In this document: positions 1-64,000 of the stretch, one piece after another
Layout of the letters: every line of letters begins with the position of its first letter
Numbering within the stretch: position 1 is the first letter of the stretch
Source: Fimbriimonas sp.
GTDB taxonomy: Bacteria > Armatimonadota > Fimbriimonadia > Fimbriimonadales > Fimbriimonadaceae
Reading direction: 5' to 3'
NCBI GenBank assembly: GCA_031292555.1
Contig: JARLGV010000062.1
Coordinates: forward strand, 1 to 64,000
DNA length: 64,000 bases
Position numbers and translations under genes: made by a program
The notes under the pieces: model-generated
Databases searched by the model: none
What the model saw: only the letters and a program-made list of their open reading frames with translations
Told to the model about the DNA's origin: nothing

Positions 1-891
1 CCGATGGAGGTCCGCCTACAATCGTGGGCCGGCAACAAGGGCTCACTTTCGGTGGAACGCGGACCGCTCACCTATTCCCTCAAGATCGGCGAAAAGTACG
101 TCCGTCAGGGCGGCACCGACAAATTCCCGTCCTACGAGATCTACCCAACGACCCCGTGGAACTACGGCCTGGTCACCGTGGGCCAAGAGTTCGAGGTGGT
201 GAAGAAGGCATTCCCAAAGAGCGACCAGCCGTTCACGCCTGACGCGGCGCCGATCGAGATATTGGCGAAAGCGAGGAAGATCGACCAGTGGCAGACCGAT
301 CGACTCGGCGTCGTCGGGCTGCTGCAAGACATGCCGGCAAAGACCACTGAACCCGTCGAGCAGGTTCGACTGGTTCCGATGGGGGCCGCCCGGCTCCGCA
401 TTTCGGCCTTCCCCACCGTCAGCCCGAGCCCGACCGCCCAGGCGTGGATCGCGCCCGCCAAACCGCACTCTGCTATCCCCGCGCAGGCGTCTCACGTCTT
501 CGAGAACGACACGGTAGATGCGCTCAGCGGCGGTTTAGTACCAACCAGTTCCGATGACCAGTCGATTCCCCGCTTTACGTGGTGGGATCACAAAGGTTCG
601 TCGGAATGGGTCCAGTACGATTTCCCCAAGGCCCGACGCATTTCCGAAGTCAAAGTCTACTGGTTCGACGACCAACAGACCGGCGGCGAGTGTCGGATTC
701 CGGCTTCATGGAAGCTCCAGTACTTCGAAGGCGACCAATGGAAGGACGTCCCGACGACCGCGACTTACGGCATTTCCAAGAACGCCTTCAACAAAGTCCC
801 GTTCGAGGCGGTCACTTGCAGGCATTTGCGGATCAAGGTCCAACTCCAACCTTCCTATTCCGGAGGGATTCTCTCTTGGGAGGTCCGCTGA
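1..891 (+). CDS. GH127-like (DUF1680) beta-L-arabinofuranosidase, C-terminal part
   Basis: The gene is cut by the left edge; the frame is open from base 1 and stops at 889-891, leaving about 296 residues. The segment with RGPLTYSLKI and then YEIYPTTPWNYGL resembles the C-terminal beta-domains of DUF1680/GH127 proteins, which release terminal L-arabinofuranose. The last 120 residues (FTWWDHKGSSEWVQYDF, SWKLQYF, RHLRIKV) look like an F5/8 type C (discoidin) carbohydrate-binding domain. The catalytic Glu/Cys residues of the family would lie upstream of the window, so activity cannot be judged. Its stop codon is 2 bp before the start of the next gene, an ABC sugar importer, which suggests co-transcription and uptake of the released sugar. 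Confidence 0.7.
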   Translation, partial: PMEVRLQSWAGNKGSLSVERGPLTYSLKIGEKYVRQGGTDKFPSYEIYPTTPWNYGLVTVGQEFEVVKKAFPKSDQPFTPDAAPIEILAKARKIDQWQTDRLGVVGLLQDMPAKTTEPVEQVRLVPMGAARLRISAFPTVSPSPTAQAWIAPAKPHSAIPAQASHVFENDTVDALSGGLVPTSSDDQSIPRFTWWDHKGSSEWVQYDFPKARRISEVKVYWFDDQQTGGECRIPASWKLQYFEGDQWKDVPTTATYGISKNAFNKVPFEAVTCRHLRIKVQLQPSYSGGILSWEVR

Positions 892-893
892 TC

Positions 894-2411
894 GTGAGTT
901 CCGCCCTGCTTGAGATGCGGGGAATTGACAAATCCTTCCCAGGCGTAAAGGCCCTGGACAGCGTTGATTTCACACTTCGCTCAGGCGAGATTCACGCCTT
1001 AATGGGAGAGAACGGCGCCGGAAAATCCACGCTCATTAAGGTCTTGACCGGCGTCTTCCCCAAGGACGGTGGCTCGATCGCCCTTGAAGGCAAGCTGATT
1101 CATCCGCGAACGCCGCTCCATGCTCAGACCCTTGGCATCAGCACAGTTTATCAAGAGGTCAACCTGGTTCCGACCCTTTCGGTGGCCGAGAACATCTTCC
1201 TCGGCCGTGAGCCGACGCGGTTTGGCAGCATACAGTGGCGCCGCATGAAGGCCGCATCCGAGCAAGCTCTGGCAAAACTGGATATTCAGATCAACGTCGG
1301 CCGCCTTCTCTCTTCGTACTCCATCGCGATACAGCAGATGGTAGCGATTGCGCGCGCAGTCGAAATCGAGGCACAGGTACTCGTGCTCGACGAGCCCACG
1401 TCTAGCTTGGACAAGGACGAGGTCCGCCAGTTGTTCGCGGTCATGCAGAAGCTGAAGTCGCAGGGCTTGGGCATCCTCTTTGTCAGCCACTTTTTGGACC
1501 AGGTTTTCGAGGTCTCGGACCGAATCACGATTCTTCGCAACGGACGGCTCGTCGGAGAGCGCCAAACGTCCAGCATCACCCGCCTGCAACTGGTGTCGAT
1601 GATGATCGGCAAAAGCGAAGACGAGGTTGCGGTGATGGCGAGCCACAACGTGCGCGACCTTCCCACCGCGACCGGGGAGCCATTCCTGACTGCCACCGGC
1701 TTGACCAAACGCGGGTCTGTAGGGCCGGTCGATCTCCAGGTTCGCAAGGGAGAAGTGGTCGGACTGGCCGGACTACTCGGATCGGGACGCACCGAAACCG
1801 CTCAGATAATCTTTGGAGTGGAGCATCCCGACCAAGGCACGATCCATGTGGAGGGTCAGCCGGTTCGAATCTCCAACCCGCGTAAAGCGATCCGCCTCGG
1901 CTTCGGCTTCCTCTCCGAGGACCGCAAGATGGCCGGCATCATCCCCAACCTGTCGATTCGCGAAAACATCGTATTGGCTCTGCAGGCGAATCGCGGCTGG
2001 CTTCGCAAGATCTCGCAGCGGCAACAACAGGAACTGGCGGACCGATACATCAAGGCACTCAAAATCGCGACACCCGACGCCGACAAGCCGATCTCTCAAC
2101 TCAGTGGCGGTAACCAACAGAAGGTGCTCCTCGCCCGCTGGCTGGCCTCGCAACCGAAGCTTCTCATCCTCGACGAGCCGACCCGTGGCGTCGACGTCGG
2201 GGCAAAGGCGGAGATCGAGGGACTCGTCTATCAGATGTGCGCCGACGGCATGGCGATTCTCTTCATCTCCTCCGAACTGGACGAGCTTCTGAGGGACAGC
2301 AGCCGGTTGGTGGTGATGCGGGACCGGAAGAAGGTCGGCGAACTTTCGGGGGACCGTCTGAACTCCGCCGAACTCATGAACACAATCGCGGCGGGTGGCA
2401 ATGAACGCTAG
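894..2411 (+). CDS. ytfR: Sugar ABC transporter ATP-binding protein (RbsA/YtfR-like)
   Basis: A 505-residue double ATPase that would power sugar import at the inner face of the membrane. The first half has a canonical Walker A (GENGAGKST, about residues 38-46) and Walker B (VLVLDEPTSSLD). The second half has the degenerate P-loop usual in this family (GLLGSGRTE), a full signature (LSGGNQQK) and LLILDEPTRGVDVG. I place the start at GTG 894, preceded by a GGGAGG ribosome site at 878-883; an open frame runs further upstream but overlaps the preceding gene. Two permease genes follow with overlaps, the arrangement of the E. coli galactofuranose importer ytfR-ytfT-yjfF. The gene symbol is by analogy; substrate is inferred. 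No periplasmic binding protein is in the window. Confidence 0.9.
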   Translation: MSSALLEMRGIDKSFPGVKALDSVDFTLRSGEIHALMGENGAGKSTLIKVLTGVFPKDGGSIALEGKLIHPRTPLHAQTLGISTVYQEVNLVPTLSVAENIFLGREPTRFGSIQWRRMKAASEQALAKLDIQINVGRLLSSYSIAIQQMVAIARAVEIEAQVLVLDEPTSSLDKDEVRQLFAVMQKLKSQGLGILFVSHFLDQVFEVSDRITILRNGRLVGERQTSSITRLQLVSMMIGKSEDEVAVMASHNVRDLPTATGEPFLTATGLTKRGSVGPVDLQVRKGEVVGLAGLLGSGRTETAQIIFGVEHPDQGTIHVEGQPVRISNPRKAIRLGFGFLSEDRKMAGIIPNLSIRENIVLALQANRGWLRKISQRQQQELADRYIKALKIATPDADKPISQLSGGNQQKVLLARWLASQPKLLILDEPTRGVDVGAKAEIEGLVYQMCADGMAILFISSELDELLRDSSRLVVMRDRKKVGELSGDRLNSAELMNTIAAGGNER

Positions 2412-3393
2412 GCTCAGTAGACTCGGCCCCTGGGTTTGGGCGGTCGTTTCGCTCGCCCTGATCTTGGTCTTCAACCTTGTCTTCACTCCCGGATTCTTCA
2501 GCATTCAGGCGCGCGACGGACACTTCTACGGGAGCCTCATCGATATCGCCAACCGGGCGGCTCCGGTCATGCTGGTCGCACTGGGCATGACCCTCGTGAT
2601 CGCTACCGGAGGAATCGACCTCTCAGTTGGCGCGACGATGTCGATCGTGGGATCGGTGGCTGCGTTGATGGTTACCAAGGGACATTCGCCGCTCGCCGCC
2701 ATCCTGACCGCCTGCCTCTTCGTGGCGCTCGCACTTGGCGCCTGGAACGGCATATTGGTGGCGGTCTTCAAGATTCAACCGATCGTTGCGACGCTCATCC
2801 TGATGGTCTCTGGACGTGGCATCGCCCAGTTGCTTACCGACGGCCAGATTATCCAGTTTCATGACCCGTCACTCGCCTACATCGGGAGCGGCTTCCTTTT
2901 CAAGATTCCGTTCAGCATCACCGTCGTCGTGATCGTTTTGCTCATCACCGCGGCGGTGACTCGCCTTACCGCAATGGGCCTGTTCATCGAATCCGTCGGA
3001 GACAATCCAACGGCAAGCCGATACTCCGGCATCGATATCCGTACCGTTCAACTCTTCGCCTATGCGTTTTGCGCGATCTGCGCGGGGATGGCTGGCCTGG
3101 TTGCCACCGCCAATACCAGCGCTGCTGACGCCAACAACACCGGGCTTAACCTCGAATTGGACGCGATTCTGGCGGTGGTTATCGGCGGCACGAAGCTCAC
3201 CGGTGGGCGCTACCAGCTGATCGGCTCTATCTTCGGCGCTCTTGTCATCCAGTCGCTGACGACCACGATCCTGACCAAAGGTCTGGCGATCGAGTTCACC
3301 CTGGTCGTGAAGGCGCTGACGGTGCTGGCAGTCTGTCTTCTGCAATCGCCTCAGTTCCGCACGAAATTCCGCTTGCCGGCGAGGTCGAAATGA
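2401..3393 (+). CDS. ytfT: Sugar ABC transporter permease (YtfT/RbsC-like)
   Basis: A 330-residue integral membrane protein of the BPD_transp_2 family, with about ten hydrophobic segments. It carries the family hallmark GGIDLSVGATMS near residue 75 and the cytoplasmic loop GDNPTASRYSGIDI that contacts the ATPase. ATG 2401 overlaps the end of the ATPase gene (stop 2409-2411); a GTG at 2395 is the alternative. Together with the next gene it would form the heterodimeric channel for a pentose/hexose, by analogy galactofuranose or arabinofuranose. The assignment to the ytfT position rests on gene order more than on sequence detail. Confidence 0.85.
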   Translation: MNARLSRLGPWVWAVVSLALILVFNLVFTPGFFSIQARDGHFYGSLIDIANRAAPVMLVALGMTLVIATGGIDLSVGATMSIVGSVAALMVTKGHSPLAAILTACLFVALALGAWNGILVAVFKIQPIVATLILMVSGRGIAQLLTDGQIIQFHDPSLAYIGSGFLFKIPFSITVVVIVLLITAAVTRLTAMGLFIESVGDNPTASRYSGIDIRTVQLFAYAFCAICAGMAGLVATANTSAADANNTGLNLELDAILAVVIGGTKLTGGRYQLIGSIFGALVIQSLTTTILTKGLAIEFTLVVKALTVLAVCLLQSPQFRTKFRLPARSK

Positions 3394-4316
3394 AGAAACA
3401 CCTCAGCCTAATCGCGACGATTGCCATCTTCGTCTTGATGGTCGCAGGTGCTTCGCTTCACTACAAGGGCTTCTTCTCCTTTGGAGTGTTTTTGAACCTC
3501 CTCCGGGACAACGCTTTCCTCGGGGTCGCCGCCGTTGGTATGACTTTCGTGATCCTTTCAGGCGGCATCGACCTGTCGGTAGGCGGCATGATCGGGTTCA
3601 CCAGCATCCTGCTTGGCGTACTAATCACGAAGCACCACTTTCATCCGGCAGCCGCAATCGGCCTTTCGGTTGCCATCGGAACCGCGATCGGTACGTCGAT
3701 GGGCTATGTTATCAGCGCCTTCGACCTTCCGCCATTTCTCGTCACCCTCGCCTGCATGTTCCTTACTCGGGGACTCGCACTTGTCATCAGCCCCGATACG
3801 ATTGCTATCGATCACCCTTGGTACGACGCGGTGAGCAGCGCCAAGACCGCCTTGCCCCTGATCTTCCTGACAGTCCTTGCAGTTGGCCTCTATATCGCCC
3901 ACGCGCGCCCGTTCGGGCGGGCGGTCTACGCGATTGGAGGCAACGCAGACTCGGCCGCGCTGATGGGACTTCCCGTAGGCAAGACGAAGATCAAGATCTA
4001 TGCAATCAGCGGGCTTTGCTCGAGTATCGGTGGCGTTCTTCTCACGTTCTATATGTCGAGCGGCGATCCCAACGCCGGCCGTATGCTGGAATTGGACGCG
4101 ATCGCAGCCGTCGTCATCGGCGGAACGCTGCTATCGGGCGGAGTCGGGAGTCTGGTCGGAACCTTGTTCGGCGTCCTGATTCTCGGCGTGATTCAGACTG
4201 CAATCACCTTCCAAGGCAATATCAACTCGTGGTGGACGAAGATCGTCACCGGCATCCTGCTCTTCGGATTCATTCTGTTGCAGAAGGTGTTCCAACTACG
4301 CAAGACCGATAGCTGA
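3390..4316 (+). CDS. yjfF: Sugar ABC transporter permease (YjfF-like)
   Basis: A 308-residue membrane protein, second permease of the importer. It starts at ATG 3390 inside the ATGA overlap with the previous stop. It contains GGIDLSVGGMIGFTS, YAIGGNADSAALMGL and LDAIAAVVIGGTLLSGG, all typical of YjfF-type subunits. Having two different permeases with one double ATPase distinguishes YtfR-YtfT-YjfF systems from single-permease ribose importers. The stop at 4314-4316 abuts the stop of the convergent metallopeptidase gene, with no intervening terminator visible. Confidence 0.85.
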   Translation: MKKHLSLIATIAIFVLMVAGASLHYKGFFSFGVFLNLLRDNAFLGVAAVGMTFVILSGGIDLSVGGMIGFTSILLGVLITKHHFHPAAAIGLSVAIGTAIGTSMGYVISAFDLPPFLVTLACMFLTRGLALVISPDTIAIDHPWYDAVSSAKTALPLIFLTVLAVGLYIAHARPFGRAVYAIGGNADSAALMGLPVGKTKIKIYAISGLCSSIGGVLLTFYMSSGDPNAGRMLELDAIAAVVIGGTLLSGGVGSLVGTLFGVLILGVIQTAITFQGNINSWWTKIVTGILLFGFILLQKVFQLRKTDS

Positions 4317-4946
4317 TCACGGCGCCTTCGAGTACGCAATCAGCAAGGTATTGACGTCGGCGGTGCTGATCGACCTCGTATCCTCGTCGAGAGACATGAT
4401 GTCGTTGGGATTGGGGCTGTGACCCCATATTCCCAGCGCATGGCCGAACTCGTGCATCGCAATCCGCTTCAACCGGTCCGGCGCGACCGGTAGGTTTCCG
4501 TCGTCGCGCACCGCGAGCCGAATCAGGGCAAAGGAACCTTGTTCGCTTGTAAAGCCGTCAAACCCGAAAGAGTCGCGCATCGTTCCGAACCGAAAGATCA
4601 CGTCGGCGTTCTTCGGGTCGTTGCTTGACGTGCATGCAAGGGTGACGCCGCCTTGGGCGACGTTCTTTGTCGCCTTGGTCCACGCGTCGCAGGCTGACTT
4701 GACGATCTCGAAGTAATGCGCATTGAAGTACACGCCATCTTCTAGCACGATGACCTTGAGGGGAAAACGGTGCCGGGCAGCAGCGAGACGCGGGGCGACG
4801 TTCGATCCCTTGTATGGCGTCAACATGATCTTGGCGTAGTTCGGTTCATAAGCGCCGTCTTGCGCTGCGATCAATGTCGCCGCCATGACCGCTATGAGAC
4901 CCATCCCACCGACCTTCGTCCAGTTCGCTATTCTCCTCGTGCCCAT
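4317..4946 (-). CDS. Small exported matrixin-like zinc metallopeptidase
   Basis: A 209-residue protein with an N-terminal hydrophobic signal-like segment (about residues 12-28). The zinc site HEFGHALGIWGH is at 165-176, with the three zinc histidines H165, H169 and H176 and catalytic E166. A Met-turn-like NDIM follows at about 184, as in metzincins of the M10 type. It has no long prodomain or hemopexin-like repeats and is short for a matrixin. Substrate unknown. It is convergent with yjfF and downstream of the mnmG pair on the same strand, but an 85-bp gap makes co-transcription uncertain. Confidence 0.7.
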   Translation of the reverse strand: MGTRRIANWTKVGGMGLIAVMAATLIAAQDGAYEPNYAKIMLTPYKGSNVAPRLAAARHRFPLKVIVLEDGVYFNAHYFEIVKSACDAWTKATKNVAQGGVTLACTSSNDPKNADVIFRFGTMRDSFGFDGFTSEQGSFALIRLAVRDDGNLPVAPDRLKRIAMHEFGHALGIWGHSPNPNDIMSLDEDTRSISTADVNTLLIAYSKAP

Positions 4947-5031
4947 ACGTGTTAGGCGAGCTTAGAGGCAATAAAGTTGTGAAGACATTGTGAAAAGGCG
5001 AACTTGGCACTGAACTTTCGAGCGCCACTAA

Positions 5032-5418
5032 CTAGACGAGAATTGCGTTGGCTTTGGATGCGAAGGGCAGTTTCTCGATATCGGGAGCCCCCTTTTGCAC
5101 GAGCGTCACGTCTGGCACATAACGCACGTTGACGGGGATCTCCTGCACGGCCGTTAGCGGTCGGGCAACCCACCGTGGGGCAATCATCAAGTGAGCATGA
5201 GTTTCGCCGTCCGACTCAATGGCTTCATCAAGCCAAACAAGGTGCCATCCCCCCGGAGTATCGGCGATCTCGAAACTCTCGATGATCTCGCCCTGCACGG
5301 GAAGCTTTGTGTCCAAATCGGTCGGGTCCCCTTCCGAACGGATCTCCACAACCAGCCCCGCAAGCGATGGACTGGAACTGAATCGGGAGGACGTCTTAAC
5401 GCGCTTAAACAGTGGCAT
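5032..5418 (-). CDS. Hypothetical protein, translationally coupled to mnmG
   Basis: A 128-residue protein I do not recognise. It starts at ATG 5418, overlapping the last 14 bases of mnmG, so translation is probably coupled. It has no signal peptide or membrane segment. The middle is rich in acidic residues and Trp (GGWHLVWLDEAIESDGE), suggesting a small soluble alpha/beta or all-beta protein. No catalytic motif is evident. Confidence 0.6.
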   Translation of the reverse strand: MPLFKRVKTSSRFSSSPSLAGLVVEIRSEGDPTDLDTKLPVQGEIIESFEIADTPGGWHLVWLDEAIESDGETHAHLMIAPRWVARPLTAVQEIPVNVRYVPDVTLVQKGAPDIEKLPFASKANAILV

Positions 5419-7303
5419 GGGACTTTCGGCTGTAACGGATATGTCCGATCAACAAGGCGATGTCGCTCGGCCGCACTCCCGGAATCCGGGATGCCTGGCC
5501 GACGGTTGCGGGGCGAATTCGGGACATCTTTTCTTTGCTCTCGTAGCTGAGGCTCGTCATCGCCATGAAATCGAAGCCGACTGGAATACGGACTTCTTCC
5601 AACCGTTTTGACTGTTCGGCCAGCTTCTGCTGCTTCTGGATGTATCCGTCGTATGACCCGGCCAACTCCAGTTGCTCTCGAACTTGAGATTCGGGAGAAA
5701 GCTCGATCGAAAGTCCGCACTTGCCGGCCAGATCCAATGCTCGCTCAAGGTTCATCTCGGGGCGCTTTAGGAGGTCGAACAGAGAGAGCTTTCCCGGCAC
5801 CTCGGCCGTTCCGTTTGCCGTCAGGATCTCATTGTGGACCGGCATAAGGAACGTGCTATCCAAGGCGAATCGACCCAATTCGATCGCCTCGCTCTTTTCG
5901 CTGAACCTCCGCCAACGATCCTCGCCGCACAGGCCGATCGCACGGGCCACGGGAGTCAGTCGCTGATCCGCGTTGTCGTGGCGCAGCAGAAGTCGGTGCT
6001 CCGCCCGAGCGGTCAGCATGCGATAGGGGTCCTCGACCCCTTTGGTCACCAAATCGTCGATCATGACCCCGATGAAGCTGTTGTCGCGAGGAAAGTCGAC
6101 TGGTTCCTCTTCGCGAGCCCATTGGCCGGCATTGATCCCGGCGACGATTCCCTGCCCTGCCGCCTCCTCGTATCCGCTTGTCCCGTTGAGCTGTCCAGCC
6201 AAGAAGAGGCCATCGAGTTGGCGGGACATGAGGTGCCTCGTGAGTTGAAGCGGATCCGCCATGTCGTACTCGACCGCATAACCGGGGCGCAACATCTCCA
6301 TGTTAGCCAAACCCGGAATGGTCTGCAAGAGGGCAATCTGAACATCGGCCGGCAAACTCGTGGAGACGCCCTGAACGTAAACGGATTCGGTATGCCATTC
6401 CTCCTGCTCCAAAAAGATCGGGTGACTGTCCTTGTCGGCGAACCGGACGATTTTGTCTTCGATGCTTGGGCAATAACGCGGACCGACCCCTTCGATCTGG
6501 CCAGAGTACATAGCGCTCTGGTGCAAATTCTCCTGAATCAATGCATGGGTGGTCGAATTGGTCCGAGTTTGCCAGCATGGCAGCAGGTTGTAACGGGGAT
6601 ACGTTCGATCGTGAAGGAAGCTCACGGGGCCAGCATCCAGCTCACTCTCAAGCGGCGGAGTCAGGTTGAAGTCGATCGTCGAAAGTCGAATCCGGGGCGT
6701 CGTTCCCGTCTTGAACCGGCGAAGCCGTACTCCGATATCCAGCAGGAACGGCGAGATGCCGACCGACGCCTGATCGCCCATCCGCGCTGCGACCGTCTTC
6801 TTTTGACCTTCATGGCACAAGCCGTTCAGGAAGGTGCCGGTCGTGAGGACGACGGACCGACAGGAAAGCTCACGAACCTCGTCATCGACGGTGGCCCTGA
6901 TCCCGGTGACCCTGCCTGCAGCTACCAAGACGGTTTCCACCATCCCTTCGATCACGGTCAGGTTCGGCTCGGCGGTTAGCACCGCTCGCATCATCTCCGG
7001 ATACAGGGTTTTGCACACATGGGCGCGCACCGTCTGAACCGCCGGCCCCTTGCCAGTGCCGACGCGCCGGATATGAGTGAGCGCGTAGTCGGTGGTGACC
7101 GCCATTTGACCACCGAGAGCGTCTACTTCGCGAGCGATATGCCCCTTTGCCGGGCCGCCGATGCTGCAATTGCAGGGCAAGTGGCCGATCCGATCCAGGC
7201 GCAACGTAACACACGCTGTGCGAAGCCCCAATCGGGCACTCGCCAACGCGGCTTCGATACCGGCATGTCCGGCGCCAACCACAATCACGTCGAATTCAGT
7301 CAA
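5405..7303 (-). CDS. mnmG: tRNA uridine-34 5-carboxymethylaminomethyl modification enzyme MnmG (GidA)
   Basis: A 632-residue FAD enzyme that, with MnmE, installs the cmnm5 group on wobble U34 of several tRNAs. It shows the FAD-binding GAGHAG, the family blocks CSIGGPAKGHIAREVD and FKTGTTPR, PRYNLLPCW with its conserved Cys, and GTSGYEEAAGQGIVAG. The frame is open further upstream to ATG 7375, but family members begin a few residues before DVIVVGAGHAG. TTG 7303 gives normal length and has a TACAAT box 7 nt in front of it, so I chose it. MnmE is not in the window. Confidence 0.93.
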   Translation of the reverse strand: MTEFDVIVVGAGHAGIEAALASARLGLRTACVTLRLDRIGHLPCNCSIGGPAKGHIAREVDALGGQMAVTTDYALTHIRRVGTGKGPAVQTVRAHVCKTLYPEMMRAVLTAEPNLTVIEGMVETVLVAAGRVTGIRATVDDEVRELSCRSVVLTTGTFLNGLCHEGQKKTVAARMGDQASVGISPFLLDIGVRLRRFKTGTTPRIRLSTIDFNLTPPLESELDAGPVSFLHDRTYPRYNLLPCWQTRTNSTTHALIQENLHQSAMYSGQIEGVGPRYCPSIEDKIVRFADKDSHPIFLEQEEWHTESVYVQGVSTSLPADVQIALLQTIPGLANMEMLRPGYAVEYDMADPLQLTRHLMSRQLDGLFLAGQLNGTSGYEEAAGQGIVAGINAGQWAREEEPVDFPRDNSFIGVMIDDLVTKGVEDPYRMLTARAEHRLLLRHDNADQRLTPVARAIGLCGEDRWRRFSEKSEAIELGRFALDSTFLMPVHNEILTANGTAEVPGKLSLFDLLKRPEMNLERALDLAGKCGLSIELSPESQVREQLELAGSYDGYIQKQQKLAEQSKRLEEVRIPVGFDFMAMTSLSYESKEKMSRIRPATVGQASRIPGVRPSDIALLIGHIRYSRKSHATV

Positions 7304-7310
7304 GCGAGTT

Positions 7311-7316
7311 ATTGTA
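7311..7316 (-). promoter_or_regulatory. -10-like box for leaderless mnmG
   Basis: TACAAT on the minus strand, 7 nt before the TTG at 7303. That spacing would place the transcript start at or next to the first codon. No good -35 is seen. Confidence 0.45.
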
Positions 7317-7406
7317 CTCGGGGGTATGGCCTTGACCGAAGGTGGCTCCATTCGGGTCCTTCTGCCCAGATCCAAAACTGGAGGCCCGGTAGTCCCGATT
7401 GCCTGC

Positions 7407-7412
7407 TACAAT
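7407..7412 (+). promoter_or_regulatory. -10-like box upstream of the 650-aa glycosidase
   Basis: TACAAT, 20 nt before GTG 7433. A GAGGTG ribosome-site-like stretch at 7423-7428 sits between them. No convincing -35 hexamer. Confidence 0.35.
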
Positions 7413-7432
7413 CCGGCTAATCGAGGTGTAAC

Positions 7433-9385
7433 GTGGGTTCCTTCCACAGGGTCTCTTGGTGTCGTTGGTTAGCCTGTGCAGCGATGGTGCTGGCCGGCGT
7501 GAGTTCCATTCACGCGCAAGTCTTCAACTGCTACGAGGGGCAGGGAGTCCTTGAGAATAATTGGGCCGACTGGTCCTGGTGCTCGGACGACCTCCAGAAC
7601 AAATCCTACGTCTACGAGGGCAGTTCCAGCATTCAGGTGACCTATACGGCGCCTTGGCAGGGATTCTCGCTCGAAAGCAATGGCAGCTTTCCTGCCGGTT
7701 ACTTCTCGGCACTGACCATGACCCTCAATGGAGGCGACGACGCCGGCCGAGCGATTCAGGTCTCATTGACGGTGAACGGGGGCCAGACCAGTTCGGTCAA
7801 TTTGAATAGCTATATACAAGGCGGCTCAATCCCCTCGAAAGCATGGGCGACGGCTACGATTCCTCTGTCCGCCTTCAATCTGAAGCCGACCGACATCATT
7901 AGCCGGTTCACTCTCCAGGAATCGGCTGGAATCTCCCAACCCCCATTCTGGATCGGGTCTATCGGTTGGATGCCGGCTCCCCCGCCTTCGTCGGTCGGCA
8001 TCGCCCTAAATGCCTCGTCGGTGCTGCGAACCGTCGACCAGAAGATGTTCGGCGTCAACGCCGCCGTATGGGACAACGGATTCGCCTCCACGACCTGCAA
8101 GAACCTGATCGCCAAAGCGGGGTTCCAAACCTTTCGGTTCCCAGGAGGATCCCTCTCCGACGGCTATCACTGGGCGACCAACACGACCGACTCCAACACA
8201 TGGAAATGGGCGACCGACTTCGACCATTTCGCCCAGATTACCGCCAAGCCATCGAGGGGACAGTGTTTCATCACCGCCAACTACGGGACCGGGACGCCGG
8301 CCGAAGCTGCCGCCTGGGTCAAATACTCGAACATAACCAAGAAATACGGCTACAAGTATTGGGAGGTCGGAAACGAAGTCTACGGAACGTGGGAGGAGGA
8401 CTCGCACGCTCGCTTTAATGATCCTGTCATTTACGCGAATCAGTTCGCCCAGTACTACAAACAGATGAAAGCGGTCGACCCGACAATCCAAGTCGGCGCG
8501 GTGGCGAATCCCGGGGAGGATTCCTTCGCCAACTACTCGGACGAGGTCGTCTCGAACCCGGTCACCCACGTAAGCCACAGCGGTTGGACTCCCGTGATGC
8601 TCTCGACGCTGGCTGGCCTCGGCGTGACGCCCGACTTCATCATTTACCACCGCTATCCGGAGTACGTCACCGACTGCGATTTCACGCTGCTGGTCGGAAA
8701 CGTGGGCTGGTATTCCGATATGGCCGACCTGCGGAGCCAACTTGTCGACTATCTGGGCCCGGCCAATACGAAGACCCAGATCATGTGCACCGAAAACAAC
8801 TGCGACGCGGGAACCGAAGGCAAGCAGATGTGCAGCCTCGTCAACGGAGTGTTCATGGCCGACACGTTCGGGACAATCTTGCAGACCGAGTGCAACTCCT
8901 TCCTATGGTGGGACTGGATCAACGGTCAGAACACAAAGGGCGACAATGGCTCGTGGCTTTACGGGTGGCGCATGTATGGCGACGAGGGCGTAATCTCTCC
9001 CGACTTCACCCAAACCTACCCGGTGTTCTACATGGAGCAGTTGTTCAACTACTTCGCGGCGGCCGGCGACAAGGTCGTGAGCACGACGTCATCGTACGGC
9101 TTGCTGACCGCGTTCGGGACCAAGCGGGCGAACGGAACCGTCCGGCTCATGGTAGTCAACAAGAATCCGACGGCGACGCTATCGACCCAGATCTCCTTCA
9201 CTGGATTTACTCCTTCCGGCGCCGCAACCGTGTACTCGTACGGGATGCCTCAGGACAACGCAGCCAAGAACGGACAACTCCAAATGGTCTCAGCGTCCAG
9301 CTTGCGAAACGCCGCAAACGGGATGACCATGAAATTCGCTCCCTACTCAGTGACCGTCATCACCTTCATGAACAAGTCGCCATAG
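7433..9385 (+). CDS. Secreted alpha-L-arabinofuranosidase-like clan GH-A glycosidase
   Basis: A 650-residue exported protein. Residues 1-29 form a signal peptide ending AQ. Residues 30-180 look like a beta-sandwich carbohydrate-binding domain. A catalytic (beta/alpha)8-like region begins at about 190. The acid/base is readable as E315 in WEVGNE. A likely nucleophile is E454 in CTENN. The last 100 residues form a beta domain, as in GH51/GH39-like arabinofuranosidases. Start GTG 7433 has a weak GAGGTG site. Family number is uncertain. It sits divergently from mnmG and convergent with another secreted glycosidase. Confidence 0.7.
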   Translation: MGSFHRVSWCRWLACAAMVLAGVSSIHAQVFNCYEGQGVLENNWADWSWCSDDLQNKSYVYEGSSSIQVTYTAPWQGFSLESNGSFPAGYFSALTMTLNGGDDAGRAIQVSLTVNGGQTSSVNLNSYIQGGSIPSKAWATATIPLSAFNLKPTDIISRFTLQESAGISQPPFWIGSIGWMPAPPPSSVGIALNASSVLRTVDQKMFGVNAAVWDNGFASTTCKNLIAKAGFQTFRFPGGSLSDGYHWATNTTDSNTWKWATDFDHFAQITAKPSRGQCFITANYGTGTPAEAAAWVKYSNITKKYGYKYWEVGNEVYGTWEEDSHARFNDPVIYANQFAQYYKQMKAVDPTIQVGAVANPGEDSFANYSDEVVSNPVTHVSHSGWTPVMLSTLAGLGVTPDFIIYHRYPEYVTDCDFTLLVGNVGWYSDMADLRSQLVDYLGPANTKTQIMCTENNCDAGTEGKQMCSLVNGVFMADTFGTILQTECNSFLWWDWINGQNTKGDNGSWLYGWRMYGDEGVISPDFTQTYPVFYMEQLFNYFAAAGDKVVSTTSSYGLLTAFGTKRANGTVRLMVVNKNPTATLSTQISFTGFTPSGAATVYSYGMPQDNAAKNGQLQMVSASSLRNAANGMTMKFAPYSVTVITFMNKSP

Positions 9386-9408
9386 CGGCCCGAGAGTGCC
9401 GCGTCCCA

Positions 9409-12108
9409 TCAGTCGGAGCCCAGCCATTCTAGACGGCATGCCAAGTCGTGTCGAATGGCGGGGAGAGCCAATACGATCTGCCCTTGGGTTGAGCGCCGCT
9501 CGCCAGTTTTGATCGGTTTACCGGCCATCGTGTCCCACCAGACGACTCGAAAGTTGCCCGACCGCAGCCCGCTCAACGTGATCGTGGCGCCTTCGATTGG
9601 GAGAGCCTCGTAGCCGTTCTGAAGGTTCAACCAGGTGCTCGATCCGTTCTGAATCCAGACCAGGGTCCTGCTCCTGCCAGCCATAGCGACGACGTTCATT
9701 ACGGGCAAGGAGTAGCGAGTCAACGTGTATGAAGTCACGTGTATCCAGCTGCCTCCCGGCTTCGAATTCTCGAGTTCCAACCGGTGGGCGCCTGCGGTCA
9801 AAGGAATCGATACGTCTTCGTCGTACAGGCACCGCCAGATCTTCCACTTCTCGTCGAACGTGCTGACTTTGCCGGGAACGTTTTGAACGGGGAGATCCTT
9901 CACTAGCACAAGTTTGCCGTCGAGCCTCACCTGCAGCCTCGCATCGGGACTCACGGTGTCGATATGCAGGCGAAAGCTGCCAGGTTCGGGACAGTCGAGG
10001 TCAAGCTCGGTCGCCGGTGTCTTGCGACGATCCGGCGCCAGGAGAAACTGAGGAAGCCGACTTCCGGTCGGCTCGACCGCTCCACTACGCTTCACCACGA
10101 ATCGATTCGTCGCCGACCCGTCGAACGGCGCGTCGGCTGCGAGGGAGAGTACGCCGAAGCCCTTGGGTTTGCCCAAATCGAACGTGACCGGCGAAGGTCG
10201 AAATCCCTCGTTGAGCCAATCGATCCCGGCAATGAACGTCCGAAGGGAACGATACTGCGGATAGATGTCGAGGGCGTCGATCTGCTCCCACCACCATGAG
10301 AACGCCGAGCCCGATGCGCCTCCCAGCAGACTCGCCCACATCCCATCATGGAGGCAGATGCCCTGTGGATCGACCACCGGCTTGTTCCAGTCGGCCCACC
10401 AGCCCGATTCGGTGATCAAGAACGGCTTGCCGAATGCGGTCAGTCGCCGGCACCATTCCGGCATCGATTGGCCGGGGTTCAGGCTGTCGTAGTGGTGAAG
10501 CTGGACGTACTGTACCTCCGGCATCCGCCACAGGTTCGTGTCGTTCACGTCTCCGCCGAGCGAGACGGTCAGCAACCGGCCATAGGGATCCTGTTCGCGC
10601 ATGTAGCCATGCATCTCATGGAGCCAAGCGATGAGCATCGACGAGACCTTCTCGCCCCCCGGTCGGGTCGGATACCCCCATCCGGCAGTGCCATCCGGCA
10701 TCTCGGTCGCGCCGTCGATCTCGGCCACCGTCTCCCACGCCATGACGTTGGGCGAATATCCCCACCGGGCCAGCATGTAGCGCAGCCGGTTACGATAGAG
10801 TTCTTTGGCGCGCGGATCGGTATAGAAGTCGTTCGGTCCTTTGCAGGGCCCGCCGCGCTCTGAGGCGTAGGGATTCTGTTCCCACGACGCTCCGCGCCTC
10901 AGGGCGTCATGAACGTCGAACGAGAGCTTGAGGTAGATGCCGTTCGCCTCCGCAAGCGCGATCAGGGTATCGACCTTCGCGGCACGCTCCTGGTCATATC
11001 GACCCAACTCCGACCATTCGATCGCCGTCTCCCAAGGTATCTCGATGCAGTAAGTGGCGTTCTCCCCGTTGGCTGCCATTCGAGTAAAGGCGCGCAGCGC
11101 CCAATTCAGGTCCCAAGCCACATCGTGTCCTATCGGCAGGAACGGCTTACCATCGTCGAAGGCGAAGTAGCGCCGATCCTGCTTCGAAACCCGAACGAAG
11201 CCGGATCGCTTGGAGGGGATGCATCGGAAGGGGTTCATCTCGACTTCGGTCGCGCCGCCGGCATCGTGGGCGACGACACGACATCGATACGTTCCGACTT
11301 CGGTGGGAGTGAACCGAACCTGCCAGTGAGGCGTCCCTCGCTTGTGAAACTGAATCGTATCGAGAAAGCCCCGCCAATCCCAAACGATTCGATTCCAGCG
11401 GTTCGGCTGCAGGCCTCCTTTGCCGATGAAGAGAGTCTGGATCGGTGAGTTTCCGGTGACCGAATCGACCAGATAGAGCTTGAGGGAGCCCGGATTGCCT
11501 CGGAAATGTGGATAGATCCACAGCACGAGACGATCGAATCCGCTCCAGTCCTTGTGGCCGATAGCCATTACCGGCCCCGGCCAATGTTCGACGTCCGTGA
11601 TATGTGGAACAAATCGGAGGGATCGCTGGCCGGAATGGACGAGGTCAGTCGCCCACGAGACTCCACTCGAACCCCAGCGAGTGGCATCTCCCGACTCCAT
11701 GTTGTCCAGCGACTGACTCCGCCCGGAGTTGGAGTCCTCCAGCATCAGGTCGTCGAAATAGAACTGGACGTCCGTTGCCTTCTGCCAGGCCTTCTCCTCG
11801 ATGAAGAACTTGACGGCGTTGACGGAGCGCCTTGCCATACGTGCCTGCAACACCTGCGAATCATAGTCTTGGGTGAAGAACGCTGGGACGACTGAGCGGT
11901 GGCCGCTGGGCGCAGTGAACTCCTCATGGACGTCGGCTTGCTTCGGGTCGAATGGGTTGGACCAGGCTCCGGACGAGTCATAGTTGGCTTCATACCGGCC
12001 GTATCTGGCTACTTCCTTCGCTCCAGACGACAGAGTCGAGATTCGAGGTCCTTGGGCCAACGCCATCGAAGCGAGGGCAACCGATGAGGCGATCCACAAC
12101 AAGCGCAT
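9409..12108 (-). CDS. Secreted DUF5060-type glycoside hydrolase (GH5-like barrel)
   Basis: An 899-residue protein with signal peptide 1-19. An N-terminal region (about 45-85, EEFTAPSG) and VRFTPTEVGTYRCRV at about 264-279 together resemble a DUF5060 domain interrupted by a jelly-roll-like insert (about 100-255). A TIM-barrel section follows (about 310-640), and C-terminal beta modules. The acid/base position reads WETVAE (E463) where clan GH-A enzymes usually have Asn-Glu; the nucleophile position is TES (E567). ATG 12108 is preceded by AAGGTGG. Substrate cannot be assigned; a plant polysaccharide is plausible from context. Confidence 0.7.
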   Translation of the reverse strand: MRLLWIASSVALASMALAQGPRISTLSSGAKEVARYGRYEANYDSSGAWSNPFDPKQADVHEEFTAPSGHRSVVPAFFTQDYDSQVLQARMARRSVNAVKFFIEEKAWQKATDVQFYFDDLMLEDSNSGRSQSLDNMESGDATRWGSSGVSWATDLVHSGQRSLRFVPHITDVEHWPGPVMAIGHKDWSGFDRLVLWIYPHFRGNPGSLKLYLVDSVTGNSPIQTLFIGKGGLQPNRWNRIVWDWRGFLDTIQFHKRGTPHWQVRFTPTEVGTYRCRVVAHDAGGATEVEMNPFRCIPSKRSGFVRVSKQDRRYFAFDDGKPFLPIGHDVAWDLNWALRAFTRMAANGENATYCIEIPWETAIEWSELGRYDQERAAKVDTLIALAEANGIYLKLSFDVHDALRRGASWEQNPYASERGGPCKGPNDFYTDPRAKELYRNRLRYMLARWGYSPNVMAWETVAEIDGATEMPDGTAGWGYPTRPGGEKVSSMLIAWLHEMHGYMREQDPYGRLLTVSLGGDVNDTNLWRMPEVQYVQLHHYDSLNPGQSMPEWCRRLTAFGKPFLITESGWWADWNKPVVDPQGICLHDGMWASLLGGASGSAFSWWWEQIDALDIYPQYRSLRTFIAGIDWLNEGFRPSPVTFDLGKPKGFGVLSLAADAPFDGSATNRFVVKRSGAVEPTGSRLPQFLLAPDRRKTPATELDLDCPEPGSFRLHIDTVSPDARLQVRLDGKLVLVKDLPVQNVPGKVSTFDEKWKIWRCLYDEDVSIPLTAGAHRLELENSKPGGSWIHVTSYTLTRYSLPVMNVVAMAGRSRTLVWIQNGSSTWLNLQNGYEALPIEGATITLSGLRSGNFRVVWWDTMAGKPIKTGERRSTQGQIVLALPAIRHDLACRLEWLGSD

Positions 12109-12218
12109 ATTTCCACCTTGAATGCGGCGAACGACGTGGGACGATTCGACCGTGGCCCGGCCCAGGTTTACCCCCTACGCAGCCTCATCAGCACACCAAT
12201 CTGACGTTCGTCTTCGGC

Positions 12219-12224
12219 GATAAT
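12219..12224 (+). promoter_or_regulatory. -10-like box directly before GTG 12230
   Basis: GATAAT, five of six bases matching TATAAT, ends 5 nt before GTG 12230. It fits a leaderless start. Confidence 0.4.
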
Positions 12225-12229
12225 GACCT

Positions 12230-14113
12230 GTGGCCACGCTCAAGCTATCGTGGATAGAGATGCCCTCCGCCGAATTGGGCGGCAAGAACCCCCATGCGAC
12301 CCTTCACGTCTCGATGGGGCTTCCGGACGGCGATCCAAATGCCCATCCCGGGATGCCCTACCGGATGCTGGACGCCTATGGGCGAGATCTGAGTCCGAAA
12401 TCGCATCGTGTCGCGATACTGGAGTCGGATCGGCTTCGTGCGATCTTCCTACTCGATCTCGGCGGCCGGCTTTGGTCGTTGGTTCACAAGCCGACCGGCC
12501 GCGAGCTTCTCTACGTCAATCCGGTGTTTCAGCCCGCGAACTTCGCGATCCGAAACGCTTGGATCAGCGGCGGAGTGGAGTGGAACGCGGGGATCTTTGG
12601 GCACTCGGCGTTCACCTGTTCCCCTGTCTTCGCCGCCCGTACCTTTACCAAACAGGGAGACGGTTTCCGGATTTGGGAGTACGAGCGCAAGCGGGGCGTC
12701 GTGTGGCAAGTGGATTTCCATGCGCCCGACGGATGCGATTATCTCCTGTGGTCGCCACGTATCGTCAACCCACACGACCAGGCGATTCCCATGTATTGGT
12801 GGACGTGCATCGCGGTTTCAGAGGAACCCGATGGTCGAGTCCTCGCCCCAACCGACTTCGCCCTCGAGCCTGATCACAACCGCGGGGGAGAGCGAACACG
12901 AAAAAGCCTGGTCGAGCAACCGGACCTCTCGTTTCCTCAAAAGCGCGATCTGCCGCATGACACTTACTTCGAGATCCCGGACGGCGAACGTCCGTGGGTG
13001 GCTCACGTTTCGGGCGACGGCAACGGAGTCGTTCATGTGTCGTCCGACATCCTCTTTGGCCGCAAGCAGTGGGTTTGGGGAATGGAACCGGGTGGACGGC
13101 GCTGGCAGCATTGGCTCTGTCCGGAAGATCTGCCCTATATCGAGATTCAGGGCGGGCTCACCCGAATGCAGCACCAATACGCTCCGATGCCGGCAAGGAC
13201 CACGTGGACGTGGCTGGAGGCGTTCGGCCCCTTGACATCGATCGACAACCGGGACTGGACTCCGGCCGTCGCCGCCGTTAAGCAGGTCCTTGGCCGCGAT
13301 TGGCCAGAACCCGAGTTTGCACGTTGGGAGCGGGAAATGGCCGATATTGTTCGAACTCCCCACGGCGAGATGCTGAGTCTCGGTTCGGGCTGGGGCGCCG
13401 TGGAAACGATGCGCCGGCGGCACTGCGGCGAATCCGCGCTATCGGACGAGGCGATCTCGTTTGCCGAAGAGTCGATCGGTGTGGATGAACGGGTTTGGGC
13501 CGACCTGCTTCGCACCAAGAAGTTCACCCAATCGGACTCAGCCCCTACACCAGGCGGTTACGTTGGCCCAGAGTGGCGGCCAATTCTGGAGGAAGCCTCT
13601 GAAGACTGCGGCGCCCAACTGCATCTAGGAGTCATCGCGTATCAGGAAGGGGATCTCGACCAGGCGCGTCGAGCTTGGGATGCCTCGCTTCCGAACGGTT
13701 GGGCGCATCGGAATCTGGCCGCGCTCGACCGCCAGCAGGGGCATTTGGAACAGGCGTGCGAGCAGATCCTCTTGGCCCAAACGCTACTGCCCTCCGAGCC
13801 CCACATCGCCGACGAAGCCTGCCGCCTGCTCTTGGAGGCAGCCGCATTCGACAAACTCGCGACGCTGATCGACGGCATGACGCCTGCGATCAGGCGACTT
13901 CCCCGAGCTCGCTTGGCTTGCGCTCAACTTGATCTGCATGCAGGCCGGCTGGATAGGGTCGCCGCATACTTTCGGGCGCCGTTCGATATCGTGGATCTCC
14001 GAGAAGCGGAGACGACGGCGTACGACTTGTGGCGCGAGCTATGCCGCCTGGATCCCGAACAGGGCGACCCTGCCTCCCCACCCACCGAATGGGATTTCCG
14101 AATGCGGCGCTAG
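12230..14113 (+). CDS. DUF5107 domain protein with C-terminal TPR-like repeats
   Basis: A 627-residue protein without signal peptide. Residues 50-350 match the style of DUF5107 proteins (GGRLWSLVHKPTGRELLYVNP, ISGGVEWNAG, MYWWTCIAV), a galactose-mutarotase-like beta-sandwich fold. From about residue 450 the sequence becomes helical with Ala/Leu-rich tetratricopeptide-like units (LHLGVIAYQEGDLDQARRAW, HRNLAALDRQQGHLEQA). Such proteins occur in carbohydrate-use loci of soil bacteria; the reaction is unknown. It is divergent from the secreted GH. An alternative start is ATG 12260. Confidence 0.75.
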   Translation: MATLKLSWIEMPSAELGGKNPHATLHVSMGLPDGDPNAHPGMPYRMLDAYGRDLSPKSHRVAILESDRLRAIFLLDLGGRLWSLVHKPTGRELLYVNPVFQPANFAIRNAWISGGVEWNAGIFGHSAFTCSPVFAARTFTKQGDGFRIWEYERKRGVVWQVDFHAPDGCDYLLWSPRIVNPHDQAIPMYWWTCIAVSEEPDGRVLAPTDFALEPDHNRGGERTRKSLVEQPDLSFPQKRDLPHDTYFEIPDGERPWVAHVSGDGNGVVHVSSDILFGRKQWVWGMEPGGRRWQHWLCPEDLPYIEIQGGLTRMQHQYAPMPARTTWTWLEAFGPLTSIDNRDWTPAVAAVKQVLGRDWPEPEFARWEREMADIVRTPHGEMLSLGSGWGAVETMRRRHCGESALSDEAISFAEESIGVDERVWADLLRTKKFTQSDSAPTPGGYVGPEWRPILEEASEDCGAQLHLGVIAYQEGDLDQARRAWDASLPNGWAHRNLAALDRQQGHLEQACEQILLAQTLLPSEPHIADEACRLLLEAAAFDKLATLIDGMTPAIRRLPRARLACAQLDLHAGRLDRVAAYFRAPFDIVDLREAETTAYDLWRELCRLDPEQGDPASPPTEWDFRMRR

Positions 14114-14114
14114 C

Positions 14115-14342
14115 CTAGCCGCCGCTGACCGGTGGGATGAGCGCCACTGAGGCTCCGGTCGCTACCACATAGGACCGGATCACGAACTCATCGTCGACTG
14201 CCAAACGACATGCCTCGGTCGCAATTCCCGACGCCGCAAGCGCGTCCAAGATTGCGCCGGCGTTTGCCTCCGAAGCGACCGTCACGACGGCGCCGTGACG
14301 CTCCCGTAAGTAGGAGAACAGGTGAACGTCAAACGATTTCAC
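14115..14342 (-). CDS. moaD: Molybdopterin synthase sulfur-carrier subunit MoaD
   Basis: A 75-residue ubiquitin-fold protein ending in Gly-Gly, the residue that is thiocarboxylated and donates sulfur to precursor Z in molybdopterin synthesis. The N-terminal VHLFSYLRERHG and C-terminal IPPVSGG match MoaD. ThiS is the alternative, but the presence of moaE 500 bp away favours MoaD. Start is GTG 14342, preceded after 6 nt by TAAAAT. It is convergent with the DUF5107 gene. Confidence 0.85.
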   Translation of the reverse strand: MKSFDVHLFSYLRERHGAVVTVASEANAGAILDALAASGIATEACRLAVDDEFVIRSYVVATGASVALIPPVSGG

Positions 14343-14348
14343 CCTCGT

Positions 14349-14354
14349 ATTTTA
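14349..14354 (-). promoter_or_regulatory. -10-like box for leaderless moaD
   Basis: TAAAAT (minus strand), 6 nt before GTG 14342. It overlaps the sequence between the stop of the upstream GAF gene and moaD, so moaD may be transcribed both alone and by read-through. Confidence 0.5.
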
Positions 14355-14356
14355 GC

Positions 14357-14809
14357 CTAGTCCCATCGCTCGGCGAGCACAGCCGCTATCTGCTCCAGCA
14401 ACCCCTCATCCGATGCGTCGAAAGCGCTTACCGTGTGCCCATCGATGTCGATCTGCCCCAGGATATTCCCTTCGTTCCGGATAAGGACGACGATCTCGGA
14501 ACGCGTCTGAAAGCTGCAGGCGAGGTAATTGTCGAGTTCTCGAACGTCCGAGATCACCTGGTTACGGTCCTCGGCAACGGCTGTCCCGCAGACACCCCGC
14601 CCAACCGGAATATGGGTGTGGTCGGTCGCCGCGCCAACGTACTCGTCTAGAACGAGCGTGTCGCCGACCAAACGATAGACTCCCGACCAGTTGTAGCTCG
14701 ACAATCCGTCGAGCAGTTCCATCGCCTGACGCCGCAACTCGGCGCCTCGGAGCGGGGAGTCGACGAGAGTTTGGACGATCTTTTGCGCTTCGCTATTCGA
14801 AATCACCAT
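14357..14809 (-). CDS. GAF domain protein related to free methionine-(R)-sulfoxide reductase
   Basis: A 150-residue single GAF domain. It has IPVGRGVCGTAVAE and YLACSFQTRSEIVV, then GQIDIDG, the pattern of YebR/fRMsr enzymes that reduce free methionine-R-sulfoxide. Two of the three usual cysteines are present (GVCG and ACS). The position of the first cysteine, before the IPVG segment, reads TDHTH and has none. The frame is open to 15178, but that part overlaps moaE, so ATG 14809 is chosen. Enzyme activity is possible but unproven. Confidence 0.75.
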   Translation of the reverse strand: MVISNSEAQKIVQTLVDSPLRGAELRRQAMELLDGLSSYNWSGVYRLVGDTLVLDEYVGAATDHTHIPVGRGVCGTAVAEDRNQVISDVRELDNYLACSFQTRSEIVVLIRNEGNILGQIDIDGHTVSAFDASDEGLLEQIAAVLAERWD

Positions 14810-14842
14810 CTCATTTTGGCCCGAGCAAGCCATCATGTGCTT

Positions 14843-15274
14843 ATGGGTAAGGTCATCGCGGTCATCTTGGAGGCAGGACCGATCAACGTTTACGCCTTGG
14901 TTGACTCGGTGAAGGATTTGCACCTCGGCGGAGTCGTCACGTTTACCGGCGAAGTAAGGGCGGTGACCGGAGACGTCGATACGTCCAAATTGATCTACGA
15001 AGCCCACCCTTCGATGGCCGGAGCCCAGATGCGCAAGATCGCCTACGAGGCGGCTGAGATGTGGGACGCGAACGTCGCGATCGCCCACCGAATCGGCGAA
15101 CTTGCGCCGGGCGAAACCGCCGTCGTCTGCGTAGCGGCGTGCGCCCATCGTGCCCAGGCGTTCGAGTGCTGCCGCCACCTTATCGATCGGATCAAAGAGG
15201 ACGTTCCGATCTGGAAGAAGGAGTTCGGTGCATCCGGCGATGCGTGGATCGCCGGCGACGAACGTAAAGCCTAG
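14843..15274 (+). CDS. moaE: Molybdopterin synthase catalytic subunit MoaE
   Basis: A 143-residue protein that pairs with MoaD to add the dithiolene sulfurs to precursor Z. Recognisable blocks are GGVVTFTGEVR, YEAHPSMAGAQMRKI, IAHRIGELAPGE and the active-site region KEDVPIWKKEF with its two lysines. Length is normal. ATG 14843 is used; GTG 14837 is in frame two codons earlier. It is divergent from the GAF gene and transcribed opposite to moaD. Confidence 0.93.
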   Translation: MGKVIAVILEAGPINVYALVDSVKDLHLGGVVTFTGEVRAVTGDVDTSKLIYEAHPSMAGAQMRKIAYEAAEMWDANVAIAHRIGELAPGETAVVCVAACAHRAQAFECCRHLIDRIKEDVPIWKKEFGASGDAWIAGDERKA

Positions 15275-15308
15275 GATTGGTGACGTTGCACGGAATGCCT
15301 TGAATCGG

Positions 15309-15346
15309 ACCGAAGAAAGTTCGGTTTGCGGCAGGCGATTCTGCCG
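15309..15346 (+). terminator. Two adjacent hairpins after moaE
   Basis: Two perfect 6-bp stems lie side by side 35 bp after the moaE stop: ACCGAA/TTCGGT (15309-15325) and CGGCAG/CTGCCG (15329-15346). No long T-run follows, so termination by this element is plausible but not certain; it could also be part of the leader of the next gene. Confidence 0.4.
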
Positions 15347-15451
15347 GTTGTTCGGCTCACGACGCTATCTCGGACCCCGTTCGTCTCCTGAGGGGGTACC
15401 CTTTTTCCGCTCAACGGAGAGCGCGGTTTTGGGGCGCCTAGATAGAAGAGC

Positions 15452-16450
15452 ATGAATCAAGTAGATGTAACGATCGTCGGTGGCGGGCCATGCGGCCTCT
15501 TTGCAAGTTTCTATGCCGGACTGCGTGGCATGTCGGTTAGGATCATCGATTCGCTCCCTGAATTGGGCGGTCAGCTCACCGCGCTTTATCCCGAAAAGTA
15601 CGTCTACGACGTTCCCGGCTTCCCGAAGATCTTGGCGAAGGACCTCGCCCACGACATGATCGAACAGGGCCTTCAATTCGACCCGGAAGTAGTTCTCGAA
15701 CAAACCGCCAACGAGTTGATCCGCACCGACGACGGCTACATCATCAAGACGGACGGTGGCCTTGAGCTGCCCACCAAGACCGTGATCATCTCGGCCGGGG
15801 CGGGAGCGTTCAGCCCGACGAAGATCGGCGTCGAACGCGAAGACGACTATCACGGGAAGGGCATCCACTACGGAGTGCGCGATAAATCTATCTTTCAGGG
15901 CAAAAAGTTGGTCATTATCGGAGGTGGAGACAGTGCGTTCGACTGGTGCCTCAACCTAGAAGACGTAGCCGAGTCGATTACCCTCGTTCATCGTCGCGAT
16001 GTGTTCAAGGCCCATGAGGACAGCGTCGAAAAGGTGAAAGCCAGTAGGGTCGAGATGAAGATCTGGTACACGGTGAAGGAACTGCACGGCGAGGACGGAT
16101 TGAGCGGCGTCACCGTTGAGAACACCCAGACGAAGGAGCGAGAGCATCTTCCGGCCGACGCCGCCATCGTGAACATCGGGTTCAAGTCCAGCCTCGGACC
16201 GATCAAAGACTGGGGTTTGGAGATCGTCAAAAACCAGATTCAGGTCGACGGCCGCTATCAGACGAATCTCCCGGGCGTCTTCGCGGTGGGAGACGTGTGC
16301 GCGTTTGACGGGAAGCTCAAGCTGATTGCCACCGGAGTTGGCGAAGCGGCGACCGCAGTGTGCTTTGCCAAGCAGGCGATCGACCCGTCCGCCAAGCTGT
16401 TCCCCGGCCACAGCTCCGACATGGACCTCACGACCGGGCACCACAGCTAG
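15452..16450 (+). CDS. Ferredoxin--NADP(+) reductase, thioredoxin-reductase-like type
   Basis: A 332-residue FAD/NAD(P)H flavoprotein. The FAD motif GGGPCG is at 10-15 with LPELGGQL, and the NADPH motif IGGGDSAFDW at about 153-162. The redox CxxC of thioredoxin reductase is absent, which places it with YumC/TrxR-like ferredoxin-NADP reductases. It would move electrons between NADPH and ferredoxin. ATG 15452 follows an AGAAGAG stretch. It stands alone between moaE and the DUF4173 gene. Confidence 0.88.
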   Translation: MNQVDVTIVGGGPCGLFASFYAGLRGMSVRIIDSLPELGGQLTALYPEKYVYDVPGFPKILAKDLAHDMIEQGLQFDPEVVLEQTANELIRTDDGYIIKTDGGLELPTKTVIISAGAGAFSPTKIGVEREDDYHGKGIHYGVRDKSIFQGKKLVIIGGGDSAFDWCLNLEDVAESITLVHRRDVFKAHEDSVEKVKASRVEMKIWYTVKELHGEDGLSGVTVENTQTKEREHLPADAAIVNIGFKSSLGPIKDWGLEIVKNQIQVDGRYQTNLPGVFAVGDVCAFDGKLKLIATGVGEAATAVCFAKQAIDPSAKLFPGHSSDMDLTTGHHS

Positions 16451-16522
16451 GCGCAACGATTCGACAATCTTGGGCACCGTTTTTGCGACTTGCTTGTTGC
16501 AATCGCTGGGTGACTCAACAAA

Positions 16523-17980
16523 ATGAACGATTCGAAACGGCTTGAGCTGTCTCTGAAGACGCTCAGCGCTACCGTCTTCCTCGGCATTACCGGCGACCTC
16601 CTCCTCCGCGACGTGCCCCTCGGCATCGGATTCTCACTCTATGCGCTCGCCATTGCGATAGTTGGCGGGTATCTCTATCGGCAGAAAGGAGTGCTCTTCG
16701 CGAAGGGCGTTCTATGGTTGGTTCCCCCTGCCTTGCTCTTCACTAGCCTGTTCGCGTGGCGCGATTCCGACACTCTCAAGCTACTGAACATGACGTGTGT
16801 GGCGATGATGGTCGGCATCGTCGCGCTGCGCGTTCGGTCCGGAAACCTGACAAGCGCCACCATTTTCGACTATCCATGCCGACTGGTCGGGCGCTGGATT
16901 ATGTTCATTGCGGACTTCATCGAATTGCTCAGGCTGGAGGGCCAATGGACCGGGTTGACAAAAACCGTCACCGGAACAAAGGCCGTTTCAGTGGTGAGGG
17001 GCTTCCTCATCGCGACTCCGCTCTTTATCGTCTTCGCGGCGCTGTTTGCCAGTTCGGATGCGGTCTTCAATCGCCTATTGTCCCGAGCGTTTTCATTCGA
17101 CGTCGGCGACGTCTTCTCGAACCTGTTCGTGATGGGCGTGTGCACATGGTTCGTCGGTGGCTTCTTCCGCCGTCTGTTCTTGGCGCCGAACGAAGGCGAG
17201 ATGCACGGACCATCTCCCCTGGGTCCCCGCCTGGGCCTAACGGAGATCTCGATCGTCTTTGGAACACTGAACTCGTTGTTTCTGGCCTTTGTCGCCGTGC
17301 AGTTCCGCTACTTCTTTGGTGGGCACGCCCTTGTTCAGAAGACCGCCCACCTTTCCTATGCGGAGTACGCGCACCAGGGCTTCTATGAACTGCTAGTCGT
17401 CGCCCTCCTCGGGCTCTGCGTCCTCATCGGTGGGCATGCCTTGGTCAAGCGCCACGAGTCGCGCGATTGGCGCGCCTTCGCCGTGCTGGCCCTGACCTTG
17501 GTGACGCTGATTTTCGTGGTCATGGCCTCCGCCGTCACTCGCATGCAGATCTACGTTCAGGCTTACGGGATTACCGAAGAGCGTCTCTACGCAACAGCGA
17601 TTCTCGCCTGGCTGACCCTCGTCTTCTGCTGGTTCTGCGCGACATCGCTCCGTAGCCGACCGGAACGATTTGCGCCCGGCGCTGTTGCCAGTTTCCTATT
17701 GATCGTCGCGGGCCTCAACGTGTTGAACCCCGACGGCCTGATCGTTCGCGAGAACACGATGCGGTCGTCAGCCAAGGTCGACGGCATCTATCTGGCAAAC
17801 CTCGGCCCTGACGCGATCCCCGACCTGGTACACGCCCTCCCGTTGCTGAACAGTGAAACTGCCACCAACGTGAAGCAAGCCCTTGCTGACCGCAAGAAGT
17901 CGATGGCGCAAAGCGATTGGCGAAGTTGGAATTACGCCACCCAAGTCGCCGAACAATCTCTCCAACGATCCGGCCTATAG
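16523..17980 (+). CDS. DUF4173 multipass membrane protein
   Basis: A 485-residue protein with about twelve hydrophobic segments. The block LSYAEYAHQGFYELLVV is the hallmark of DUF4173, a family of unknown function whose members often neighbour sensor or regulator genes. A soluble C-terminal tail of about 80 residues follows the last membrane span (NSETATNVKQALADRKK). ATG 16523 has no strong ribosome site. No function can be assigned. Confidence 0.8.
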   Translation: MNDSKRLELSLKTLSATVFLGITGDLLLRDVPLGIGFSLYALAIAIVGGYLYRQKGVLFAKGVLWLVPPALLFTSLFAWRDSDTLKLLNMTCVAMMVGIVALRVRSGNLTSATIFDYPCRLVGRWIMFIADFIELLRLEGQWTGLTKTVTGTKAVSVVRGFLIATPLFIVFAALFASSDAVFNRLLSRAFSFDVGDVFSNLFVMGVCTWFVGGFFRRLFLAPNEGEMHGPSPLGPRLGLTEISIVFGTLNSLFLAFVAVQFRYFFGGHALVQKTAHLSYAEYAHQGFYELLVVALLGLCVLIGGHALVKRHESRDWRAFAVLALTLVTLIFVVMASAVTRMQIYVQAYGITEERLYATAILAWLTLVFCWFCATSLRSRPERFAPGAVASFLLIVAGLNVLNPDGLIVRENTMRSSAKVDGIYLANLGPDAIPDLVHALPLLNSETATNVKQALADRKKSMAQSDWRSWNYATQVAEQSLQRSGL

Positions 17981-18426
17981 CGCCGGGTCGTCTCGGCGAG
18001 GGTCTGCGCATCAACGCCGATGCCTCCAATGTTCGCCACCCACCTTTGTTGGCCCACGGATGATCGTCCCGGCGCACCTGCTGGCAAGTGGCTCTCACCT
18101 GCGAACGAGGGTTCGCATCAGTGGATGGCGGCTCTCTGCCGTAAGGAGGCTAGAATCCGGGGCCCGTTACCAAACAAGGCCCTGCGCCAGGACGATCGTC
18201 CGTCGCCCCACCTCAACCACTTTGCGACTCACGAGAGGGGCTCGTAACCGCGATAAGCTGCTGTGCCGGGAAGGGCATCCGTCGACTCGTGTACAAAAGC
18301 GCGACTCACGCAACCGGCTGCTGGGCCGGGACGATAGGCTCTTAGCTGTGGCGTTGCTCGCCAAACAGAAGCAGGCCACGGTGGGATTTGCTCCACCGTG
18401 GCCCGGATTGTCGATTATTCGCTTCC
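17981..18426 (+). other. 446-bp gene-free stretch with hairpins and a short imperfect repeat
   Basis: No coding region is supported. It holds a 7-bp hairpin TGCGAAC/GTTCGCA with loop GAGG (18100-18117), and two copies of a GCGACTCACG ... GCTGCTG-GCCGGGA pattern (18224-18271 and 18301-18331). The terminator-like hairpin of the giant gene lies at 18374-18403. No known riboswitch or small-RNA consensus was recognised. Confidence 0.5.
18374..18403 (-). terminator. Strong 11-bp hairpin downstream of the 2307-aa gene
   Basis: A perfect 11-bp inverted repeat GGCCACGGTGG / CCACCGTGGCC with an 8-nt loop, 24 bp beyond the stop of the minus-strand giant gene. No T-run follows on the minus strand, so it may stop transcription less efficiently or stabilise the 3' end. 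Confidence 0.6.
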
Positions 18427-21400
18427 TTACTGGGTGATCGTGGTCGGATTCCAGTTAGGGGCGATGGTCTCGAAGTAGATGTCGGAGACGCCGGTTCGTG
18501 AGCTGCCCCAGAAGAGCCAGATCAGCGGAGGACGTCTTTGACTGATAAACGAGAACGGATCGAGGAAGGCGCTTAGGTCGGATTCGTTCACCGCGTTGTC
18601 GATAAGGATCTGCTGTTCGAGTTCCTCACGGATCCACGTTACCGGCACTCCCTGGTAGGAGAGGTTGCCGGTCGAGCCGGTCGCCAAGACTGCAGTGTAT
18701 TTGATCGAGACCTGGTTGTCTTCATCTGCATCCGTGAAGTAGATGCGTCCGTTGGCCGGATCGATTTGATACGGCCCCTTAGCGCCCGTCACGGATACGA
18801 AGACCGGTGCTCCGTTCGCGGTCGTTGCGATGCTGGCTGGCAACTGAACGCCAAACCGCAGAGTGCTGATGTACGGACGCGGAGGTCGGCCTGCGCCGCC
18901 GGCCGCCTGATTGTAGGTGAACACGTACCGATCGTTCGGGATGCTCACCGAGAAGTCAGCTTGTTGTCCGTTGGCAAGTCGCCAGTATCCGACGTTCGTC
19001 GTTTGACGCGCGTCGAATAGACCGGTCGGCTTTGCGTAACCTTGGGTCGAACCGGCGCTGATTCGCAAGAACCGAGGAGTGTACGATGCGAACAAAACCG
19101 CTGCCCCGTTCGGCGCCGCATTCGGGAACCGGACGGTGCCGAGTCTCGGGTCGATGTACACCTTGCCGCCAAGTCGGCAGTCGAAGGTGATCGTGCCGGA
19201 AGTCTGATCGTAGACCGCCGTGCCCGGAATCAAGAGGTTTGTCGTGACTCCGTTGAGCGTCTGCGATAGCACGATCGAAGCGTTGCGATCCCAGTCGATG
19301 CCGAGAGCTCGGTAGGTGCCGGGCTGACCGGAAGCGATCAGGCGCTCGCCCGCAATCGGACTGAGATCCATGAATACGTTTCCATCTGAACCGGCACTGT
19401 TTGCCGGGACGCCCTGATCGTCTACGACGACCAACGCACCCGAGTCGACCTTCATCCGACCGTAGAAGATCTCCGGAATCGACCGACCCTGGAGCTGACC
19501 GGCGAAGGTCAGTTCGACCACGTCGTTTCCAGCGGCCAGCGTCTGAGTAGCCGTACCGGGGATGAATTCGCCGGCGCCGTTATAGACGCGTCCGACGGCA
19601 GACGGCGAAGCCACCCACTTGAACGCACTCCCGAACGGCAGCACGAGCGACGGACCGAAGCCGGCCGAACCGGATCCGGCGTTGCCGTAGGTCGTGTAGA
19701 AGATATTGGACTGACTACCGCCAGCGCCGGTGTAGAACACCATTGCTCCATTAAGCGTCTGCACGAGGCTGGGCTTGCCCTTCTCGATCTGAGGATCGGA
19801 GGTCATCGCGACCGGTGGCGCGATGCTAACCGAGCCGCCTCCGGACGGCGTCACCACCGACATGAACAACTGGGACTGGCCGATGCGTCCGTTCGGCGTC
19901 TGCTTCTGAGCATCGCCGGTGAACGCCATCAGCAGTCCGCCGAAGGTCCCGGTCGGGTTGAACGGATTCTTGACGCCGGAGGTCGGGAACGTCGGGTTGC
20001 CGAACTGAACGGTTCCCGCAACGACCGACTCGCCGGACAAGCTGCCAAAGAGTACGTCGGGAGCGACGTTCGGGTAGTTCCCGACCGCCTTGTTGAACCA
20101 TTGAGTATTCGTCGAGGGCTGGAAACTGTTCAGGTCGCTAAGCGATGACTGAGCATCGACTGTGTTGGAGATGCCTCCTGAGCCGAAGGTCGCACCGTTT
20201 CCGACCGTTCCGATGAACAGACTGAAGTTCCCAAGTTGGGTCGATGCCGTCGGCTGGGTAGGCGCCCAATTCGGGCGATCCGATGCGAACGCCACGAGAA
20301 GCGAGCCGTAGGAATCGCGGACCATCGTCGGCTGCTTGTTGCTGTAAGCGAACGGCGCAGTGCCGTTCGGCAGCGCAAGGCTGTCGAGCATCGGCGCGGC
20401 GTAGTTCGTGAATGAACTGGTGAGCTGCGTTTCGCGAACCTTGAAGTTCACGGTCAGCGTCGGGTCGCTTGCCGGTTCCGGTCCGGTTCCGTATCCGTTG
20501 TTGAACAGTTGCCAGATCTCGTTACCGGGCTGGAACTCCTGCTCAAAGACTTCGACGGTGTTCGAATACGGTCCGACCGGCATTCCCAGCGGAACCGACA
20601 CACCGATGTGCGGAGGGCCGGGGGGAAATACAAGCGAGCCGCCGGAAACCAACGTGTTCAGTACGTCAGGGAAGCCGGCGCCGAGAGTCGGCGAAGTTCC
20701 GTTCGTTCCCAGGTTCGCGTTCGCTAACCTGACCGGATTCACGCTGAGCTGCGAGGGGGCCACACTGGTTATCCTTGCTTTCTGTAGTGCCACCGGATAG
20801 GGGGTAGCAGAACTCGTCCCGGATGGGGCGAACGTCGTATCGATGTCGCTCCATAGGTCCACCGATCCGTCAAGGAATCCAAGAGAATCGTTCAGCGGCG
20901 AGAAGAAGCCCCACGGGTTATAGCCGTTGAGGTTTGCGCCCTTCGCGACCCGGAGATTGAGAAGGTTGACGTTGCCGCGGTTTTCCACAACAAACGGCTG
21001 GAACATTCCCTTGTCCGGTCCACCCCAGGGCGAGAACGGAGAGTTCGTGGTTCCCGGTCGAAGCGGGCTGTAACCGGCGCCTGCCGGCAACGTACCCAAA
21101 TCGATCGTCGGAGTGGTGATGGCGATCTTCTCATCCACATCCACCGACGTGCTGAGGTTGAAGCCGCGATACGTTTCGCCCGGAGATCCGTCGAGCACGC
21201 CGTTGCCGTTGCTGTCAACAAACACTTCGACGCGCCCCAGGTAGCCCTGATTGAGGAAGGAACCGGCCGAGTTTGAAACGAGTGCCCCTGCCGTGGAAAC
21301 CTGGGCGTTCGTGTTGGGCGGCTGGAACCTCGGAACGTTTATCGTCATCGCGAACTGCGTTCCTACGAGCTTGCGCCACGAAGGATCGTCGCCCAATTCC

Positions 21401-24400
21401 ATCTGCCGCAACTTACCGGTGTTCGGATCCAAGACCATCGGCGGCAGCAACGAGACTGAATTGAATCGGGGATTCTCGGCAGTGCCGTTCGGGTCCTTGG
21501 TGACTTGCACCTGTTCGCTCTGGAGGTCCGGATAGTCGAAGCTATCGTTAGGATAGTTGTCCGGATAGTCTTCGAAGTTGGCGTAGTACGGCAGCGGCAG
21601 CTTCTTGTAGATCGCCAGATCGCCGCCCTGCCACCCAAGGTTATTGAGTGTTAGACGCACGTTGTCGAGTCCGGTGTCGTCCGGACGCTGCAGACCCATC
21701 ATGCTGCGGTCGATCACCCAGATCGGCACCGTCTGGGACGAGCCGTGCTGCGCGACGTTCGTCGCGGCGCCAAGCAGGTTCTCCAGCTTGGTCGTGCCCG
21801 GCAGTTTGGGACTGCCGTTGACGAGGTTCTCCGCATTGGACGGAGAGACGGATAGCCCCATCGATACCAGGTCTGTAAAGTTGCCATTGGTATCCGGGCC
21901 GTTCATCGAGATCGCGATCGGATTCGCCATCAGGAACGGGTTGTTGGCTAGCTTGGGATTGAGCGCGATGTTCTGCTGCACATTATTGGTGTTTAAAGCA
22001 GACGACGAGATCGAGATCGAGATATTGCCCGGCCCTGGCGGCAAGGATTGGTTCAAGCCGCTGGCGAAGGTGTACGACAGAACCGCATAGCCATTGTCCC
22101 TTTCGATACCGTTCGGATAGTTCGGATCTGCTTGATCGTCCGGAGCGTTTGGTGGCTCTGTGAACAGCCGAGCTTCTGCGGTTATCGTTCGGATCGTCTT
22201 ACCTTGCGCGCTAAACGTGATATTCACGACGGGAGGCGCCACGGTTGAAGCACCGTTCGTGGTGAGATACGGGAAGTTGTAGACCAGGATGTAGGCCGTT
22301 TCGCCCCATTCGAACGCCAGCGGCGTTCGGCTGAACGAGTAGGCCGCGCTGATGGCCGAATAGTAGTCCAGGTTCGAACCGGTCGGCTGGCGCAGCAAGT
22401 TGTAGCCCTTCTGGTTTACCAGCTTGATCTGGGCATGCCGGAAGATCGCTCCCGCTGGGTTGTTCTCCGTGATCGTCTGGCCACCGGGAGGGTTACCCTG
22501 GGTGATATAGCCGCTGCCGTCATTGAACGCATAAAAGAAGCCGTTCTGGTCTGCGCCGTACATCCAGTTATTCGACACCGCCATCGTACTCTTAACGGTT
22601 TCGGACGGCGTCACGAACTCCCAGGCTCGTCGGCTGCCGTTGAACGGTGTGCCGATTCCGTACTGGTTCGCCATTACCGGGTCGGCGAAGAGAGAGTCGA
22701 ATCTGCCATCCAACGTCGGGATGAGGATTGTTGGGAACGGATTCGGAATGCCGTTGTTATCGTAGACGGTCTGCCATGTATAGCTGACCGAGCCGATAGC
22801 GCCAACATTCAATTCGTTCGTTTCGAACTGCACGGCGCCATTCAGCGCATCGAGTGCATAGACGTAGTTGTTCTGGTTGACTGCATAAACCAGCCCGTCG
22901 GTAGCAAGAACACCGCCGGCGGTAGCGTTCGTATCGCGTACGACAGCCGGTCCCGAGGAATAATTCAGCGGGGTGTAAGACGTGCTGTCACCACTGAAGG
23001 ACCAGATTGCCGGTGCCGTTCCGTTACTGTAATTCGAGGCGTTTAGGCAATAGAAGACGCCGCCCGTCTCGTTAGTCGTGTTTACGCATGTGCCGAAGTA
23101 CAGGTAAAAGGGCCCAGATGTCGACCCGGTCGTGGATGTGTTGTAGAAGGCAGGCGTTGTGATGATCGGTCCAAGTGTGGGTTGAGTCGTCTTCGGGAAG
23201 GCCCATAGCACGTTTGTGGATTTGTCAGACTTGCCCACCGCATCCAACGCATACATGCGGCCCTGAAGGGTCGGAGCGTAGATCGTCGGGACGGAGACTC
23301 CGCCGACCATCGGCGCGCCGTAAGCCAGCGAACCTTGGAAGGCCCCGAGCTTACTGTTGGCAATTGCGCTTGCGCTCGGTGCTGTAGACGGATAGGTCCA
23401 GATTCGGTTAGTCGTACCGATCGCACTCTTCTGGGCGTTGTTCACCGCGTCGCCAAAGTCGCCATTGCCGGCCATATCGATGCAGTAGACGCGTCCGTTC
23501 GAAGTTGCGATGTACAAGTAGTAGGCGTTTGTGGAAACGGAAGGCATCGGTTCGACGAGAGCTGAACTGAGGCCGAATCCGCTTGGCATCTCGGCGCCGA
23601 GGTCCTTCCCCGCAACCTGGTTGGGGTCAGTGCCGTTCGTGCCAAGAGTGCTTGGATAGCTCCAATACTCGGTCGTGGTTCCGTCGCCGTTTCCGGTCGC
23701 GTCGAGGCAGTGGATATAGCCTGCCTCGTCAGAGACGACGACGACCTGCGTCATCTTGTACGTCGACTTGTCCGTCTGAAGGATCGGCACGGTCGCGATC
23801 ACTGGAGTCGACGAGAACGACTGGGTCTGACCTTCTCCGACGAATCGGATCGCGTTCGCATAGACGGTCGAGTTCTGGTCGCCTGGGATGTTGTTCGAAC
23901 CGTTGGTGACGCGCACCTTAAGGATCGCGGTCGTCGGGATGTGGTTGAACCGGCGAGTGCCGATTTGAACCCATCCACCACCGACTGCCTGGTTGACGTA
24001 CCAGTTGGTGATGGACGACCCTTCAATAACCTGATACAACACGCTCTGCCCGTAGGTCTGGCCGTTGTTGTTCCCAGGAAGATAAGCATAAATCTGGTAA
24101 GTGCCCTGCCCCAACGACGCACCCGAGTAGGTAACGCTGTCGGTAGCCACGCCTCCCACCGGAATTGTGGCCTCGGACACGTATGCCCCTGAATAACGAG
24201 TGGCGGTGAGGTTGTTCGTAAACCCACCGGTAACCGCAGCAGTCGTGTTGTCGGTCGTATAGGGCAGGTTGCCCGACTGCGGAGGCGTGTAATTCCAATT
24301 CGGCGTACCAAGCGCGTAGTTGTACGACGTCACATTGCCGGTCACGACCGTTGACAGAGACGTGCTTGTGCCACCTGAAGAAAGCTGGTTTCCGGCCGCG

Positions 24401-25350
24401 ATCGTATAGGCGGTCGCGGCGGTGCCGGGCGTTAGTTGGGCGGAAACCGGGCTGGCATCGTAGTATCCGGTCAAAGGAACGGCCATTGCGGCGTCAGCAT
24501 AGACCACGATGTTGTTCGCCACGTTCGTCGCGTTCGGGCTAGGCAGCGTTGTAGATACCGTGCCGTCGCTCTTTAGCGGGTCCGTGTTAAAAAGAGTAAT
24601 CGTGATGTTGTTGACCCCGTCAAAGGGGAACACCATATTCGTGGGATTCCCGCCGTTACCGAGTCGGACCCATCCGCCGCCGGTCAAATACGTGTCGACT
24701 ACGTCGGTGTACGTGCGGCCGCCAGCGCTAATCTGATAGACGTAATACCTTTGAGGGAACCCTTCGACGTTGCTAAAGACTTGCGGCCCGTTGGGAAGCC
24801 AGACGTAAAGTCCGTAGTTGCCCGGTGTGGTCGTAGGCGTCGTAAATGTCCAGATCGCCTTCGTCAGACCGGCTCCGCCTTGGGTGGGATCGGACTGCGA
24901 TGTGGAGGGAATTACGTTGGTAAAGATGTAGGAGGGCACCGCGTAGTTTCCGGCGCCATTCAGAACGAGGTACGGATTGGCCGCGTCCTGGTCGTTTGTA
25001 TTGCCGTCCGAACTAGGAGAAACCACCCAGGCGCTCGTAGTTTGGAAGAGGCCGCTCGTATTAGCGCCCAGCCCGTACGTGTTGTCTACGATCAAATTGG
25101 TCGTTAACTGGTTCGTAACGTCGCCGGGTGACCACCAGCGCAGGTTCGACTGGCCTGGGCCCGACCCATGGGGATCGCCGTTATGGCCTTGGCGGGAGCT
25201 GCCACCCTTGAACGTGTGCCAGTTCTCCGCGTACACGCTTAGCTGCGCCGATGCACATGCGCTAAACAGCAGCGATGACACGATCGCCAGGGGAATGAGC
25301 CATTTGCTCTTTCTGGTTTCCATTAATCTCACCAAAGTGTTCATCTTCAT
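18427..25350 (-). CDS. Giant exported PQQ-type beta-propeller protein (2307 aa), last gene of the pilus tip-like operon
   Basis: Signal peptide-like segment at 16-35 (SSLLFSACASAQ). Two golvesin-like lectin/CBD-type domains at about 105-290 and 355-505 (NYGLYVWLPNG, TYQIYAYLPGN, each followed by GGGWV). Seven PQQ-like propeller repeats at about 515-950 (for example GRVYCIDMAGNG, GRMYALDAVGK, NYVYALDALNG). A calcium-loop-like DSNGNGVLDG at about 1379-1388. Four or five BNR-like units at about 1674-1968 and 2275-2296. ATG 25350 overlaps the preceding stop; ATG 25323 (METRK...) is an equally good start. Position after PilV/W/X-like genes suggests a surface or pilus-tip adhesin comparable to PilY1, but this is inference. 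Confidence 0.75.
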   Translation of the reverse strand: MKMNTLVRLMETRKSKWLIPLAIVSSLLFSACASAQLSVYAENWHTFKGGSSRQGHNGDPHGSGPGQSNLRWWSPGDVTNQLTTNLIVDNTYGLGANTSGLFQTTSAWVVSPSSDGNTNDQDAANPYLVLNGAGNYAVPSYIFTNVIPSTSQSDPTQGGAGLTKAIWTFTTPTTTPGNYGLYVWLPNGPQVFSNVEGFPQRYYVYQISAGGRTYTDVVDTYLTGGGWVRLGNGGNPTNMVFPFDGVNNITITLFNTDPLKSDGTVSTTLPSPNATNVANNIVVYADAAMAVPLTGYYDASPVSAQLTPGTAATAYTIAAGNQLSSGGTSTSLSTVVTGNVTSYNYALGTPNWNYTPPQSGNLPYTTDNTTAAVTGGFTNNLTATRYSGAYVSEATIPVGGVATDSVTYSGASLGQGTYQIYAYLPGNNNGQTYGQSVLYQVIEGSSITNWYVNQAVGGGWVQIGTRRFNHIPTTAILKVRVTNGSNNIPGDQNSTVYANAIRFVGEGQTQSFSSTPVIATVPILQTDKSTYKMTQVVVVSDEAGYIHCLDATGNGDGTTTEYWSYPSTLGTNGTDPNQVAGKDLGAEMPSGFGLSSALVEPMPSVSTNAYYLYIATSNGRVYCIDMAGNGDFGDAVNNAQKSAIGTTNRIWTYPSTAPSASAIANSKLGAFQGSLAYGAPMVGGVSVPTIYAPTLQGRMYALDAVGKSDKSTNVLWAFPKTTQPTLGPIITTPAFYNTSTTGSTSGPFYLYFGTCVNTTNETGGVFYCLNASNYSNGTAPAIWSFSGDSTSYTPLNYSSGPAVVRDTNATAGGVLATDGLVYAVNQNNYVYALDALNGAVQFETNELNVGAIGSVSYTWQTVYDNNGIPNPFPTILIPTLDGRFDSLFADPVMANQYGIGTPFNGSRRAWEFVTPSETVKSTMAVSNNWMYGADQNGFFYAFNDGSGYITQGNPPGGQTITENNPAGAIFRHAQIKLVNQKGYNLLRQPTGSNLDYYSAISAAYSFSRTPLAFEWGETAYILVYNFPYLTTNGASTVAPPVVNITFSAQGKTIRTITAEARLFTEPPNAPDDQADPNYPNGIERDNGYAVLSYTFASGLNQSLPPGPGNISISISSSALNTNNVQQNIALNPKLANNPFLMANPIAISMNGPDTNGNFTDLVSMGLSVSPSNAENLVNGSPKLPGTTKLENLLGAATNVAQHGSSQTVPIWVIDRSMMGLQRPDDTGLDNVRLTLNNLGWQGGDLAIYKKLPLPYYANFEDYPDNYPNDSFDYPDLQSEQVQVTKDPNGTAENPRFNSVSLLPPMVLDPNTGKLRQMELGDDPSWRKLVGTQFAMTINVPRFQPPNTNAQVSTAGALVSNSAGSFLNQGYLGRVEVFVDSNGNGVLDGSPGETYRGFNLSTSVDVDEKIAITTPTIDLGTLPAGAGYSPLRPGTTNSPFSPWGGPDKGMFQPFVVENRGNVNLLNLRVAKGANLNGYNPWGFFSPLNDSLGFLDGSVDLWSDIDTTFAPSGTSSATPYPVALQKARITSVAPSQLSVNPVRLANANLGTNGTSPTLGAGFPDVLNTLVSGGSLVFPPGPPHIGVSVPLGMPVGPYSNTVEVFEQEFQPGNEIWQLFNNGYGTGPEPASDPTLTVNFKVRETQLTSSFTNYAAPMLDSLALPNGTAPFAYSNKQPTMVRDSYGSLLVAFASDRPNWAPTQPTASTQLGNFSLFIGTVGNGATFGSGGISNTVDAQSSLSDLNSFQPSTNTQWFNKAVGNYPNVAPDVLFGSLSGESVVAGTVQFGNPTFPTSGVKNPFNPTGTFGGLLMAFTGDAQKQTPNGRIGQSQLFMSVVTPSGGGSVSIAPPVAMTSDPQIEKGKPSLVQTLNGAMVFYTGAGGSQSNIFYTTYGNAGSGSAGFGPSLVLPFGSAFKWVASPSAVGRVYNGAGEFIPGTATQTLAAGNDVVELTFAGQLQGRSIPEIFYGRMKVDSGALVVVDDQGVPANSAGSDGNVFMDLSPIAGERLIASGQPGTYRALGIDWDRNASIVLSQTLNGVTTNLLIPGTAVYDQTSGTITFDCRLGGKVYIDPRLGTVRFPNAAPNGAAVLFASYTPRFLRISAGSTQGYAKPTGLFDARQTTNVGYWRLANGQQADFSVSIPNDRYVFTYNQAAGGAGRPPRPYISTLRFGVQLPASIATTANGAPVFVSVTGAKGPYQIDPANGRIYFTDADEDNQVSIKYTAVLATGSTGNLSYQGVPVTWIREELEQQILIDNAVNESDLSAFLDPFSFISQRRPPLIWLFWGSSRTGVSDIYFETIAPNWNPTTITQ

Positions 25351-28300
25351 CGCCGATCCGCAAAGACGGGCATCAGGATTCCGCGTGTGCCAGTTGGCAG
25401 CGTTCCATTCAGGTCAAGCGTGATGCTTGCCGTGCCAAACCCCAGGTTCATGGCTGACGAGCCGGCATTGGGCGTGCCGTTCACCTGCATCACTTCGCCG
25501 GGGAACGCTCCCCCACCCAAGGTGTAGCCGTTGTAGCCGTTGACGATCAAGATCTCGCCTGAATCCAAACGGCGCGCATACACTGCCTTCAGGCTGACCG
25601 CGTTCGTTCCCGAAGCCACCGTTATTCCGCCAAGGCTGGTTTGCTTGATTCCAACATAAGCCTCGTTCGGCATATACCAATTGAGCACGAGCGCCGTCGG
25701 ATTGACCGCGTTGTAGAACCCTTCATAGATGCCGGTGCTGTCCGAAATCATGATCGCAATCTCGGGCACGGCAGATCCACCCGATCCTACTTGGACGACT
25801 TTCGCCGTCACTGAGTTCAGCTTTGCAAATCTATGGAGACCGCCCGCCCGGCGAGCATAAGTTGTGCTTCCGTCGACTGCCGCAAGCGTGTCGAAGGCTC
25901 CCGTCTTCTGATCCCAGAATGGAATCCCAAGAGTCGACGGAAGCGTGACCGAGTTGATCGCCTGAACCCCGCTCGGCGTCGTCGGATCGAAGATCACGAT
26001 CGAGCCGTTTCCGTCGTTCGCGTCCAGAACGCTGTTAGGCCCTGCCGGAGACAAGCCGGTGCCTGCCGCCGTCGCGAGCGTACCGTTGATGCCGGTCACG
26101 TAAACGAAGTGGTAGCCAACCGACGAGGAGTCGGGAACTCGTACCCGGTTAAGGCTGGTGTAGGCGTAGTTCTTTCCGGAGAAAGTTGCCGGCGTGTGCC
26201 ACAGGAGGACGCCAGTCTGCGGGAAGGCGATTCCATTGGAGCCCGTGATCGTCACCGGTCCTCCGACCGCTTGAGTAGCCGGATTGTAGTAAAAGCGATC
26301 GATCACTTCGACCAGCCTCCGATTGCCGGTATCGGCGATCAGGTAGTGCTGCCACATCTCGACGCTATTGCCGTTCTCGCCGTCGCCCAGCGTCACCAGG
26401 GTTCCGGCGGCGCCCGACATGTTCACATAGCTGGTGTAGTACACCGCGTCGCTCGGCCCGCTCAGCGTGAGCGGCTCACCGGCGACGAAGCCCTGAGGAA
26501 TGACGTTCGGATCAAGCTGGAAGCTGGCGATGGATCGAGCTTCGATACCGTCGGTGTTCAGGCTGGCCACCCGATTCGCGCCTGCATCGACGACCAACAG
26601 GTGGTTGTCGTTGAGCGCATAGGCTCGGACTGGCCGCACCATCGGTTGCATAGCGGCACCGGATCCTACGTTCGTAGGCCCCTGGCTGACCGAGGAATCG
26701 GTAGTCCAGATCGGATTGCCGCTCGGATCGAGTTCGATGACCCGTCCTTCGTCGCATACGATGAAGTTTGCCTTCGAGAAGGTGTAGAGGCCCTGATCGC
26801 CCCACGCGGCAAGAGCGTTATCGCCGCCGATGACTCCGTAGGCAGTGCCCGAAGGAGCGACGCCGGCGCCGCCGAGCACGGTCTGGTTCAACCGAATCTG
26901 GTAGTCGCTGAAGCTCCTTACCGAACTCAATTGGGGCCAGAGCACGTTCGCGTCTCCAGTAGCGCTAGAACCGGTCGGGTTGTCGATCGTCCAAAGCTGG
27001 TTAAGCCAGGGCTTATTAGGATCGGGATGCAAGCTGCCCGCGCCGATCTGCGCGTTGAGCGCATAGAGCACGCCCGTCGTCGTGAATGACGAACTCCCAT
27101 TGAGAATCGCCGGAAGGTAGCTGGCGCCCGACACGAAAACCGAGTTGCCGGTAATGAGCGGTCCGCCGCCGCCAGGCGTCGTACCGTCGATGACGTAGTA
27201 CCACTGCACCGGATTCCAGACCGATCCGCCGATCGCATCGGGCTGGACCAGATAATCGGGTTTGCCCGGCTTGCGAATGATGATCGGTTGGCTCAGGCTC
27301 AAGCAGTTCTGAACCTGTCCGCGCTGAACGCTGGAAAGGTTGGGGAACGAGAGCACCTGAGTCGTCGAATCGTACGTGTAGCTGCCGGAGGGAATGACGG
27401 TCTGAATCTCGGGCGTGGCCGCGATCGTGCTTCGGGCGATGTCGGGCTGAAGCACCTCGGTGCCATCCGGCCAATCGCCAACCAGCAACTGAGCAGCCTG
27501 GGGTTCGGCGTTGAGCGCCATCACGACCGTCACCGGAATGCCTTTCTTTGACGCCGAGACAGTGACCATCACCTGGCCATTTCGAATCGCCGGTCCTCCA
27601 CTGAACGTGAAGTTGCTCATCGTTTGATTTAGCAACGATGCGATCGCCGGGGAAGCGTTATTCGATAGCCACGTGATCAGTCCGTCGTTGTCGTTCAGAA
27701 CGGGCCCAAGCGTCGCGCTGTTCGACTGGTTGAGTGTGACCGTGTGCTTGCTATACAGTTCGTATCGCGATACGCAGTTGAAGAGCCCACGGCCCTGTTC
27801 CCGGAATCCGAAGAGGCCGCCGCCGCTGCCATCGGCCGCCACCACATAAGCGGTTCCGCGCGGCGACAAGGCGACCGGACCGATGACCCGCCGAGGTGAA
27901 GTGCTGCCACTGGACGCTTGGTCCGGCAACATCACCATGCCGCGCTCGACCGAAGACAAGACGCCCGGAATGTTGCTGCCCCAGTCGATCGTGTAGTCGA
28001 TACGAACGCCGCTGACCGTCGAAGGAAGTTGATTGACCGTCGGCTGGAACGGGAAGCTCAGGATTCCGCCTCCAAGGTCCTGGACGTCGCCCTTGAAGAT
28101 CGCCGCCATCTGGGTGGCGCTAAACGGATTGCCGCTGTTGTCGATCAGGGTCAACTTGACGCCCAATGATCCGCTGCCCGTATAGATTGGAAGTCCGCCC
28201 TGCTGGCTGGCGCGAGTCGTAACCTGAAGCGCCGTCGCCGTGTTGGAGCCCTGCGGATCGTAGCTGATCGGACGCTCGCCCTTCACGCCAAGCCAGAGGC

Positions 28301-30116
28301 TGGTAAAGCCCTCGGATGTGACGCCTTGCGACGGGTTACCGGCGAACGGGGTGTAGAGAACCTTGTCCACGCCACCCGAGTTATCCAAGATCGGGATGTA
28401 ACCGACGGTGGTGCCGTAGGTGAATTCGGGAAGGTTGACGGACGAGTTGCTTCCTCCGACCACGAACGGTCCCGTGGAGGAAATCTTGGTTCCCGTGCTC
28501 AGGTCGACCAACCAAATGCGTCCAGTCAGAACACCCGGATTCCGCTGATAGTTGTCGGTGACATAGGCAACGCCTTCCGACACGGTCGGAGCCAGCGGGA
28601 CCGACGGTGAAACCGAGGTGTCCAAAGAAGAAGCGCCGTTGGGCGGAGCGATCGAATAGCCCAGGTTCGGTTTGGAACTAAGCGTCCCGTCGCTGTTTCG
28701 AGGTTCGAGATTGAAGACGTACAACGTACCGGTGGCATCTACGACGAGAACTTCGTCGGTAGGTCCGCTCACGTTGTTGGGCACTTCGCAGCATACTGGC
28801 GCGGAAAGCGGCGCCGTCATCGTACCGGCCGCACTCTCCCAGATCTCGTCGTAAGACGTGCCGAGCCCGTAATCCTGAATTCCCTCGTCGGGGTTGCCAT
28901 CGCCGTCCAGGTCTTCCACCGGGTTGGCATCGAATACCTTCAGAACACCGTTCACGGTGGTCACAAGCATGCCCTTATAGAGGGTCGGCGACGCCAGACT
29001 CTGGTTCGTGGAGTAGTTGCTATCGTTCACGAACGACCGCATGATGAGCGGGGGGTTCAGATCGATCGCGCTGCTTCCGGTGCGCCGGCTCCCGCCATTT
29101 TGCTGTCGATACTGGCTGAGCATACCGACCATGTTGACCGCAAGCTTGGCGGCCGAGAGTCCGTCTGCATCGAGAACGGGCGGCAGTGCGGTGAACGAAT
29201 TCACGTTTGCCGCGTAGCTGACCACCGTGTTTCGCGCCCGGTTGAGCTTAAGAGAGGCGCCGCGTGCCGTCACAACCACCGCACCATCGCCGATGCGGCC
29301 CAGCGAGATCACTGGATTGCCGTTATAGCTGCTAACCGTTTGATACCGGAGGAAGTCGATCATCGCGCCGCCGGCCAATCCGGACGCTCCGGATGCGCCG
29401 TAGTCGATGCCGATATTCGGCATCCGCAGGAAATACGGCTGGAAGTTCGAGTCCAGCATCGTATCAAGGTTGTCGATATCGCTGGAACTCACGTCCAGAA
29501 TCGAATGAATCAGGATGTTGTTGACGTCGGTCTGTTCCAGGCCAACGGCGTTTGACGCCTGCTGAACGAAGGGGATAGGGAAACTGTTGAACTCGTCAAT
29601 ACCGGCGATCGTGTTGGACATGCCGGCCGGGTCGATCCAGAGAATTCCGCCCTGATCGACGAATCTTCGGAGCCGCTCCCTTTCCGTCGGATTCAGCGAC
29701 GCAAAGGCATATGGGTTTACGAGCAAGAGATCGTAGTTGCCGATGCTGTCATCCGTCAGGTTGCTGAGGAACACTTCCCAATAGGGAGCGTTCCGCTTTG
29801 TGATCGGAGTGCCGATGTTGGGCGTGCTCGAATCGATGGCCGACCAGCGCGCATAGATGTCGGACGTAACCCGAGAGGGCGCGTACGGGTTTACAAAGCT
29901 CCAACCAGCCGGTTTCACCGACGTGTTGGCATCGAGGTTGTACAAAGCATAGGGCGCCGCGCTCTGAGGAGGCGCCGTCACCGAAGTTTTGGCGCTCGCC
30001 AGAATCACGATTCCAGCTCGAATCGTCTGTGCGCGCTGCGAGTAGGCTTGCGGTCCCGCCAAAGCCGAGGCAGCTAGACCTACAAGACCAACCCATCCAA
30101 GCAAACGGCCTAACAT
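25347..30116 (-). CDS. Large exported PilY1-analogue with beta-propeller repeats (1589 aa)
   Basis: Signal peptide 1-26. Residues 35-340 resemble a GATase-like/DUF4159-style domain (YDLLLVNPYAF, RRFVDQGGILWIDPAG, IGDGAVVVTARG). A calcium-loop-like DLDGDGNPDEG is at about 402-412. From about 370 onwards come PQQ/NHL-like propeller repeats (VLKVFDANP, LLVVDAGANRVASL, YLIADTGNRRLVEV). I start it at ATG 30116, one base after the stop of the preceding gene; a longer frame exists but overlaps that gene. PilY1 proteins also combine an N-terminal alpha/beta domain with a calcium-binding propeller and follow pilX, so the position fits. Direct homology to PilY1 is not shown. Confidence 0.7.
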   Translation of the reverse strand: MLGRLLGWVGLVGLAASALAGPQAYSQRAQTIRAGIVILASAKTSVTAPPQSAAPYALYNLDANTSVKPAGWSFVNPYAPSRVTSDIYARWSAIDSSTPNIGTPITKRNAPYWEVFLSNLTDDSIGNYDLLLVNPYAFASLNPTERERLRRFVDQGGILWIDPAGMSNTIAGIDEFNSFPIPFVQQASNAVGLEQTDVNNILIHSILDVSSSDIDNLDTMLDSNFQPYFLRMPNIGIDYGASGASGLAGGAMIDFLRYQTVSSYNGNPVISLGRIGDGAVVVTARGASLKLNRARNTVVSYAANVNSFTALPPVLDADGLSAAKLAVNMVGMLSQYRQQNGGSRRTGSSAIDLNPPLIMRSFVNDSNYSTNQSLASPTLYKGMLVTTVNGVLKVFDANPVEDLDGDGNPDEGIQDYGLGTSYDEIWESAAGTMTAPLSAPVCCEVPNNVSGPTDEVLVVDATGTLYVFNLEPRNSDGTLSSKPNLGYSIAPPNGASSLDTSVSPSVPLAPTVSEGVAYVTDNYQRNPGVLTGRIWLVDLSTGTKISSTGPFVVGGSNSSVNLPEFTYGTTVGYIPILDNSGGVDKVLYTPFAGNPSQGVTSEGFTSLWLGVKGERPISYDPQGSNTATALQVTTRASQQGGLPIYTGSGSLGVKLTLIDNSGNPFSATQMAAIFKGDVQDLGGGILSFPFQPTVNQLPSTVSGVRIDYTIDWGSNIPGVLSSVERGMVMLPDQASSGSTSPRRVIGPVALSPRGTAYVVAADGSGGGLFGFREQGRGLFNCVSRYELYSKHTVTLNQSNSATLGPVLNDNDGLITWLSNNASPAIASLLNQTMSNFTFSGGPAIRNGQVMVTVSASKKGIPVTVVMALNAEPQAAQLLVGDWPDGTEVLQPDIARSTIAATPEIQTVIPSGSYTYDSTTQVLSFPNLSSVQRGQVQNCLSLSQPIIIRKPGKPDYLVQPDAIGGSVWNPVQWYYVIDGTTPGGGGPLITGNSVFVSGASYLPAILNGSSSFTTTGVLYALNAQIGAGSLHPDPNKPWLNQLWTIDNPTGSSATGDANVLWPQLSSVRSFSDYQIRLNQTVLGGAGVAPSGTAYGVIGGDNALAAWGDQGLYTFSKANFIVCDEGRVIELDPSGNPIWTTDSSVSQGPTNVGSGAAMQPMVRPVRAYALNDNHLLVVDAGANRVASLNTDGIEARSIASFQLDPNVIPQGFVAGEPLTLSGPSDAVYYTSYVNMSGAAGTLVTLGDGENGNSVEMWQHYLIADTGNRRLVEVIDRFYYNPATQAVGGPVTITGSNGIAFPQTGVLLWHTPATFSGKNYAYTSLNRVRVPDSSSVGYHFVYVTGINGTLATAAGTGLSPAGPNSVLDANDGNGSIVIFDPTTPSGVQAINSVTLPSTLGIPFWDQKTGAFDTLAAVDGSTTYARRAGGLHRFAKLNSVTAKVVQVGSGGSAVPEIAIMISDSTGIYEGFYNAVNPTALVLNWYMPNEAYVGIKQTSLGGITVASGTNAVSLKAVYARRLDSGEILIVNGYNGYTLGGGAFPGEVMQVNGTPNAGSSAMNLGFGTASITLDLNGTLPTGTRGILMPVFADRR

Positions 30117-30117
30117 C

Positions 30118-33100
30118 TTATTGCACCTCTCCGAAAAACGCCAGCGTTGGACTGACGGGCAGCCGAGGCATCGGCGGCAAGGGACGTCCATAACTGTCGG
30201 TCCTGATGAGGGTCCCCGGACCGTTGTCAATGACATATCCGTTCGACCTGCCGGTGGCGAGCACCGGATCGTAGTTGATGATGAGATTCGGAATGATCAA
30301 GGGATTTGCGAGAGTCGATGCCGGAGGCACGTGGGACCCCGGAATAACCAGCCCGGTTGCACCCAGATCCTTCGGAATCCATCCCCACTTCTTGAGCCAT
30401 TCGGCTTGCACCGAGGCCGGCGGCGGCATGTTCTCGCTCACCGCGCCCGAGATGACGATGCGGATATCCAGCGGTTCGCCGTAGAACGGGAATCCAGGTG
30501 TTGCACCAAAATTCTCCAGCCGGATCGCATCCTTCTCCGGCGTGGTCGATGCCCCGGCGTACACGTCTTCGCTGGACACATAGTAGTCCCGGCGATCGTT
30601 CGGGTTCGGGTTGAACCAAGGGCCAGGGATCACAAAGAACGATCCTTGCTCAGCATAGATCGCCGCTTCGATTCGGATATCGTTCGGAGCCAGCGCAGCT
30701 CGACCCACGATGTAGTCGTTGGTCGCAACTCCCGAGATGCTCGTCTGGCGAATCGTCAGTTCGTTGGTACCTTCGGCGAACAGCGCGTAGGCGCCGGTCG
30801 GACCGTTCGCGACCATCTGCTGACCGTCAGACGATGTCGTCATCGTCGTCGGATCGATAACCGGGAAGGTCGTCTCCTCAAACTTCGGATATCGCTGGTC
30901 GACTTCAGAGCCAAGACCATACTCCGGAATCATCGACGTCGGCGTAATGCCGGTGATGTAGTTGAACGCGGTGTTCGTTCCTCCGGCGAGGAAGAAGTAA
31001 GGCGACGGAGCCGGACCGCCCATGTTAACGTCCAGCTGGAAGAACGTTGCCGGCGCTGGGCCATCGTCCATCGTGTGGGCGATCAGCAGGTTCGTAGGCA
31101 GTTTCACCGCCGGGATTCCGGCTTCAGAGTAGCCCATGTTGAACGTCTGCCACGTGCTCGGATTGTTTGGATTTGCGGTGGGACCCTGGGGGTCTCGAGC
31201 GAACTCCGTGTCCAGCGATAGGCTTCCGCCCGTGCGAACTCGAATCGGGTTGAAGCCGATCTGGTTTGGAGTATCGTTGACCGGTTCCGCCTGCTGGTTC
31301 GGCGACAAGCCGAGGAACTGGGTCGTGTTGACCGTGACATAGTCCTTGGCCATGAGCATCAGCATCGACTTCGAGGGCCGGGTCAGCAGTTGGCCGATGG
31401 CGTACCCTTCGGTCGGCTGGAGCCCGTTCGCCGTGATTCCCTTCGTGATGCTGCCCTCAATGTAGATGCTCGCATCAGAGACGACGGTCAACTGAACGTC
31501 GGTCGGAATGACGCCGCGAACGCGAGTGTTGCCTTCGAAGTAAAGTACGCCGTTGAAGACCGGACCCTTATCGTAATCGCTTCGCTGCAGCGTTCCGTTG
31601 ATGTTGATTGTGGTCGTCGGAGTCGCGCTGCTGGCTGGCGTGAACGAGTTCACAATGTGGCGAAGGCCGTCGGAACCCAAGCCGATGCGGAAGTGATTGA
31701 GAGAGTTCCCGGTGTCGCTTCCATCGATATAGCGCCAAGTGCGCTCGCCCTGAGGCGCCTGGCTGTCGCGCTGGATCGTGAAGCCGTCGTCGAGGAGCTT
31801 GAGGATTGCTCCAGGCGGCACGTAAAGATAGCCTTGCCAACCCGAATGAGCCTGCCCGTTGTTCGGGTTTAGCCAGTCGTATGTCAAGGATTCTTGCGAG
31901 CCAATATTGGTTCGACCGCTCTCGTCGACCGGGCCTTGAACGTCGGACGGGTTGTAAACATAGATGCCCGAACCAAATCCATAGCGGCCGTTGTTCCCGT
32001 TGCCACCCAAGGTTCCGCTATCCGCCGTCATCGTAACGTACCGATTCTCGTTGGTATCGGGATCGGTCACGAGGATGGAAGGCGGAGTCTTGATTCCCAG
32101 GCTTCGAACGTTGCCTGCCTGGTCGGGGTTACCTGCGCCGTCGCGAACCAAGCCGCCCACCGTGTTAAAGTTGGGGTTCATGCTGTCGAGCGTGCCCCCT
32201 GCTTCATTGAGAATGGTGGTGTTAGCGGCGAGCCATGAGCCAAAGGTCGCGGAAGACGGGTTGGTGTCGACATCTCGCGACACAATCGTCAACTGACCGC
32301 CCTGATAGCCGTACTGACCATCGGCAGAGTCGCCCGTGATGGATCCGGCAACATCGAATTGGTCGCCCATGTATCGGTTCAGGTTCAGGACGTTGTTGCC
32401 GTGTACGACGACGTTCGCATTCGAGTAGAACGAGCCATTCCCCTCGATCTGTCCGGCCGGCGTGGGAGGATTGCCCAGGTTATACAGGGGCATCGTTCCA
32501 CCGAGTTGGCTGTTGATGTTGGACGCCACGAACGTTCCGCTATTGATTGGATACTGTACGCCGAGTTCCTTTGGGAAGCCAATGTCGGCCGGACGGCTCA
32601 CGTTGAAGATGTTCGTGATATACCGGGCGGACTCGATTATTCCGATCGAAGCGAACGCTCGAAGCACCTGGGTGTTGGGATATTTCGACTCAGCCTGTTT
32701 CATCAGGCCAAGCGCGGCTCGGAAGTCCAAATCCGTCGCGAAATTGCGGAACTGGAGCGGATAGCCGGTACTGAGCGTCGTCGGGTCGTTGACGTTGATT
32801 TGCCCCTCTCGACCGATCGCTTCGATAATGATGTAGTCCCGAGCCAAGCCGGGCCGGCGCAACGGACCGACGGGGGAGTTGCTGAAGATGTTGGCGTCGC
32901 TAGGCGCGTAGCGGACTCTTACAAGAGAGCGGCCGTTTGCATTGTTGATCCGGAAGAACGGACCGAGACCGTCGGGACCGCCCAGATCGATCTGAGTGCC
33001 GCCCGGCGTCACAGTGAGAGGAGTCACCCCATCAGCCAAGGTAGCGGCGGGCCGAAGGTAGTAGGCATCGGGATCCAGAGTTCCGTTACCCGTTCCCAGG

Positions 33101-33354
33101 CTCGTCGGCGTTCCTCGCCAGTCGGCGCCCAACTCGCTTTGCAGAAGCTGCTGATGGGCATACCGGATTCCGCCTTGGGCCAAGTCGTAGGCGACCGATC
33201 GGTTGCCGAGATTAAAGGTCGTCTTTCCGTTCCGGTCGACGATCCCGATAAAGACGAACCCGAGGATGAGCAGGACGCCCAAGACAACCATCGCGATGAT
33301 GATCGTCTGGCCTCTTTGTCGCTGGCTCTGTGGCTGTGTAATTGTGGGGTTCAT
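30118..33354 (-). CDS. PilX/GspK-like giant minor pilin component (1078 aa)
   Basis: Residues 13-18 (QRQRGQ) followed by a 20-residue hydrophobic helix (TIIIAMVVLGVLLILGFVF) match the PilX_N pattern. Cleavage would fall after Gly, but Glu5 of typical pilins is missing, as in GspK-like subunits. The remaining 1000 residues are Gly/Asn-rich and beta-prone, far longer than the 150-300 residues usual for PilX. ATG 33354 lies 5 bp after the previous stop; a GTG is in frame at 33363. It sits between PilW-like and PilY1-like genes, the order known from pilV-pilW-pilX-pilY1 operons. Confidence 0.7.
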   Translation of the reverse strand: MNPTITQPQSQRQRGQTIIIAMVVLGVLLILGFVFIGIVDRNGKTTFNLGNRSVAYDLAQGGIRYAHQQLLQSELGADWRGTPTSLGTGNGTLDPDAYYLRPAATLADGVTPLTVTPGGTQIDLGGPDGLGPFFRINNANGRSLVRVRYAPSDANIFSNSPVGPLRRPGLARDYIIIEAIGREGQINVNDPTTLSTGYPLQFRNFATDLDFRAALGLMKQAESKYPNTQVLRAFASIGIIESARYITNIFNVSRPADIGFPKELGVQYPINSGTFVASNINSQLGGTMPLYNLGNPPTPAGQIEGNGSFYSNANVVVHGNNVLNLNRYMGDQFDVAGSITGDSADGQYGYQGGQLTIVSRDVDTNPSSATFGSWLAANTTILNEAGGTLDSMNPNFNTVGGLVRDGAGNPDQAGNVRSLGIKTPPSILVTDPDTNENRYVTMTADSGTLGGNGNNGRYGFGSGIYVYNPSDVQGPVDESGRTNIGSQESLTYDWLNPNNGQAHSGWQGYLYVPPGAILKLLDDGFTIQRDSQAPQGERTWRYIDGSDTGNSLNHFRIGLGSDGLRHIVNSFTPASSATPTTTININGTLQRSDYDKGPVFNGVLYFEGNTRVRGVIPTDVQLTVVSDASIYIEGSITKGITANGLQPTEGYAIGQLLTRPSKSMLMLMAKDYVTVNTTQFLGLSPNQQAEPVNDTPNQIGFNPIRVRTGGSLSLDTEFARDPQGPTANPNNPSTWQTFNMGYSEAGIPAVKLPTNLLIAHTMDDGPAPATFFQLDVNMGGPAPSPYFFLAGGTNTAFNYITGITPTSMIPEYGLGSEVDQRYPKFEETTFPVIDPTTMTTSSDGQQMVANGPTGAYALFAEGTNELTIRQTSISGVATNDYIVGRAALAPNDIRIEAAIYAEQGSFFVIPGPWFNPNPNDRRDYYVSSEDVYAGASTTPEKDAIRLENFGATPGFPFYGEPLDIRIVISGAVSENMPPPASVQAEWLKKWGWIPKDLGATGLVIPGSHVPPASTLANPLIIPNLIINYDPVLATGRSNGYVIDNGPGTLIRTDSYGRPLPPMPRLPVSPTLAFFGEVQ

Positions 33355-33359
33355 GGATA

Positions 33360-35600
33360 TCACCGGATGTAGTTCTTGACAGCGGCAGTCGCCTTGAGCG
33401 TTACGGTCTGCGGATTCGGAGTATTCGTGGTCTGCGGGTAGTTGCGGATCGTCAGAAGCACCGACATCAGTTGCCGCGTATCGTAGTCGACGGCGAACAC
33501 GTCGCTCTTTGCTCCGACGATCGCCGTACCCGTCTGTGTTCCATTGAACTGGAACTTGTACGACACCTGGATCTGGCCGATCGGAAGCGGCGCGGTCGGA
33601 TCAGAGTTGAACTTGATGTAGCCCTTTTTGTAGCGTGGCTGAATGATCGCGCTGCAGAAGTTATGCGCGTCGTATACGTTCGGGTTGAACCCGTTGACTT
33701 CGGCTGCGGTCAGCCCCAGAAGGGTGTAGTCGATCTGGTTAGAGGCGTTGGTCGGCTCGGGCTGATCGACGTAGTTCATCTGGTACTGATTGGGGCCAGG
33801 AGTCTGCGTTGTACGCGTATAGCGAACGGTGGCTCGCTGAAGAGGGTTCGTTCCAGGGATGTTGTCGGTCGGATCGAGTTGATCGGGACCGTAGACGATT
33901 TCGCTGCCAGGCACGATCCGGCACTTGGCAAAGCCGTTGACGGGGTTGAGCGGACTTGGCGTGCCGTCTGCCGTAGGGGTAGTGCGCAGGTCGATGAATC
34001 GGTCGATCTGCGGCTGCAGGTTCGACGCGTTGGCCCAAACCCAGTTGAATATCTCATTGACGGAGGCGAACGCCGGGTCGTAGAAGTTCCCGCCCACAAC
34101 GTTCGGATCCTGGCCAGCTGCGAACGGGCCAGTGTTTGACGGGTTGGTGGCCACTGTCGGTAGGTTCTGCGGATTCGTCAGGCTCGGCGAGGTGTTCGGA
34201 TTGCCGACTTCGGAGATGTTGAAGCTCGTGATGACCTTGCCCTTCGCCGAATTCAAGTCATATGGAACAAAGAGGTTCGTGATAGCCGGATTCGTCATCC
34301 AACCCGACCGGTTGTTAGCAGCCGTAATCGCCTGGCTGAATGGATAGCGCCCGCCAGAAGAAGTCACCAGATCGTACGTGTAGAGATCGAACACTTCGAT
34401 GCCGGAGGCGACGTCTGAAATGGAGCCGGACGGATCGTAGTAGTAGATGCTGAATCCGGGAGGGGCGCCGGCGGTTCCGTTCGAAGGGTCGTTTCGGCCC
34501 ACGAAGTACTGACTCACCGTATTCGGCACCGCGTTTGGATCCCAAGTCTGGGGCCAAGTACGTACGATCTGGTTGCTCCACATCCCGTATTGAGTCTTGA
34601 AGATGTCGGGCGCGAACGCAGCCGAGTTGTTCGCCTCTTCCCCTTCCCGAACCGCAACCTGACCTTGGGCGGGATCGTTGCCGACGTGGGACGGGCGGAA
34701 CTGGATCAGCGGAAGGACAACCGGAGCATCACCATGATAGAGCGCCGTTCGGGTGAACTTGTTGTAAACCGGCTGGATCATGTCGAACCGGCTCAACTCG
34801 GTCTGCATAACCGAGACCGTCTTCCAGTTATTGACGCGCGTATTCTTGTTCGGATCGATCGTCCCGTCGTAGCCCAAGCCGTCTGGGATAAAGAACCGGG
34901 GATCGTCTAGCCCACGGATCTGAGTGTCCGTCGGATCGGCCTGGAAGAAATCCAGGTTGGGTCGAAACGCACCATTCCGCCATACGTAAGGCTGCACCTC
35001 AGCCCGGTAGAGCACGAACAAATTGTCCCGACCGCCACCGAAATTCATCAGAATCCCGTCATACGGATTGTTGTACGGGTTGGACGGATCGCGAAGACCG
35101 ACGAAGTAGCGAACGATCGTGGTTCCGGTACCAACGGGAAGAATGATCTGGCCACGCGCCGAGTGAAGCGTCGGGTCGACAAACCCGTTAAGCGGGTTCG
35201 TATATCCGCCCGCCGCCGAACCACCGTGGAGGTCCGCCTGAGCCGCCTTGAGGAGGTCCATCTTTACGTAAGGGAGAACGACGTCGATCGTTCCGACTTC
35301 CGGAGGCTGAATCGGCAGTTGGATGATCAGCGAGTGCTGCGGAACGTTGGCGACCTTTCCATTCAGGATCGTAGCAACCTGAAGGCTCGAACTGCGAGTG
35401 CCAGTCGAACTGGCAATCTCTCTCGAAATCCGGTCCGCAAGGATGCGCGCCCGGGCCTGCGCCTCGGCGAACGCCTGAGCCGATCGGGTGAAGTTAAAGC
35501 TCTGGAAAACTGGGACGACGATGATCGTCATCAGCAGTGCGGTGATCGCAATCACCGTCAGCAGCTCAATGAGCGTAAAGGCGCGTTTCTTGGTCATCAT
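33360..35600 (-). CDS. Large PilW-like prepilin (746 aa)
   Basis: The N-terminus MMTKKRA then FTLIELLTVIAITALLM is a type IV prepilin signal with Glu5. The residue before the cleavage site is Ala instead of Gly. The following helix continues into the ARARILADRISREIASS coiled region typical of PilW/GspJ-like proteins. The long C-terminal part (about 650 residues) is Asn/Pro/Gly-rich and unlike any enzyme I recognise. Near the end it has GYIKFNSDP...GQIQVSYKFQF, a hairpin motif seen in neighbouring proteins. The start overlaps the stop of the preceding gene (ATGATGA). Confidence 0.75.
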   Translation of the reverse strand: MMTKKRAFTLIELLTVIAITALLMTIIVVPVFQSFNFTRSAQAFAEAQARARILADRISREIASSTGTRSSSLQVATILNGKVANVPQHSLIIQLPIQPPEVGTIDVVLPYVKMDLLKAAQADLHGGSAAGGYTNPLNGFVDPTLHSARGQIILPVGTGTTIVRYFVGLRDPSNPYNNPYDGILMNFGGGRDNLFVLYRAEVQPYVWRNGAFRPNLDFFQADPTDTQIRGLDDPRFFIPDGLGYDGTIDPNKNTRVNNWKTVSVMQTELSRFDMIQPVYNKFTRTALYHGDAPVVLPLIQFRPSHVGNDPAQGQVAVREGEEANNSAAFAPDIFKTQYGMWSNQIVRTWPQTWDPNAVPNTVSQYFVGRNDPSNGTAGAPPGFSIYYYDPSGSISDVASGIEVFDLYTYDLVTSSGGRYPFSQAITAANNRSGWMTNPAITNLFVPYDLNSAKGKVITSFNISEVGNPNTSPSLTNPQNLPTVATNPSNTGPFAAGQDPNVVGGNFYDPAFASVNEIFNWVWANASNLQPQIDRFIDLRTTPTADGTPSPLNPVNGFAKCRIVPGSEIVYGPDQLDPTDNIPGTNPLQRATVRYTRTTQTPGPNQYQMNYVDQPEPTNASNQIDYTLLGLTAAEVNGFNPNVYDAHNFCSAIIQPRYKKGYIKFNSDPTAPLPIGQIQVSYKFQFNGTQTGTAIVGAKSDVFAVDYDTRQLMSVLLTIRNYPQTTNTPNPQTVTLKATAAVKNYIR

Positions 35601-37693
35601 CGGATGTTCACTCCCCGCTGCATATAGGTCTCATTGGTGGATCTTCGCCAGCCTCTTCCCCACTTGCTGAGGTTTGCCAAGTTGGCGGCATTGTCGTTGC
35701 TTAGCGTGAAGCCGTCTGGATTCCACAGAACCCTGGCCGCCACCGAGGCGCCCTTGATGCTCCGTGCTCCAATGCCGTTCGACATATCGACCGAAGTCGC
35801 ATACGGGTCGGCGTCGGTGAGATCGATGTAAGCAAGGCCAAGCGGGTCATTCTCATTGGCGGCGTAGTGGACGATGAAGTCCTGGCCGGTCAACGTGTGA
35901 ATCTGACTGTCTGCGCTGCTGTCGTACTTGACTTCGCCGACAGTAACTTTCCGGCCGCTGTCGGCGATCGGGAAGTAGATGCGGGACGCGACGCCGGCGC
36001 CGCTGTTCGTTCCGCCGATGTAGTACTGGTCAGACGCCAATCCCACGTAATTCGAAGCAACCGAGAACTGCGAGGCGGCCTTGAGAACCTGCACCGAGAA
36101 TTCTTGGCGTGCCATATAGAGCGCCCGAACGGCTCGGTTGTCCATCTGCACCACCGTCGTGGACCCATCAGGAAGTAATAAGTAGCCGGCTAGACCAGAA
36201 ACCGGCACGCCGTTCGTGTCGGCCTGATTGATGGTCACGATTCCAGTGGACTTATCGATGTTAATCAGGCGTTGGGTCGGGAAGTTCGGATTCAGTTCGT
36301 AGAAGACTCCGCCCGTCGCCATATCCATGAGCACGAAGTTGTCGCTCCCCGCCGCATTCGCAGCGGATGTGTCGGTCGTTCCGTCGGCCCGAGCCGTCTC
36401 AAGCGGAAGGATCGGCGTCAGGGACTGTCCATCCGGACCGGCGATCCCGGCGACCTTCAGGCTATTGATTGGAAGCTTGTGCTCGCAAGTCAGCAGCTGA
36501 GGGCTGAGCGGGTTGCCCGAGACGCCAGGAAGGATCCCGGTGTCGATTCGAAAATCGTCGTGCAGGACGCGCCAGTCGTAGACGTCGTAGTTGACCTTGG
36601 CTTCCAGAGGCTCACGATCGTGGCCGTTCCGGCTGATAAAGACCTCATGGCCGACCGGGTTGAACAGCAGAACTCCCAAGTTCTCGTTGAGCAGCTTGTA
36701 CTCGTACGGCTCATTCGGATCGAACCCTTGCGTCTTTGGGATCATTTTGAACGATCGCTGAACCCGAAGGGTGTTCAAGTCGATGCTCTTGATGAGGTGG
36801 TTCGGATCGTTAACGATGCCGTTGTCGATTTGCGCCTGGAAGAGCGGATATTGGCCGTTGGCGCCAATTGTTTGAGCGCCGACCGACACGAGTGGCACCT
36901 CGGTGTAGTCCTGCTTGACCAAGCTCCCCGAATTCGTGGCGATATAAGCCGAGAAGGAAACTCGGTAGGCCCGAGCGTAAGGACCAGAGGGAAGGAGCAG
37001 CGAAATCGTGTTATCGAACGGGTTCGTGACGAAATACTGATAGTCGGAGCGCAGATCTTGAGCGCTCGGGGCCCCGATGACCTGCTGCAAGTCGTTACCA
37101 TAGACGGCAAAGTTGGAAACCGTCGTTCCAGTAGCCGGCTGATAGGAGATCGGCCCGAACTGCAGAACCATCAAACCGCCGAAGAAGGCGTTGTTGCCGT
37201 TGGCCGAGACTGAACCGGGCGCCGGCACTCGATGGCCTTCGCCGATCACGCGGCGAGTGGTGTTGCTGCCAGTAAAGAGCTGCCAGTTGCCGAGTACGTT
37301 GGCGTTGGCATCTGAGAGCGTTCCGTCTGACGCCAGGGTCGAACCCATTGGACCGAGGTCGTTCGGATCCCGGTTGGAATCGATATAAAGATTGCCGTTC
37401 TGATCGTAATGGGCAGACACGATCTGCTCGGGCAACTCGTCGGCGCGTGCGGCGAGCATCTCGACCGTTTCCCGAGCGAGCGACTGAGCGATCGACTTAT
37501 TCCGCGTCAAGAGCAGCAGTTGGAAGCCCTTGGGGAAGATCTGAATGACCGCAAGAATACCGACCAGGAACACAACGATAACGACCAGAACCTCAACGAG
37601 CGTCGTGCCAAAGGGCCTACGCGTACGTCTCGGAGCGGTTATCGGTGGGCGTGACCGTCCGTTGCTTTGAACCATCGCATCTAGGTGCCGCAT
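35597..37693 (-). CDS. Large PilV-like prepilin (698 aa)
   Basis: A basic leader of about 29 residues ends in RRPFG, followed by TTLVEVLVVIVVFLVGILAV with Glu5 retained, a prepilin signal of the PilV/GspI kind. The next helix carries SIAQSLARETVEMLAARADE, as in PilV. About 600 further residues form an unrecognised extracellular part. ATG 37693 has a GGAGG site 4 nt upstream. It lies 14 bp after the preceding pilin gene and overlaps the next. Confidence 0.75.
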   Translation of the reverse strand: MRHLDAMVQSNGRSRPPITAPRRTRRPFGTTLVEVLVVIVVFLVGILAVIQIFPKGFQLLLLTRNKSIAQSLARETVEMLAARADELPEQIVSAHYDQNGNLYIDSNRDPNDLGPMGSTLASDGTLSDANANVLGNWQLFTGSNTTRRVIGEGHRVPAPGSVSANGNNAFFGGLMVLQFGPISYQPATGTTVSNFAVYGNDLQQVIGAPSAQDLRSDYQYFVTNPFDNTISLLLPSGPYARAYRVSFSAYIATNSGSLVKQDYTEVPLVSVGAQTIGANGQYPLFQAQIDNGIVNDPNHLIKSIDLNTLRVQRSFKMIPKTQGFDPNEPYEYKLLNENLGVLLFNPVGHEVFISRNGHDREPLEAKVNYDVYDWRVLHDDFRIDTGILPGVSGNPLSPQLLTCEHKLPINSLKVAGIAGPDGQSLTPILPLETARADGTTDTSAANAAGSDNFVLMDMATGGVFYELNPNFPTQRLINIDKSTGIVTINQADTNGVPVSGLAGYLLLPDGSTTVVQMDNRAVRALYMARQEFSVQVLKAASQFSVASNYVGLASDQYYIGGTNSGAGVASRIYFPIADSGRKVTVGEVKYDSSADSQIHTLTGQDFIVHYAANENDPLGLAYIDLTDADPYATSVDMSNGIGARSIKGASVAARVLWNPDGFTLSNDNAANLANLSKWGRGWRRSTNETYMQRGVNIR

Positions 37694-37707
37694 ACGTCCT
37701 CCGTGCC

Positions 37708-38583
37708 CTAAGGTCCAACCTTCCAGGACATCGTGTTGACGAGAACCGAATCATAGGCCCGGGCCGATCCGCCCAGGAAAAGCACGATGTCCATCTTGTT
37801 TTCCTGAAGGGCGCCGCCGCTGTAGTCGCGGAAGTAACTATCCCAGGTAACGACGGTGGACTCCGGAGGATCGGAGTATCCAAGCTGGCGAGGATCGTCC
37901 AAGGCGCTGCCCGTCTCCCCCGCAACCGGATGGCAAGGATCGGCGGCTACCGTAAACTGACTCCAGAACGGAGCGTAATGGATCTCGTTTCGCGTACCGT
38001 TCCCGTTTTCGTTCGGGACCGTCGCGACGTCGAAGCCGCTGATCTTGTAATACTGATTCTCAACATCGTACGGAACCGTCACGCCGTCGTTCGGGTTGAA
38101 GCACCGAATCACATTGGCGTCACCGAGAATACTGATATCGGTCGGCCCGTACCGCTGTGGCGCGTTGTTGTAAGCGCTTCCGCCGCCGGGAGCCTTGTTC
38201 GGCCAAACCGCGGGAGTGAACTGCGCGAACTGCTGGCCGGCGGTGATCCGGTCGTACGCTGGCTGCAGGGTCGTCAGCGAGTCGATCCGTTTGGGATAGA
38301 GCGCCCCGACAACCTGGTTCGCAGGCACCATGTCAGCCTCGGTCGGGTTCGGACCGCCGCCGTACTGCGTCACATAGCCGAGCAGCGCCGGAGGGTAGCC
38401 GCCCTGGTCCTGGCGGTAAAGCTGGAGCGCGGAGCGGATGGCGTTCATGTTGGACATGTCCGAGCTGCGGTAGGCAGATGCTCGAACTTGGGAGAACACC
38501 GGGAAGATTATGCCGGCAAGGATTGCGATAATCGCAATCACCACGAGTAGCTCAATGAGCGTAAAGCCAGCCTTCTGGTTCAT
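37708..38583 (-). CDS. Type IV pilin / pseudopilin (291 aa)
   Basis: MNQKAG then FTLIELLVVIAIIAILAGIIFPVF is a textbook class-III prepilin leader with Gly at -1 and Glu5. It continues FSQVRASAYRSSDMSNMNAIRSALQLYRQDQGGYPP, a pattern common in GspG/PilE-like proteins of Armatimonadota and Planctomycetota. Two cysteines lie near the C-terminus-half (RCFNPN and DPCHP). I start at ATG 38583 with a GGGG site upstream; the open frame to 38760 overlaps pilD and is rejected. It may be the major subunit or the first minor pilin of the operon. Confidence 0.88.
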   Translation of the reverse strand: MNQKAGFTLIELLVVIAIIAILAGIIFPVFSQVRASAYRSSDMSNMNAIRSALQLYRQDQGGYPPALLGYVTQYGGGPNPTEADMVPANQVVGALYPKRIDSLTTLQPAYDRITAGQQFAQFTPAVWPNKAPGGGSAYNNAPQRYGPTDISILGDANVIRCFNPNDGVTVPYDVENQYYKISGFDVATVPNENGNGTRNEIHYAPFWSQFTVAADPCHPVAGETGSALDDPRQLGYSDPPESTVVTWDSYFRDYSGGALQENKMDIVLFLGGSARAYDSVLVNTMSWKVGP

Positions 38584-38665
38584 TTCGACCCCACTTTCAC
38601 AAGTTGTGTGACTGAGCTTTTGGCTCCTTTGTTCCCGGTCAACGCGTTCCACATCCTTCATCACG

Positions 38666-39844
38666 CTAAGTTCCAATCCTTCCCTCTCCGTGGAGATCCA
38701 CGGATTGCACGAGGCAATTGCCCGCACCGACTTCCCGGCGACCCGGCGGGGTCGCAACACACCATTTTATACGTTTCGAGCCGGTTACGGCAAATCGGAC
38801 TCCCGATTCAATCGCAGAAGAGTTGGGATGAGCCAAGTTCTGCAAATACGTCGAAATCCCCTTCTCTATCGGACTGCCAAACAGCATGCAAACGATGGCT
38901 CCGATCGCTAAATAGGGACCAAAGGGTATGGTCGTCAGCGACGGTTTCCAGTCGTCTTCCTCAATGTTCTCCTCTGACGCGGTTTCCCCGATCCACGAAT
39001 ACATTTTGGGGAACCAGATCGCTGGGATATCGAGGCAGAACAGATACCATGCGCCGTGGACAAAGAGGCTCCCGATCGTCTCCGGCTGATACGGCTCCTC
39101 GGCTTTCCCATCGTCACCGGCAGTTTCGGAGACGGGGTGCCGCTTCGCGGCGATCAGGGTATATACGATTCCCGCGATTCCAACGATCAGGCCCGTGACA
39201 ACCGCAATAATCATGTTTGCCCCGAGCAAGGTTGGGCCGAGCAACGCGCCGACCCCGCGCATCATTTTGATGTCGCCGTGCCCCATCGCATCCTTTCCGA
39301 ACAGCAGCCGTCCCAGCAGCGCGATTCCCCAAAGGAGCCCCCAACCGAGGAGGCCGCCGGTCAGCGCGACCGAAAGCGACTTGTCGAACGCGTGATAGCC
39401 GATGCCGAATAGCAGGAGCGTCGCATTCAACTGGTCCGGGATGATGTAAAGCTCCCAGTCGATGAAGATCACGGCAACGAGCGCAGCCGTGGTCACCGCA
39501 TAGAAAATCGCACGCAAGGGATCCAGGCTCACACAGATGTACTGCCACCAAATCCAAGCCCACAGGGCTCCATTGAGCGACTCCACCCAGAAGTAGCGCG
39601 AGGACACTTTCTCACCGCAGTGCCGGCATTTTCCTCCCGATGAAAGAAAGCTGAGCAAGGGAAATAGGTCGGCGACGCCGAGTTGATGTTTGCAGGTCGG
39701 ACAGAAACTATGCTTGGGATTTGCGAGCGACATGCCGCGCGGGAGCCGGTAAATGACCACGTTCAGAAAACTACCGATGGTCGCCCCAAAGGCCAAGCCG
39801 AAAATCCACGACCAGCTTGGAATCATTGGAGGCATATCGTTCAT
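38666..39844 (-). CDS. pilD: Prepilin peptidase / N-methyltransferase PilD
   Basis: A 392-residue membrane protease that cleaves prepilin leaders and methylates the new N-terminus. It shows GSFLNVVIYRLPRG, the zinc-binding CPTC and CRHC pairs, and both catalytic aspartates: D in FIDWELYIIPD and in GHGDIKMM. It is about 100 residues longer than usual, through a hydrophilic acidic insert (SETAGDDGKAEEPYQ and ASEENIEEDDW) and a C-terminal tail of about 60 residues. It starts the second pilus transcription unit, after the pilC terminator. Confidence 0.93.
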   Translation of the reverse strand: MNDMPPMIPSWSWIFGLAFGATIGSFLNVVIYRLPRGMSLANPKHSFCPTCKHQLGVADLFPLLSFLSSGGKCRHCGEKVSSRYFWVESLNGALWAWIWWQYICVSLDPLRAIFYAVTTAALVAVIFIDWELYIIPDQLNATLLLFGIGYHAFDKSLSVALTGGLLGWGLLWGIALLGRLLFGKDAMGHGDIKMMRGVGALLGPTLLGANMIIAVVTGLIVGIAGIVYTLIAAKRHPVSETAGDDGKAEEPYQPETIGSLFVHGAWYLFCLDIPAIWFPKMYSWIGETASEENIEEDDWKPSLTTIPFGPYLAIGAIVCMLFGSPIEKGISTYLQNLAHPNSSAIESGVRFAVTGSKRIKWCVATPPGRREVGAGNCLVQSVDLHGEGRIGT

Positions 39845-39936
39845 TCGTGCCGTTAGCTTAACAGAATCTAGCTTGAAAGCGCCATTTCAAACCACAGACA
39901 AACAGGTTTGTTTACCGTACGTCCATAAACACAAAT

Positions 39937-39964
39937 CGAGGGCGCCCAACCAGGGGCGCCCTCG
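39937..39964 (-). terminator. Rho-independent terminator after pilC
   Basis: A perfect 10-bp inverted repeat CGAGGGCGCC / GGCGCCCTCG with an 8-nt loop. On the minus strand it is followed by ATTTGTGTTT. It separates pilB-pilT-pilC from pilD and the pilin genes. Confidence 0.8.
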
Positions 39965-39986
39965 AGAGGTGCTTGCTTTTGGCCGA

Positions 39987-41219
39987 CTATTTGTCGTCGC
40001 CGCCGCCGGAAGACAGTTTCGAAATAACGTCGACAAGCGGGAGGAACATCGAAATGACGATGAATCCAACGACGAAGCCGAGTCCGACGATCATGATCGG
40101 TTCGATAGCCGCCGTCAACGAGGCGAGCGTCGCCTCGACCTCGTTCTCGTAGAAGTCGGCGATCTTCTGAAGCATGAAGTCGAGAGATCCCGATTCTTCA
40201 CCGACGCCGATCATATGGACGACCATCGGCGGGAAGAGGCGAGACGCTTCGAGCGGGTCGCCGATGCGGTCTCCTTCACGGATTCTTGCACGGGCTTCGA
40301 GAACGGCATCCGACATGATCGAGTTGCCGACGACGCCGGCAACCGTCTCCATCGCCTGGAGGATCGGAACACCAGAGGTCAGCAGCGTGCCCATCGTTCG
40401 GCTGAACCGGGCCATGCAGATCTTGTGGTGGAGTTTGCCGAACACCGGAATCTTCAGCCGTACGCGGTCTGCGACGCGCCTACCGAAGCGGGTGCTGACG
40501 AAGAGCCGATAGGCGAAGATGATGATGACCAGCGAAATCAAGACCATCCACCAGTAGTACTTGATCACGTTCGAAACGTCAATCAAGAACTTGGTTGGAG
40601 CGGGAAGGTCGTCCGCCTTCAAACCGAGGTCGGTCAAAATGGCCGCCCACTGAGGAACGAACCAAGACACGAGGAAGATGACGATACCGGTCGACATGAA
40701 GAGGACGAGAACCGGATAGGTCATCGCGGACTTGACCTTGCGGCGAAGTTCGACGTCCTTTTCCAAGAAGTGCGAAAGACGCTGTAGGGACTCTTCCAAC
40801 ACACCACCGACTTCACCGGCTTTGATAAGTCCGATGAATAGGTTGTTGAACGTCTTCGGGTGGCGCTGCATGGCGCGTGATAGGCTTTCGCCCGATTCGA
40901 CGCGCTCGCCGACATCCACAAGAATCTTCTTCAGCTTGGCGTCTTGTGTCTGGTGGCCCAAAACGTCGAGACACCGGACCAACGAGACACCGGCGTCGAC
41001 CATGGTCGAGAACTGGCGACAGAACACCGATAGGTTTGTGAGCTTGACCTTGCCATACGTTTTTGTTTTCGGCGACTTCGCCTTGATCATCGTTAGCTCG
41101 GTGATCGTGAAGCCCTGTTCCGAAAAACGCTGACGTAGCGTATCTTCGTTCTCGGCGTCGGCGGTACCCTTTTGCAGGCCGCCGGTCGCATCTCTAAACG
41201 TGTAGCTGTATACAGGCAT
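39987..41219 (-). CDS. pilC: Type IV pilus platform protein PilC (GspF family)
   Basis: A 410-residue inner-membrane protein with two GspF cytoplasmic domains, each followed by membrane helices (QFSTMVDAGVSLVRCLDVL near 66-85 and FSRTMGTLLTSGVPILQAME near 270). It anchors PilB/PilT and transmits ATPase motion to pilin. The N-terminal YTFRDATGGLQKGTADAEN is typical. ATG 41219 has GAGGA 9 nt upstream. It ends just before the terminator. Confidence 0.93.
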   Translation of the reverse strand: MPVYSYTFRDATGGLQKGTADAENEDTLRQRFSEQGFTITELTMIKAKSPKTKTYGKVKLTNLSVFCRQFSTMVDAGVSLVRCLDVLGHQTQDAKLKKILVDVGERVESGESLSRAMQRHPKTFNNLFIGLIKAGEVGGVLEESLQRLSHFLEKDVELRRKVKSAMTYPVLVLFMSTGIVIFLVSWFVPQWAAILTDLGLKADDLPAPTKFLIDVSNVIKYYWWMVLISLVIIIFAYRLFVSTRFGRRVADRVRLKIPVFGKLHHKICMARFSRTMGTLLTSGVPILQAMETVAGVVGNSIMSDAVLEARARIREGDRIGDPLEASRLFPPMVVHMIGVGEESGSLDFMLQKIADFYENEVEATLASLTAAIEPIMIVGLGFVVGFIVISMFLPLVDVISKLSSGGGDDK

Positions 41220-41264
41220 CTATTTTCCTCGTTCTGGTGTCGTTGGCTCTTGCGCTTCTGTGCC

Positions 41265-42533
41265 CTATCTTCTCGGCGGACCGCCTTGAGAACTGGAGCT
41301 CTGTGTTGCCGTAGACGTGTTGATCATCTTGCGAAGTTCATCCGGGTTCTGGCAACGCGACATCGCGTCTTCCATGGTGATGAAACCTTTGAGATAGAGA
41401 TCGCGCAGCGACTGGTCCATCGTGATCATTCCCATGTTTCCGCTCGTTTGAATCATGGACGTGATCTGGTGGGTCTTCGCCTCACGAATCAGGTTCCTGA
41501 TAGCGGACGACGCGACCATGATCTCGTTCGCCGGCACGCGGCCGGGGCTGCCCGCTCGGGCGAGAAGCTGCTGCGAGATGATCGAAACCAGGTTATTGGA
41601 TAGCTGAACGCGAATCTGCTCCTGCTGGCCGGGCGGGAAGACGTCGATCATACGGTCGACGGATTCTGCCGCGTTGTTCGTGTGCAGAGTCGCAAAGACA
41701 AGGTGTCCGGTTTCCGCAGCGGTGATGGCCAGGGAAATCGTTTCCATGTCGCGCATTTCACCGACCAGGATGATATCCGGGTCTTCACGAAGCGAACCGC
41801 GAAGCGCGTTCAAGAAGCTGCGGGTGTCGTTTCCGACTTCGCGCTGGTTGATCAGCGACTGCTTGTGCTCGTGCAGATATTCGATCGGATCCTCGATCGT
41901 GATAATGTGGTGCGCGAAGTTGGTGTTGATGTGGTTGATCATCGCTGCGAGCGACGTCGACTTTCCAGAGCCCGTAGGTCCGGTCACCAGGATCAAACCA
42001 CGCGGCTTTTCGCAGAGGGGCTTGAGAATCGGCGGCAGGTTCAACTGCTCGACGGTTGGGATCTTCTGCGGGATCAACCGGAATGCGCCAGCAACCGAGC
42101 CGCGGTCGCGATACATGTTCACACGGAAGCGGGCTCGCTTGGGAAGCGCATACGAAAAGTCCAACTCCAACGACGTTTCGAACTTGTTGATGTTCTCATC
42201 CGAAATGATGTCGTACATCAGTCGCTGGATGTCTTGGGGCGTGAACTCCTCGTAGTTGAGCCGCTTCAGTTTTCCATCCTCTCGAATGACGGGAGGCGAA
42301 GCGTAGCAGACGTGCAGGTCGGATGCGTTCTTATCGACGACGATGTGAAGCAGTTCATCGATATGAAGATCCTTGATCGACATCGGAGGAACGGCCGGTT
42401 CCTCTTCTTTCGGGATCTCCATCTGGGCCTGGGGCATCTGCCCGAGAGGCGGCATCGAGCCCACACCGGGGCGAGCGACAGGCGGGGGCATCATCCCTGG
42501 AGGGTTCTGTCTTGGCGGAGGATTATTCTGCAT
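41265..42533 (-). CDS. pilT: Pilus retraction ATPase PilT
   Basis: A 422-residue hexameric ATPase. Walker A is GPTGSGKST, the Asp box ITIEDPIEYLH, Walker B ILVGEMRDMET, and the His box HLVFATLHTNNA. AIRNLIREAKTHQI is the PilT-specific block needed for retraction. The N-terminal 60 residues are Pro/Met-rich (NPPPRQNPPGMMPPP) and not part of the usual family. ATG 42533 has AAGGA upstream. It lies between pilB and pilC. Confidence 0.95.
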   Translation of the reverse strand: MQNNPPPRQNPPGMMPPPVARPGVGSMPPLGQMPQAQMEIPKEEEPAVPPMSIKDLHIDELLHIVVDKNASDLHVCYASPPVIREDGKLKRLNYEEFTPQDIQRLMYDIISDENINKFETSLELDFSYALPKRARFRVNMYRDRGSVAGAFRLIPQKIPTVEQLNLPPILKPLCEKPRGLILVTGPTGSGKSTSLAAMINHINTNFAHHIITIEDPIEYLHEHKQSLINQREVGNDTRSFLNALRGSLREDPDIILVGEMRDMETISLAITAAETGHLVFATLHTNNAAESVDRMIDVFPPGQQEQIRVQLSNNLVSIISQQLLARAGSPGRVPANEIMVASSAIRNLIREAKTHQITSMIQTSGNMGMITMDQSLRDLYLKGFITMEDAMSRCQNPDELRKMINTSTATQSSSSQGGPPRR

Positions 42534-42559
42534 CTGTGTCCTTTAACTAAGATTCTACG

Positions 42560-44326
42560 TCAGAAACCGGCGGTGAAGACGACGCGCATGACTTCTTGAG
42601 GGTCGGTGATTCCGGCCAAGACTTTCTCAAGACCGTCTTCACGAAGTTCCTTCATTCCGTTGGCCTTGGCCGCTTCCTTAATATCGTTCAAAGGAGCTCG
42701 GCGAACGACCAGTTCGGCGATTTCAGCGTTCATCGTCATCAACTCGTGAATACCGGTACGGCCTTTGTAACCGGTCATACGGTTCGCTTCGGCTGGAACG
42801 CCCCGGTAGAGAGTGATCATCTCGTCCGGGTCGATTGCCTGCAAACCGAATCGGCGAAGGTCGGAGGCCGGAACCTGATACGGCTCGCGGTTCTCGACGT
42901 CGATCTTGCGTCCCAGGCGCTGGGCAAGCACGCCGATAACCGTAGCAGTGATGAGGTAAGGCTCGACGCCCATGTCGATCATACGGAGGGTGGCGGATGG
43001 AGCGTCGTTCGTGTGAAGCGTCGAAAGGACAAGGTGTCCCGTAAGGGCCGCTTCAATCGCGATTTCAGCCGTTTCCAAGTCACGCATTTCACCGACCATG
43101 ATGATATCGGGGTCTTGTCGGAGGAAGGCGCGAAGCGCGGTGGCAAAGGTCAAACCAGCCTTTCGATTCATCTGAACCTGGGCGATGCCGTTGAGCTGAT
43201 ACTCAACCGGGTCCTCCGCGGTGATGATGTTCACGCCGACCGTGTTCAACTTGTTCAGAACCGAATACTGGGTGGTGGTCTTGCCCGAACCAGTAGGGCC
43301 GGTGCAGAGGAACATGCCGTTCGGCTGACTGACCAACTCCTCGATCTTAACCTGGTTCTCTTCCGTAAAGCCAATCTTCTGCAAGCCGATCATGACGCTC
43401 GACTTGTCGAGAATACGCATAACGATCTTCTCGCCGAACGGCGTCGGGATCGAGCTGACACGAAGGTCGTACTCCTTACCCACATGCCGAACTTCGATAC
43501 GACCGTCCTGAGGGATACGGCGCTCCGCGATGTTCATGTCCGACATGATCTTCAGGCGGCTGATCAAAGGCGCCATCAAGTTCCGCGGAACCGTCATCGC
43601 CTCCTGAAGCACGCCGTCGATTCGGTACCGGATGCGAACCGCGCGCTGCTGCGGCTCGACGTGAATATCAGAAGCTCTATCGGCAACTGCTTGTTGGATC
43701 AAAGCGTTTGCCAATTTGATGATCGGGGCCTGCTCGGCCATCTTCTCGGCATCGCCTTCCGAGTCGCCCTCGTCGTCAGACGCCTTGCGACCGGCGCCCG
43801 CATTCGCGATCGCCATTCGGATGTCAGCGTTGAAGTTCGCGTTCTGCGCGGGGGCCGGAGTCGGAGCCGCCGATTCCGCGACGACGGCGCCGCCGCCGTA
43901 ATATCGCTTGATGGCGTCTTCGATCGCGCCAGTTACGGCTACGACCGGAATGACGCGAAGACCGGAGGCGATCTTGATGTCATCCAACGCGTTGAGGTTG
44001 TTGGGATTGACCATCGCGACCCACAGGTTATTGCCTTCCTTCTTGACGGGAATGGCGTTGTGGGCCTTGACCATGCGCTCAGGCACAACGTTCAGGCACG
44101 AAGAGTCGATCTGAATTCGGTCCAAGTCGGCGAATGCGTAGCCCATTTCCTGGGCCTTTGCCATCAACACTTCCCGCTCGCCGACCATATTGAGCGAAAC
44201 GAGAACTTTTCCTATATCGGTCTGCCCAGTCTGCTGCAGAACTTTTTGGGCTTCATCGAACTGATCTTGCTTGAGATACCCCTTCTCAACCAAGAATTGA
44301 ACCATCGGTTTACGTGGCAACGCCAT
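42560..44326 (-). CDS. pilB: Pilus assembly ATPase PilB (GspE family)
   Basis: A 588-residue ATPase driving pilus extension. An N-terminal MshEN/GspE_N-type domain (VSLNMVGEREVLMAKAQEMGY) is followed by linker and ATPase core: GPTGSGKTT, ITAEDPVEYQ, IMVGEMRDLETAEIA, LSTLHTNDAP. The tetracysteine zinc module usual in PilB/GspE is gone: the segment RGVPAEANRMTGYKGRTG has no cysteine. It is the first gene of the minus-strand pilus cluster, divergent from argS. Confidence 0.94.
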   Translation of the reverse strand: MALPRKPMVQFLVEKGYLKQDQFDEAQKVLQQTGQTDIGKVLVSLNMVGEREVLMAKAQEMGYAFADLDRIQIDSSCLNVVPERMVKAHNAIPVKKEGNNLWVAMVNPNNLNALDDIKIASGLRVIPVVAVTGAIEDAIKRYYGGGAVVAESAAPTPAPAQNANFNADIRMAIANAGAGRKASDDEGDSEGDAEKMAEQAPIIKLANALIQQAVADRASDIHVEPQQRAVRIRYRIDGVLQEAMTVPRNLMAPLISRLKIMSDMNIAERRIPQDGRIEVRHVGKEYDLRVSSIPTPFGEKIVMRILDKSSVMIGLQKIGFTEENQVKIEELVSQPNGMFLCTGPTGSGKTTTQYSVLNKLNTVGVNIITAEDPVEYQLNGIAQVQMNRKAGLTFATALRAFLRQDPDIIMVGEMRDLETAEIAIEAALTGHLVLSTLHTNDAPSATLRMIDMGVEPYLITATVIGVLAQRLGRKIDVENREPYQVPASDLRRFGLQAIDPDEMITLYRGVPAEANRMTGYKGRTGIHELMTMNAEIAELVVRRAPLNDIKEAAKANGMKELREDGLEKVLAGITDPQEVMRVVFTAGF

Positions 44327-44386
44327 AGATGCTTTTCACCCAGTCCCCTATCCGGACGCAGAGAACATTCCCCCTAACGACCGAAT

Positions 44387-44392
44387 ATTGTA
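44387..44392 (-). promoter_or_regulatory. -10-like box upstream of pilB
   Basis: TACAAT on the minus strand about 60 nt before the pilB ATG, in the divergent pilB/argS interval. No clear -35 is seen. Confidence 0.4.
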
Positions 44393-44569
44393 GACCAAAG
44401 ACCCCGTGTCGGAACACTTACACGGAACCCAGACGCTAAAAAGACGGGGAATCCGAGACAATAGTTCACGTAGACGTGTGGGGACTTTGAATAGCATCGT
44501 CCAAACGGCCCATTTCGGTCAAGCCCCCTCCGACGTGGCCCGCACACTCTGAGCGGGTACAACGATGAC

Positions 44570-46381
44570 TTGCTGCGTAATAGATTAACGAACCTGATCC
44601 GCTCTGCCGTAGAGTCTCTTATCGCCTCGGGGATGCTCCCCAGCGAGGCGCGTGTACCGGTTGAAATTACCGACACAAAGACCCGCGATCATGGTGATTT
44701 TGCCTGTAATTTTGCACTGACCGCCACCAAGAAAGCAGGCATTCCGCCTAGGCAAATCGGAGTGATGCTCAAGCAGGTGTTGGAATCTTCATCGGGTGAG
44801 GCCAGTTCGCCGATCGCGACAGTCGAGATCGCCGGTCCGGGATTCCTGAATATCCACCTTAAGCCGGAAGCAGTGGCCGCTTACGTCGACACGGTTCTGG
44901 ACATGGGAAACAGCCTCGCAAATCTCGCCGCCCAGTCTTTCGAAGGGCAGAAGCTTCCCAAACTTAACGTCGAGTTCGTGTCGGTGAATCCGAACGGCCC
45001 GATCACGGTTGGCTCCGCACGCGGCGCCGTATTCGGCGATGTCTTGTGCCGTGTCTTCGCCGCCGCCGGCTATCCGGTCGACCGGGAGTACTACATCAAC
45101 GACGGCGTGAACTCGAAGCAGATGCGGTTGTTCGCCGAATCGGTCCAGTCGTACGCACTTGGCCTTCCACTGCCCGAGAACGGCTACCAAGGCGACTATG
45201 TCAAGGACGTCGCGGAAGAAGTCTCTCGGCTGTTCGGTAGGGATGCCAGTCGAAAGGAACCGGTAGGTTGGTGGCAAGAAAGATCGCAAGAACTTATGCT
45301 GGAGCGACAGCGACAGGATCTCGCTACATTCGAGGTCGGCTTCGACCGTTGGTTCTCCGAACAGTCGATGCACGAGTCGGGCTTGGTCACCGATTCGCTA
45401 GAAAAACTAAAGGCGAACGGTTCGGCTGACTCGGAGTGCTACCGAACCGAAGTGGTACGGGAAGGCAAGGAAGCTACGTTGGAGCAAAAGCCGGAAGAGT
45501 GTGGGCCGCTTTGGCTGCGGGCTACCAAGTTCGGCGACGACAAAGACCGGGTTCTCCTTCGGTCGGACGGACGCCCCGCCTATATCGCGGGCGATGTCGC
45601 ATACATGGAGAGCAAACTGGGCCAGCGAGGGTACGAGAAGGCGATCATCATCCTGGGTCCCGATCACCACGGCTATATCCCGCGTATGAACGCGGTCTGC
45701 CAGGCGCTCGGATATCCTCAAGAGCGATTTGAGATCATCATCTTCCAAATCGTCCGTTTCGTCAAAGACGGGAAGCCGGCGCCGATGCGCAAGCGGGACG
45801 GCAACATCTACGAGTTGCGAGACCTGATCGACGAGATCGGGGCCAACTCCTCCCCAACCGCCGACAAGGCCGAGCAGCAGAGGATCGGCAAGGACGTTTC
45901 TCGGTTCTTCTATCTCATGCGAAGCCATGAAACCCACATGGATTTCGATATCGACCTCGCGACCAAACAGAACGACGAGAATCCGGTGTTCTACGTCCAG
46001 TACGCTCACGCCCGAATCTGCAGCGTAATCGCCAAAGCTGAGTCGGCCGGATTTGTGCGCGACGACAACAATCCCACCGATGCGGCGCTACTCACCCACG
46101 AGACCGAACTCGCCCTGATCATGAAGATCCTGGACCTTCCGATCGAGGTCGCTCGGTGCGCGAAGGACTACGGCGTACATCGATTGACTACCTACGCGAT
46201 CGAGTTGGCCCGAACCTACCACCACTTCTACGATGCCTGCCGCGTCGTGCAACCGGAAGAACCGGCTCTGACACTTGCGCGTTTGAATCTGTGCCATGCG
46301 GCGCGAACCGGCCTGCGAGCGGTGTTTACGCTCCTAGGAGTCAGCGCCCCAGAGAGAATGGATCGCGAAACGGCGTCCTAA
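44570..46381 (+). CDS. argS: Arginyl-tRNA synthetase
   Basis: A 603-residue class I synthetase charging tRNA-Arg. An N-terminal Add-1-like domain (TDTKTRDHGDFACNFAL), the catalytic core, and a C-terminal DALR anticodon domain (HHFYDACRVV) are visible. The HIGH signature reads GPITVGSARGAV, replacing both signature histidines (Thr and Ser). The KMSK region reads PMRKRDGN. The block DFDIDLATKQNDENPVFYVQYAHAR is typical ArgS. TTG 44570 is the only reasonable start: ATG 44565 is out of frame and stops after 7 codons. Confidence 0.93.
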   Translation: MLRNRLTNLIRSAVESLIASGMLPSEARVPVEITDTKTRDHGDFACNFALTATKKAGIPPRQIGVMLKQVLESSSGEASSPIATVEIAGPGFLNIHLKPEAVAAYVDTVLDMGNSLANLAAQSFEGQKLPKLNVEFVSVNPNGPITVGSARGAVFGDVLCRVFAAAGYPVDREYYINDGVNSKQMRLFAESVQSYALGLPLPENGYQGDYVKDVAEEVSRLFGRDASRKEPVGWWQERSQELMLERQRQDLATFEVGFDRWFSEQSMHESGLVTDSLEKLKANGSADSECYRTEVVREGKEATLEQKPEECGPLWLRATKFGDDKDRVLLRSDGRPAYIAGDVAYMESKLGQRGYEKAIIILGPDHHGYIPRMNAVCQALGYPQERFEIIIFQIVRFVKDGKPAPMRKRDGNIYELRDLIDEIGANSSPTADKAEQQRIGKDVSRFFYLMRSHETHMDFDIDLATKQNDENPVFYVQYAHARICSVIAKAESAGFVRDDNNPTDAALLTHETELALIMKILDLPIEVARCAKDYGVHRLTTYAIELARTYHHFYDACRVVQPEEPALTLARLNLCHAARTGLRAVFTLLGVSAPERMDRETAS

Positions 46382-46434
46382 GATCGCCGTTTCGCAAACC
46401 GCGTGGCTGTCGTACATTAGAAGATAGGTGTTCT

Positions 46435-47304
46435 ATGCTCTTAGCCCTCTCCAGCTTGGTCGTGATACGTGCCGGATATGGCCAAATAGAAGGACTACCC
46501 AAGTTCGACTTCAAGCCCGCGGTCATGGTCGGCCAGCGAGAGATCGTCTTGGGCCCGCTCGTTCAGCCTGACACCGTCATGGAGGTCCGATACGACAACG
46601 ATGTGCCTGCCGAGTTCGGCAAGGGTCCGATCGCTCCCCCTTCGTCGTTCGTTTACTCGAAGGGCTATGTCCGGTGGTCAGTGACGGATGGAATGCTGTT
46701 CAACAAGTCGTGCCGGATCCTAAAGTCGGAAGGTCTGACGAAGGGCGAGATCATCTTGCGAACCCGGCGTGTTCCCTATGCTTGCACCTACAGGGAATCG
46801 TACTGGATTCTGCCCGACGGAAAGCTCCTCCGACAGTCCGCCGAACAGGAAGACCCATATGGCAAACGCCACGCCGAAGCGGTCTTTTGGCCCGACCACA
46901 TCGACGTATCGGTGGTCGATTCGAAACACACGAAGTCGTTCAGCATGTACCCGAACGTCGACATGAAGCTGCTGGACGCCCAGTTCAAACCGATGGTCGA
47001 CAGTGGAAAGATCATCACTGACCTCAAGGAGTACTACACTTTCGACCCGTTCACCCAGGGGTTCACAAAGTACAAGGCCACCGTCACCGGAACCTTCCAC
47101 GGCTCGTGGCTCGCCACGAAATTCGAAGGACCCCACATCGAGATCGATGGCCCCAAACAGACGCAGATGGTGTATGTGAGCAAAGAGAACGACCTCATCA
47201 AGGTGGACCTGCCCGACCACCTTTCGATCGTCCTTGACTTCTTGCCGCGAGATCGCGACCCACTTTACCAAATGTCCACCGGTAAGAAAGGCGGCAGTCA
47301 GTAA
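46435..47304 (+). CDS. Hypothetical exported protein (289 aa)
   Basis: Not recognised. Residues 1-16 are hydrophobic (MLLALSSLVVIRAGYG) and look like a short signal peptide. The rest is soluble and beta-rich with many aromatic and charged residues (YTFDPFTQGFTKYKATVTGTF). ATG 46435 follows an AGGTG site; a longer frame exists but overlaps argS. It ends 6 bp before hemW, so the two are probably one transcript. Confidence 0.65.
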   Translation: MLLALSSLVVIRAGYGQIEGLPKFDFKPAVMVGQREIVLGPLVQPDTVMEVRYDNDVPAEFGKGPIAPPSSFVYSKGYVRWSVTDGMLFNKSCRILKSEGLTKGEIILRTRRVPYACTYRESYWILPDGKLLRQSAEQEDPYGKRHAEAVFWPDHIDVSVVDSKHTKSFSMYPNVDMKLLDAQFKPMVDSGKIITDLKEYYTFDPFTQGFTKYKATVTGTFHGSWLATKFEGPHIEIDGPKQTQMVYVSKENDLIKVDLPDHLSIVLDFLPRDRDPLYQMSTGKKGGSQ

Positions 47305-47310
47305 ACTGAT

Positions 47311-48450
47311 TTGGCTCCTTTGAATACTCCTTTGCCAACCGATCCGGTCGCCGTCTACGTGCACATTCCGTTTTGCCCCAGCAAATGCGGCTATTGCGAC
47401 TTTAACTCCTACGCGATGGAGGGCGATGTCATCGATCGAACCGTCCGCGCGATCGTCACCGAGATTCGCCGTTCCCGACAAAAAGGAAGGCCGGCAAAGA
47501 CCGTCTTCTTCGGCGGTGGGACGCCCACTTTCATTAGCGAGCCGCAGATCCTGAGCATCCTAGAAGCCGTCTTCGAGACCCATCCTCCGATCGAAGGGGC
47601 GGAGATCACTAGCGAGGCCAACCCCGGGACAGCGGATATCACCAAGTTCGTGGCCATGCGGCGCGGTGGCTTCAACCGCATGAGCTTGGGCGCCCAGAGC
47701 TTTTCGAACAGTGATCTTCTAACCCTTGGCCGCGTCCACCGATCTGACGAGATCGGCAGAGCCTTCTCAGTCGCTCGAGAAGCCGGGTTCGACAATCTCA
47801 ATCTCGATCTGATGTTTGGCCTTCCCGGTCAAGACGGCACGGGTTGGCATCGGAACCTCGATACCGCTCTGGCGCTTGCGCCCGAACACTTGAGTCTCTA
47901 TTGCCTGACGATCGAACCGAATACCGCATTCTATCGCCTGCAACTGAAAGGGCAGCTAGATCTGCCTGACGACGATGTGCAGGTCGCAATGTATGAGGAC
48001 AGCGTCGCAAGGGCTGCCGCAGGTGGTTTGGAACAGTATGAGATATCGAACTTCTCCAAACCCGGCTTCGAGTGCCGCCATAACCTCTGCTATTGGGATG
48101 CCGAAGAGTACATGGGCTACGGGCCGGGCGCGGTCGGCTCGACGGAGACTGAATTCGGACGCATCCGCTATACGAATCTGAAGCACCCTGATGGCTACTG
48201 CAAGGCGATCGAACTCAACCTTCCGCTCTCCTGCGACTCAGAAATCCTAACTGACGAAATGCGCCGGACAGAGCGCATCATGCTCGGCCTTCGCCTGAAT
48301 CGGGGACTGCCGATCGGCGAAGTCCTTCTCAAGCACCAGGCAATCGACAAAGTCGTTGCGAAAGGATGGGCTGAAATCGACGGGGAGACGATGCGCCTCA
48401 CGCCCCAGGGCAGGCACTTCTGCTCCGAAGTCGCCCTCGAGTTGATCTAG
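47311..48450 (+). CDS. hemW: HemW-like radical SAM protein
   Basis: A 379-residue radical SAM protein. The [4Fe-4S] cysteines are C22, C26 and C29 in CPSKCGYCDF. FFGGGTPTF and SLGAQSFSNSDL are family blocks, as is YEISNFSKPGFECRHN. The CxxxCxxCDF spacing without the extra residues of HemN points to HemW, a heme chaperone, rather than true coproporphyrinogen dehydrogenase. The start is TTG 47311 (TTG 47320 possible). Confidence 0.9.
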   Translation: MAPLNTPLPTDPVAVYVHIPFCPSKCGYCDFNSYAMEGDVIDRTVRAIVTEIRRSRQKGRPAKTVFFGGGTPTFISEPQILSILEAVFETHPPIEGAEITSEANPGTADITKFVAMRRGGFNRMSLGAQSFSNSDLLTLGRVHRSDEIGRAFSVAREAGFDNLNLDLMFGLPGQDGTGWHRNLDTALALAPEHLSLYCLTIEPNTAFYRLQLKGQLDLPDDDVQVAMYEDSVARAAAGGLEQYEISNFSKPGFECRHNLCYWDAEEYMGYGPGAVGSTETEFGRIRYTNLKHPDGYCKAIELNLPLSCDSEILTDEMRRTERIMLGLRLNRGLPIGEVLLKHQAIDKVVAKGWAEIDGETMRLTPQGRHFCSEVALELI

Positions 48451-48484
48451 CCGGCTCGCCGGTCTGTTCAACGTGGGCCGAAGG

Positions 48485-48490
48485 TACGCT
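48485..48490 (+). promoter_or_regulatory. -10-like box directly before ATG 48497
   Basis: TACGCT, a TANNNT hexamer, ends 6 nt before the ATG. It fits a leaderless transcript. Confidence 0.35.
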
Positions 48491-48496
48491 GACGCA

Positions 48497-50092
48497 ATGA
48501 AGCTCCGAATGTGGACCTATGACCTTGCGCGAGAGCAGGCGCCGACTCTGGACCACCTGCGCCGACTTTGCGATTTGAGTCTCGAATCGGGCTACAACGC
48601 CCTGGGGCTTTATCTGGAGCACCGTTTTGCCTATCCGTCCACGCCATGGATGCATGGCAAGGGGTGCCTGACGCCCGAAACGGTACGCGTACTACAAGAC
48701 GAGTATCCCTTCCTCCAGATCGTGCCGTTCATGAATTTGCTCGGCCACTTCGAGGGCTTCATCTATACCGAGGAGGGCCGGCGTTTTGCCGAGTCGACCT
48801 TCAAGGGGATGCAGGCATGCCCCAGCATGCCCGAGTTCCAATCACTTGCTGCGGGGTTGGTCGACGACGTCCTCTCAGTTTTCAACTCGCCGATCGTTCA
48901 TATCGGGGGCGACGAGACGTGGCAACTTGGTGCATGCCCAACGTGCAAGGAGCGTGTTTCCGAGTACGAGAAACGGCCGGGGGTCGACGGTAAGGCGCAG
49001 ATCTACGGCGAACATTTCGGTCCGCTGGCCCGAAGAGTGGTAGAAGCAGGTAGGGGCCCCGCGGTTTGGGGCGACATGTTTGTCGATCATCCAACCGCCC
49101 TGCCAATGATCCCTGGCGACACTTTGATCTTCAACTGGCAGTATTTCCAAAGCAGCCAAGTGAACTCGAACGTATTTCGCGATGCCGGCTTCGAGGTCGT
49201 CTACTGCCCGGCGCTCCACACCTACAACGCGACTTGGCTTCACCTTCCTCAAAGCGAGCGAAACGTTCGCGAGAACGCGCGGGACGCCGTCCGCGACGAC
49301 GCATACGGGGTCTGCGTCACCACATGGGAATGCGGGCTGTTCGGCAATTACGAAACGCTGTTTCCTGCCATCCGGGCCTCCGGCGATATCCTTAGGTCTG
49401 AAGAGGCGTCTGCTGGAGCGATGGGTCCGGTTGTCGATGAGACCATCGATTACAAGGACGAGCGTCACGGCGACGCCTTTCTCAAGGCTTACTTGAGGGA
49501 GGGAGAAAACTACGAGGAATGGGCTCGCCTCATGGGGATCGAACTGCAAAATGCAGGCGGACCGTTCACCTTCGGCGGGATTCGATCTGGCCTCAAATGC
49601 CGGCTCTTGCTCTACAACAACCCCTTCCTCGCTTGGCTACACCACCATAAGGACCTTTGCGGCGAGCCGGGACAGAAGGCATGGGCGATCTGCGAGCGCG
49701 CATCGATCTTCGCGCCCGACGCGTCCGCTCGCGGGGTCACTGACTTCGCGAAGAGCGCGATTGAATTCGTACAACATGCGGAGCGAGCCCACCAAGCCTA
49801 CGCGAGACGCGAGCCCGGGGCGGCGGTCGCCGCACTAACGCCCTGTCGGCAGATCCTCGAGAACCTACATAAGATTGCGCTCTCGAACACGCTTCGCGTG
49901 GGCGGATCGCTTGCCGACCAGGAACGCTGCGTGATCGCCAAGCACCACGTTGAGCGGGTCATGAGCCGGATTAAGCAATACGGCGACGGATCCCTGGGCT
50001 ACCTGCCGTCGTTTGAAACGATCACTCATCCGAACTTCGTTCCCCACGATCAAGCGGCTTGGTGGATGATCAACGGCTGGGCTCGCGAGTAG
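48497..50092 (+). CDS. GH20-like beta-N-acetylhexosaminidase domain protein
   Basis: A 531-residue cytoplasmic-looking protein (no signal peptide). It has the paired acidic motif HIGGDE at 135-140, equivalent to the Asp-Glu of GH20 hexosaminidases, within a TIM-barrel pattern (SGYNALGLYLEHRF, PFMNLLGHFEGF, PAVWGDMFVD, VCVTTWECGLFG). The C-terminal 150 residues are helical. Substrate may be N-acetylhexosamine glycosides; family assignment is from this motif only. ATG 48497 is preferred over an upstream GTG 48473. Confidence 0.65.
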   Translation: MKLRMWTYDLAREQAPTLDHLRRLCDLSLESGYNALGLYLEHRFAYPSTPWMHGKGCLTPETVRVLQDEYPFLQIVPFMNLLGHFEGFIYTEEGRRFAESTFKGMQACPSMPEFQSLAAGLVDDVLSVFNSPIVHIGGDETWQLGACPTCKERVSEYEKRPGVDGKAQIYGEHFGPLARRVVEAGRGPAVWGDMFVDHPTALPMIPGDTLIFNWQYFQSSQVNSNVFRDAGFEVVYCPALHTYNATWLHLPQSERNVRENARDAVRDDAYGVCVTTWECGLFGNYETLFPAIRASGDILRSEEASAGAMGPVVDETIDYKDERHGDAFLKAYLREGENYEEWARLMGIELQNAGGPFTFGGIRSGLKCRLLLYNNPFLAWLHHHKDLCGEPGQKAWAICERASIFAPDASARGVTDFAKSAIEFVQHAERAHQAYARREPGAAVAALTPCRQILENLHKIALSNTLRVGGSLADQERCVIAKHHVERVMSRIKQYGDGSLGYLPSFETITHPNFVPHDQAAWWMINGWARE

Positions 50093-50095
50093 CGA

Positions 50096-50785
50096 TCAGG
50101 GCGCGATCCGAGCTGTCCTCAGTTCGTATTCGTATGCCTTGGGCGCCCAGGGTCCGCCGTCTTTGAAGTAAGTTCCTTCTATGAAGTAGCACACGTTGCC
50201 CCGCAAGAGGAGCGCGACCTTTGACACCGACGTGTATCCCCGAGATGAATATTCGCAGGCAACGAGGCGCCCCGGTTCTCCCGCGATCACGGTCGTCGCC
50301 TGCCAACTGCGCTTGATGCCGGGAATCTGATCTTTCTGCCGGCGTTGCACGTAGTCGGCGATCGCATTGGGGGACGATGGCCGGCGACGCATCCAGTAGG
50401 CATACACGCGAGTGTGAAGGTGCCGACCAGCAAAGGCGTAGCCACCGTACTCCGAGATGTCCATCCGGGAGGCTAAATGACGCTTGTCGAATTCCAACGG
50501 CTTGGGCGCCACCGTACATGCCAGGTGGACGCCGATCGGCCGAAGGTCGTACCACCTCCAGCCGTGTGACAGGGCTCGCGAACTGACCGGCAACTCCATG
50601 CCGGGGCGTGGGCGGGTCCTCAACCCGGTAATGGCCCTATGGATCCCGATCGCCAGCAAAAGTGCCCCAAGCGCACAAAACACGCCTACTAGAGCGATGA
50701 TCGTCGCGGGCCCCATCGATCTGGAAGGAGGATATACCGGCTGCGGAATTTGGACGTGGGGCGGAGGCGTCGGTCCGGAAGTCAT
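50096..50785 (-). CDS. Hypothetical single-span membrane protein
   Basis: A 229-residue protein not recognised. A Pro-rich N-terminus (about 1-22) is followed by one membrane helix at about 25-47 (ATIIALVGVFCALGALLLAIG) and an extracytoplasmic domain of about 180 residues. Paired cysteines and many Arg/Tyr residues occur there. ATG 50785 lies 6 nt after TAGAAT; a GTG at 50788 is directly before it. It is convergent with the GH20-like gene, 3 bp apart. Confidence 0.6.
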   Translation of the reverse strand: MTSGPTPPPHVQIPQPVYPPSRSMGPATIIALVGVFCALGALLLAIGIHRAITGLRTRPRPGMELPVSSRALSHGWRWYDLRPIGVHLACTVAPKPLEFDKRHLASRMDISEYGGYAFAGRHLHTRVYAYWMRRRPSSPNAIADYVQRRQKDQIPGIKRSWQATTVIAGEPGRLVACEYSSRGYTSVSKVALLLRGNVCYFIEGTYFKDGGPWAPKAYEYELRTARIAP

Positions 50786-50791
50786 CACCCT

Positions 50792-50797
50792 ATTCTA
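50792..50797 (-). promoter_or_regulatory. -10-like box for leaderless ATG 50785
   Basis: TAGAAT on the minus strand, 6 nt before the ATG. Confidence 0.45.
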
Positions 50798-50837
50798 TGA
50801 CCAGACACGGCCAAACTCTCGTCTTTCCGAACAAGCA

Positions 50838-51314
50838 CTAAAAACTGATTCGGCTCCGGAATGCATGTGTGATCGCAATGGCGAGGGCATCCGCCACGTC
50901 GTCCGGCTTTGGCGGTTCGGAGAGCCCAAGGAGTCTGGACACCATGAACTGGATCTGTTTCTTATCCGCGCTTCCGTTGCCGACGACGCTTTGCTTCACC
51001 TCGGGCGGCGAGTACTCGCTCCATGGAATCCCTCGAAAGCTCGATGCCAGTAAGATGGCGCCCAACGCCTTGGCCACATCCATCGCTGTCGTCTTGTTGA
51101 CGGTGAAGAGGAGCCGTTCGGTGGCGATCGCATCAGGCTGGCGAGCGTCGATGATCTCCAGTGTCTTGTCGTGGATCAGGCGAATGCGGTCTGGCAAGGC
51201 GATACGCGGGGTTGTGACAAGGCCAAAGTCCAGCGGCAACAGCTTGGAACCCTTGCGCTCGATCACTCCATATCCGATGCGCTCGAGCCCGGGATCGATT
51301 CCGAGAATGATCAC
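50838..51314 (-). CDS. ruvC: Holliday junction resolvase RuvC
   Basis: A 158-residue endonuclease that resolves Holliday junctions with RuvAB. It shows GIDPGLERIGYGV with the first catalytic Asp (D7), the Glu in ATERLLF, and the C-terminal acidic pair in KPDDVADALAIAI. I choose GTG 51314, which begins just before the first beta-strand and has GGGAGA 6 nt upstream; a TTG at 51335 would add seven residues. ruvA/ruvB are not adjacent. Confidence 0.93.
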   Translation of the reverse strand: MIILGIDPGLERIGYGVIERKGSKLLPLDFGLVTTPRIALPDRIRLIHDKTLEIIDARQPDAIATERLLFTVNKTTAMDVAKALGAILLASSFRGIPWSEYSPPEVKQSVVGNGSADKKQIQFMVSRLLGLSEPPKPDDVADALAIAITHAFRSRISF

Positions 51315-51365
51315 CTGATTTCTCCCGGCGCCCAATGTCGGATCGGCTCCAACCGATCACCAAGG

Positions 51366-52730
51366 TTAGCCACCGTTTGCACCATCAAATCTCTCGACGA
51401 TCATTCGTTTCGCACTTTCCTTGTCATTCGGAGCCAGGCTCCCTTCCAGCACCTGTTCAGTAAGGTACGCCTTAATCCGTCCGACTTCCGGCCCAGCTGG
51501 CACCCCAGTAAGCTCCATGATCTCACGTCCGCTCAACGGGCTCTGGAGCGTCTCCCGTGGTGTGGCCATTTGTACGGTCGCCAACCTCTCGCGAATCGTC
51601 CGCAATTCCATGACGCGAACGCCGGGCCGAAGGGCGCTCGTATCTGCCTCAACCAGGTCCAAAAGCCGTTCGGTTTGGTCGCCAAGGTCGCGCAACACTC
51701 GGCGAGCAGCCGCCGGCGAAAAGGTGGGCGAACTTCCCAGGCGCATGTGGTTCTTGACTAGCTGCGCGACCCGATCGATATCCCTCTCTGCGAACTTCAG
51801 CCTTCGCAGGATATGACGCGACATCTGAGCGCCCACCACCTCGTGCGAAAAAAAGCGAGTGTTTCCCTCCTCGTCCACGGTCCGGGTAGGCGGCTTCCCA
51901 ACGTCGTGCAAGAGGGCTCCCAGCGACAACGTCAGGTCCTCGCAACCGGCGTTCCTGAGAACCAGCATCGTATGGTCCCAGACGTCGAGATGGTGGTACT
52001 TCCCTTGCTCGCAATCGACCATTGGCAGGAACTCGGGGGCAAAGATCTCGAACAGACCCAACTGCATGAGGTCTTGAAGCGCGTCGGGCGCCGAGGGGTG
52101 TCCCAGCATCTTCACGAACTCGTCCCGGATGCGCTCAAAGCTGACGATTCCAAGCCGATGCCGGGAATCGACGATCGACTCATAGAGCCCGGCGGCGGGA
52201 GTGAACCCCAGCTTCCAGCGAAACCGGACCGCTCTCAGCATCCGTAGCGGATCGTCCACGAACGTTTGTATCGGGTCGCGCGGAGTTCGGAGGATTCGCG
52301 CCTCCAAGTCGTCGAGGCCCTTTCCCAAGATATCGCGCAATTCACCGGTGTGGAGACTGCGCATGAGCGTGTTGACGGTGAAATCGCGGCGGAGGGCATC
52401 CTCGTAATAGGTGGCGGGTTCCACGTTGGGTTTGCGCGAACCCTCATCGTAGCTCTCACGCCGGGCGGTCACCAACTCGACGTTGATCCCCTCGACGTGC
52501 ACCATCGCAGTGCCGAATCGTTCGTATGTAACAGGAGGGATCGATGAGACTCCCAGATCGTACAGCCGCCGGGCCAATTCGGGTGCGGAGCCCCGCGTCA
52601 CCATATCGAAGTCTGTTCCGGTTCGGATTCCCAGCAGCTCGTCGCGCACGGCGCCGCCGACCAGCCATAGATCTCCTTCAAACGGAGTGGCCAGCGTGGC
52701 TTCACGGATAGCTAGCAGGGCAGGATGCAT
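51366..52730 (-). CDS. cca: CCA tRNA nucleotidyltransferase / poly(A) polymerase family, with HD domain
   Basis: A 454-residue protein. The nucleotidyltransferase head has LVGGAVRDELLG and the metal-binding DFD at 40-42. The RRDFTVNTLM and DDPLRMLRAVRF blocks are typical of class II tRNA nucleotidyltransferases. An HD domain follows (HHLDVWDHTMLV, GALLHDVGK). It could add full CCA or only part of it; specificity cannot be read. The open frame continues to 53012, but only the part from ATG 52730 resembles the family. Confidence 0.9.
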   Translation of the reverse strand: MHPALLAIREATLATPFEGDLWLVGGAVRDELLGIRTGTDFDMVTRGSAPELARRLYDLGVSSIPPVTYERFGTAMVHVEGINVELVTARRESYDEGSRKPNVEPATYYEDALRRDFTVNTLMRSLHTGELRDILGKGLDDLEARILRTPRDPIQTFVDDPLRMLRAVRFRWKLGFTPAAGLYESIVDSRHRLGIVSFERIRDEFVKMLGHPSAPDALQDLMQLGLFEIFAPEFLPMVDCEQGKYHHLDVWDHTMLVLRNAGCEDLTLSLGALLHDVGKPPTRTVDEEGNTRFFSHEVVGAQMSRHILRRLKFAERDIDRVAQLVKNHMRLGSSPTFSPAAARRVLRDLGDQTERLLDLVEADTSALRPGVRVMELRTIRERLATVQMATPRETLQSPLSGREIMELTGVPAGPEVGRIKAYLTEQVLEGSLAPNDKESAKRMIVERFDGANGG

Positions 52731-53033
52731 TTCGACAATACAGAATGACGTATCCTCACTTTCGCTGGCACGTCGCAAGGAAGGAGTCGTTGGAAATGAC
52801 GTCCAGAACGGTGTTTTGCGTTGGTCCTGCAAATAGCGTGAGACTGGTTGGAAGTCGCTCCCTACTAACCGAATCGTGAGAGGCGGCAGTGGACGGAGCC
52901 TTGGCCGCGACGTAGGTCGCGCACCTTGGGTGCGGCGACAGGCTTGTCGTGGCCGGTCGCCGCAGGAATCCGGATGGCGGACCGAGGTCCACCGGACTTG
53001 GGCGGAACGCATTCCGCGCTCTCTAGAGGGCGG
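52731..53033 (-). other. 303-bp intergenic stretch with clustered hairpins
   Basis: No gene supported. Between 52883 and 52995 lie three consecutive 5-bp hairpins (52907-52920, 52921-52933, 52936-52949) closed by GGCC/GGCC (52903-52906 with 52951-52954). Outside that is a GCGGC/GCCGC pair, and then a further hairpin GGACC/GGTCC (52979-52990). The layout looks like a folded RNA but matches no family I know. Strand is uncertain; both neighbours are on minus. Confidence 0.4.
52735..52740 (-). promoter_or_regulatory. -10-like box before ATG 52730
   Basis: TATTGT on the minus strand, 4 nt before the ATG; spacing is slightly short for a leaderless start. Confidence 0.3.
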
Positions 53034-54398
53034 CTAGAGGGCCAGGCTCCCCATCGGATCCCAGGGATCGAGTTCGACCGGTTTCATGTCGAGTGCCTTG
53101 AGGACGTCTCCAGGGACATGATTCTTGTGGACCACGACCTCGTAGTTGTACTCGTCGAACCAGGCATCGCTCATTTGGAAGAACCCCTTGTCGCCAACTT
53201 TGTCGCTCCAAGAGTTCTCAACGCGCCACTTTCTCGACTTGCCGTCCTCGCCGAGGTCGACGCCAGTGAACACCATCGCGTGCGACATAGCTGAGTGGCA
53301 ATACTGCAGGCGCTCGGCTTTGTTCATGCCGTTGCTCGTTCCATATACGAGGTCATAATCGAACATCTCGATATCCATGGTTCCGAGGTCGCGCTCCAGG
53401 AAGCGGCCCACATCACAGCCGAACCAGACCGATTCGCCGGACTGGATCTGCTTGATCGCCGCCTGCTTGATCGTGTCGAGATCGACGTTGAGGTACTCGA
53501 CCGGCTTGCCACCCGTCACGTTCCCCAGGAATCGCACGGTGTAGGTGCAGTTGAAGTCGTGGCCCGGCCTCGGGTCATTGATCAGGCAGACCATGTCCGA
53601 GAGGTTGTAGCCGACGTACTGGGCATAAAACTCTTTGGCAGTCAACGTTCCGACCCGGTGGAACATCTTGTCCTTGTCCCGCCACTGCCACTCGAAGTTT
53701 GTCGGGGGCTCGCCGAGATGGATGCAGAGCATCCGGTAGGTTTCGGCCATCTGAGCCTTCTTCATATCTTGAAGTGACTCGAGAGAGCGTCCGGCCGCAT
53801 GCGCCTTTCGAAGTTCGCAGGCATATTCGCGAAGCTTGCCGGTGATGTGGTCGTTCATCTGACCGGTGCTGGAACTGCTCTCCGTCTCCGGCATGACCGT
53901 CTTTGGGACTACGCCGTACTTCTCGATGAGATTGACGAACATGTCCCACTGGCCGCCGTCCTGAATCGGACTACTCAGCAAGTAGTTCAGAAGGCGGCTG
54001 CCGACCGGTTCGTCAAGGGTGACGAGGATATTCTCCAGATAGTAGTTGGCCTTCTCCAGCTTGTCCCAAAACATCGTGTAGTTCTGGCTCAGTTCGAAGC
54101 CCTCGGGCAGGTTCATCACGGTCTGCGCCTTCGAGCGGAACGTGTTCAAAGCGGCGAACATCCAGCAGCGGCCACTTCCCTTCTGCGATGTTGCCGGGTT
54201 CTCCGTGAGATGGTGGCTGAAGGATGTATCCACCAACGCCGCCCTTCGCCGGTTAGTTGCAACCTTATTCACGGGCGTAGTGCAAACCGCGTTCATCGAC
54301 TGCCTGTAACGAGGGGTCGACTCAAACGCGTTCTGAAAGGCTTCGAGATCCGATTGGGTAATCGCTCCTGTGTCGGGGCGCACTGATGTAGCTGCCAT
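53034..54398 (-). CDS. pepC: Aminopeptidase C (bleomycin hydrolase family, C1B)
   Basis: A 454-residue cytosolic papain-fold exopeptidase. Active-site Cys78 is in QKGSGRCWMFA; the His is in SHAMVFTGV; the Asn is in VENSWSDKVG. Length matches PepC, and the C-terminus that reaches into the active site in this family ends MGSLAL here. No signal peptide. ATG 54398 lies 5 nt after TATGAT. Confidence 0.95.
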   Translation of the reverse strand: MAATSVRPDTGAITQSDLEAFQNAFESTPRYRQSMNAVCTTPVNKVATNRRRAALVDTSFSHHLTENPATSQKGSGRCWMFAALNTFRSKAQTVMNLPEGFELSQNYTMFWDKLEKANYYLENILVTLDEPVGSRLLNYLLSSPIQDGGQWDMFVNLIEKYGVVPKTVMPETESSSSTGQMNDHITGKLREYACELRKAHAAGRSLESLQDMKKAQMAETYRMLCIHLGEPPTNFEWQWRDKDKMFHRVGTLTAKEFYAQYVGYNLSDMVCLINDPRPGHDFNCTYTVRFLGNVTGGKPVEYLNVDLDTIKQAAIKQIQSGESVWFGCDVGRFLERDLGTMDIEMFDYDLVYGTSNGMNKAERLQYCHSAMSHAMVFTGVDLGEDGKSRKWRVENSWSDKVGDKGFFQMSDAWFDEYNYEVVVHKNHVPGDVLKALDMKPVELDPWDPMGSLAL

Positions 54399-54403
54399 GC
54401 CTA

Positions 54404-54409
54404 ATCATA
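54404..54409 (-). promoter_or_regulatory. -10-like box for leaderless pepC
   Basis: TATGAT (minus strand), five of six matching TATAAT, 5 nt before the pepC ATG. Confidence 0.5.
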
Positions 54410-54525
54410 TCCTGACAAACATCCCAGTGGCCTAGAATTGCCCATCACATTCAATTTCATTCCTTTAGATCGGGACTTTTTTCAATTGGAACAGCAGTAG
54501 GACGGGTCGATTCAGTTCCAATCGC

Positions 54526-55557
54526 CTAGTCGGCCGCCACCAACGCTGGCAGATCGCTCTGGGCAACACTTTCACTGAGCAAAAGATAGAACTCATCGAT
54601 GGATTGGGCCGCTTTGACCTGGGCAAAGTGGGAGAACGTACCAAACGTGGCGGCCAACTTCAGCCACTGCTTCAAACGAAGGAGTGTCTTGACCGGAGCC
54701 GGTCCATGGCAACGATCCATCCACGCCTCGAGATCGCCCAAAAGAGTGGGCCAGTTCCGGTCCGCCCACGGCGTCAGATCCGAATCCGCACATCCGATTC
54801 CCAGTTCTCCAGCGATCTGCCTGGCCAGCATCGGATTGGCCAAGGCGCCACGTCCAATCATGAAGTGGCGACATCCGGTGGCCTCCCGACACCGGTGGAA
54901 ATCGTCCAGGTTCCAAATATCACCGTTGGCAACGACCGGTACCGGCAGGTCGCGGCGAACCTCCGCGATCGGTTCCCAAAAGACGGGAGGCAGATAGCCC
55001 TGGACGCGAGTTCTCGCGTGAATTGTGATCCAAGAGGCGCCTCCCTCGACCGCCATCGCCGCGTTCTCGTGGATCTCGTCGATCCGGTCCCAACCGAGCC
55101 TCAGCTTCGCCGAAATGGGAACCCCGCTTGGTACCGCTTGCCTCACCGCTCTGACGATCTCCCGTATCCGGTGGGGATACTTCAGGAGGGTTGCCCCGCC
55201 GTCGTTTCGATTCACGGTCTTCGCCGGACAACCGAAGTTGATATCGATTGCACCGGCCCCTGCCTGGCAAGCGTTTATTGCCGAAGCCGCCATCCGCTCA
55301 GGATCGCCGCCGAGGATCTGAACCTGAACCAGCATCCCGGTCGGAGTCCTTCCACCCTGGTTCAATTCCGGTACGTCGCGGCGATACACCTTTGTAGGAA
55401 TCGGATGAGTGCTCACCCGGATGAACTCTGACACCGCAAATGAGAAGGCGCCGGTAGCGCCCTGCAAAGCTCTCATTGGCGCGTCGGTTATCCCTTCCAT
55501 GGGCGCCAGGACGAGCGCTGGGCGGTCCACGTCGATGAATTGGACCACATCCGCCAT
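54526..55557 (-). CDS. dus: tRNA-dihydrouridine synthase, DusC-like
   Basis: A 343-residue FMN enzyme reducing uridine in the tRNA D-loop. It shows LAPMEGITD, the active-site Cys110 in NFGCPAKTVNRNDGGA, KLRLGWD, and IGRGALANP. The segment ELNQGGRTPTGMLVQVQ and the GGATLL after the active site resemble DusC (U16) more than DusA or DusB. ATG 55557 is chosen; a TTG seven codons upstream is possible. It follows a small hypothetical gene by 25 bp on the same strand. Confidence 0.9.
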   Translation of the reverse strand: MADVVQFIDVDRPALVLAPMEGITDAPMRALQGATGAFSFAVSEFIRVSTHPIPTKVYRRDVPELNQGGRTPTGMLVQVQILGGDPERMAASAINACQAGAGAIDINFGCPAKTVNRNDGGATLLKYPHRIREIVRAVRQAVPSGVPISAKLRLGWDRIDEIHENAAMAVEGGASWITIHARTRVQGYLPPVFWEPIAEVRRDLPVPVVANGDIWNLDDFHRCREATGCRHFMIGRGALANPMLARQIAGELGIGCADSDLTPWADRNWPTLLGDLEAWMDRCHGPAPVKTLLRLKQWLKLAATFGTFSHFAQVKAAQSIDEFYLLLSESVAQSDLPALVAAD

Positions 55558-55582
55558 TCCATTTCGTTTGACGACCAACGGC

Positions 55583-55981
55583 CTACTGATAGCGGAGCCT
55601 CGGTGTGTCGTCTGGCTCGCCCGGGTCGATTTGAATGAGAATCGCCTCGAATCCTTCGCTTACGACCGAACCAAAGGCGCCCAGCGATGTGACGATATGG
55701 CCATTCTCGCGTTCGAGTTCCACGTAGTACAGGTCATGGTCTCCGATCGGCAGATCGAAGGAGACGATCCCCGCCCATTCGAGGCAGATCCGCACCGACA
55801 AGTGCTGGTTGCGGTCTTCGCCGAGCATATCGTTGTAGTCCAACACCATTCGGATCGTGTCGGCCGACCGGTCGATGTCCACACTTCGCACGACGGCGTC
55901 GTGAAGCGTCGGATAGTAGCCGTAAAGCTGCTTCAGGAGTCCGCCGTCCGTAGTGTCCGCCCAAACAGTCTGGTCGCTCAT
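55583..55981 (-). CDS. Hypothetical small acidic protein (132 aa)
   Basis: Not recognised with confidence. It is acidic, without signal peptide. The pattern LHDAVVRSVDIDRSADTIRMVLDY...LSVRICLEW resembles the beta-sheet of Imm50-like immunity-protein folds, but no toxin gene is nearby. ATG 55981 is preferred over ATG 56065 because the upstream extension is low-complexity. It is probably co-transcribed with dus. Confidence 0.55.
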   Translation of the reverse strand: MSDQTVWADTTDGGLLKQLYGYYPTLHDAVVRSVDIDRSADTIRMVLDYNDMLGEDRNQHLSVRICLEWAGIVSFDLPIGDHDLYYVELERENGHIVTSLGAFGSVVSEGFEAILIQIDPGEPDDTPRLRYQ

Positions 55982-56100
55982 ACCTGCGCTAGATTGTGAA
56001 CGTTCCCGGCGCATCACTGTCCTACAATCCATATGCGATAGGCATGACGGGGATGATTCGGCCAAAAAACTAAGAACGGTATCTCGATCGCTCGGACGGG

Positions 56101-56106
56101 TATCTT
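56101..56106 (+). promoter_or_regulatory. -10-like box before GTG 56113
   Basis: TATCTT, a TANNNT hexamer, 6 nt before GTG 56113; fits a leaderless start. Confidence 0.4.
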
Positions 56107-56112
56107 CACCTC

Positions 56113-56640
56113 GTGACCGTCATATTGTTCATCGCCGCTAGCCTCGACGGCTATATCGCAGGTCCCGACGATGACCTTTCGTGGATGTTTACCGATGCCG
56201 ACTACGGCTTCTCGAGCTTCTTTAGCGAAGTCGAGACCCTCGTCATGGGCCGGGGCACCTATGAGGTCATACGAAGCTTTGGCGACTGGCCGTACGCTCA
56301 AAAACGCACGATCGTAGTCAGTCGTTCCTCAAGCCTCAAGATCGATACTCCCGAAACGTCGCTCTATTGCGACGATCTTCCGAGTTTGGTCGCCCGCTTG
56401 GACAGCGAAGGCTGCGACCGCGTTTGGCTGGTCGGCGGCGGCGAACTCGTTCGCTCATTCTTGGAGCAGGGCCTCCTCGACGAGATCAACGTTTCAATGC
56501 ACCCGATCCTGCTCGGAACCGGCGTCCCCCTCTTCCCGGGTGGTTTCCGTCGAACCATGCTCCTGCTGAAAGACCACCAGGTCTTCGAGGGCGGCCTCGT
56601 CCAACTCGTCTACCACGTCATGCCCGACGACGATTTCTGA
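56113..56640 (+). CDS. Dihydrofolate reductase-fold protein (RibD C-terminal family)
   Basis: A 175-residue protein of the YwjB/YyaP type. It begins VILFIAASLDGYIAGPDDDLSWM, with MGRGTYEV in the middle and VWLVGGGELVRSFLEQGLLDE, all common to stand-alone RibD-C reductases. These bind NADPH; their natural substrates are mostly unknown. It is not expected to replace folA without evidence. Start GTG 56113. Confidence 0.88.
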   Translation: MTVILFIAASLDGYIAGPDDDLSWMFTDADYGFSSFFSEVETLVMGRGTYEVIRSFGDWPYAQKRTIVVSRSSSLKIDTPETSLYCDDLPSLVARLDSEGCDRVWLVGGGELVRSFLEQGLLDEINVSMHPILLGTGVPLFPGGFRRTMLLLKDHQVFEGGLVQLVYHVMPDDDF

Positions 56641-56647
56641 GCCCTGC

Positions 56648-56845
56648 ACGGGACGCGGGAAGCGGGAAGCGGAGCATTGGTGTAGCGTAGCGGCGTGTTG
56701 AGCTAGCTGCGGATCCAAGCGCGCAGGCTCACCACATCACAGAAACAGCTAACCCGCCTCTTCGCCAACCCGCTTCGGCCCACGTCACTGCCTCACTACT
56801 CCGCCACTCCAATACTCCGCTCTCCGCTCTCTGCTCTCCGCTCCC
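56648..56845. repeat. Imperfect inverted purine/pyrimidine-rich element
   Basis: A purine-rich arm (56648-56680, ending GCGGAGCATTGG) faces a pyrimidine-rich arm (56809-56845, starting CCAATACTCCGC). Eleven of the twelve bases at the arms' inner ends pair. The right arm consists of CTCCGCTCT-like units. No gene is supported in 56641-56890. Confidence 0.4.
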
Positions 56846-56879
56846 CATGCCTCCCTTCCCCTTTCCCCCTGATACCGGC

Positions 56880-56885
56880 TAAATT
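56880..56885 (+). promoter_or_regulatory. -10-like box before GTG 56891
   Basis: TAAATT, a TANNNT hexamer, 5 nt before the GTG of the permease; fits a leaderless start. Confidence 0.45.
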
Positions 56886-56890
56886 ACGGT

Positions 56891-58312
56891 GTGGAGACTG
56901 AGTTTGAGGGTGGCGGGGGACTGGGCAATGTCGATCTTGACCCAACTTCGCTGGAGCAGCGCACCTGGAATTGGGTGGACTATTCTGCGCTTTGGATCGG
57001 CATGGCTCACAACATTCCAACCTGGATGATGGCCGGTGGACTGATCGACGCGGGGTTGCGGTGGTGGCAAGCGGTCTTGATCATCGCCCTGGGGAACCTG
57101 ATCGTTCTCGTACCAATCCTTCTCAATTCTCACCCGGGAGCCAAATATGGAATTCCGTTTCCGATCATCGTAAGAGCCTCGTTCGGAATTCGCGGCGCCA
57201 ATCTCGCGACCATTGTGAGAGGCGTGATCGCAGCGGTGTGGTTCGGCATTCAAGTGCAGATCGGAGGAGAGGCACTCAAGCTTGTGGCTATTCGCCTGGC
57301 GCCTGGAATGTCGCACCTGAACGACATGCAGTTCCTGGGTCAGGGCATGCTGAGTTGCGTCTGCTACCTGCTGTTTCTATTCCTCAACCTGTGGATACTC
57401 CTCCACGGAATGGCCTCGTTGCGAAGATTTGAGCGTTGGGCCGCCCCAAGCGTTCTCGTTCTTGCCGGCATTTTGTTCCTGTGGTCGTGGCAGCAGGCCG
57501 GTGGGCTGGGTCCCGTCGTTTCCGAGGCCCCGACACATGCCCCAACTAATCTCAGCCACTTGGTTCTGACGTCGCTTATGTCCGTCATCGCCTTCTGGGC
57601 AACTCTGTCTCTTAACGCCTCTGACTTCACTCGCTTCTCACGATCGCAGAAGGATCAAATCGTCGGACAGACGATCGGTCTGCCTGCGACGATGATTCTG
57701 TTCTCCCTGATGGGCGTCCTAACCAGTTCGGCGACCGCCGTCATATTCGGGAAGGTTATCTGGGACCCCGTGGCGCTCGTCCAGAAACTTCCATCCGATC
57801 TGCTGGTTATTGTGTGCCTGCTCGCAGTGACCCTCGCGACGCTGTCCGTCAACGTCGCAGCAAACCTCGTTTCGGCCGCCTACGACATTTCGAATCTGGC
57901 CCCCACGAAGATATCAATGGCAAGGGGAGCGGTGATCGCCGCCGTACTCGGCACCGTCATCATGCCCTGGCGTCTGCTCGCAAGTGCTCACGTATACATC
58001 TTCGATTGGCTGGGTAATGTCGCCATCGCCCTCGCACCAGTTGCTGGAATCATCATCGCCGACTATTGGCTGGTTCGCAAGCAGCATTTGTCAGTTCCGG
58101 ACCTCTACAGGACCGAAGGCGCCTACCGGTACTGGCACGGCGTGAACCCAAAGGCGGTCGTTGCGGCCGGACTGGGAGTCCTGGCGGCATACAGCGGCCA
58201 TTTCGTTCCGGCACTCACGATCCTCTCCGATCTGAGTTGGATCACGGGCATCCTCGTGGCGCTCGTGTCGTATTGGCTCCTGATGGGCAAGGTTAGCGCT
58301 CCTGCGTCGTAG
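56891..58312 (+). CDS. NCS1-family nucleobase/cation symporter
   Basis: A 473-residue permease with about twelve membrane helices, of the cytosine/purine/allantoin/thiamine group. The N-terminal LEQRTWNWVDYSALWIGMAHNIPTWM and PIIVRASFGIRGAN are NCS1 signature regions. ADYWLVRK near the end is also typical. Substrate is not readable. GTG 56891 is needed to keep the conserved N-terminus; no Shine-Dalgarno site is present. No catabolic genes adjoin it. Confidence 0.88.
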   Translation: METEFEGGGGLGNVDLDPTSLEQRTWNWVDYSALWIGMAHNIPTWMMAGGLIDAGLRWWQAVLIIALGNLIVLVPILLNSHPGAKYGIPFPIIVRASFGIRGANLATIVRGVIAAVWFGIQVQIGGEALKLVAIRLAPGMSHLNDMQFLGQGMLSCVCYLLFLFLNLWILLHGMASLRRFERWAAPSVLVLAGILFLWSWQQAGGLGPVVSEAPTHAPTNLSHLVLTSLMSVIAFWATLSLNASDFTRFSRSQKDQIVGQTIGLPATMILFSLMGVLTSSATAVIFGKVIWDPVALVQKLPSDLLVIVCLLAVTLATLSVNVAANLVSAAYDISNLAPTKISMARGAVIAAVLGTVIMPWRLLASAHVYIFDWLGNVAIALAPVAGIIIADYWLVRKQHLSVPDLYRTEGAYRYWHGVNPKAVVAAGLGVLAAYSGHFVPALTILSDLSWITGILVALVSYWLLMGKVSAPAS

Positions 58313-58555
58313 TTGGCCCAAGCCTGGCAGCCGGTGGCGCCGGAGGTGGGCCCTCATCGGAGCCTTGGTGGAAGACCAAGGCGACCTCGAGGGCAAATGC
58401 AGTTGGCCCATTCGTGAGGGCTGTTCGCTGGCCCAGTGCGATTAACCGACACCGCACAGTGAGTGTAAATTGACGGATTGTCCTTTTTGGGGCCGGCAAG
58501 CTGCCTCGGACATTTGTTGCCATCACTGCCTGCCCCGATAGGAATAGGGAAAGCC

Positions 58556-58699
58556 AATCCGGGCTAGCGTACACAATCCCATCTTCGGGATAGGCAGACC
58601 GGAATGGGCATTGGCCCTCCGATCTGTTCGTCCTCGCCTCATCCCAGATGGGCGCATGAAGCGCACATCCGAGGCTAGCATTTGTAATCCCCGCGGGAT
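58556..58699. repeat. Two copies of a 35-bp REP-like motif
   Basis: Copy 1 (58556-58591) reads AATCCGGGCTAGC then GTACACAATCCC and ends CGGGAT. Copy 2 (58666-58699) reads CATCCGAGGCTAGC then ATTTGTAATCCCC and ends GCGGGAT. They share the TCCG(A/G)GGCTAGC core and the AATCCC block, about 110 bp apart in the same direction. Confidence 0.45.
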
Positions 58700-58733
58700 G
58701 GCCGGACAGGACGATGTCCGGCATTCCCGCGGG
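58690..58733 (-). terminator. 18-bp near-perfect hairpin after the six-hairpin glycosidase gene
   Basis: CCCGCGGGA..GCCGGAC pairs with GTCCGGC..TCCCGCGGG around an 8-nt loop, with two mismatched bases inside. It starts 25 bp past the stop of the minus-strand gene. No T-run follows, and its outer part overlaps repeat copy 2. Confidence 0.5.
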
Positions 58734-58758
58734 CAGGTTCTTGCGGACGAATTTCGAG

Positions 58759-61700
58759 TCAACGGTACTGCACGACGACTTGAACGGTTCCGCTGAGCCC
58801 GTGCAGCTTTACGACCTCCCTCGACTGGTCGAAGTCCTTCCACGGCTTTCTGTCGACGGTAACCGACTCGATGCGTGCCGCCTTTGGATGGCGGAGTCGC
58901 AGCCAAATCTCTTTCGGCGCCCTGCGGGCCGGAAGATCGACCATCGCCTCGATCGTCCCCGCCGACTCGTGGGAAACGATTTGGTACGAGACCTCGCCAA
59001 ATGCGGTCGGCGCATGGCGCACTGATATCGACTTCCCATCCGCGAGCCATTCCTTGGGGGTTCCTCGGGCGAGCCACAAGTTGGAGCGGTCCTCCATCAC
59101 CAGCAAGTTGCGGAACCGTTCGAGAAAGGCTGCCTCCTCAAAGATCTTGTCGGGAGGCCCATGAACCGCATGCTCGTTGAACACGTAGCCGTCCTTCGGG
59201 AGGATGTCCACCGCATAGCAATTCAGAAAGGATCGAAGGAAGACAGGAATGTCGTCGGCCGCCAAGTACATGTTCGCCTGCCGCTCCAGGCCTCCCTGGT
59301 ACTGCCAGCCGGCGCCAAACCAATCTCGATCGCCCACGTTCTGGTTCTCCAATAGGAAGCGGTCCTCCAGAACGTCGAAATACCCCTGGACACGCACGTC
59401 ATTGGCCGGCAGCAAGCCAGCCGGGCTGATCAGTGCCGCCGCCGATTGAACGGTGTCCCAATACAGCGGTCCAACGTGGCTTCCCGATCCATCCCGCTCC
59501 CAACCCCATGCGCCGGTCGCCGGGCCTCGGACATAGCATGCGAATGGGATAACCGAGTGGTATGTGCCATCTCTCACCGGGACGACCGGCGATAGCGCGA
59601 TCGAGCGTTCGACCGCTTCGCGAAGGTCCTTGCGGTAGGCTTCCGCCTCGGCCTTTAGTTGCGCCCCCTTTACCGGATCGACCTCCGAAACCGTGTCGGC
59701 CAGACGCGAGACGGAGGCCCAATAGTAAGCCTCGCACTCGTAGAACTGCATCCAGAGCCCGCCGCTATCGGGTGTCACTTGAAGCGCAGGCTGAAGCCCT
59801 TTGCACCAGAGACGGCTTCCTCCAGGGAGGGCGTTGCACAGAACCTGGCGCTGACGCAGCATCCACTCCGCGTTCGCGATCATACGAGACGCATTAGCCT
59901 TCAGCCATGCCCGGTCGCCCGTCATCCAGTAATGCTGGGTGAGTGCCCACCCGATCGAACCTGGGCCGAAGGCATGGATGACGTCCATGTTTCCGCCGTA
60001 TCCGTCCGGTCCCTCCGCATGATTCAGGGCTCCATACCCCTCAGAGAAGAGTCCGACCGGGTGATCGGGCGGATTCCGTTCAAGCGGAAGCGAGAGCCAC
60101 TGGTCAAATCCGTCGGCGGCCGCTTCGTGGGCGCCCATCTGGTCAAGCACGGAGAGAACGAGATACGTCTCAGCCGCCAAAATGCCGTATGGGAAGTCGT
60201 TGAACCATCGCTTCCCCGTCTTCGGGTTGACAGCGCAATGCCTGACCAAGTGCCAGGTTCCCAAGTTCCACTGTGCGGTCAGCCGTTCGGACGGAACCTG
60301 AACCTGCATCGCCGGCAAGAAGTCCGCCGGCGGTGTGGGATGTGGTGGCAAGTCCTGTCCACGAGTCGACGTTACCGCCCCCATCCACGTCTGCTCGGAG
60401 TGCTCACGTGTCCGCTCGCGGATGGTCGATAGCCTCTTTGACGCAAGCTCCCGCTCGAACTCGGCCGCCGACGCGGCGGATGAAGCCAGAGAGAGCGGCG
60501 GTTCGTCACTCGATCCGCCCCAACCCACCATCGGCATCTCACTGCAGAAGCGCCATACGCCAGGATCACCAGCCCCATCCCGATGTGGGTTCTCGGCTTC
60601 GACGTCTGAAGCCACGTCCTTGGCCAGGTCCCAGGCTCTGCCGACCGTGCCAGTATCGCGAATCGAGAAGTCGAGGAGCATCGTGCAGCATCGGTGATCC
60701 CCATTCGGACCGATGACCAGATCGATGCAATCGCCCTTCTGGACCGCAACCTCTGGATTGCCTTTCGGTTTGCGGGCTCCTGGTGCCTGCCCAGGCACTT
60801 CCAGATCGGCTCCACCCGTTCCGTTGGTTTTCCCGAATGCGAGGACCTGCTTTCCCGAGGAGCGTCTCCCTATCAGCCACCATTCGACCCCTTTGCCCCC
60901 GATTTGGGCGTGAGCGATGCGCCCGGAGATGGACACGGCTCCATTGATGGGGCTACGCCATTCGGCGACTACGTCCCTGGATTCGCCGGGATGCATCGCC
61001 ACCGACCTTGCCGGTAGTTCGATGCCAAGCGGCGAAATTGCTTCGTCAGCGCCATTTGCGCCAAACCAAGGCGTGTCGTCCGATCCCCAGCCCTTCAAAC
61101 GGCTGTCGCCGGCGATCGCATCCATCTTGCTGAGCAAAGTCGCCGGCACGGTATCCAGCATCGGCGCTTCGTGGGCGGCAGGCGACGGAGCCGACGCTCG
61201 TCGAACGAAGAACCCGTACTCAGGAGCAAGAATGGGACCGCGGTCGAGGTCAGATGCGAGGAACGAGAAGTTTCCCGACTTTGTCCAAACCGTCACGATC
61301 GTTCGGGCAACATCCTCACCTTGCGACGTGTAGGGCACGCGCTTGCGCCATGAGGATTTCCCCATGTAGAGGAGGCTCATCTTGACCCCGCGGCGCGAGG
61401 CGCCTCTCGCCTTCGACGTCCACTTCAGAGGTGCGGAAATCGACGTGTCCGATGAGGAATCGATCGGTTCGACATTCGAGATCCGTCCGTCGTACACCTC
61501 GACACGACCGCTGTAGTCCTTATCGGCATTACCCGGATCAAAGCCCCACTCGAGTTCGACGTCCATCTTCTTCCAGCGGTCAGGCACGATGGCACGAACA
61601 ACCGGCACGTCATAGTCGGATGCGGAGTGCGCCCCGGTCACGCTCACTACGAGCCCGCACGTCTCCTGACCGATCGCATATCGGTAAACCGTTCCAGACT

Positions 61701-62118
61701 CAGTGGTGACAACCGGATCGACTGGCTGGCGGACGACGACGAGGTTGTTCCACCACGAACTCGAACTCCCGCGATTCATCAGAGCACAAAGCTGTATCGC
61801 GCCGGGCGAAGGAACTCGCTTCGCCCGCTTCGGCCAAGTTAATTCGATGGTCTGAATCGGGCGAATCTCCTCCCAGAGCAGGCCCACCATCGCTTTCCTG
61901 ACCTCGGGGTTCTTTCGGTCGACCGCATGGTTCAGAGGAAGCCCGGCAACCCTCATCAGGGCCAGCCAACTCTCCGGGTCGTTTCGCTCGGCAGGACGAT
62001 CCGATCGGTATTGATAGGCGCTTGGAGCGATATCGACGGGTTGCCCCACGGTGTCGTGGCTCGGTTGCGAGAACGATGGCGCGGTCAAAGCGCCTAACGC
62101 GATTAGCAGGTTCATCAT
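58759..62118 (-). CDS. Large secreted six-hairpin glycosidase-like protein (1119 aa)
   Basis: Signal peptide at 1-18 (MMNLLIALGALTAPSFSQ). The N-terminal half is beta-rich, with segments such as WLIGRRSSGKQVLAFGK suggesting carbohydrate-binding sandwiches. From about residue 560 to 960 an (alpha/alpha)6-toroid pattern appears (GTWHLVRHCAVNPKTGKRWF, FPYGILAAETYLVLSVLDQMG, GSIGWALTQHYWMTGDRAWL, EWMLRQRQ), as in GH78/GH63-like enzymes. A C-terminal beta domain follows. Catalytic acids cannot be pinned down by eye. ATG 62118 has AAGGA upstream; the longer frame to 62205 is rejected. Confidence 0.65.
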   Translation of the reverse strand: MMNLLIALGALTAPSFSQPSHDTVGQPVDIAPSAYQYRSDRPAERNDPESWLALMRVAGLPLNHAVDRKNPEVRKAMVGLLWEEIRPIQTIELTWPKRAKRVPSPGAIQLCALMNRGSSSSWWNNLVVVRQPVDPVVTTESGTVYRYAIGQETCGLVVSVTGAHSASDYDVPVVRAIVPDRWKKMDVELEWGFDPGNADKDYSGRVEVYDGRISNVEPIDSSSDTSISAPLKWTSKARGASRRGVKMSLLYMGKSSWRKRVPYTSQGEDVARTIVTVWTKSGNFSFLASDLDRGPILAPEYGFFVRRASAPSPAAHEAPMLDTVPATLLSKMDAIAGDSRLKGWGSDDTPWFGANGADEAISPLGIELPARSVAMHPGESRDVVAEWRSPINGAVSISGRIAHAQIGGKGVEWWLIGRRSSGKQVLAFGKTNGTGGADLEVPGQAPGARKPKGNPEVAVQKGDCIDLVIGPNGDHRCCTMLLDFSIRDTGTVGRAWDLAKDVASDVEAENPHRDGAGDPGVWRFCSEMPMVGWGGSSDEPPLSLASSAASAAEFERELASKRLSTIRERTREHSEQTWMGAVTSTRGQDLPPHPTPPADFLPAMQVQVPSERLTAQWNLGTWHLVRHCAVNPKTGKRWFNDFPYGILAAETYLVLSVLDQMGAHEAAADGFDQWLSLPLERNPPDHPVGLFSEGYGALNHAEGPDGYGGNMDVIHAFGPGSIGWALTQHYWMTGDRAWLKANASRMIANAEWMLRQRQVLCNALPGGSRLWCKGLQPALQVTPDSGGLWMQFYECEAYYWASVSRLADTVSEVDPVKGAQLKAEAEAYRKDLREAVERSIALSPVVPVRDGTYHSVIPFACYVRGPATGAWGWERDGSGSHVGPLYWDTVQSAAALISPAGLLPANDVRVQGYFDVLEDRFLLENQNVGDRDWFGAGWQYQGGLERQANMYLAADDIPVFLRSFLNCYAVDILPKDGYVFNEHAVHGPPDKIFEEAAFLERFRNLLVMEDRSNLWLARGTPKEWLADGKSISVRHAPTAFGEVSYQIVSHESAGTIEAMVDLPARRAPKEIWLRLRHPKAARIESVTVDRKPWKDFDQSREVVKLHGLSGTVQVVVQYR

Positions 62119-62214
62119 CGATCCTTGGTTCGGGGTTACGGACGGGCAGTGGGCAACCTCGCAATCACCACATGGTTCGTCATCTGCTCGGCCCTTTCCT
62201 GCCATATAATGGAC

Positions 62215-62220
62215 CCGAGA
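62215..62220 (+). promoter_or_regulatory. Consensus -10 box before the 222-aa gene
   Basis: A perfect TATAAT, 25 nt before ATG 62246, in the divergent interval with the glycosidase gene. No strong -35. Confidence 0.5.
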
Positions 62221-62245
62221 TTCGGTCGTTGCCGGTCATTGAACG

Positions 62246-62914
62246 ATGAACATCAAGAAACTCCTTGGAATTGCGGGGGCGAAACAGGCGACGAATCTCC
62301 AGCCTCTCGTCTTGTCAGATTCGCTGTGCAATGCACTTGAGATCCTCTCCCAGATCTTTGGCCAAAGCTGGCACATGCCGGTCGTCGGCGAACTGCACCG
62401 GGCTTTACGGTCTCCCACCCCACCGTCCGGACAGATACTGGCAGGCATCATTCTCAAGCTACTCGAGGAGGCGAATATGTCCCGACCCGGAATTGCCACC
62501 CGATTCGTGGTCAGCCACAACCAGATCGTCTATCGATCGGCGGACCGCCGCTACGTGGTGCTGATCCTCCAGGGCGATGGGCACACCGTTCGAGTCGTGT
62601 GGCAAGTATCGGTCCGGCAGGCCGGCACGTCGTACATCTCGTATCAGGTGTACGGCAGTTCGTGGTCCGTCGTCGACTGGAAAGTAGCCGAACCTTGCCT
62701 GAATGACCTCGCTCTCCTCGCAAAGACCGGAGGCGAGGTGCTCGGATTTCTAGAGCAATACAATTTGTTGCCGACCGGTTCTCCATTCGAGCGTGCCCTG
62801 GATGCGCAGGTGGTACAGGCTTCGACGCTGCGTGAAATGGCGATCGAGCACAAAGAGCCAAGTGAACATAAAACGGCAGGCTCCGATCCCTCAGAGCCTG
62901 CCGTTGCATCCTGA
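62246..62914 (+). CDS. Hypothetical protein (222 aa)
   Basis: Not recognised. No signal peptide. The N-terminal 75 residues are helical; residues 80-150 are a beta-rich segment with repeated aromatic residues (VVLILQGDGHTVRVVWQVSV, YQVYGSSWSVVDW). The last 20 residues (HKTAGSDPSEPAVAS) are encoded by a transcription terminator hairpin, so the tail is probably unstructured. ATG 62246 is the only start before the first helix. Confidence 0.65.
   Translation: MNIKKLLGIAGAKQATNLQPLVLSDSLCNALEILSQIFGQSWHMPVVGELHRALRSPTPPSGQILAGIILKLLEEANMSRPGIATRFVVSHNQIVYRSADRRYVVLILQGDGHTVRVVWQVSVRQAGTSYISYQVYGSSWSVVDWKVAEPCLNDLALLAKTGGEVLGFLEQYNLLPTGSPFERALDAQVVQASTLREMAIEHKEPSEHKTAGSDPSEPAVAS
62873..62904 (-). 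terminator. Terminator hairpin inside the 3' end of the 222-aa gene
   Basis: ACGGCAGGCTC pairs perfectly with GAGCCTGCCGT (11 bp, 10-nt loop). On the minus strand it is followed by TTTTATG, a good rho-independent pattern for the VWA gene that ends at 62922. It lies within the last codons of the convergent plus-strand gene. Confidence 0.75.
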
Positions 62915-62921
62915 CGTCGTA

Positions 62922-64000
62922 TTACTCGACCGGTGCGATACGCTCGATTTCGGTCACCTTCACCACCAGCGCCCGAAGCTTGTCGACAGAGCAAGACCCG
63001 ATGACCAAGCGAAGCTTTCGGTCGACTTCGCTGACCCTTAGCCCCAATCCTTTTAGCTTGGCCAGTAAGTCGTCGTCCAGTGCGGTGAGATACACAAGTA
63101 CGGCTACTTGATTCTTAGCCGACCGCAGCCGCTTGTCAACCACCTTCTCATAGGTTCTGACGTTCACCGCCGGCTTGTCCGAACGGTCCTCCAGCATTGC
63201 CTGGCCCGAAGTGGACTTCATTGCCTTACCTGCCGATATGTGCCGCGTGATCCTGCCACTCACAGTCCCCCGGCCTCCGCCAAAGCCGGCCATACCGCCA
63301 GGGCCCGCGCCTCCTCCGCCACCCGGCGCAGCAATCGCGGCAGAGAGGGTCACCGCAGGCGACGCAGGGGCGCCAAAGATCCCTTGGTACGACACTCCGT
63401 CGGCCATCTCGATCGGAACGTGGACGGTGTGAGAAACGCCGTCGATATTCACCACCCTTGGCTCAACCGCCACAAAGGAGGTGTATTGCGTCATGATCCC
63501 AAACTGAAGTCCTAAGTCCGTGATCTCGGATTCATAGTCGGCACGTTCTATCCCTGCCTCGCCGATCTGCTGCTCATACGACCGGTTGGTGAGTTCGTCG
63601 ACTTGCCTTCGTGCCCATAGCGTCGCGATCGCGGAGTCGCCCGGATCGGGCGTGAAAGGCAGATGAAGAGACTGGCTCCAAGAACGCTCGCCAACCTGCC
63701 CCGAAAGCGAGATTCGGCCATGTCCAGGGTTCTCGAATCGCCCCTGGATCACGATCGGTCGATCACTGAAGACATCCGGAATTTCGCTCGGAGTGACCTG
63801 GGTGAGGTCGATGCCGTCGGTCTCGAATCGGACGTTCGTCAACACCGGAGTCCGTAGTCTTTGAACGAATTGGTTGACGGCCGGTTCCGCCGACTCGGCA
63901 AGGGTGACGATCTCGCTATCGCCCTTTCCCGCTTTGCTCATGGCGTCGATTAGGTAGCGATTCACCGAATTGCCGATACCGAACGTGAAGATTCGGGTGT
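62922..64000 (-). CDS. VIT/VWA-type protein, C-terminal part
   Basis: The gene is cut by the right edge; about 359 residues remain. The first visible residues (TRIFTFGIGNSVNRYLIDAMSKAGKG) are the end of a von Willebrand factor A domain as in bacterial inter-alpha-trypsin-inhibitor-like proteins. A beta region with LWARRQVDELT and LGLQFGIMTQYTSFVAVE follows, also typical of that group. Then come a Gly-rich linker (GGGGGAGPGGMAGFGGG) and a C-terminal domain of about 90 residues that I do not recognise. The MIDAS residues and any VIT domain would be outside the window. Confidence 0.75.
   Translation of the reverse strand, partial: TRIFTFGIGNSVNRYLIDAMSKAGKGDSEIVTLAESAEPAVNQFVQRLRTPVLTNVRFETDGIDLTQVTPSEIPDVFSDRPIVIQGRFENPGHGRISLSGQVGERSWSQSLHLPFTPDPGDSAIATLWARRQVDELTNRSYEQQIGEAGIERADYESEITDLGLQFGIMTQYTSFVAVEPRVVNIDGVSHTVHVPIEMADGVSYQGIFGAPASPAVTLSAAIAAPGGGGGAGPGGMAGFGGGRGTVSGRITRHISAGKAMKSTSGQAMLEDRSDKPAVNVRTYEKVVDKRLRSAKNQVAVLVYLTALDDDLLAKLKGLGLRVSEVDRKLRLVIGSCSVDKLRALVVKVTEIERIAPVE

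Follow-up and report, generated by a model that had tools for sequence, protein, structure and literature searches.

Type IVa pili are known to carry PilY1 as their tip protein. The FimU, PilV, PilW, PilX, and PilY1 proteins encoded by Myxococcus xanthus gene clusters assemble into priming and tip complexes; together with the minor pilins, PilY1 primes pilus formation, occupies the pilus tip, and has been proposed to stop retraction (PMC7541494). PilY1 combines a variable N-terminal part with a seven-bladed propeller bearing a Ca site, and no conserved domain other than vWFA and DUF4114 had been identified in the PilY1 proteins compared (PMC13190605). In Thermus, the pilus tip is enlarged by a domain inserted in ComZ, a pilin with a beta-solenoid (PMC6561018). 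None of the open-licence papers listed was seen to treat an Armatimonadota counterpart of PilY1, a single one mentioning both the phylum and PilY1, and the word PilY is absent from the main text of the Fimbriimonas genome paper, which lists pilus genes (PMC4072686). In this study, we examined a window of 64,000 nt from Fimbriimonas sp. (GCA_031292555.1, contig JARLGV010000062.1, positions 1-64,000), in which a pilus operon ends with the gene of a 2307-aa protein, here P0001. Our findings support a model where P0001 is probably a secreted, PilY1-like tip or priming protein of a type IVa-like pilus, built differently from PilY1 and accompanied by a second propeller protein encoded beside it. The support for this reading is gene order and predicted fold.

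P0001 is encoded by a single ORF (18427..25350), the terminal gene of the operon; all window coordinates given here lie on the minus strand. The operon runs pilB-pilT-pilC-pilD-pilin-V-W-X-1589 aa-P0001, with 4-bp overlaps at V-W, W-X, and 1589 aa-P0001 (ATGA), 1 bp from X to the 1589-aa gene, and gaps of 14-142 bp between the earlier genes. The parts of a type IVa pilus machine found in it are a PilB-like extension ATPase (42560..44326; T2SSE, E 5e-131; TIGR02538, 611 bits, below the cut-off of 676), a PilT/PilU-family retraction ATPase (41265..42533; TIGR01420, 507 bits, above the cut-off of 319), a PilC-like platform protein (39987..41219; T2SSF, E 5.6e-65; best NCBIfam PilC model 421 bits, below the cut-off of 700), a PilD-like prepilin peptidase (38666..39844; A24_N_bact, E 1.3e-29; Peptidase_A24, E 5.3e-11), and a pilin with a GspG-like N-terminus (37708..38589; N_methyl, E 3e-9, scanned without the start codon; TIGR01710, E 8.5e-12, below cut-off). 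PilB and PilC thus score below the NCBIfam equivalog cut-offs and above those of Pfam, while PilT is above its NCBIfam cut-off. Secretins are found elsewhere in the genome, where ten secretin-domain ORFs exceed the family cut-off (on contigs C36, C85, C50, C137, and six others). Elsewhere in the window, a 1148-aa ORF (58759-62205) was without matches in Pfam (E<=0.01) and NCBIfam (E<=1e-10).

Downstream of the pilin lie a PilV-like prepilin of 698 aa (35597..37693; TIGR02523, E 3.7e-6, and N_methyl, E 0.0044, both below cut-off), a PilW-like prepilin of 746 aa (33360..35600; N_methyl, E 1.3e-5, above cut-off), which we take to be W from its gene position, and a PilX-like large minor pilin of 1081 aa (30118..33363), whose N-terminus was read by eye and lacks Glu5. 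For minor pilins, these three appear unusually large. The PilX family of Pfam matched neither the 1081-aa protein nor 26 X-like pilins; the absence of Glu5, read here from the sequence, is shared with Myxococcus PilX (PMC7541494). One member of the X-like family has a weak Pertactin match and one a weak match to the FapA beta-solenoid, which hints at an inserted solenoid like that of Thermus ComZ (PMC6561018). The comparison with ComZ concerns the X-like pilin, in which a solenoid is only hinted at; P0001 is not a pilin.

Like PilY1 elsewhere, P0001 occupies the last position in a cluster with V-, W-, and X-like minor pilins. Since its gene closes a type IV pilus cluster, P0001 may well belong to an adhesive pilus tip rather than be an enzyme. 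Residues 1-36 resemble a type I signal peptide (25243..25350; ...SACASAQ, read by eye), and hydrophobic N-termini also occur in the P0001 homologues listed; P0001 is apparently a very large secreted protein.

Both the protein and its surroundings are conserved. At E<=0.001, P0001 has a single match in its own genome and matches in 80 of the 85 genomes of its family, that genome included (67 of the 70 that are >=90 % complete and <=5 % contaminated); many of the 80 span almost the full length, others are fragments on short contigs. No match was found in five family genomes: G034, G059 and G060 (1.5 Mb), and G029 and G049, which are 68 and 72 % complete. With a profile of residues 1138-2307, matches, some of them weak, were found in 187 of 251 genomes sampled from the phylum (148 of the 179 good ones). 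A scan of 84,980 species, one genome each, returned 91 relatives, from which 79 loci were kept; as it relied on peptide patterns, distant relatives elsewhere could be missed. The records of these loci name Armatimonadota in 67 cases, only "bacterium" in 10, Abditibacteriota in one (L102), and an archaeon in one (L064). The latter, titled Methanoregulaceae archaeon, carries an Armatimonadota-type cluster and is probably mislabelled or a mixed bin. A single genome, UBA2387, holds two copies (L043 and L057), each preceded by separate homologues of the 1589-aa protein and X.

Of the loci, 64 have 3 kb or more of upstream sequence; homologues of the 1589-aa protein lie upstream in 59 of these, of X in 56, and of W in 49, and five loci showed none of the three (L096, L099, L103, L106, and L110). 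Five divergent loci have an opposite-strand ORF, PEP-CTERM-like by pattern and 415-441 aa long, immediately upstream of the P0001 homologue (L098 8382-9665, L101 3254-4576, L103 7870-9114, L106 5381-6625, and L109 5268-6590). The homologues were compared in several alignments. A1 holds 24 of the 29 relatives L003-L031 (L010, L018, L022, L023, and L030 omitted). With L057 skipped (stop or X), 65 full-length ORFs remained, of which 58 plus P0001 make up A2 and A4 (L038, L073, L081, L087, L092, L107, and L108 omitted as near-duplicates or cut) and 18 were chosen for A3; A5 comprises 29 chosen of 51, and A6 25 chosen of 33 listed, from 56 loci with an X hit.

Outside the window's family, we chose 40 genomes, 20 of the 187 matched by the P0001 profile and 20 listed among the 64 unmatched. 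Among the matched, pilT, X, the 1589-aa gene, and the P0001 gene occur in that order on one contig within 30 kb in at least 12 of 20; in four more (G195, G246, G256, and G267) the last three share a contig, and in another four the P0001 gene and X are on different contigs, which looks like a contig break in G085 and G153 but not in G103 and G203. The 1589-aa profile was found in 20 of 20 matched versus 6 of 20 unmatched genomes (two of the six weak), the X profile in 20 of 20 versus 18 of 20, and PilT in all 40. Detected P0001 therefore tracks the 1589-aa protein more than it tracks pili, and pili occur without detected P0001, a diverged version of which may be missed. Four genomes lacking a P0001 match (G093, G130, G095, and G107) have the 1589-aa profile, mostly adjoining an X gene, and a diverged homologue may follow there.

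The prepilin N-termini in the operon also resemble pseudopilins, genome models assign a type II secretion system to Armatimonadetes (PMC6668835), the ten secretin ORFs exceed their cut-off, and the PEP-CTERM-like ORFs precede the gene in L098, L101, L103, L106, and L109; all this would suit a large surface or matrix protein that binds polysaccharide, being either the substrate of a pilus-like (T2SS-like) machine or a mere sharer of the operon. We regard that alternative as unlikely, since the operon includes a PilT-family ATPase that scores above its cut-off and the gene order next to the prepilins is conserved, both of which speak against it. The same two observations favor a place for P0001 at the tip of a pilus.

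The architecture of P0001 was explored with AlphaFold2 models of residues 36-1010 (model 1) and 1138-2307 (model 2), residues 1011-1137 being in neither. An earlier note on this DNA had described a propeller, two golvesin-like domains, and a BNR/sialidase-like region in one protein; this outline holds, although its blade count, its placement of the golvesin-like domains, and its Asp boxes do not, and the pilus operon goes unmentioned in it. Among the open-licence PMC papers listed under pilus and golvesin terms, none was seen to describe this domain combination. The models predict two beta-propellers. Model 1 (59 sequences; pLDDT 85.7, pTM 0.84) superposes on Cake8, a designed eight-bladed propeller, over 319 of 320 residues (VIA-align; Z 36.6, rmsd 1.8 Å), followed by YxaL (Z 32) and BamB (Z up to 30.1). 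The aligned span, model residues 32-909, corresponds to residues 67-944 of the protein (elsewhere given as ~67-945). Thus, the first propeller is predicted to be eight-bladed and PQQ/BamB-like.

The PQQ-like repeats themselves are real: weak in the single sequence (PQQ_2 of Pfam, E 0.045, below cut-off; no match to PDB sequences at E<=1), they become strong in the family profile, which from sequence alone retrieves Cake10 at 2.8e-45 and BamB from 2.2e-16. Blade-versus-blade hhalign exceeded 50 % in both directions in 23 of 28 pairs (for example, 99.0 % for B2-B4), the exceptions being B1-B7, B1-B8, B5-B7, B5-B8, and B7-B8, whereas four control slices from elsewhere in P0001 reached at most 6.1 % against any blade; the slices (eight blades, two golvesin-like domains, and four controls) were cut by eye and drawn after the model was viewed. 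The seven repeats that had been placed at residues 515-950 do exist and correspond to blades 2-8 (residues ~507-945, 22516..23832; model 1 with its Cake8, YxaL, and BamB superpositions), but they are not the whole propeller. Blade 1 lies outside that range, at residues ~287-357 (24280..24492) between the golvesin-like domains, and aligns with blades 2, 4, and 5 at 88-95 %, versus near 1 % with blades 7 and 8. A closing strand with the motif LRWWSP is found at residues ~67-75 (25126..25152), where the Cake8 alignment starts (model residue 32; model strand 34-39), and its W72 and P75 are invariant in alignment A3. From this blade and this strand it follows that there are eight blades and that the golvesin-like domains are inserted rather than flanking. 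Seven blades, as first counted, are rejected in view of the Cake8 superposition and the blade-pair comparisons, and the structure prediction that had been proposed as a check gave eight, not fewer than seven. The fold and its blade repeats are common to BamB, YxaL, and other PQQ-repeat propellers (PF13360; Z about 27-32); in contrast to BamB and YxaL, the propeller of P0001 is interrupted around blade 1 by golvesin-like domains and is part of a 2307-aa protein.

The presence of both golvesin-like domains is upheld, though not as flanks of the repeats but as insertions in the propeller. Golvesin_C (PF25275) matches P0001 at E 5e-10 (40 bits, cut-off 31.6) over two stretches, the best at 367-504. 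Domain 2 (residues ~358-506, 23833..24279) exceeds the cut-off alone, at 32.3 bits; domain 1 alone does not (~157-232, 27.1 bits in the genome search), and its approximate borders (residues ~85-286, 24493..25098) are drawn from that match, its hhalign to domain 2, and the model. The two are homologous (hhalign 99.3 %, E 5e-20), and Golvesin_C is found at E<=0.01 in 12 of 19 diverse members of the P0001 family. Domain 1 is placed between the closing strand and blade 1, domain 2 after blade 1; standing thus before and after blade 1, they probably sit at the edge of the propeller. P0001 shares with the Golvesin_C family two such domains, but here they are built into a propeller encoded in a pilus operon. 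The characterized carriers of the CBM6-CBM35-CBM36_like_2 domain named in a study of two lectins from Bacteroides are golvesin and a xanthan lyase; by its account these two are not lectins, whereas its own subject proteins are (PMC9166713). It is plausible to hypothesize that the golvesin-like domains of P0001 bind sugars.

Model 2 (pLDDT 90.3, pTM 0.83) covers a beta-rich middle region (residues 1138-1590, 20581..21939) and a predicted sialidase-like propeller (residues ~1590-2301, 18448..20583). The middle region contains the calcium-loop-like DSNGNGVLD (residues 1379-1387, 21190..21216), with D1379 in 52 and D1387 in 21 of 59 rows; reported earlier as DSNGNGVLDG, the loop is indeed present, yet it lies outside the propeller and is only partly conserved. 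Sialidases, like the lectins AFL and RSL, have six-bladed propellers, and by analogy so would the second propeller of P0001. VIA-align of the top Foldseek chains placed on model 2 the sialidase-fold propeller 3h6j (Z 22.7, 308 residues, 3.3 Å), with GH93 arabinanases, sialidases, TolB, AFL (Z 20.1), and an RSL mutant (Z 19.7) among the other best chains; Foldseek itself gave 20 matches at E<=0.001, a beta-fructosidase first. A profile of residues 1138-2307 retrieved no PDB sequence at E<=1. A beta insert (residues ~1999-2247, 18610..19356; read by eye from the model strand list, border approximate) interrupts this propeller, and, among the stretches compared, conservation is highest in the final 55 residues (mean majority fraction 0.54 versus 0.37-0.43). 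The BNR-like later repeats of the earlier note survive in part: the Asp-box pattern has no match in P0001, although a sialidase-fold propeller is predicted there. With the Arg-bearing RIP motif of sialidases as a reference, the corresponding place, aligned by eye, has the consensus N-x-Q-P, and position 1672 is variable, with Arg in 6 of 59 rows. Thus, the second propeller shares the fold of sialidases, AFL, and RSL (Z about 20-23) but differs in lacking an Asp box by pattern and a conserved RIP-like Arg and in carrying the beta insert; it is apparently non-catalytic.

Such folds resemble those of PQQ enzymes, sialidases, and the GH93/GH43 families, and could suggest that P0001 is a quinoprotein dehydrogenase by its first propeller or a sialidase- or arabinanase-like hydrolase by its second. 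An enzyme is nonetheless very improbable: the variable RIP-like place speaks against the latter, and the first propeller is best matched by YxaL, BamB, and designed propellers. The idea of a periplasmic, BamB-like scaffold that serves outer-membrane assembly can be dismissed almost entirely, as BamB, despite ranking high in both the structural and the profile searches, differs in size, in the two golvesin inserts, the second propeller, and the pilus operon, and its model TIGR03300 scores 13.9 bits against a cut-off of 285. We kept BamB as a fold and rejected it as a name.

The interpretation of P0001 as a pilus tip protein leads back to PilY1. The two are alike in that P0001 is large, apparently secreted, and provided with a propeller and a calcium-loop-like motif, DSNGNGVLD differing in one place from the PilY1 motif Dx(D/N)xDGxxD and being conserved in part. 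Yet the PilY1 propeller is seven-bladed and C-terminal, while P0001 is predicted to have an eight-bladed, BamB-like propeller in its N-terminal part and a sialidase-like one at its C-terminal side, and it has two golvesin inserts and no match to PF05567, vWFA, or DUF4114. PF05567 matched neither P0001 nor its 1589-aa neighbor at E<=1 and none of 19 and 30 members of their respective families at E<=0.01; the Fimbriimonas genome gave no match at E<=1 in a search whose controls gave one weak match, and the 251 phylum genomes gave none in a search that drew no match from its control genomes either, so that the domain could have gone undetected there. PilY1 was also not among the best 50 matches of each fold search with model 1 (one of which had 1737), nor among the 49 sequences retrieved with the family profile. 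On PF05567, we reject membership of P0001 in the PilY1 family and keep a possible PilY1-like way of working.

The neighbor itself (25347..30116) has a DUF4159-like N-terminus; DUF4159 scores below cut-off in the window's own protein (18 bits) and is found at E<=0.01 in 27 of 30 members of its family. A PQQ-like stretch of this family is related to the first propeller of P0001 (hhalign 93.8 %, E 1.8e-7, with the N-terminal P0001 profile; 70.4 % with the full-length one). The family profile gave four weak NHL-type matches to PDB sequences at E<=0.1 and 13 at E<=10, including plant SOQ1, NELF-E, and Hoch_4089. An exact DxDxDGxxD loop is present, with D402, G407, and D410 nearly invariant, and corresponds to motif 1 of PilY1 (PMC13190605). 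The 1589-aa protein may be the nearer counterpart of PilY1 and P0001 a second tip protein.

From predicted architecture, operon position, and conservation, we infer a probable course of events. By analogy with PilY1 of Myxococcus, P0001 would be exported by Sec and assemble in the periplasm with its 1589-aa partner and the V, W, and X minor pilins; it would cap the nascent pilus and be carried outward on it. At this site, the golvesin-like domains, and perhaps also the second propeller, could bind glycans or extracellular polysaccharide, and PilT-driven retraction would then pull the cell. Several observations speak against this course: the missing PF05567 domain and the eight blades, the five loci devoid of upstream W, X, and 1589-aa homologues, the four genomes with X and the P0001 gene on separate contigs, the pili in genomes where P0001 was not detected, the incomplete length of some family matches, and the non-lectin nature of golvesin and the xanthan lyase, which argues in part against glycan binding. 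A more specific version, to which we give somewhat less than even weight, is a tip complex of Armatimonadota's own, in which oversized V, W, and X pilins and a pair of giant propeller proteins, of 1589 and 2307 aa, replace PilY1 without its domain, the larger being a glycan-binding tip with two golvesins inserted in an eight-bladed propeller.

If much of the phylum does use other propeller proteins instead of PilY1, tip complexes would be more exchangeable than thought, and surveys based on PF05567 would overlook such tip proteins. The inserted golvesin-like domains would, if true, offer a clear case of a propeller serving as a display frame for binding domains, and the pilus of Armatimonadota, a little-cultured phylum, would become testable.
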